From: a virus
Length of the DNA: 24,719 bases
IMG/VR virus record: IMGVR_UViG_3300044630_004365
Coordinates: 1-24,719 of that record
Direction: 5' to 3' (one strand)
In this document: one piece after another, positions 1 through 24,719 of the stretch
Numbering within the stretch: the first letter of the stretch is position 1
How the letters are laid out: the number at the start of each line of letters is the position of its first letter
Made by a program: the position numbers and the translations under genes
Notes under the pieces: generated by a model
Told to the model about the DNA's origin: nothing
Databases searched by the model: none
Seen by the model: only the letters and a program-made list of their open reading frames with translations

Positions 1-2
1 AT

Positions 3-659
3 ATACCAATATCATTAAATTCCAATAATACTTTCTCAACAGAAAGAATGATTGCATCAAAAATTAATGAATTGAATAATGTTTCAACAACACTTGGAAA
101 TAAATCATTTGTTATGGAATTAACTTTATCCACAAAAGATACAAAGGTATCTCCATTAATTGATTTGGATAGAGTTAATATTATTACTTCAATGAATAGA
201 ATAAACAAACCAATAACAAATTATATTACTGATGGTAGAGTCAATACTCTATATGATGACCCAAATGCTGCAATTTATGTATCAAAAATAATTAGACTGC
301 AGAAGAATGCAGATTCATTAAAAGTATACTTTGATGCCTATAGAGACTCATCTAATGAAATTATTGTATTGTATCGTCTACTTCGTTCGGATGTCCCAGA
401 CAATCAACAGTTATTTGAGTTATTCCCAGGATATGATAATTTAGATTCTAATTTGGAAATAATAGATCCAAGAAATAATAGTGGTCTTCCAGACACATTT
501 GTATCTCCTTCATCATCACCTTCTGATATGAGAAGTTATGAATATACTGCAAAATATTTACCACTATTTAATGGATTCCAAATAAAAATTATCATGACAG
601 GAACAAATCAAGCAATTGTTCCAAGAATAAAAGACCTAAGAGCAATCGCAGTATTCTAA
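3..659 (+). CDS. Large virion structural protein, C-terminal fragment (5' end outside window)
   Basis: The reading frame is open from the left edge. The first in-window ATG at 48 is preceded by in-frame sense codons (reading IPISLNSNNTFSTER), so it is an internal methionine and the gene starts upstream. The visible part is about 218 residues. It is rich in Asn, Ile and Ser and has no membrane segment or signal peptide. The C-terminal stretch, a Y-T-A-K-Y-L-P segment followed by FNGFQIKIIMTGTNQA and PRIKDLRAIA, matches my recollection of the end of a very large structural protein conserved in T4-like cyanophages and placed near baseplate and tail genes. The stop overlaps the next start (TAATG), suggesting translational coupling. 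A virion role is inferred from this recollection and from the all-structural neighbourhood; the precise role is unknown. Confidence 0.7.
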   Translation: MPISLNSNNTFSTERMIASKINELNNVSTTLGNKSFVMELTLSTKDTKVSPLIDLDRVNIITSMNRINKPITNYITDGRVNTLYDDPNAAIYVSKIIRLQKNADSLKVYFDAYRDSSNEIIVLYRLLRSDVPDNQQLFELFPGYDNLDSNLEIIDPRNNSGLPDTFVSPSSSPSDMRSYEYTAKYLPLFNGFQIKIIMTGTNQAIVPRIKDLRAIAVF

Positions 660-862
660 TGATACCAGTAAAAGACCATCGTGGTTTATACAGAGATGAA
701 AAAACCAACGCAGTATTAAATTGCAATGACAATGAATATGACCAATATGTGAAAATAAAAAATCAAAGAATGACTCAGCAAATGGAAATAACTGAATTGA
801 AAAATGAAATTAAAGAGATAAAAGACTGCCTGAAACTTATAGTAGAAAAGATAAATAACTAA
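659..862 (+). CDS. Small conserved phage protein with C-terminal coiled coil
   Basis: This encodes 67 residues. The start overlaps the stop of the upstream structural gene (TAATG), so it is probably translated by re-initiation. The N-terminal third (VKDHRGLYRDEKTNAV) resembles a short motif I recall in small proteins next to tail genes of T4-like cyanophages. Residues about 38-66 form a heptad-like Leu/Ile/Met pattern rich in Lys and Glu, consistent with a coiled coil. No enzymatic motif is present. A short coiled-coil protein here could be a connector, trimerisation peptide or assembly factor for neighbouring tail parts, which is inference. The overlap with the upstream gene and the non-random composition support it as a real gene. 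Confidence 0.65.
   Translation: MIPVKDHRGLYRDEKTNAVLNCNDNEYDQYVKIKNQRMTQQMEITELKNEIKEIKDCLKLIVEKINN
850..857 (+). promoter_or_regulatory. Possible T4-type late promoter box (GATAAATA)
   Basis: GATAAATA fits the NATAAATA late-promoter form of cyanomyoviruses. It lies over the last codons of the small coiled-coil gene, only 15 nt before the next ATG at 872, leaving a very short leader. In AT-rich DNA this octamer can occur by chance, so the call is weak. Confidence 0.25.
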
Positions 863-871
863 AAAAAGCAC

Positions 872-1207
872 ATGTCCGCAAAAATTATAAATTTAGTTTT
901 AGAACAAGGTGCTGATTTTCAAAGTACCTTTACGATTTATAATGAAAATAATTCTCGATTGAATTTGTTCGGATATAATGCTATTAGTTATATTAAGAAA
1001 AGTCCGTATTCTTCCACTACATATCCTTTTACTGTTTCATTTCCAGATAGAACAAATGGTCAAATAAAAGTCTCTATGGGAAAATCTGAGACTGCTAATC
1101 TTGAGGGAGGAAGATACGTATATGATGTTGTCATAACTTCTCCAAATAATTACACAACAAGAGTTGTTCAAGGAAGTGTTTTAGTAACTCCTGGGGTTAG
1201 CATATGA
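872..1207 (+). CDS. Small Ig-like tail/baseplate-associated protein
   Basis: This encodes 111 residues of alternating beta-strand pattern. It contains a layout I recognise from small phage tail proteins with an Ig-like or BppU-N-terminal-like fold: an opening LEQGADFQSTFTIY, a central aromatic strand followed by a short loop (YNAISYIKKSP), a T-N-G-Q-I-K-V strand, and a closing GGRYVYDVVI, then VVQGSVLVTPG. Family members usually read 'QG..F..TF ... G.Y.YDV.L ... G.V.VTP.V'. It is likely a peripheral virion component. The last codons overlap the next gene by ATGA, so the two are probably co-translated. No clear Shine-Dalgarno precedes the ATG. The fold is judged by eye from the motif; the exact virion location is unknown. 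Confidence 0.65.
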   Translation: MSAKIINLVLEQGADFQSTFTIYNENNSRLNLFGYNAISYIKKSPYSSTTYPFTVSFPDRTNGQIKVSMGKSETANLEGGRYVYDVVITSPNNYTTRVVQGSVLVTPGVSI

Positions 1208-1911
1208 CAAATTATGATGTAAGATTATCTTCTCCAAATTATAATGTAAATTTATCTAATGAGGACCAGTATAATATTGGTCTTAACTATGAAACTCCAT
1301 TAAAAAGTATTCAGTATACAAATTTAATTATTGATGATATATCAAGTCAATTTAATGGAACGACTCAAATATTTTCAATAACTGTAAATGGAGAACCATA
1401 CACTCCAGTAAATGAGCAACAACTCATTATTTCAATCAATGAGGTTGTTCTTAGTCCAGGAATAGACTATCAAATTTCCGGATCTAGTATATACTTTACC
1501 AATCCCCCAGCATCTGGTAATGAGTTTTTTGGTGTTGCACTTCAAACTACAGCAGATTTAACCAGAACCATTGCTTTTTTAATTGATAATGGATCACAAG
1601 ATATACTACCTGGATCAAAAGGGTTTTTGGCATTAGATGTTTCTGGAGATATAGAATCTTGGACTTTATTATCAGATGTTTCTGGGTCAATTGCAATAGA
1701 CATAGAAAAATGTACTTATAATGATTTTCCGAGCAATTTTACATCTATAGTTGGCAGTGAGTTTCCAGTATTGAACAACCAGATAAAAAATAAAGATGAT
1801 AATCTTACAACTTGGAATAAGCAGATAAATATTGGTGATGTTTTAAATTTTAAGGTACTAAGTTGTACCGGAATACAAAAGTGTTCGGTTTTGCTCAAAC
1901 TAAAGATTTGA
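1204..1911 (+). CDS. Fibre-type virion structural protein
   Basis: This encodes 235 residues starting at an ATGA overlap with the upstream gene. Three parts are visible. Residues 1-45 are a short N-terminal segment. Residues about 45-120 carry the module 'F.ITVNG.PY.P....QLIISINEV.L.PG.DY.ISGS...F..PP..G..FF.VAL', which I recall repeatedly in cyanophage fibre and appendage proteins. Residues about 120-235 carry a terminal domain with F-L-I-D-N-G-S, GSKGFLALDVSG and SIVGSEFPVLNNQ followed by T-T-W and I-N-I-G-D-V-L, a C-terminal beta-domain common on phage fibres and appendages. No enzyme motif is seen. It is inferred to be an external structural protein, possibly oligomeric through the C-terminal domain. 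Confidence 0.7.
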   Translation: MTNYDVRLSSPNYNVNLSNEDQYNIGLNYETPLKSIQYTNLIIDDISSQFNGTTQIFSITVNGEPYTPVNEQQLIISINEVVLSPGIDYQISGSSIYFTNPPASGNEFFGVALQTTADLTRTIAFLIDNGSQDILPGSKGFLALDVSGDIESWTLLSDVSGSIAIDIEKCTYNDFPSNFTSIVGSEFPVLNNQIKNKDDNLTTWNKQINIGDVLNFKVLSCTGIQKCSVLLKLKI

Positions 1912-1931
1912 ATTCTTAGTCATTTAAAATT

Positions 1932-1939
1932 TATAAATA
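1932..1939 (+). promoter_or_regulatory. T4-type late promoter (TATAAATA)
   Basis: This is an exact match to the T4 late promoter core TATAAATA, which is read by the phage sigma factor gp55 with its coactivator. It lies in the 71-nt gap between two structural genes, about 43 nt upstream of the ATG at 1983. The leader has room for transcription start and the strong ribosome site AAGGAG at 1968-1973, nine bases before the start. This is the best-placed late promoter in the left part of the window. Confidence 0.7.
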
Positions 1940-1982
1940 AATATATAAACAGACTTTTTAAGTTAAAAAGGAGATTTAATAA

Positions 1983-3362
1983 ATGGCTTTATTAGTATCG
2001 GATAATGGTGAGCTTCAGTCATTAAGATACCTTGTAAATAGCAATCACAATATTCCAAGAAATTTGATTCTGAAGCTTTTTACAAGTAATACTACTCCTG
2101 CAGAATCTGATGTTCCATCACAGAGTGCATATTACGAACCATATGATTCAACTGGACTTGTTGGATATGGAACAGCACCAAGTACTGGATATCCTTCCGT
2201 AATTAACAATAGATGGGATCAAGATTATACTAGACAGTATGGTATTCTTCTTGATGGAACAAGATGGAATGTTAGAACTATCACTAATCCAATTGCAACT
2301 CCAACTGCAAGTGGTAATGTTGGTGAGTATACAATTACAGTATCATCTCCTTTAAATATTGCTGTTGGACATTATGTTTCTGGTGGTCAGGTTGGTTCAA
2401 ATGCAGTTGTTGCTGCAATTGATGGAAATACTGTTGTTTTAACTCAACCAAACGTTGGTAACTTTACCAACCAAGCAATGGAATTTGGTAGAGGAACAAC
2501 AACTGCATCATACCCAGAGCAGACATTTACCTTTACATCTGCAGCAAATAATGCTTACGGTTATTATCTGGTAAGAGCAAATAATCTTCCTGTTGCTATT
2601 CATGGTGTTCAAAATGCAATTAGCGTTGCAGTCGGAGCAACAATTTCTAAAGCACAGACAGTAGGAACTGTTGGTTTCTCATCAATTACCCTCTATCCAT
2701 TTGCTCATGCACCAACAGCAACTGGAATTACATCTGAATTTACAGTTTCTGTTTCCAGTGCTACTGGAATTACTACTTCTCAAAGAGTAATTGGTACAGG
2801 AATCGCTTCTGGGGCAAGAGTTGTTGGTATTATGAATACAACAACAATCATTCTAGACAAAGCAAATACTGGATCTGTTAGTGGTGTAGCAACATTCTAT
2901 GAAAACGTCACTGAAGATATTTGCGTTGGAATGGCAGTCACTCACTCCAATCTGCCAGGTGAAGTTAATGCTATCCCAAGTGGAACATTAATTACAGGTA
3001 TTGATGAGAAAAATAATATTGTTTATCTAAGTAATGCATTAGTAAACAACATTCAGTCTGCTACAGGTAATACTGTAAACTTCAATTACAGTCAGGTTTC
3101 AGCAACGAATCATGGACTTGTTCCTGGTGATATTGTTTATATTGCTGCTGGAACTGGAAATACAACTACAACTTCCTCAACATATACTGTATTTGAATCA
3201 AGAGATGCAAATACATTGACAACTGTTCCTGCTATGACAGGTGTTGGAAGTGCAACTGTATATAGTTCAATCTTCTTCGCAGAAAGATTCACAAACGGTC
3301 CTTACAACATCCAAAACAATGGAGACCAAATTAAGGTAACCCTAAACATCAGCCTCGACTGA
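1983..3362 (+). CDS. Virion structural protein with repeated beta modules
   Basis: This encodes 459 residues. The start is fixed by AAGGAG nine bases upstream and by the late promoter. The N-terminal 90 residues (LVSDNGELQSLRYLVN, then N-L-I-L-K-L-F-T-S-N-T-T-P) match my memory of a structural protein conserved in T4-like cyanophages. Downstream are at least three related beta modules at about residues 113-163, 250-301 and 313-356. Each has the pattern 'I.VG..V.G..I..G..V..I....T..L...N', and a fourth, looser unit lies at about 366-428. This repeat type is common in phage fibres and capsid or tail decoration proteins. No catalytic signature is seen. It is followed by a terminator, so promoter, gene and terminator look like a single late transcription unit. 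The exact virion position is unknown. Confidence 0.75.
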   Translation: MALLVSDNGELQSLRYLVNSNHNIPRNLILKLFTSNTTPAESDVPSQSAYYEPYDSTGLVGYGTAPSTGYPSVINNRWDQDYTRQYGILLDGTRWNVRTITNPIATPTASGNVGEYTITVSSPLNIAVGHYVSGGQVGSNAVVAAIDGNTVVLTQPNVGNFTNQAMEFGRGTTTASYPEQTFTFTSAANNAYGYYLVRANNLPVAIHGVQNAISVAVGATISKAQTVGTVGFSSITLYPFAHAPTATGITSEFTVSVSSATGITTSQRVIGTGIASGARVVGIMNTTTIILDKANTGSVSGVATFYENVTEDICVGMAVTHSNLPGEVNAIPSGTLITGIDEKNNIVYLSNALVNNIQSATGNTVNFNYSQVSATNHGLVPGDIVYIAAGTGNTTTTSSTYTVFESRDANTLTTVPAMTGVGSATVYSSIFFAERFTNGPYNIQNNGDQIKVTLNISLD

Positions 3363-3385
3363 TATTCTTTGATAAGATCATTCTT

Positions 3386-3422
3386 GAGGGGGGTTGCTAA
3401 AGCGGTCCCTCTTATTTTTTTC
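3386..3422 (+). terminator. Rho-independent terminator
   Basis: GAGGG (3386-3390) pairs with CCCTC (3407-3411) around a loop of about 16 nt, followed at once by a T-rich run (TTATTTTTTTCT). The stem is short but G+C-rich in an AT-rich genome, and it follows the stop of the 459-aa structural gene by 24 nt. Confidence 0.6.
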
Positions 3423-3437
3423 TCATAAGGCAAAAAT

Positions 3438-4844
3438 ATGGCACCAAGAAACGTAGGATTAAATTCAACATTTAATGAGCAACGTTTGGTAATAAATGAA
3501 CTTTCTGTAGACGTAGATAATCTATCTAACTCTGGTTTTTTGACAGCATCAAATTTAGTAGGTTATGCAACACAAGGTTATGTAAATAATGCTTTAAATG
3601 GTTATGCGACACAAGGTTATGTAAATAGTGCAGTAACAGGTTTCATAACTTCTGGTGCTCTTATTGGTTATGCAACACAAGGTTATGTAAATAGTGCAGT
3701 GGTTGGATATGCCACTCAAGGTTATGTAAATGCTCAAATTGGAATTAGAACTTTTTCTGGAAATTACAACGATTTGACCAACAAACCGTTTATTCCAGTA
3801 AATATAAATGACCTTTCAGATGTAAATGCTGGAGGACTATCTACAGGTCAAGTATTAAAATGGTCTGGATCGGAATGGCAGGCTGCTTCGGACTCTACTG
3901 CTGCTAGTGGTTCTGGAATTGGTTTAACTGATTTATCCGTAACAATAAATCCTGTAGGTATAAATTCTTTAGCATATAATAATTCTACGGGTATATTTTC
4001 ATTTACCCCAACAGATTTAACTGGATATGCAACTACAACTTCAATTGTAGGATTTATAACTTCTGGTTCTTTAAGTGGTTATGCCACTCAAGGATATGTC
4101 AATAATTCCATCGTAGGATTCATAACCTCCGGTGCTTCTGGATCCAATTTAACTGGTATTATTACATCCGTAACTGCAGGTACAGGAATCACTGTTACTC
4201 AAAATATTGGCAATGTAACTATTAGTGCAACTGGAGGACAATCTTATTGGGAATCAACTGCGGTAGGAATTCATACACTTTCCAACGTCGGTATTGGAAC
4301 CACAAATCCAGTAGATAAATTAACAGTTTCTGGTAAAATACAAATTCAGCAAGATTCTGGTTCCAATAATAGAATTGTTTTTAGGGGGCAACCAGAGTCT
4401 TCTTATCGTTGGAACATTGATAATTATTCATCTTCCAATGATCTTAGAATTTTTAGAGAGGATGATGCAACTTCGGCAAATGGATACGTTGCTGTTAGTA
4501 TTACCCCAACTGGTAATTTAAGTGATGGAAAAGGCGATGTTCGTGCAGTTCCAGCAAACTCACAAACAACATCTTATACTCTAACATCATCAGACACAGG
4601 AAAGCATATTAATATAACTACTGGTGGAGTCACAGTTCCATCTGGGGTTTTCTCTGTCGGTGATACAATATCAATATACAATAACTCTTCATCCAATCAA
4701 ACGATAACACAAGGTGGATCTGTAACAATGTATTTGGCAGGAACTGCAACAACTGGAAATAGAACTTTGGCACAAAGAGGATTATGTACTATTCTCTGTG
4801 TTTCCTCCAATACATTTGTTATACTTGGAGGTGGGTTAACATAA
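3438..4844 (+). CDS. Tail fibre protein with GYATQGYVN repeats
   Basis: This encodes 468 residues. The N-terminus (residues 1-35) has a heptad-like stretch that could form a trimeric coiled coil. Residues about 42-108, and again about 195-232, carry repeats of GYATQGYVN alternating with GFITSG, a low-complexity shaft typical of trimeric phage fibres. Residues about 115-155 carry the fibre motif 'NKP.IP..I.DLSDV....L..GQVLKWSGSEWQ'. Residues about 270-302 hold YWESTAVGIHTLSNVGIGTT followed by N-P-V-D-K-L-T-V-S-G-K-I, a module often found just before fibre tips; here no S74 chaperone follows. Residues about 378-468 form a C-terminal beta-domain related by pattern to the ends of the genes at 12601 and 13427. 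Its stop overlaps the next start (TAATG), pairing it with the glycine-rich protein as a possible shaft and tip-adhesin set. Confidence 0.8.
   Translation: MAPRNVGLNSTFNEQRLVINELSVDVDNLSNSGFLTASNLVGYATQGYVNNALNGYATQGYVNSAVTGFITSGALIGYATQGYVNSAVVGYATQGYVNAQIGIRTFSGNYNDLTNKPFIPVNINDLSDVNAGGLSTGQVLKWSGSEWQAASDSTAASGSGIGLTDLSVTINPVGINSLAYNNSTGIFSFTPTDLTGYATTTSIVGFITSGSLSGYATQGYVNNSIVGFITSGASGSNLTGIITSVTAGTGITVTQNIGNVTISATGGQSYWESTAVGIHTLSNVGIGTTNPVDKLTVSGKIQIQQDSGSNNRIVFRGQPESSYRWNIDNYSSSNDLRIFREDDATSANGYVAVSITPTGNLSDGKGDVRAVPANSQTTSYTLTSSDTGKHINITTGGVTVPSGVFSVGDTISIYNNSSSNQTITQGGSVTMYLAGTATTGNRTLAQRGLCTILCVSSNTFVILGGGLT
4827..4833 (+). promoter_or_regulatory. Shine-Dalgarno that decides the start of the glycine-rich gene
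   Basis: GGAGGTG lies ten bases before the ATG at 4844. It supports that ATG over the longer in-frame start at 4784, whose extra 20 codons (MYYSLCFLQYICYTWRW...) lie inside the upstream fibre gene and read like an alternate-frame shadow. Confidence 0.65.
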
Positions 4845-5698
4845 TGTCTATTGCTCAAATGTTTTTTGTAAACCCAGCAGCACTTCCTTTGAGTTGGGAA
4901 ATGCTATTAGTTGGTGGTGGTGGTGGTTCTTATGCGCCAGGTTATGGAGCAATAGATGATGATTTTATTATTTTCACTTATTCTGGTGGAGGTGGCGGCG
5001 GTGGCGTAAGAACAACAAGTGGAACCACAGAAACTGGAAGTTCTCTATATCTTACTATTGGAGGCGGAGGTGCTGCTGCTGATGGCTCAACTGGAAAAGG
5101 AAGTTCCACATATTATGCTTTAACTTCTGGCGGTGCTGCCGTATTTACATCATTAGGTGGTGGATCTGGTAGTAGTTCTGGAACGAATAAAAATGGTAGT
5201 TCTGGTGGTGGCGGTTCTCAATCATCATATTCACAATTTCCTGCAGCATATAGAACACCAGGGACAGGAACTGCGGGCGAAGGAAATAATGGTGGTAGTG
5301 TTGCTACTAATGCTGCTGGTGGCGGTGGAGGTTTTAGTGGAAGTGGTGGTAATGCTAGTTCTGGAACTGGAGGAACTGGTGGTAGTGGATATAATTTAAC
5401 AACATTTGCTGGCGGTTCTACGGTTAATCTTGGATGGGGTGGCGGTGGTGCTAGCTCAAACACATTTTCAAATAATGGTGATGGTTCAACTACATCAAGT
5501 GCTCCAGCAAATAGTGGAGGCGGTGGTCACGGTCAAACTAGTTATTCTGGATCTACTGGTGGTTCTGGCAGAATTGTAATTCGATATCCAGGAACTGTTG
5601 CTAAAGCAACTGGCGGAACAATTACGTATCAAACTGTAGGCGGAACTGCTTACGTTATACATACCTTTACAGGTTCTAATACATTTACTGTTTTATAA
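4844..5698 (+). CDS. Glycine-rich adhesin-like protein
   Basis: This encodes 284 residues from the ATG at 4844, chosen over 4784 because of the Shine-Dalgarno at 4827-4833 and the TAATG overlap with the fibre gene. A short N-terminal segment leads into LSWEMLLVGGGGG. Then come repeated tracts of four to seven glycines separated by short Ser/Thr/Asn loops, and a closing GGSGRIVIRY. The pattern 'V..W/LLVGGGGG ... L.ITIGGGG ... GG.G...I.Y' is the glycine-rich domain known from phage tail tips. In T4-like phages such as S16, the gp38 adhesin forms a polyglycine-II helix sandwich whose loops contact the receptor. Placement directly behind a tail fibre gene mimics the gp37-gp38 order. Receptor binding is inferred. 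A C-terminal segment of about 30 residues after the glycine domain forms further beta strands. No cysteine is present, unlike the relatives at 17271-19663. Confidence 0.75.
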   Translation: MSIAQMFFVNPAALPLSWEMLLVGGGGGSYAPGYGAIDDDFIIFTYSGGGGGGGVRTTSGTTETGSSLYLTIGGGGAAADGSTGKGSSTYYALTSGGAAVFTSLGGGSGSSSGTNKNGSSGGGGSQSSYSQFPAAYRTPGTGTAGEGNNGGSVATNAAGGGGGFSGSGGNASSGTGGTGGSGYNLTTFAGGSTVNLGWGGGGASSNTFSNNGDGSTTSSAPANSGGGGHGQTSYSGSTGGSGRIVIRYPGTVAKATGGTITYQTVGGTAYVIHTFTGSNTFTVL

Positions 5699-5700
5699 TC

Positions 5701-5955
5701 ATGGCACACTTTGCTAAACTAGACGAGAACAACAAAGTAATTGAAGTTATTGTAGTATCTAATGATGATATCCTTGATGAAAACGGAGAAGAATCAGAAG
5801 AAATTGGTATTCAATTCTGTAAAATGATTCAAGGAGAAAATACTAACTGGAAGCAAACCTCATATAACGGAAACATTAGAGGAAGATATGCTGGAATTGG
5901 AATGTACTACGACGAAATTATTGATGAATTTGTTTCTATTGTAGGTGATCAATGA
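5701..5955 (+). CDS. Small conserved cyanophage protein of unknown function
   Basis: This encodes 84 residues. It is a recognisable small protein of T4-like cyanophages: it opens MAHFAKLDENNKVIEVIVVS, continues D-D-I-L-D-E-N-G-E-E, and contains the conserved WKQTSYNGNIRGRYAGIGM. Relatives I recall usually continue for another 10-30 residues with a Pro- and Trp-containing tail; this copy ends at IVGDQ, so it looks C-terminally short. It starts two bases after the glycine-rich gene and overlaps the next gene by ATGA. It is very acidic. Its function is unknown; its frequent position beside tail fibre genes suggests a virion or assembly role. Confidence 0.75.
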   Translation: MAHFAKLDENNKVIEVIVVSNDDILDENGEESEEIGIQFCKMIQGENTNWKQTSYNGNIRGRYAGIGMYYDEIIDEFVSIVGDQ

Positions 5956-6569
5956 AAATAAAATTATTGGATTATCCATTCCCTCATGTATTGTGTGAGG
6001 ATTTTTATGATGAAAAAGAACTTGCTTTAATCTGGGAAGAAATTAAATTCTTGTCATATCCCAGCAAATTATTTAATCCAGGATTTCATCATGATCCTAG
6101 CGGAACATTGACTAGAAGTAGAGCACTCCATTTGGAAAAAGCATATTCTATAAAAGAATTATCCAATATTTTGCAAATCACTAAAAAAACTTTAGACCCT
6201 CCTTTTGTATCTACAATCATAAACAAGTGGCCTTCTTTTTTGCGCCTCAGGTTTATCGATTTAATTATGACTAAAATTAGATATTATCATAATGATGAAG
6301 GATATAATCCCCACACAGATATTGGGCATGATTTTTTAACCTTCTCTTATTTCCATACCACACCTAAAAAGTTTAATGGTGGTGAGTTGTATTTTCCTCA
6401 ATACAACTATGAAGTGGAATGCTCCAACAATACTTTTATTTTATTACCTGGATACGTGGAGCACGGGGTAAAGAAAGTATCAATATCCGATAGTGCTTAT
6501 TGGAATGGTGATGGGAGATATTGTATATCTCAGTTTATGAGTGTAAAAAATAGCGATAATTATGTCTGA
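5952..6569 (+). CDS. 2-oxoglutarate/Fe(II)-dependent oxygenase
   Basis: This encodes 205 residues. The HxD...H...R signature of the prolyl-4-hydroxylase-like 2OG-Fe(II) oxygenases is visible: His121 and Asp123 in YNPHTDIG, His171 in GYVEHGV as the second metal histidine, and Arg189 in GRYCISQF as the candidate 2-oxoglutarate ligand. The strand pattern between them (FLTFSYF, NGGELYFP, TFILLPG) is typical of the double-stranded beta-helix core. Such enzymes hydroxylate protein or small-molecule targets using O2 and 2-oxoglutarate and are frequent in cyanophages near fibre genes. The gene overlaps the upstream small protein by ATGA and the downstream sulfotransferase-like gene by 8 bases, so the two enzymes are probably co-expressed and may act on the same target, such as a fibre or glycan. 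The substrate is unknown. Confidence 0.85.
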   Translation: MKIKLLDYPFPHVLCEDFYDEKELALIWEEIKFLSYPSKLFNPGFHHDPSGTLTRSRALHLEKAYSIKELSNILQITKKTLDPPFVSTIINKWPSFLRLRFIDLIMTKIRYYHNDEGYNPHTDIGHDFLTFSYFHTTPKKFNGGELYFPQYNYEVECSNNTFILLPGYVEHGVKKVSISDSAYWNGDGRYCISQFMSVKNSDNYV

Positions 6570-7290
6570 ACAAATACATCAAATCTATCATGTATCAAGA
6601 TGTGGATCTACACTTCTCACATCTTTATTATCTAAAGTATCCAGATCTTATGCAGAACCCAGTTGGTCTTCTTCTTTATTGATTGGAGTGGATCCATATA
6701 AAAATATGAAGTCTTTTTATGGATCTGTTGTTAAATTTCCTAGTATGGTTTCTTGTTTTGAAACGAATTTTCCGGGCAAAAAAGTATTCTTATATAGACC
6801 ACTATCTCAGCATTTATGTAAAATGAAATCTGTAGATGAATTATGGATAGATCATCGTTTAAGCAAAATTGATTATATTTTTAAAAACCATAATCACCCT
6901 TTAATTAGATGGGAACCAAAAGACAATTTGGATAAAATAACATACTTGTGGATTTGTAGTGTTTTTCGTATGTTAGATCATTCTGATGTTTTATGGATAA
7001 AAACAAATGATTTTTTAAAAAATAAAGAAAGTGTTTTAAATGATGTCTGCCATCATTTTGATCTACCAAAAGTAAATGATTTTTCAATTTCAAATATAAA
7101 TGTAAAAAAATCAGGTTTTAATGGTAAAGATGATCCTATAACTGAAATATTACAAAAAGAAAAACTAGAATATACGTTTCCATCTTATGGAGTCATAGAA
7201 ACTGATATGGCTTTATTTGATACTGAAATTTCAGATATTGTTAAATTCATAGAAAATTACTTTGAGGGATTGCGAGAATTTCTATATTAA
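6562..7290 (+). CDS. Sulfotransferase-like P-loop protein
   Basis: This encodes 242 residues. The N-terminus holds YHVSRCGSTLLTSLLS (residues 9-24), which fits the 5'-phosphosulfate-binding loop of PAPS-dependent sulfotransferases (S/P-R-S/C-G-S-T-L-L). A Y-A-E-P motif at 30-33 resembles the SEP element of one sulfotransferase-like family. A strand and loop VFLYRPLSQHL (75-85) matches the 3'-phosphate-binding region with Arg79 and Ser82. The rest is alpha/beta. It overlaps the 2OG-oxygenase gene by 8 bases. Family knowledge suggests transfer of sulfate from PAPS to a hydroxyl group; an oxygenase that adds a hydroxyl next to a sulfotransferase that could cap it is an attractive pairing, but that is inference. 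Related P-loop proteins also include other group-transfer enzymes, so the reaction is not certain. Confidence 0.7.
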   Translation: MSEQIHQIYHVSRCGSTLLTSLLSKVSRSYAEPSWSSSLLIGVDPYKNMKSFYGSVVKFPSMVSCFETNFPGKKVFLYRPLSQHLCKMKSVDELWIDHRLSKIDYIFKNHNHPLIRWEPKDNLDKITYLWICSVFRMLDHSDVLWIKTNDFLKNKESVLNDVCHHFDLPKVNDFSISNINVKKSGFNGKDDPITEILQKEKLEYTFPSYGVIETDMALFDTEISDIVKFIENYFEGLREFLY

Positions 7291-7312
7291 ATCAAATTAA
7301 ATGAAAAAACAT

Positions 7313-7320
7313 AATAAATA
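7313..7320 (+). promoter_or_regulatory. Possible late promoter box (AATAAATA), first of two
   Basis: AATAAATA fits the NATAAATA late core. It lies in the 119-nt gap before the giant repeat gene, about 90 nt upstream of the ATG at 7410. The gap is very AT-rich, which raises the chance rate. The rest of the gap shows no terminator or small ORF. Confidence 0.35.
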
Positions 7321-7364
7321 TTTAAAATAGAATCTTTTTTGTTATGTTTTAAATATACACATTA

Positions 7365-7372
7365 AATAAATA
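7365..7372 (+). promoter_or_regulatory. Possible late promoter box (AATAAATA), second of two
   Basis: This is a second AATAAATA in the same gap, 38 nt upstream of the ATG at 7410. Its position relative to the start is similar to the exact TATAAATA before 1983, making it the better candidate of the two for driving the 1717-aa gene. No good Shine-Dalgarno is visible between it and the ATG. Confidence 0.4.
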
Positions 7373-7409
7373 TAATGAGTATTAAAGTTTAATACTGCAA
7401 AAAATAACG

Positions 7410-10400
7410 ATGGCAGTATTTTCATACGTAACAGGAAGTAATAATTCTCAAAGTTTTTTAATCTCATCATATGCTGATGAGATTATATCTTTGTATGCGA
7501 ACGTTCTGATATCAGAATTTGAAATAAAAATTATAACAAGAAGTTTTAAATTTTCATCTAATTTAAACGAAGAATTTATTTCTTCATATAATGAATCTTC
7601 TAGAGTAGATTACTTAGAAATAACATACGGTAGTATAACCGATTCAATCACAGATTCGGAAGATTATGGTTATATTACAGGTGATATTATAACATATGAC
7701 CAAATAGAGAATTTTGGCACAATAACAATTAATAGAACTCAAACTCCTTATGGAAGATTACATGTCTTCCAAGAGTTCTCAGATGATAGTCTCTCTCGTG
7801 TAAGTGTTGGTGGAGTAAGATTCGCACTATACGGAAGAGCAAATTATGAAGTAATATTCAATCCACTTAATAGAGCCTTTGAGATCGAAGGTTCTGCAGA
7901 TGTTCCCTTTACCAAATCTTATGTTGGTAAGGGACAATTTACTTCGTTTATTGGAGCAGCAGATTCTGTTGGATTTAATCCTCCAGAGTCTGCTCTTTTA
8001 TTCAGATTCCAAGGAAAAGCAGAAACAGAAGTTATATTTAACGAAAGAAGCAGAATACTATACTTTGATAGTGCAACTGAAGTTTCTAAGACAAATAATT
8101 ATAATGAAACATCAGTTGTCACATTCAGTAGCACAGATTACGGATTCATTTCAGAAGTTGAATCTCTATATGAAAATTACGGATTAATTTCCGAAGATGA
8201 AGATTTTGCGAACTGGGAACGTGAAGATTTTGGATTCATTACAGAGAATGAAACCAGACTTCCATACGGAAAAACAGAATTTATTAGTTATACAACAGAA
8301 AGTACAACCAATCCACATATTGGTTCAGGAAGCACTAAGATTTATGGTGAAGGTTTAGGCAGAGCTACACCAAGACAACTTGGTGAAGGTTTTATTACCC
8401 TTTCTGGAACTTCTGTAGATAGATTCAGATTAAGATATTTTGGATCTGGTTCTGCATTTACTTTTGTAAGTGGTTCGGAAACCACAAAGGTAGAAACAGA
8501 GCAGGAAGGCACAATAAGATTCACTGGAGAGGCAGTAGAAAGGTATACAAAAGGAAATTACAACGGACAAAGCAATAAAGATATTGCTATTAAGGGTGTT
8601 GCAATTTGTGAGGTCATATTCAATCCAATTGATAGATTTGCAAGATTCCTCAATCTAGAAATCAATAGTAGAACATATAGTTATAATGAGTCTTCTGTAG
8701 TAAATCTTGAAGGGATTGATTATGGATTTATTGTCGAATCCCCAACATTATTTGGTGATTATGGCAATATTACTGATCTTGCGTATTATCCATGGGAAGA
8801 AGATGACTATGGATTTATTACCGATAATACGGTAAATCTTCCATTCGGAAAAGCAACATTTATCAGTGGCACAACAGAATCCAACACAGAAAATTATGTT
8901 GGTTCTGGATCTGTTTATATTACAGCAAACGCAAAAATATTTGTATTACCAAAACACAATGGTTCTGGTATTGCTCGTTTCATTGGATCTGCAATCGAGA
9001 AGAATACAGAAGATTATGTTGGTTCTGGTTCTATCTTTACGTTTGTTTCTGCAACAGAATCAGAAACAAATGCAGAGACATCCAAAGAACTATTCCAGTT
9101 CAATGGATCTGCCACAGAGAAGTTTGGAAAGGGACTTTATACTGGTTCTGGTTCTATCTTTGCATTCAGCAGCACTACAGAATCAACATCAACTCAAGAA
9201 AGTTCTAAGGAGATCTTTAGATTCGTTGGTTCTGCAGTAGAGAAAAATACAGAATCTTATGTTGGTTCTGGTTCTCTATTCACATTCTTCACAAACCAAG
9301 AACGTGTAACCTATAGTTATAACGAATCTTCTGCAGTTAGAATTGATAGCATTGATTATGGATTTATCAATGAAATTCCAACGTACTTTGATGATTACGA
9401 TGAGATAACAGGAAATCCATATTATCCATGGCAGCGTGATGATTATGGATTTATTACTGATAATCAGACTATACTGCCGTTTGGAAAAACTACATTTATC
9501 AGTGGCACAACAGAATCCAACACAGAAAATTATGTTGGATCTGGTTCCGTATTTGTATCTGGAACTGCAAATGTATTTGTATTACCGAAGCATACCGGTT
9601 CCGGTTATGCACAATTCTCTGGAGAAGCAGTAGAAAAGAATACAGAAGATTATGTTGGTTCTGGTTCTATCTTTACGTTTATATCATTCACAGAATCGTC
9701 TTCAACTGCAGAGACATCCAAAGAACTATTCCAGTTCAATGGATCTGCTACAGAAAAGTTTGGAAAGGGTCTTTACACTGGTTCTGGTTCCATTTTTGCA
9801 TTCAGCAGCACTACAGAATCCGAATCAAATACTCAAGAATCTAAAGGACTCTTTAAATTCTATGGTTCTGCAACAGATTCTAATACTGAAGATTATGTTG
9901 GTTCTGGATCTCTATTCTCGTTCTCAACCAATAAGGAAAGAGTAACATATAGTTATAATCAGTCTTCAGTATATACATTTGAATCTCTTGATTATGGATT
10001 TATTATCGAATCCCCAACATTATTTGGTGATTATGGTTCCATTACAGAGAATCCATTTGTTCCATATCCAGAAAATTCTGATTATGGATTTATTACTGAT
10101 AATCAGACTAGAATACCATATGGCTCACTGAATATTAGTGGAACATTAGATTCTATTAAGATTAGACTTAATTACTTTGGTTCTGGTTCCATTAATATTG
10201 ATGGAAATGCAGAGTATGCATATACACCAGAAGAAACTGGAACTGGACTATTCAATATTACCAGCAATCCAATTATCAAGATATCCCTCTTGCATGTTGG
10301 TTCTGGTTCTCTATTCTCATTTGTTGGTGGTGATGAGTCTGCAACTCCAGCACCAGAGATTGGTTCTGGAACAATTAGTATATTTGGTTCTGCAGTTGAA

Positions 10401-12563
10401 AGAAATACTGAATCTTATTTTGGAACAGGAACTCTATTTGGATTAAGCAGCACCACAGAAGCATATTCATTTGTTCCTACAACAGAAGGACTCTTCAGAA
10501 TTTCTGGTTCTGCAGCAGAATCAACAACTCCAACAACAGAAATTGGTTCTGGTTCTATCTTTACCTTTGTTTCTTCTACAGAAACATTTATTGTCAATCC
10601 ACCAGATCAAACTACATTATTCAGTCTTTCTGGATCTGCTGTTGAAAGAAATACAGAATCTTATTTCGGAACAGGAACTCTATTTGGATTCAGCAGCACT
10701 ACGGATTCCGCAATCTTAGCAGAATCCGGAAGTGGTCTGTTCAGAATTTCTGGTTCTGCAGCAGAATCAACAACTCCAACAACAGAAATTGGTTCTGGTT
10801 CTATCTTTACCTTTGTTTCTGCTACAGAAACATTTGCTATCAATCCACCAGATCAAACAACACTCTTTACATTGTTTGGTTCTGCAGTTGAGAAGAACAC
10901 AGAATCTTATTTCGGAACAGGAACTCTATTTGGATTCAGCAGCACTACAGATTCTGCAATTTTGGCAGAAACTGGAACTGGTTTATTCAAATTCTATGGT
11001 TCTGCGACAGATTCAAACACAGAATCTTATGTTGGTACTGGTGTTGCATTTGCATTCCTTGAGGGTGTTCAACTTGATAGTACAGGTAAGATTCGTTATG
11101 TAAGTGGTCAAGAATCTACAACAAGCATACCACCAACATTTGGAACACTATTCAGTGTTTCGGGTGAAGTTAGAATCTTCTTCGAATATAGGGAAACAGG
11201 TTCGGGTGTTGTTCAGTTTGGTGGTGCTGGATTTGCACAACCTTCTGCGAAGCACTTTGGTTCAGGTCAAATTAAAGTTATTGGCAATACCACAGAATCA
11301 ACAAAAGTTGATCGTAGTGGATCTGGATCAATATTTGGATTTGTTTCTGCTACTGAGTCTTCTATTGTTAATCCACCAGAATCAACTGAGCTCTTTAGAA
11401 TTTCTGGTACTTCAATTGAAAAATATACAAGTACATCAGATACTATTGCAGAAATTGCAATTAATGGTTCTGCCAAAATTAGAAGAGTACCTTCAGTAAT
11501 AAGCAAGGGTAAACTAACTCTTTCTGGTTATGGGGAAGAGTCATTTGTTCTTGCTCCATATTCTGGATCTGGAAGAATTAGTACAATTGGTTCCAGTTCT
11601 GATTATAGAACAGTTATTAATCCTCCAGAAGTTGGAACAATTGTACTCTTTAGAGGAACTGCAACTACCAGAGGAATTATTAATTACACTGGTTCTGGTT
11701 CCATCTTTACGTTTGTTTCTTCCACAAAAACAAAATCAAGTACAGAGAAATCGGAAGAACTCTTTAGAATTACTGGTTCTGCTGTCGAGAAGAATACAGA
11801 ATCTTACATTGGAGTTGGAAATCTATTTGAATTTAGTCAGAGACCAATTATTGATTCCAATGGAAAGGTCTCATATGTTGCTGCAGATGAATCTTCAACT
11901 GGAGTTCCACCAACACAAATTGCAGAAACGAGACTCTTTGGATCTGCTGATGTTAGAAAAACTCCTTCGTATGTTGGTTCTGGATCAATCTTTGGATTTA
12001 TCAGCAAAACGGAATCGTTTGGTGCGAATCCACCAGAATCTACAGAACTCTTTAAGATATCTGGAAATTCAATTGAGAAAAATACAGAGGCATACTCTGG
12101 AACTGGATCAATATTCTCATTTGCTTCTTCAGCAGAATCAATTTCGATCAGAACAACAGAACCAACAAGTCTTTTCCGAATTTCTGGTGGAGCAAGCAAA
12201 TTCTCGATCACCAGAGGAAGATACGTTGGTTCTGGTTCAATCTTTACATTCATCAGTTCTTCCGAATCAACTCTTGTTTCTCCACAATCTTCAGGTCTAT
12301 TTGATATTTCTGGATCTGCCAGAATTCGTTCAATTAAATCTGAATTTGGTACTGGTTCAATATTTGCATTCTCAAGTTCAACCGAATCACTTCTTAAGAA
12401 ATATCCAGATTCGGTCGGACTATTTAACATTACTGGATTTGCCTTTGAATCCTTCGCAACTAGTACTTATCTGGGTGATTCTCAAACAATTATTAGAGGA
12501 TCGTCTGTTGATAGAAAGACTGATTATGTTGCACCAAAACCAGTCAGATTGTATATAATATAA
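7410..12563 (+). CDS. Giant repeat fibre protein, VrlC-like
   Basis: This encodes 1717 residues, the largest protein here, almost wholly built from nested repeats. One module starts YSYNESS, then has D-Y-G-F-I, D-Y-G-x-I and D-Y-G-F-I-T-D-N and ends LPFGK. It occurs about five times, near residues 60-115 (divergent), 231-291, 422-484, 635-695 and 847-907; the later three copies recur every 212-213 residues. Between and after these, units of about 40 residues run to the C-terminus with the pattern 'NTESY.GSGSIFTFVSATES......LF.ISGSAVEK', alternating GSGS-aromatic strands with ESxxx loops. This suggests a long beta-rich fibre. Large cyanophage proteins of this kind have been annotated VrlC-like, after a virulence-related locus of Dichelobacter; I make that link from memory and use no symbol. 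There is no signal peptide, membrane segment or cysteine cluster. Long alternate-frame ORFs inside it are shadows of the repeats. Confidence 0.8.
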   Translation: MAVFSYVTGSNNSQSFLISSYADEIISLYANVLISEFEIKIITRSFKFSSNLNEEFISSYNESSRVDYLEITYGSITDSITDSEDYGYITGDIITYDQIENFGTITINRTQTPYGRLHVFQEFSDDSLSRVSVGGVRFALYGRANYEVIFNPLNRAFEIEGSADVPFTKSYVGKGQFTSFIGAADSVGFNPPESALLFRFQGKAETEVIFNERSRILYFDSATEVSKTNNYNETSVVTFSSTDYGFISEVESLYENYGLISEDEDFANWEREDFGFITENETRLPYGKTEFISYTTESTTNPHIGSGSTKIYGEGLGRATPRQLGEGFITLSGTSVDRFRLRYFGSGSAFTFVSGSETTKVETEQEGTIRFTGEAVERYTKGNYNGQSNKDIAIKGVAICEVIFNPIDRFARFLNLEINSRTYSYNESSVVNLEGIDYGFIVESPTLFGDYGNITDLAYYPWEEDDYGFITDNTVNLPFGKATFISGTTESNTENYVGSGSVYITANAKIFVLPKHNGSGIARFIGSAIEKNTEDYVGSGSIFTFVSATESETNAETSKELFQFNGSATEKFGKGLYTGSGSIFAFSSTTESTSTQESSKEIFRFVGSAVEKNTESYVGSGSLFTFFTNQERVTYSYNESSAVRIDSIDYGFINEIPTYFDDYDEITGNPYYPWQRDDYGFITDNQTILPFGKTTFISGTTESNTENYVGSGSVFVSGTANVFVLPKHTGSGYAQFSGEAVEKNTEDYVGSGSIFTFISFTESSSTAETSKELFQFNGSATEKFGKGLYTGSGSIFAFSSTTESESNTQESKGLFKFYGSATDSNTEDYVGSGSLFSFSTNKERVTYSYNQSSVYTFESLDYGFIIESPTLFGDYGSITENPFVPYPENSDYGFITDNQTRIPYGSLNISGTLDSIKIRLNYFGSGSINIDGNAEYAYTPEETGTGLFNITSNPIIKISLLHVGSGSLFSFVGGDESATPAPEIGSGTISIFGSAVERNTESYFGTGTLFGLSSTTEAYSFVPTTEGLFRISGSAAESTTPTTEIGSGSIFTFVSSTETFIVNPPDQTTLFSLSGSAVERNTESYFGTGTLFGFSSTTDSAILAESGSGLFRISGSAAESTTPTTEIGSGSIFTFVSATETFAINPPDQTTLFTLFGSAVEKNTESYFGTGTLFGFSSTTDSAILAETGTGLFKFYGSATDSNTESYVGTGVAFAFLEGVQLDSTGKIRYVSGQESTTSIPPTFGTLFSVSGEVRIFFEYRETGSGVVQFGGAGFAQPSAKHFGSGQIKVIGNTTESTKVDRSGSGSIFGFVSATESSIVNPPESTELFRISGTSIEKYTSTSDTIAEIAINGSAKIRRVPSVISKGKLTLSGYGEESFVLAPYSGSGRISTIGSSSDYRTVINPPEVGTIVLFRGTATTRGIINYTGSGSIFTFVSSTKTKSSTEKSEELFRITGSAVEKNTESYIGVGNLFEFSQRPIIDSNGKVSYVAADESSTGVPPTQIAETRLFGSADVRKTPSYVGSGSIFGFISKTESFGANPPESTELFKISGNSIEKNTEAYSGTGSIFSFASSAESISIRTTEPTSLFRISGGASKFSITRGRYVGSGSIFTFISSSESTLVSPQSSGLFDISGSARIRSIKSEFGTGSIFAFSSSTESLLKKYPDSVGLFNITGFAFESFATSTYLGDSQTIIRGSSVDRKTDYVAPKPVRLYII
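8667..10130 (+). repeat. Long-period tandem repeat, about 636 nt (212 aa) per unit
   Basis: Three successive super-units in the giant gene start at about 8667, 9307 and 9943 with codons for YSYNESS or YSYNQSS. Nucleotide identity is patchy but locally complete: the block beginning TATCAGTGGCACAACAGAAT recurs at 8861 and 9497, exactly 636 nt apart, and stays identical for about 40 nt. The retained nucleotide identity points to recent duplication or gene conversion. Confidence 0.75.
10494..10820 (+). repeat. Direct repeat of about 81 nt at 246-nt spacing
   Basis: The stretch beginning TTCAGAATTTCTGGTTCTGC at 10494 recurs at 10740 and is identical for about 81 nt, through ACCTTTGTTTCT, where TCT changes to GCT. 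The surrounding 246-nt (82-aa) unit, which is two 41-residue repeats, is also strongly similar. This looks like the most recent duplication in the giant gene. Confidence 0.75.
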
Positions 12564-12569
12564 TTCAAA

Positions 12570-12577
12570 TATAAATA
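12570..12577 (+). promoter_or_regulatory. T4-type late promoter (TATAAATA)
   Basis: This is an exact TATAAATA in the 37-nt gap between the giant repeat gene and the gene at 12601, whose ATG is 23 nt downstream. Transcription from it would produce a short leader without an obvious Shine-Dalgarno. It probably drives the 12601-17176 group, which ends at the strong terminator at 17180-17222. Confidence 0.65.
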
Positions 12578-12600
12578 AAATTATAGAATACCTTTCATTA

Positions 12601-13047
12601 ATGGCAAATACCAAAAGGGTACAACTTCGAAAAGGAACTGAGCAAGAACATGCATCATTTACTGGCGCTTTAGCAGAAGTAACTTATGACACAACCAAAG
12701 GTGTTATAAGAATGCACGATGGATCGACAACTTCTGGATTTGAAGTTGCTAAATCGAGATTAACCAATATTAACACAACTACAAACCTCAGAACCAATAT
12801 TAAATATTTTGCAGATACATCTTCAGGTCCTTTTAGTGTAACCTTACCTTCACTAAAATATGTTGGGGATACTATCCAAATATTTGATTCTAAATACTAT
12901 TGGGGTATAAATAATCTTACCGTGAATACCCAATCGGGTGAGTCAATAAAAGATAATACTGGTTATGTTGATGCTCCTTTAGTATGTGATGTTGCTGGTG
13001 CTTCTATAGAATTAATTTGGGAAGGAAGTTACTGGAGATTGTTCTAA
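12601..13047 (+). CDS. Short fibre-like protein with Mtd-type N-terminal motif
   Basis: This encodes 148 residues. Residues about 4-42 (VQLRKGTEQEHASFTGALAE, then VTYDTTKGVIRMHDG) match the short motif found at the N-terminus of major tropism determinant (Mtd) and many other phage fibre proteins, 'RRGT..EH..FTGA.GEV.YDT.......HDG'. Residues about 60-148 form a beta-domain ending in YWRLF, closely paralleling the C-terminus of the 1249-aa fibre ('F.VTLPS...GD.I...D......NLTV', then the final 'W.R.F' strand). It therefore looks like a minimal fibre: attachment motif plus terminal domain. No reverse transcriptase or template repeat of a diversity-generating element is seen. Its stop overlaps the next start (TAATG). 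Confidence 0.75.
   Translation: MANTKRVQLRKGTEQEHASFTGALAEVTYDTTKGVIRMHDGSTTSGFEVAKSRLTNINTTTNLRTNIKYFADTSSGPFSVTLPSLKYVGDTIQIFDSKYYWGINNLTVNTQSGESIKDNTGYVDAPLVCDVAGASIELIWEGSYWRLF
13034..13037 (+). promoter_or_regulatory. Shine-Dalgarno that decides the start at 13047
   Basis: GGAG lies nine bases before the ATG at 13047. It favours that start over an in-frame ATG at 13017 whose ten extra codons fall within the coding end of the preceding gene. Confidence 0.55.
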
Positions 13048-13412
13048 TGGCAATGTTTCTTAGTAGATCAGCAAGTACTGGAGATAAATCCGTATCGCAA
13101 TCGAATGATTTTATCATTCATGCATTACGTAGAGATTCTGCAGGAATGCTTTACTATACAAAAGTTGGTTCTGCAAGTACAGAAGTTGCTGATTTCCATC
13201 GAACAGATGGGACTCAATATCCAGGATTTTTGGATGGAGTTGATTATGTAGATGAAACTACTGAAGAGAAATCTTTAGTCAATCATCCAGCAGATAAATA
13301 TCAACAGTATAGATTTGAATTTAGAAATGTGAATTATTTCATCGATGACGATGGATATTTTGTTGCCAGAATTAATGGTAATTATGATCACAATACTCAA
13401 GGACCTAAGTAA
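13047..13412 (+). CDS. Small conserved virion protein
   Basis: This encodes 121 residues from the ATG at 13047 (MAMFLSRSASTGDKS), selected by the TAATG overlap and the GGAG at 13034. The protein is acidic and aromatic, with SNDFIIHALRRDSAGMLYYT near the start, then the central F-H-R-T-D-G-T-Q-Y-P-G-F element and a final strand-rich segment ending YFVARINGNYDHNTQGPK. I recall this type as a short conserved protein beside the large fibre in T4-like cyanophages. It has no recognised enzymatic motif. Tight spacing on both sides (overlap of one base upstream, 14 bases downstream with AAGGA at 13411-13415 overlapping its stop) suggests one transcript with the big fibre. It may be a fibre-base or connector protein. 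Confidence 0.7.
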   Translation: MAMFLSRSASTGDKSVSQSNDFIIHALRRDSAGMLYYTKVGSASTEVADFHRTDGTQYPGFLDGVDYVDETTEEKSLVNHPADKYQQYRFEFRNVNYFIDDDGYFVARINGNYDHNTQGPK

Positions 13413-13426
13413 GGAATTAAACAACA

Positions 13427-16400
13427 ATGGCTGATTTTAGATTAGGAAGACTCAAATTCAACTGGAGAGGTGATTGGGCAGCTAGTACTGCTTATGTCAT
13501 CGACGACATTGTAAAGTTTGGTGCAAATACTTATGTTTGTACTACTAACCATACCTCAACAGCAAATGAAGCAACTTGGTATGCAACCGATTTATCCAAC
13601 TGGTCCTTACAAGCAGAAGGAGTAAGGTCAAGAGGAGAATATTCCAATGGAACTTACTATAAGGTAAACGATCTAGTAAAGTTCGGAAATACTCAATTTA
13701 GAGTATTAACTGGATTTGCTTCTACTGTTGGATTTGCAACTTTTGTTGGCTCTGCATTTGCAACAGAGTATGTCTCTGGATTTCTAAGTGAAGGTCAATG
13801 GAATCCATCAACAGAGTATCAAATCGGTGATGTTATCACTTATAATGGATCATCTTATGTAGCAATTACTACTGCTCCTGCTGGTGAAGTTCCTGTAGAA
13901 TATATTGATACTAAGTGGCAAGTTTTATCCGAAGGTATTAATGGATCAGGCATCTCGACATATTCAGATAACAACACCTATTATAGGGGCGATTTAGTAC
14001 AAATTGGTGGTGATATTTATCGTTTAGTTGTTGGTACTGCCAGTTCTATCAATCCAGTTGGATCTGCATCCACAATATGGGCACCATTTAATACTGGTCT
14101 AAACTATGTTGGTTCATATAATACTACAACAACATATTACAAAGGTAGTGTTGTAGAGTATGCATCATCTTCTTATGTTGGTGTCGGCACACAAGCAATT
14201 TTAAATGTAACACCAGGAACAGACGCATCTAAGTGGGCAGCACTTGCTATTGGAGATTCTAATGCAGTATTGACAACTGCAGGAGATTTGCTTTACAGGG
14301 ATGCATCATCCCCAACAAGATTGGCAATTGGTCATACTGGATATGCATTAGGAGTCTCGACAACTGGAGTTCCAGAGTGGACAGTTATTGGTGATGCAAC
14401 AAGAATTTATTATGTTGACCCAGAAAAGGGATCAGATACTTTCCCTGGACACACTCCAGATCTAGCATTTAGAACTCTAAAATATGCATGTGATAATGCA
14501 AGTGCAATTACCAATATTACTGATTTTACATATGATAGACATACTGGCATTTCAACTATTACTGCACCAGCACACGGAATTCTATATCCAAACATTACCA
14601 TTAAATTAGCAAACATCGAATTCGAATGTTTAAGTGGTGGTAGAGCATATTCAGTTTCTGGATTCCAATACGATAAAGCAAGTGGAATCTCTACTGTAAC
14701 TGTTTCTGGTACTCTTAGTGGAATTACTACAGGTACTGTGGTAAGGCTAAAGAATTTGGAGTTTACTTGCCCAGGCGGATCTGGCATTACAACAACATTC
14801 TTCCCAGATGGAACACAAGGATATAATTTCACCGTAACAAGTGTTACAGGTGGATCTTCATTTATTATTAATGTTGGAATTTCAACAATTACTCACATCT
14901 ATGTTTCTGGTGGTACTGCATTTGTTGGAGTTGATACTACTATATTCCCACGATCGGTTGCATCCTCATTCTTCACTGTAGATGAGATTGTAGATAATAA
15001 CACTATTAAAGTTAATGTTGGTGTTTCTACAATTGACCACACCTATGTTGGCGGAGGTTCGGTAATTAACCTATCTCCAGCAGTTATTAGACTATCTGCT
15101 TCAGAATTTGCAGAGCAACTTCCAATTCTTGTTCCAGCATTTACAACCATTGTTGGAAACAGTTTGAGAGCATCTAAGATTCGTCCCGCTTCGGGAATCT
15201 CTACTGATGGAATTACTCCAAACAATAGACAGACAATGTTTAAATTGTCTGATGCAACTACAATTCAGGGTCTAAACGTATCTGGTCTTGTTGGATTTAA
15301 CTACGATGAAGATCACCCATATGAATTAGACTATACCACAGTAAGAACTGGTTTGGGTACTACTGCTTGTGGTGTTTACTTTGCATTTAACGAAAGTTCC
15401 CCAATTATAACAAAATCACCTTACGTTAAGGATTGTACTTCTTTTGGTGATCCTGCAACTGATGGAACAGGTGCTGGTGCTGGTGTTGGTGTATTCATGG
15501 ATGGTGCATTGCATGATACTGGTGCAAAATCAATGGTATTTGATGCATTCACAAACGTTCTGAGTGATGGTGCTGGATTTATTCTCGATAAGGACTGCTT
15601 GGCAGAAATCGTTTCCTGCTTCACCTACTATACTAAGTGGGGATATTATGCTGGTGGTGGTTCAAGAATCCGTTCAGTTGGTGGTAATAACTCTTATGGT
15701 GATTATGGTGTTATCGCATCTGGATTCTCAACCGCAGAAACTGCAAGAAGTGGAAGAGTATTTGGAGATAGACTAGATATTGCTGTTGGTTCCCAAACAG
15801 GAACAATCAGTGTTGGCAATACAATGGTTGGTACAACATCAGGTGCAAGAGCAACCTTGATTAATGACCAGATTCCATCCGAGAGAATTTACTTCAAGTA
15901 TTGGCCAGGTTATGGCAATGTCGGTCTTGGAACAACAGGTTTCATTGACGGAGAAACTATTGACTTCATTGGTGCTGGAACTACTGGAGCAATTAGAGTT
16001 GCATCTGCAACAAGTTCAATTTCTGGACAAAAGGGTGTTCTTATTGAATTGGATCTAATTGATGTCAATAATCCACCATTGGTTGGAGATGCAATTGGAT
16101 TTACAACTAGTGCATACGGTGAAGATAAAGTTAATGGGGAACCAAGATACTACATTATCAATACGGTAACTGGTATTACAACTTCTATTACTATCAATAG
16201 AGGATATGATGGTCTCGCACCTGTAACATATACAGGAAGAGCAACTGTTAGAATCTCCCCAGAGAAGACGGTTGGTACTTATGATAGCAGAACTGGAGTA
16301 GGAACTGATATTAATGCTGGTGGATCACTGGTAGATATTAGAACAAGATTCTCCAATGCTAGATTAACTGGTCACGACTTCCTCTCAATTGGTACTGGAA

Positions 16401-17176
16401 ATAAAGTTGAAACTGGATATCCAAACGTTAATGAAGCAAATATTGCTCAAGGAAATGAAACCAACGTATTTGGACCAGGTAAAGTATTCTTCGTTTCAAC
16501 TGACCAAGGTGGTAACTTCCGTGTTGGTGAATTCTTCTCTGTTAACCAGTTAACTGGTGCTGCTACACTCGATGCTACTGCATTCAACCTTTCTGGTTTG
16601 AGTGAACTAAGACTGGGTGCTATTGGTGGTCAGGTTGGTGAAGCAATTAACGAGTTCTCATCTGATGAGACTATGAGTGGAAATTCTAACTCTGCTTGCC
16701 CAACTGAGTATGCAGTTGTTGGATACCTCAAGAGAGGTGGAATGGGTGTTGATGCAATGCTCCCACCTGTTGGAACTACAGCACAAAGACCAGATACACC
16801 ACTAGTTGGTATGTTGAGATACAACTCAACAAAAGGAAATTATGAGACTTGGAACGGCACTGCTTGGATTCCAGTTGGTGGATTCTTGAATAACGTTGAT
16901 GTATCAACAACATATACTGCATCTGCATTTGAACTTCTATGGTGTAATACTTCTGGTGGCGGATTCACAGTCACACTTCCTTCATCACCAAGCAAAGGTG
17001 ATGTAATTAGATTCGTTGATGTTGCAAATACTTTCGATTCAAGCAATCTAACCATTGCAAGAAACGGAAAACTAATTGGTGGTCTCGCAGAAAATATGAC
17101 AGTTAATACAGAAGGTGCTGCATTTGATCTCATCTTCTATAATGATACATACGGATGGAGAATCTTCACAGTATAA
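13427..17176 (+). CDS. Large tail fibre or tailspike-like protein
   Basis: This encodes 1249 residues, with AAGGA ahead of the ATG. Residues about 13-240 hold five short modules of the type 'W...T.Y..GD.V...G..Y.C/V', for example DWAASTAYVIDDIVKFGANT, resembling carbohydrate-binding modules of the CBM5/12 kind. Residue 328 onward begins YYVDPEKGSDTFPGHTPDLA followed by F-R-T-L-K-Y-A, the usual entry to a right-handed beta-helix in phage tailspikes. The helix region contains two related insert units ('F.V..V......I.VNVGVSTI.H.YV.GG') and a long Gly/Ala/Asn-rich middle. Residues about 1018-1151 hold the fibre motifs GKVFFVSTDQGGNFRVGEFF and LVGMLRYNSTKGNYETWNG. Residues 1152-1249 form the terminal domain shared with the gene at 12601. 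No catalytic residues of a depolymerase can be assigned by eye. It is likely a host-glycan-binding fibre; hydrolysis is possible but unsupported. Confidence 0.8.
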   Translation: MADFRLGRLKFNWRGDWAASTAYVIDDIVKFGANTYVCTTNHTSTANEATWYATDLSNWSLQAEGVRSRGEYSNGTYYKVNDLVKFGNTQFRVLTGFASTVGFATFVGSAFATEYVSGFLSEGQWNPSTEYQIGDVITYNGSSYVAITTAPAGEVPVEYIDTKWQVLSEGINGSGISTYSDNNTYYRGDLVQIGGDIYRLVVGTASSINPVGSASTIWAPFNTGLNYVGSYNTTTTYYKGSVVEYASSSYVGVGTQAILNVTPGTDASKWAALAIGDSNAVLTTAGDLLYRDASSPTRLAIGHTGYALGVSTTGVPEWTVIGDATRIYYVDPEKGSDTFPGHTPDLAFRTLKYACDNASAITNITDFTYDRHTGISTITAPAHGILYPNITIKLANIEFECLSGGRAYSVSGFQYDKASGISTVTVSGTLSGITTGTVVRLKNLEFTCPGGSGITTTFFPDGTQGYNFTVTSVTGGSSFIINVGISTITHIYVSGGTAFVGVDTTIFPRSVASSFFTVDEIVDNNTIKVNVGVSTIDHTYVGGGSVINLSPAVIRLSASEFAEQLPILVPAFTTIVGNSLRASKIRPASGISTDGITPNNRQTMFKLSDATTIQGLNVSGLVGFNYDEDHPYELDYTTVRTGLGTTACGVYFAFNESSPIITKSPYVKDCTSFGDPATDGTGAGAGVGVFMDGALHDTGAKSMVFDAFTNVLSDGAGFILDKDCLAEIVSCFTYYTKWGYYAGGGSRIRSVGGNNSYGDYGVIASGFSTAETARSGRVFGDRLDIAVGSQTGTISVGNTMVGTTSGARATLINDQIPSERIYFKYWPGYGNVGLGTTGFIDGETIDFIGAGTTGAIRVASATSSISGQKGVLIELDLIDVNNPPLVGDAIGFTTSAYGEDKVNGEPRYYIINTVTGITTSITINRGYDGLAPVTYTGRATVRISPEKTVGTYDSRTGVGTDINAGGSLVDIRTRFSNARLTGHDFLSIGTGNKVETGYPNVNEANIAQGNETNVFGPGKVFFVSTDQGGNFRVGEFFSVNQLTGAATLDATAFNLSGLSELRLGAIGGQVGEAINEFSSDETMSGNSNSACPTEYAVVGYLKRGGMGVDAMLPPVGTTAQRPDTPLVGMLRYNSTKGNYETWNGTAWIPVGGFLNNVDVSTTYTASAFELLWCNTSGGGFTVTLPSSPSKGDVIRFVDVANTFDSSNLTIARNGKLIGGLAENMTVNTEGAAFDLIFYNDTYGWRIFTV

Positions 17177-17179
17177 TCC

Positions 17180-17222
17180 AAATCTTCCTGGAAAGTACAA
17201 TAAATACTTTCCAGGAAGATTT
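17180..17222 (+). terminator. Strong hairpin terminator, 18-bp perfect stem
   Basis: The left arm 17180-17197 (AAATCTTCCTGGAAAGTA) pairs perfectly with the right arm 17205-17222, around a 7-nt loop CAATAAA. A T-rich stretch TTATTTTAT follows. It starts 4 nt after the stop of the 1249-aa fibre gene. The length of the stem is unusual for this window. The octamer AATAAATA at 17199-17206, spanning loop and stem, matches the NATAAATA late core; this may be coincidence. Confidence 0.85.
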
Positions 17223-17241
17223 TATTTTATGATTATATGAC

Positions 17242-17249
17242 TATAAGTA
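17242..17249 (+). promoter_or_regulatory. Possible late promoter (TATAAGTA, one mismatch)
   Basis: TATAAGTA differs at one base from TATAAATA. It lies 20 nt downstream of the strong terminator and 21 nt before the ATG of the first Cys-rich gene. A new promoter is expected here because the preceding transcript should stop at the hairpin. Confidence 0.4.
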
Positions 17250-17270
17250 TAACTAATCAAAATCTTAAAA

Positions 17271-18053
17271 ATGGCAACTTACGGAAGTTATAAAAAAATA
17301 GTAACTGATCAAATTATAGACGGCACTGTACCCAGATCCAAACTGGGTCCAGGGGGAGGACCACAATACAATGTTTTTTGGGTTTACGGTTCTCCTGGAT
17401 CTTGCACATCTGGGTGTTGTTGCTTATGGACAGTTCCTTCTGGAGTGAAGAGAGTTACTTTTGAACTTTGGGGTGCTGGAGGAAATGGTAATGGCGCATG
17501 TTCATGTGCAAGATGCCACCACTACTTTGGGGCTCAAGGTGGATACTATAATACAAAGACAATTGGAACTGCTCCGGGTTGCCAATATACAATATGTGCA
17601 GGTGGGGTTTTTCCTTGTCTTTCTATTGAATGCACTGCATGTAATGGTTGTAGTTCATATGTTAATGGATATAATTTAAGTAATTTTTGTGCAGAAGGTG
17701 GAGCAACTGGTTGTGCAAATACTGCTTGGTCAACAGGTTGTTTCTCTGAGTGGGGTAGAGGTTGTGTAGGTCCAGGATCATGGAATGGTGATTTTACTAT
17801 GGGAAATCATGCTGGTGCTCCGCATGGAAATGAATTTTGCCATTGTTTAGACAACATGTTCTGTACAACTGGGGCACCATTTTTGAGTGGTGGTGGATCT
17901 CATGGATTCTTGGAAGAATGCTGGATTCGTTGCGGTTGTTGGACTGTTCAATATGGTTCTGGCGGGCAATCTGCTATGACTACATATTGTGGATCTTGCT
18001 GTGGGCAAGGCGGGACAGGTGGATCTGGTGTAGTTAAAATTACATACGTATAG
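17271..18053 (+). CDS. Cysteine- and glycine-rich protein, paralogue 1 of 3
   Basis: This encodes 260 residues, 26 of them Cys. The N-terminus MATYGSYKK is shared with the two downstream genes. Cysteines cluster as CTSGCCC (45-51), CSCARC (77-82), a C-x4-C pair (104, 109), C-x4-C-x2-C-x2-C (116-127), single residues at 140, 148, 157 and 165, then 190/192/198, CWIRCGC (217-223) and CGSCC (240-244). The scaffold is that of a glycine-rich tail-tip domain: VKRVTFELWGAGGNGNG near residue 60-75 and a closing GGTGGSGVVKITY at the C-terminus, as in the Cys-free protein at 4844. No signal peptide or membrane segment is seen. The Cys pattern matches no metallothionein, zinc-finger or ferredoxin arrangement I know. 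A virion-surface role, with disulfides or bound metal stabilising glycine-rich loops, is inference. This copy lacks Cys43 and the CC pairs at 116-117 and 163-164 of its paralogues. Confidence 0.8.
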   Translation: MATYGSYKKIVTDQIIDGTVPRSKLGPGGGPQYNVFWVYGSPGSCTSGCCCLWTVPSGVKRVTFELWGAGGNGNGACSCARCHHYFGAQGGYYNTKTIGTAPGCQYTICAGGVFPCLSIECTACNGCSSYVNGYNLSNFCAEGGATGCANTAWSTGCFSEWGRGCVGPGSWNGDFTMGNHAGAPHGNEFCHCLDNMFCTTGAPFLSGGGSHGFLEECWIRCGCWTVQYGSGGQSAMTTYCGSCCGQGGTGGSGVVKITYV

Positions 18054-18061
18054 GAAAAAAA

Positions 18062-18859
18062 ATGGCAACTTACGCAAGTTACAAGAAATTGGTTGCTGAT
18101 AATATCAGTGCCCAAACATTTGTGGATTCACACTTCGCTGCAGGATCTCCATTAGCATATGGAGTAAAGTGGTTTTTCGGACAACCATGCACATGTTCCA
18201 CTGGATGCTGCTGTTTATGGTCAGTTCCATCTGGAGTAAACCGACTTCATATTGAATTATGGGGTGCTGGTGGAGGTGGACATGGGCAATGTTCTTGCGG
18301 AAGATGCCACCACTTCAAAGGAGCTGGTGGTGGATATTATAATTCAAAAACTATTGCAACTTCTCCTGGTTGCCAATATACAATATGTGCGGCAGGAAAT
18401 GGTATTTGCTGTAGACAAGAGTGTGTTGGATGTAATGGATGTAGTTCGTATGTTAATGGATATAATTTGAGTAATTTTTGTGCTCTTGGTGGTATGCCAG
18501 GATGCGGAGAAACTAGCTGGGGAGAGAAGTGTTTTGGTGCATGGCAATGCTGCTTGGCTCCAGGAAACAATGGTGGTGATTTTGGGTTTGGCACTCAAGA
18601 TCCACCATTTGGGGGAGCAGAATTTGTGTATGATAGGGGAAGATGCCATTGCTACAACCAAGCAATTTTTACAGGTTCTGCACCATTAATTGGTACATAT
18701 TCAGGACAATCCTTAAGAGAATGCTGGATTCGTTGTGGATGTTGGACAGTTCCTTATGGTCATGGTGGACAAGGCGCTATGGGAACTTATTGTGGTTCTG
18801 GTGCATGTGGTCAAGGGGGAATGGGTGGACCAGGACTTGTAAGAATTACTTATTTCTAA
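18062..18859 (+). CDS. Cysteine- and glycine-rich protein, paralogue 2 of 3
   Basis: This encodes 265 residues, 27 of them Cys. It starts nine bases after paralogue 1, with AGGA overlapping that gene's stop as the ribosome site. It opens MATYASYKKL, diverges at residues 11-34, then aligns without gaps to paralogue 3 from residue 35 to about 170. Shared elements are CTCSTGCCCLW (43-53), RLHIELWGAGGGG, CSCGRC (77-82), GCQYTICA, GICCRQECVGCNGC (114-127), SSYVNGYNLSNFC, and the identical CWIRCGCWTV (221-230). The region around residues 171-215 is variable in length and sequence, as expected for a loop or receptor-contact region. The C-terminus is MGGPGLVRITYF. It is likely a structural protein related to the glycine-rich adhesin group; the function is unproven. 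Confidence 0.8.
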   Translation: MATYASYKKLVADNISAQTFVDSHFAAGSPLAYGVKWFFGQPCTCSTGCCCLWSVPSGVNRLHIELWGAGGGGHGQCSCGRCHHFKGAGGGYYNSKTIATSPGCQYTICAAGNGICCRQECVGCNGCSSYVNGYNLSNFCALGGMPGCGETSWGEKCFGAWQCCLAPGNNGGDFGFGTQDPPFGGAEFVYDRGRCHCYNQAIFTGSAPLIGTYSGQSLRECWIRCGCWTVPYGHGGQGAMGTYCGSGACGQGGMGGPGLVRITYF

Positions 18860-18864
18860 TAAAT
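18857..18864 (+). promoter_or_regulatory. Possible late promoter box (AATAAATA) before paralogue 3
   Basis: AATAAATA begins on the stop codon of paralogue 2 and ends 13 nt before the ATG of paralogue 3, with AGGA at 18864-18867 between. The spacing leaves little or no leader, so it may be fortuitous. Confidence 0.25.
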
Positions 18865-18877
18865 AGGATAAAAAACA

Positions 18878-19663
18878 ATGGCAACATATAGAAGTTATAA
18901 AAAAATTAATGGTTCTATCTTACCAGATAGTTTTATAACCAGTAGCATGATATCCAACAATGCATTTGCAACCTGGAATGTGAAATGGTTTTTCGGAGAA
19001 CCATGTGCATGTTCCACTGGATGCTGCTGTCTATGGCAAGTTCCAACTGGAGTATCCAGAATGTATATTGAAATGTGGGGTGGTGGAGGTGGTGGGCATG
19101 GTAGCTGCAACTGCAGTAGATGCCAAAATTATATTGGTGCTCAGGGTGGATACTATAATGCAAAAATGATAGATACTACTCCAGGGTGTCAATATACAGT
19201 GTGTGCTGGCGGAAATAGCAATTGCTGCAGATTGGAGTGTACTGGATGTTACGGGTGTACATCATTTGTAAATGGTTATAATTTATCAAACTTTTGTGCT
19301 ATTGGCGGAGCTCCAGGATGTGCTATCGGATCTTGGGATATGACATGTTTTTCTGAGTTTCCATGTTGTTTAGGTCCAGGGGCCAATGGTGGTGATTTTG
19401 GAATGGGAAATCATGCTGGTGGATCTTGGAGACCACTTGGTGTATTCTGCCATTGTCATGGAAAATGGGCATACCCAACAGCAGCACCATTTATTGGAAC
19501 TAATGTAAGGCAGGTTCTACACAGTTGCTGGATTCGTTGTGGATGTTGGACAGTTCCTTATGGTCATGGTGGACAAGGTGCTATGACCAATGTTTGTGGT
19601 TCTTCTTGCTGTGGTCAAGGGGGAATGGGTGGACCAGGATTAGTTAAAATAAGTTATGTTTAA
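18878..19663 (+). CDS. Cysteine- and glycine-rich protein, paralogue 3 of 3
   Basis: This encodes 261 residues, 28 of them Cys, the highest of the three. It begins MATYRSYKKI. Conserved Cys positions are 43, 45, 49-51, 77, 79, 82, 104, 109, 116, 117, 121, 124, 127, 140, 148, 157, 163 and 164, the same numbering as in paralogue 2, followed by 191, 193, 217, 221, 223, 240, 244 and 245. The WGGGGGGHG and MGGPGLVKISY segments are the glycine-rich scaffold ends. Differences concentrate in residues 11-34 and 170-215. The exact retention of Cys while the other residues drift points to selection on the cysteines. The gene is followed by a late promoter and a new unit. The role is inferred to be a virion surface component; alternatives are a metal-binding or redox-active protein delivered with the particle. 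Confidence 0.8.
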   Translation: MATYRSYKKINGSILPDSFITSSMISNNAFATWNVKWFFGEPCACSTGCCCLWQVPTGVSRMYIEMWGGGGGGHGSCNCSRCQNYIGAQGGYYNAKMIDTTPGCQYTVCAGGNSNCCRLECTGCYGCTSFVNGYNLSNFCAIGGAPGCAIGSWDMTCFSEFPCCLGPGANGGDFGMGNHAGGSWRPLGVFCHCHGKWAYPTAAPFIGTNVRQVLHSCWIRCGCWTVPYGHGGQGAMTNVCGSSCCGQGGMGGPGLVKISYV

Positions 19664-19665
19664 TT

Positions 19666-19673
19666 TATAAATA
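19666..19673 (+). promoter_or_regulatory. T4-type late promoter (TATAAATA)
   Basis: This is an exact TATAAATA four bases after the stop before it, in the gap between the third Cys-rich gene and the gene at 19711 (38 nt to the ATG). A GAGGA ribosome site at 19702-19706 lies just before the start. With the terminator at 20425 it frames a one-gene late unit. Confidence 0.7.
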
Positions 19674-19710
19674 AATATGAAGGAGAAAACCTGAACAAAC
19701 CGAGGAAAAA

Positions 19711-20403
19711 ATGTCAGATTACATTTCAGTAGAATTTGATTTAGAGTTACCCAATGAATTCTTAGTGGATCATAGCACCACAGAAGGGAAAACTCGTAAG
19801 TTCACTTATCATGGACCAGATAAAATTTGGTTGCAAATTGGAGAAGACGGGAGAGAATCCCATGGACCATTAACAGCAGAAGATATTGCTGATGGTAGAC
19901 CAGTTCCAGCAGACGTAGTGGAGTGGCATGAAGTAGATTGTAGTAAAAACCCATTAATCTGCCAATTGAGGGGTCCAGTTGTTAATGAACTTCAGGAATC
20001 TAGAAATGATTTAGATGCAGTCATTCACCCAGGATCCCCAAAAATTGAAGGGTATCCCCAATTTTCATATCAAGTCCCACTTATTCCTGATGACATTTAT
20101 AATAGATATTCTGTAAAATTAATTGATGGTGAATTAGTTATAGATAGATGGACTGTTGAGAAAAAACTTTTAGATAAAGAAGAATTTTTAACTTGGGATG
20201 ATATTAGAGATCATAGAAATAGACTTCTTGACGGATCTGATGGTAAAGTGACTGAAGATATGCCAGAAGATTTGAAGCAGCAATGGAAAGAATATAGACA
20301 AAAATTGAGAGATCTTCCCGATATCATGCAATCTAATGGAGTAGAACCATCAATTGCTTTCTATATGTTCCCGGAAAACCCAACACCAGTACGAGCAAAT
20401 TGA
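19711..20403 (+). CDS. Tail assembly chaperone-like virion protein
   Basis: This encodes 230 residues, behind its own late promoter and GAGGA ribosome site. The C-terminal part (about residues 161-204) reads W-D-D-I-R-D-H-R-N-R-L-L-D-G-S-D, then WKEYRQKLRDLPDIMQ. This matches the pattern of the phage tail assembly chaperone domain (R..RN.LL..SD ... W..YRQ.LRDLP) found at the end of many tail-fibre-associated proteins. The N-terminal part (about 1-110) is beta-rich, with FTYHGPDKIWLQIGEDGRES, and is not recognised. The tail-chaperone motif is often a C-terminal module of fibre-linked proteins in cyanophages. The gene is transcribed as a single unit, as shown by promoter and terminator. A role in fibre or tail assembly is likely from family knowledge. 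Confidence 0.7.
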   Translation: MSDYISVEFDLELPNEFLVDHSTTEGKTRKFTYHGPDKIWLQIGEDGRESHGPLTAEDIADGRPVPADVVEWHEVDCSKNPLICQLRGPVVNELQESRNDLDAVIHPGSPKIEGYPQFSYQVPLIPDDIYNRYSVKLIDGELVIDRWTVEKKLLDKEEFLTWDDIRDHRNRLLDGSDGKVTEDMPEDLKQQWKEYRQKLRDLPDIMQSNGVEPSIAFYMFPENPTPVRAN

Positions 20404-20424
20404 AAATTATAAATTAACTTTAAG

Positions 20425-20461
20425 GTCTCATCCTAATTTATTTTTGGATGAGACTTTTTTT
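20425..20461 (+). terminator. Rho-independent terminator
   Basis: GTCTCATCC (20425-20433) pairs with GGATGAGAC (20446-20454) around a 12-nt AT loop and is followed by eight T residues. It ends the late unit of the tail-chaperone-like gene and separates the virion genes from the sugar and modification genes. Confidence 0.85.
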
Positions 20462-20481
20462 TATTTTGTTTGCAATGAAAA

Positions 20482-21081
20482 ATGTTTAAATTAAATCAAA
20501 ACTTAAAAGTAAAAATTAATACTATTGATAAAAAAATTTTCTTTGTCATTGACAATTTTTATGAAGACCCAGATAAAGTACGGGAATATGCAAAAAATTC
20601 TAAAAAGCATACAAACTCAGATCTTTTGGCGGGAGCAATTGGTAGAAGAGTATGCGAAGACGATTTGAGATTATCATATTATATGAAAGATGTTTTCGAA
20701 GAATTGTGTATGCATCCTAAATGGCATGTAGTGTTTGACAAAAATCATCATAATTATAAATGGTCTGCAATGAGATTCATGGTAAATGTTACTAATAATT
20801 TAGAAATAATAGCAGATGGTAGAAAAAATATTGAACATTTAGATGGTCCATTGAATAAATGGGCATGTGTTGTTTATTTAAACACTCCAGAAGAATGTGA
20901 AGGGGGAACAGAATTTTACCAATGGGATGGAGATTTTAATACTAAACCAATCCCAAAATATACAGTTAATATGAAATATAATAGAGCAATATTATATGAT
21001 GCAAATATGGTTCATGGAGCAGTGATGAAATCACATATGTTTAAATCCTGCGATAGACTAGTACAGGTAATGTTCATGTGA
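20482..21081 (+). CDS. DUF6445-like putative 2OG-Fe(II) oxygenase
   Basis: This encodes 199 residues. The HxD...H...R pattern of 2-oxoglutarate/Fe(II) enzymes can be read: His119 and Asp121 in IEHLDGPLNKWACVVYLNTP, then EGGTEFYQW, a strand N-R-A-I-L-Y-D-A-N-M-V-H with His178, and Arg192 near the end. The 'H.DG..KWA.VVYLNTP.EC.GGT.FY' string is the hallmark of a family often labelled DUF6445, whose activity is not established as far as I know. The start at 20482 is used because an ATG eight bases earlier runs into a stop at once. It is the first gene after the terminator and precedes the glycosyltransferase, so a role in tailoring a sugar or fibre is possible. It differs from the oxygenase at 5952 in sequence, so the window has two distinct enzymes of this fold. 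Confidence 0.75.
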   Translation: MFKLNQNLKVKINTIDKKIFFVIDNFYEDPDKVREYAKNSKKHTNSDLLAGAIGRRVCEDDLRLSYYMKDVFEELCMHPKWHVVFDKNHHNYKWSAMRFMVNVTNNLEIIADGRKNIEHLDGPLNKWACVVYLNTPEECEGGTEFYQWDGDFNTKPIPKYTVNMKYNRAILYDANMVHGAVMKSHMFKSCDRLVQVMFM

Positions 21082-21087
21082 TAAATA
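21080..21087 (+). promoter_or_regulatory. Possible late promoter (GATAAATA)
   Basis: GATAAATA overlaps the stop codon of the upstream oxygenase-like gene and lies 34 nt before the ATG at 21122, with GAGG at 21111-21114 as a ribosome site. The spacing is similar to the exact late promoters at 1932 and 19666. It is a reasonable candidate to start the glycosyltransferase-carbamoyltransferase-nucleotidyltransferase unit. Confidence 0.5.
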
Positions 21088-21121
21088 TATCAGTTAGTGA
21101 TTGTTTAACTGAGGTTATCGA

Positions 21122-22261
21122 ATGAGGTCTAAAGCATTTTTTATTAATGGTGGAGCTGGCAGAGTAATTTGCTCCATCCCTGCATTTGAAAAGTATGCAG
21201 AAACCCATGATGATTTTATAATCGTCTGTGAGGGGGGAACAGATTTCTATAAAGGGCATCCCACTCTACACAATAAAGTATTTGATAGTTGGCATAAAGG
21301 ATTGTTTGAAAAGGAAATTAAACATCGTGATTGCGTAAGTCCAGAGCCATATAGACTTTGGGAATACTACAATCAAAAGTGCAATTTGTCTCAAGCATTT
21401 GATATAATAATTAATGGGTTAGATGAGCCCAGAGAACTTCCTGACCCAAAAATTATTTTAAATAAGATGGAACTTCTATCTGGATATAACATGATAGAAG
21501 AAGTTAAAGCAGGAACAGGAAAAGATAAAGTTTTAATTGTTCAACCCTTTGGTAGGTCAATTCAACAAGTTGGGCAAGATTTTATTGCAGATACAACTTC
21601 TCGCAGTTTTCCGTTAAATTCAATAGTAGAAATTATTAATGAATTGAAAAAGGACTATGCAATTATAATAATGAGTGAACTTTATTTTCCTCTAGAAAAT
21701 AATGAAGATAAATCAAAACATAAAGTTGCAAGGCCACAAATAACTGATATGAGGTTATGGGCAAGTTTAATTAATGCGGCAGACCACTTTTTGGGGTGTG
21801 ATAGCATGGGACAACATATTGCAAAATCATTTGGAAAGACTGCTACTGTTGTTCTTGGATCGACATATCCAGAAAATATTTCATATCCCAATTCAAAAGA
21901 TTTTGACATAATAGACATTGGAAAGAATAAAAGAAAATATAGTCCAATACGAATTTCAATAGATGATGAAATTGATAGATATAATGACGAATCCCTAGAA
22001 ATGACGAATGAAGAAGTGCAAAAAGTGATTAGTACTGTAAAAAAAAGATTGGGCAAATCCGTTGCATATACTGGTAATTGGAAACCAACAGAACAAGTAA
22101 GTTCTTCCTGTTGTCCTCCACAATTAAATTCAACTCCAAGTATGCCAGTATTAATCAATACTACTTCTACACAAAATAAAGCATTATTACCAAAAGAAAA
22201 TAGGGGATTTTCCCCAGATTTAGAAAAAGAAATTAAAAATGTTTTAAAGAATACTAAGTGA
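21122..22261 (+). CDS. GT9-like (heptosyltransferase-type) glycosyltransferase
   Basis: This encodes 379 residues. The layout is that of a GT-B fold: an N-terminal strand and loop (FFINGGAGRVICSIPAFEKY, residues 7-26) like the 'G.GD.I...P....L' opening of ADP-heptose:LPS heptosyltransferases (family GT9), a central strand VLIVQPFGRS, and a C-terminal donor-side motif DHFLGCDSMGQHIAKSFGKT starting near residue 221, comparable to the 'vVg.DTG..HlAaA.gkptv.lfG' signature. The Thr of that signature is replaced by Ser-Met. After about residue 325 comes a non-family tail rich in Ser, Pro, Asn and Thr (VSSSCCPPQLNSTPSMP) and a short terminal helix. The neighbouring genes supply candidate activated-heptose enzymes. 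The likely role is transfer of a sugar to a glycan; donor and acceptor are inferred only. Confidence 0.65.
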   Translation: MRSKAFFINGGAGRVICSIPAFEKYAETHDDFIIVCEGGTDFYKGHPTLHNKVFDSWHKGLFEKEIKHRDCVSPEPYRLWEYYNQKCNLSQAFDIIINGLDEPRELPDPKIILNKMELLSGYNMIEEVKAGTGKDKVLIVQPFGRSIQQVGQDFIADTTSRSFPLNSIVEIINELKKDYAIIIMSELYFPLENNEDKSKHKVARPQITDMRLWASLINAADHFLGCDSMGQHIAKSFGKTATVVLGSTYPENISYPNSKDFDIIDIGKNKRKYSPIRISIDDEIDRYNDESLEMTNEEVQKVISTVKKRLGKSVAYTGNWKPTEQVSSSCCPPQLNSTPSMPVLINTTSTQNKALLPKENRGFSPDLEKEIKNVLKNTK

Positions 22262-22274
22262 GGAATAATTAAAA

Positions 22275-24068
22275 ATGACTCAATGGATTGCTGCCATTGC
22301 CAGAGGGCATAATTCTGGTGTTTGTTTATTAAAAGATGGTGAGTTAGTTTTATCTATAGAAGAAGAGCGTTTATCTAGAGCAAAATATGATGGCGGACCA
22401 TTAGCATCAATGGTTAAGATACTCGAATATACCGATAAACTTGATTATTTGGTTATCGCACATACGCAACCTTTAAGTGATGCTGGAAAAATTGATTTTT
22501 CTGGTGATGACATTTATACAGGTCTTGCAAGAAAACTTGGATTAATTGACAGAAACCAAGAAAACTATAATCATCCGCAGGTTATTGATTTAAGTAGAAA
22601 TCACCATAAACTTCATGCTGCATGTGCATTTTATCGTTCTGGATTTGAGAGTGCTGTATCTTTAGTTGTAGATGGTGCTGGTACTTTTATTCCAATGCAA
22701 ATTGGAAGAAATAATGAAATGACTTGGGAACTTGAATCCATTTTTAGTTGTGAATATCCAGCAGATTTTAAAACATTATACAAACATCAAGCAGGAAGAG
22801 GTCCATGGGCATCTGCAAGGATTGAAAAATTCCCAAGTGAGCAAGAAGGAGAGGATGGATTCCATGAATTGATTATTGATGATTCTGCTGGTATTACTAA
22901 AGCATATGAAGCAGTAACTCAATATTGTGGTTGGCCTCCTATTGAAGCAGGTAAAACTATGGGATTATTCCCTTACGGGAAACCAAATGATAATATTCCT
23001 GCAATCTATACTGATGGTAATGGTGGTAGTTGGAAGACTTCTGATCGAAATGTTATTATTCCAACTTATCCTAACGGTGCATTAGTTAATGAAGGTAGAT
23101 ACGAATTTCTTAGAACACCACAAGAATTTGATGATCTAACACTTCTTGAGAATCGTCGTGATATGGCATATGCCATTCAAACACAATCACAACAAATGGT
23201 TCTTGATTTAATTCGTAAGGCAGTTGAAATGACTGGAAATAATAATGTAGTTATTTCTGGCGGATATGGTCTTAATTGTGTTGCAAACTATTGGTATCTT
23301 GAGCAACTTAAAGATGAAAACATTAATCTTTATGTTGAACCAGTAAGTAATGATGCCGGAACTGCTATCGGAGCTGCATTATTATGGCATCATAAAATTA
23401 ATGAAGATATTGAAGTAAAACAAAAAATTGAAACTCTTTATACTGGACCAAGTTATATGTATAGTCAACAAGAAATTAATCTAATAATACAAAAATACGA
23501 TGCGACAGAAGTGGCATCTGCATCCTATGAGGATGTTATTGATTTAATCATGGACAAAAATATTGTTGCATTATTTCAAGGAAGGTCAGAAGCTGGTCCT
23601 AGAGCACTTGGTAATCGTTCTATTCTCTATGACCCAAGAGATCCAGATGGTAAAGATCATGTAAATCGAATTAAGAGAAGAGAATATTTTAGACCGTTTG
23701 CTGGATCTATTCTGCAAGAACATGTTCATGATTGGTTTGATCTTAGGGGAATGGAAGATTCTCCGTTTATGATGTATGCAGTAAACTGTAAAGAAGGAGT
23801 AGAAGAAAAAATTCCTGCCATTATTCACGTTGATGGAACTTGCAGAATTCAAACTGTTACACAAGAACAGAATTTGCACTATTATAATTTGATTAATACT
23901 TTTTACGAAAAAACTGGTTGTCCAATTATTTTTAATACTTCATTCAATCTTGGAGGAGAGCCTTTGGTTGAAACTCTTGACGATGCTGTAAGAACTCTTG
24001 CTAATAGTTTAATTGAATATTTGTATTTGCCAGAGTACGAATTGCTCATAAAGATGGAAAATAATTAG
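22275..24068 (+). CDS. Carbamoyltransferase, NodU/CmcH/TobZ family
   Basis: This encodes 597 residues, the usual full length. The N-terminal Kae1-like domain is clear: RGHNSGVCLLKDGELV with His12, SIEEERLSRAKYDGG, the metal-binding HHKLHAA with His110 and His114, and the DGAGT loop at 133-137. Further on are EAGKTMGLFPYGKP and the ISGGYGLNCVAN and PVSNDAGTAIGAA nucleotide-site loops. The YrdC-like C-terminal domain has LFQGRSEAGPRALGNRSIL, RREYFRPFAGSI and FNTSFNLGGEPLV. The family makes carbamoyl-adenylate from carbamoyl phosphate and ATP and passes the carbamoyl group to a hydroxyl of a sugar or antibiotic. Carbamoyltransferases have been reported from cyanophage genomes, and placement beside sugar enzymes points to carbamoylation of a surface or fibre glycan. 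Motifs look intact. AGGA at 22261-22264 precedes the ATG. Confidence 0.95.
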   Translation: MTQWIAAIARGHNSGVCLLKDGELVLSIEEERLSRAKYDGGPLASMVKILEYTDKLDYLVIAHTQPLSDAGKIDFSGDDIYTGLARKLGLIDRNQENYNHPQVIDLSRNHHKLHAACAFYRSGFESAVSLVVDGAGTFIPMQIGRNNEMTWELESIFSCEYPADFKTLYKHQAGRGPWASARIEKFPSEQEGEDGFHELIIDDSAGITKAYEAVTQYCGWPPIEAGKTMGLFPYGKPNDNIPAIYTDGNGGSWKTSDRNVIIPTYPNGALVNEGRYEFLRTPQEFDDLTLLENRRDMAYAIQTQSQQMVLDLIRKAVEMTGNNNVVISGGYGLNCVANYWYLEQLKDENINLYVEPVSNDAGTAIGAALLWHHKINEDIEVKQKIETLYTGPSYMYSQQEINLIIQKYDATEVASASYEDVIDLIMDKNIVALFQGRSEAGPRALGNRSILYDPRDPDGKDHVNRIKRREYFRPFAGSILQEHVHDWFDLRGMEDSPFMMYAVNCKEGVEEKIPAIIHVDGTCRIQTVTQEQNLHYYNLINTFYEKTGCPIIFNTSFNLGGEPLVETLDDAVRTLANSLIEYLYLPEYELLIKMENN

Positions 24069-24091
24069 ACAAAAAATTATATTATTATTCC

Positions 24092-24499
24092 ATGAAAAAA
24101 ATATTTGTAAACGGAACATTTGATGTTCTCCATACGGGACATCTTTTGTTATTTGAATATGCAAAATCTTTTGGAGATTATTTAATTGTTGCGATAGATT
24201 CCGACGAGAGAGTTAAAGAAAAGAAAGGTCCAACAAGACCAATTAATTCTCTCGAAGATCGTGCTTTTATGTTATCTAATTTGTACCATGTTGATGAAGT
24301 CAGAACATTTGGTTCTGATATGGACTTGAAAAATCTTGTTAAATATTATAAACCAGATATAATGATAGTGGGTTCTGATTGGAAGGGAAAACCAGTTATC
24401 GGGTCAGAATATGCAAAAGAATTAAAATTTTTTGATAGGATAAATGAATACTCAACAACAAAAACAATTGAAAATATTATTAATAGGAGAAACTTGTGA
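24092..24499 (+). CDS. Heptose-1-phosphate adenylyltransferase-like cytidylyltransferase-family protein
   Basis: This encodes 135 residues. It has the complete nucleotidyltransferase signature: FVNGTFDVLHTGHLLLFEYA with the HxGH motif at 14-17, then the GPTRPINSLEDRAFMLSNL segment, VGSDWKGKPVIG, and STTKTIE at 121-127. The family includes glycerol-3-phosphate cytidylyltransferase (TagD) and the C-terminal domain of HldE/RfaE, which adenylates heptose 1-phosphate. The R-P-I-N-S-x-x-D-R and STTK elements, and above all the overlapping downstream HldE-kinase-like gene, favour the heptose assignment. There is no fused kinase as in E. coli HldE. The 3' end overlaps the next gene by 56 bases. No clear ribosome site is seen upstream. 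Confidence 0.8.
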   Translation: MKKIFVNGTFDVLHTGHLLLFEYAKSFGDYLIVAIDSDERVKEKKGPTRPINSLEDRAFMLSNLYHVDEVRTFGSDMDLKNLVKYYKPDIMIVGSDWKGKPVIGSEYAKELKFFDRINEYSTTKTIENIINRRNL

Positions 24500-24719
24500 G
24501 GATATAAGTATCTATGGTTCTGTAGATAGAATTAGTCCAGAAGCACCAGTTCCCATATTAGATTATAAAAAAAAGATATCTTCTCTTGGAATGTCTGCAA
24601 ATGTAAAGAATAATCTTGAGTCATTTGGAGTATTCGTCAATCATATAACAAATAAAAAATTGATAAAAAAGACAAGAATAGTAGATATCAATTCTAATCA
24701 GCAATTGATCAGAATTGAT
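24444..24719 (+). CDS. RfaE/HldE-type PfkB sugar kinase, N-terminal fragment (3' end outside window)
   Basis: From the ATG at 24444 an open frame of 92 codons runs to the right edge with no stop. It reads LKILLIGETCEDISIYGSVD, then R-I-S-P-E-A-P-V-P-I-L-D and SSLGMSANVKNNLESFG. This parallels the HldE N-terminal kinase ('V.V.GD...D.Y..G...RISPEAPVPV ... LGGAANV..N...LG'), which phosphorylates heptose 7-phosphate at C1. The Gly-Gly of the PfkB signature is Gly49-Met50 here, a variant I recall in some RfaE-like kinases of bacterial glycan loci. The gene begins inside the last 56 bases of the adenylyltransferase gene, with AGGA at 24437-24440 close to the ATG. The catalytic Asp of PfkB kinases lies in the missing C-terminal part. 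Confidence 0.8.
   Translation, partial: MNTQQQKQLKILLIGETCEDISIYGSVDRISPEAPVPILDYKKKISSLGMSANVKNNLESFGVFVNHITNKKLIKKTRIVDINSNQQLIRID

Follow-up and report, generated by a model that had tools for sequence, protein, structure and literature searches.

A conserved triplet of cysteine-rich genes in T4-like cyanophages that probably encodes the receptor-binding tip of a tail fibre

The closest described counterparts of the proteins analysed here are receptor-binding or structural parts of viral tails. In the cyanobacterial myophage Pam3, gp24 is a receptor-binding fibre with TNF-like and glycine-rich receptor-binding domains that works with the chaperone gp25, and its likeness to the ALK domain was remarked on by the authors too (PMC9608196). 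The gp38 PGII adhesin of phages S16, T2 and PP01 carries hypervariable receptor loops on glycine-rich motifs at the end of the long tail fibre (PMC12892980). Three consecutive tail genes of the virophage DSLV2 encode a heterotrimer whose three subunits co-purify, and the authors related these subunits to Synechococcus phage fibres (PMC12724248). The tail of Agrobacterium phage Milano contains an extensive disulfide network (PMC10811340).

We analysed a 24.7-kb IMG/VR virus record (the whole stretch is called the window below), whose genes are arranged as in the T4-like cyanophages S-SSM7 and Sf-FS3. Three tandem cysteine-rich genes, designated K, lie between a tail-fibre gene (F) and a probable chaperone gene (h), and the features of this locus are as follows.

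13427–17176, + strand: tail-fibre gene F, matching phrog_9851 (tail fiber, E = 3.5e-273).
17180–17222, + strand: 18-bp perfect hairpin with a T-rich tail, from a terminator scan; terminator-like, separating F from the K operon.
17242–17249, + strand: TATAAGTA, T4-type late-promoter-like, about 20 nt upstream of the copy-1 start codon.
17271–18053, + strand: cysteine-rich copy 1 (slot 1), 260 aa with 26 Cys, matching phrog_4205 (E = 2.9e-51).
18062–18859, + strand: cysteine-rich copy 2 (slot 2), 265 aa with 27 Cys, matching phrog_4205 (E = 3.6e-50); modelled with AlphaFold2.
18878–19663, + strand: cysteine-rich copy 3 (slot 3), 261 aa with 28 Cys, matching phrog_4205 (E = 5.8e-55).
19711–20403, + strand: gene h, probable tail-fibre assembly chaperone, 230 aa, with PF16778 at the C terminus (E = 9.1e-10) and matches to phrog_9740 and phrog_4912 (tail fiber assembly).

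The cysteine counts given for the three proteins in the original prediction were correct on re-counting, and all the cysteine motifs quoted there were found in the translations. In copies 2 and 3, all 20 of the cysteines said to share positions within residues 43–164 did so, and the reported divergence of these two copies was seen at residues 1–40 and 181–220, where identity was 19–40% per 20-residue bin.

In a profile search, all three proteins matched PHROG 4205, a family of unknown function, along their whole length (257–264 residues). Copies 2 and 3 also matched PF21722 (Gly_rich_2) with 27.8 and 25.4 bits, respectively, both above the curated cut-off of 24.3, and copy 1 gave no match to this domain. 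Relatives with 54–59% identity were present in S-SSM7, S-SSM6a and Sf-FS3, remoter ones in S-CAM1, S-CAM3, P-SSM2 and P-SSM5, and further ones on hundreds of IMG/VR contigs. These were divided into group A (PHROG-4205-like), group B (S-CAM1/3-like) and group C (P-SSM2-like, the P-SSM2 relative belonging to PHROG 35878, for which no function is recorded). The family was not among the sequence-search matches for S-SM1, S-PM2 and Syn9, whose virion proteomes were summarised in Sullivan 2010. A cellular origin of the family was considered and rejected: a scan of 84,980 prokaryotic species yielded only five MAG contigs, of which four were mis-binned phage contigs with a K array and one (L245) had no confirmed member.

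Searches of PDB sequences with a single sequence and with a 122-row profile returned nothing meaningful, so a comparison of folds was needed. The AlphaFold2 model of copy 2, built with 122 related sequences, had a pLDDT of 83.7 and a pTM of 0.81, with low confidence for the first 30 residues and for some loop regions. Its top Foldseek match in the PDB was the Pam3 tail fibre (7ypx_A, E = 3.9e-7, TM 0.50/0.53), a moderate similarity with an rmsd of 6.1 Å and 18% identity, followed by a second Pam3 entry (7yfw) and then by the Bxb1 tail tip and the ALK/LTK glycine-rich domain. S16 gp38 was absent among the top 50 PDB matches.

Like Pam3 gp24 (7ypx, 7yfw), the K proteins appear to have a TNF-like sandwich with distal glycine-rich loops, occur in a cyanobacterial myophage and are accompanied by a Tfa-type chaperone (PMC9608196). 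The two systems differ in that Pam3 has one fibre protein, a homotrimer, whereas the window has three K genes; the distal domain of gp24 contains 39% Gly, whereas copy 2 contains 20% Gly (53/265) together with 27 Cys. Cysteine-richness is not mentioned for gp24 in the text consulted (PMC9608196), while in the K proteins cysteine reaches about 10% and the N-terminal segment differs. Since the copy-2 loops are Gly/Cys rather than Gly-only, the K proteins would work like gp24 as a variant rather than a typical member. They would also resemble gp38 in placing variable loops on glycine-rich motifs at a fibre end, although gp38 is one gene product capping a gp37 trimer, unlike the three K genes (PMC12892980). 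The description of these proteins as a glycine-rich phage tail-tip scaffold, which formed part of the original prediction, is supported by Gly_rich_2 in copies 2 and 3, the Foldseek matches to the Pam3 fibre and the gene neighbourhood. The accompanying suggestion of an undescribed class stands only in part: no function is recorded for PHROG 4205 or PHROG 35878, and we found no description of cysteine-rich cyanophage tail proteins in the literature searched, but the sequence family is catalogued, and the fold and the class of role are already known.

The order fibre-K-K-K-chaperone was near-universal. Gene F preceded the K genes in most loci, in groups A and B gene h lay downstream of the array, and K genes were located between the fibre and chaperone genes in more than 150 loci. 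The sequence TATAAATA is a T4-type late promoter. In group-A loci, it preceded copy 1 in 13 of 55 cases and neither copy 2 nor copy 3 in any (0 of 56 each), and it was not seen before copy 1 in group B. A hairpin comparable to that at 17180–17222 was found upstream of copy 1 in a minority of loci only. The spacers between copy 1, copy 2, copy 3 and the chaperone gene in the window are only 8, 18 and 47 nt, so the K genes and h look like one late operon there. The AlphaFold2 model of h (pLDDT 94.8) had no significant fold match in the PDB, so its putative chaperone role is based on PF16778, the PHROGs and position.

In the pelagiphage Mosig, the position after the same fibre gene is occupied by a cysteine-poor Gly_rich_2 protein (4 Cys in 516 aa), which points to an adhesin site, with cysteine-richness as an elaboration. 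Proteins in the same position but outside the K profile were similarly cysteine-rich in AG-345-P14, L197 and L227, so cysteine-richness may be selected on the tip itself. We consider it very likely that the K proteins are the receptor-binding adhesin of the tail fibre, and the product of gene F is likely the fibre that they cap. A 'cysteine dioxygenase' in a neighbouring cluster was also considered as a link to the cysteine-richness and was discarded; its product is a cupin-domain protein, and S-SM2, for which that gene cluster is also reported, gave no match to the K family.

Copy numbers were counted only at loci in which all members were whole. Exactly three K copies were found in 81 of 81 group-A loci and 70 of 71 group-B loci (151/152 together), and exactly three were found again in the four mis-binned phage contigs from MAGs. 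Six copies, apparently two triplets, were present at five loci, where some members were too divergent for the profile and the labels depend on the thresholds used. Group C mostly had two copies with the chaperone gene in between. The original prediction treated the copies as ordinary paralogues, and the rule of exactly three copies in slots, which holds almost without exception in two of the three groups, was not visible to it.

In a tree of 156 proteins, the copies sorted by position with 4 label changes, compared with a mean of 74 after shuffling, and the group-B tree required 2 changes compared with 35. Constraining copy 1 to one clade gave a better likelihood than the free search, and the AU test did not reject this constraint (p-AU 0.73). 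On the basis of these trees, the K copies are orthologous by position. The A copies formed one clade and the B copies another in the joint tree, which points either to two triplications or to a single one whose copies were later homogenised in A, and the three-chain design may therefore have arisen more than once. In one clade (L039, L051, L075, L055 and L082), copy 3 grouped with copy 2 and had been largely overwritten by gene conversion, but it retained the slot-3 residues W33, N/C34, T63, F209 and V/I265 as well as the slot-3 loop 181–200. Because these residues outlasted gene conversion, we read them as a sign of selection for three different subunits in three defined places. Gene conversion between K copies could mimic co-evolution.

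The fixed set of three K genes suggests joint assembly into one mixed tip, and we regard a hetero-assembly of the K copies as probable; for adhesin identity together with hetero-assembly, we estimate a probability of roughly 0.55. The nearest precedent is DSLV2, which likewise has three consecutive, related tail genes of similar length conserved as a set; its tail proteins resemble the T4 gp37 tip, cysteine- or glycine-richness is not mentioned for them, and DSLV2 is a virophage, not a tailed phage (PMC12724248). The K genes might instead encode three separate homotrimeric adhesins, each with its own receptor, giving three tips rather than one mixed tip. Homotrimers are usual for phage fibres and include the best structural match, Pam3 gp24 (PMC9608196). 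The two copies in group C fit this explanation, as does the location of the greatest between-copy difference at residues 181–220, which would be expected for different ligands. However, separate adhesins would be expected to vary in number, whereas the whole loci of groups A and B have three copies in 151 of 152 cases and any six occur as two triplets. The similar lengths, the one shared chaperone gene and the slot residues that survive conversion also fit one complex better, and we therefore find separate homotrimers rather unlikely. The two-copy loci of group C do mean that a strict rule of three different chains is not superfamily-wide.

Cysteine made up a mean of 0.74% of the residues in the other 19 genes of the window (53/7178), compared with about 10% in the K proteins, and binomial tails for the three copies against the rest of the window were 3e-21 to 1e-23, so the density is not due to chance. 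It is not peculiar to this phage either: 656 relatives at 242 loci, totals in which overlapping loci of the same contigs were counted more than once, had a median of 10% Cys and a range of 4.9–12.4%, figures that are partly selection-biased because two of the three scans used cysteine-containing motifs, the group-B scan being mostly free of them. Cysteine was the most conserved residue type in the family, with a mean column identity of 0.90, followed by Trp (0.88) and Gly (0.68). The dN/dS comparison proposed with the original prediction gave 0.01 at cysteine codons, 0.19 at glycine codons and 0.17 elsewhere in 63 close pairs, and dN alone, which sidesteps the inflated dS of two-fold codons, was 0.008 at cysteine codons versus 0.06. 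These results show that the cysteines are under selection.

A swap between two positions was the clearest co-variation. At positions 104 and 134 of 156 chains, exactly one Cys was present in 144 and both were Cys in 0, and the opposite residue was aromatic (His included) in 141 of the 144. Cys104 was combined with Tyr, His or Phe134 in 97 of the 156 chains and with Gln134 in 3 more, and Trp104 with Cys134 in 44. Among 13 independent pairs, about 9 showed opposite changes at the two positions, and none showed changes in the same direction. In the copy-2 model, strands 105–110 and 129–133 flank a loop in a predicted hairpin, which should put residues 104 and 134 opposite one another, a consistency that also supports the model. 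A tendency to mutual exclusion was also found for the cysteine pairs 45/117 and 117/248. Overall, cysteine co-variation consisted of such mutually exclusive swaps, not clear disulfide pairs, and the cross-copy signals (C34 between copies 1 and 3, 248 between copies 2 and 3) involved 2–5 independent changes and were not significant after correction. The cysteine count per chain was even in only 27–32 of 52 and that per triplet in 21 of 52, with no parity constraint, which indicates that not every cysteine is disulfide-bonded within the complex.

Most of the cysteines are nevertheless probably engaged in disulfides. Locking by disulfides after lysis, as originally suggested, is compatible with the data and would be the likeliest reason for the cysteines, although it gains no support from cysteine parity; the idea of secreted-like proteins was not supported. 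Like the proteins of the Milano tail, the K proteins are enriched in conserved cysteines and would belong to an extracellular particle, their structural role being presumed; Milano has 2.1% Cys in its structural proteins (sheath, tube, baseplate and attachment regions), as opposed to 10% in the K proteins at a presumed receptor-binding tip (PMC10811340). A search for a viral thiol oxidase (Erv/ALR) gave no match, and its control was likewise empty. Glutaredoxin genes were present in all five isolate genomes checked and also in 13 of 14 control bacterial genomes.

Alternatively, the cysteines could be ligands of Fe, Zn or Cu, for example in a mimic of a metal complex that uses a host metal-uptake receptor (the 'Ferrojan horse'). 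The density of cysteines and their CxxC, CxC and CxxCxxC spacings would suit this explanation, and published proposals place iron in phage tails. Several observations make it improbable: the C121/C124/C127 set (CxxCxxC) was near-invariant in group A but kept at only 0.29/0.11/0.71 in groups B and C, no metal-binding relative was found in Pfam or the PDB, and Cys swaps sides with Trp or Tyr at 104/134. The loss of the motif speaks against an Fe-S or zinc site built on it, though not against every metal; eight other positions (Cys 45, 77, 82, 140, 157, 195, 197 and 249) retained 0.83 or higher in groups B and C and could provide a different ligand set. The earlier proposal of metal-binding decorations is weakened by this loss across the superfamily, together with the lack of a match to any metal-binding family. 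It seems very improbable that free thiols act in adsorption, whether by exchanging disulfides with proteins on the host surface or by serving as a redox sensor that sets off irreversible binding. Without a parity constraint some cysteines may indeed be free, and the glutaredoxin genes of the isolates would fit, common as they are in bacteria, but the swapping pair 104/134 belongs to the framework, at the base of its strands, not to the variable loops, and seawater would be expected to oxidise a set of at least 20 free thiols. That the K proteins are intracellular cysteine-rich proteins merely located in a tail-fibre locus can hardly be reconciled with their Gly_rich_2/Pam3 fibre fold, their fibre-to-chaperone position in more than 150 loci, the cysteine-poor adhesin-like protein that Mosig has at this position and the late-promoter-like element before copy 1.

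We infer the following arrangement for a mixed, disulfide-bonded tip in the virion, in which each step goes beyond fold and locus. The K proteins would form the receptor-binding distal tip of the tail fibre of a T4-like cyanophage, expressed late and folded with the help of the chaperone-like product of the adjacent gene h. In each chain, a short N-terminal segment that differs between slots would probably dock to the fibre and set the register with the partner chains, followed by the TNF-like beta-sandwich and then by distal loops, with cysteines scattered between the glycines that build the lattice of other adhesins with the same fold. The three paralogues would probably assemble 1:1:1 into one heterotrimer at the fibre end. 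When the particle leaves the reducing cytoplasm for oxic seawater, the dense conserved cysteines would form disulfides that staple the loops, leaving the receptor-facing loops free to vary. The main objections are that group C has two copies and that the cysteine counts are not consistently even, as pairing of every cysteine within its chain would require. The complete version, with a true heterotrimer of three paralogues and the glycine lattice of an adhesin turned into a covalent Gly/Cys disulfide lattice that is set only in oxic water, is put forward tentatively, as possible but with odds somewhat against it. As far as the literature searched shows, three obligatory slot-bound paralogues and a Gly/Cys lattice replacing a Gly lattice are undescribed.

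To our knowledge, most receptor-binding proteins of marine cyanophages have not been identified. The claims of an adhesin, a heterotrimer and disulfides are testable with cultured phages. If true, they would give a likely function to an abundant family, so far uncharacterised, that occurs at hundreds of IMG/VR loci and in isolates such as P-SSM2, S-SSM7 and S-CAM1. A heterotrimeric tip would be an exception among phage fibres, which are usually homotrimers, and would explain the odd fixed set of three genes, and a disulfide lattice formed after release would allow a very stable adhesin with variable loops to be built from chains made in a reducing cytoplasm.

Runs of about six consecutive Cys-rich genes were observed in five of the compared loci (L227, L228, L230, L233 and L239), which apparently represent two triplets in tandem. 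The loci L039, L051, L075, L055 and L082 formed one clade, in which copy 3 clustered with copy 2, the residues typical of copy 3 (W33, N/C34, T63, F209 and V/I265) were retained, and C79 and C249 were absent from all three copies. In S-SSM7 (L004), the annotated SSSM7_117 (16347-16676) lies mostly out of frame inside the third Cys-rich gene and is probably spurious. Four array-bearing phage contigs (L242, L243, L244 and L246) sit in MAGs labelled Actinomycetota, Flavobacteriales, Rhodobacteraceae and Euryarchaeota, a placement that is likely mis-binning.

The array is accompanied in the window by the following features:
4784-5698, second Gly_rich_2 (PF21722) protein (E 2.5e-15)
6562-7290, protein with N-terminal SEQIHQIYHVSRCGSTLLTSLL
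7410-12563, highly repetitive 1717-aa protein with GSGSIFTFVSATES-like repeats
20482-24719, cluster downstream of the array

In contrast to the array of the same phage, the second Gly_rich_2 protein contained no Cys and 28% Gly when its start was taken at 4844, as the long ORF overlaps the preceding gene. Neither of the next two proteins had a Pfam match (none above cut-off for the repetitive one); the start of the former recalls a sulfotransferase P-loop, and the position of the latter suggests a structural protein. The downstream cluster contained DUF6445/2OG-Fe(II)-oxygenase-like, carbamoyltransferase and cytidylyltransferase genes, a kinase-like start, and one glycosyltransferase-like protein for which Pfam gave no match. 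A similar sugar cluster was also located 3' of the array in S-SSM7, S-CAM1, S-CAM3 and P-SSM2.

Other very Cys-rich proteins were found at the fibre-tip position of the array in three loci:
L249 (Marine virus AG-345-P14), about 5117-5965, one protein
L197, 7665-8360, one protein
L227, 1691-2689 and 4770-5852, two proteins

These contained 7-10% Cys, and comparison with Pfam, with PHROGs and with the Gly/Cys profile of the array family gave no match. Selection for Cys-richness may thus act on the tip itself, whatever the fold.
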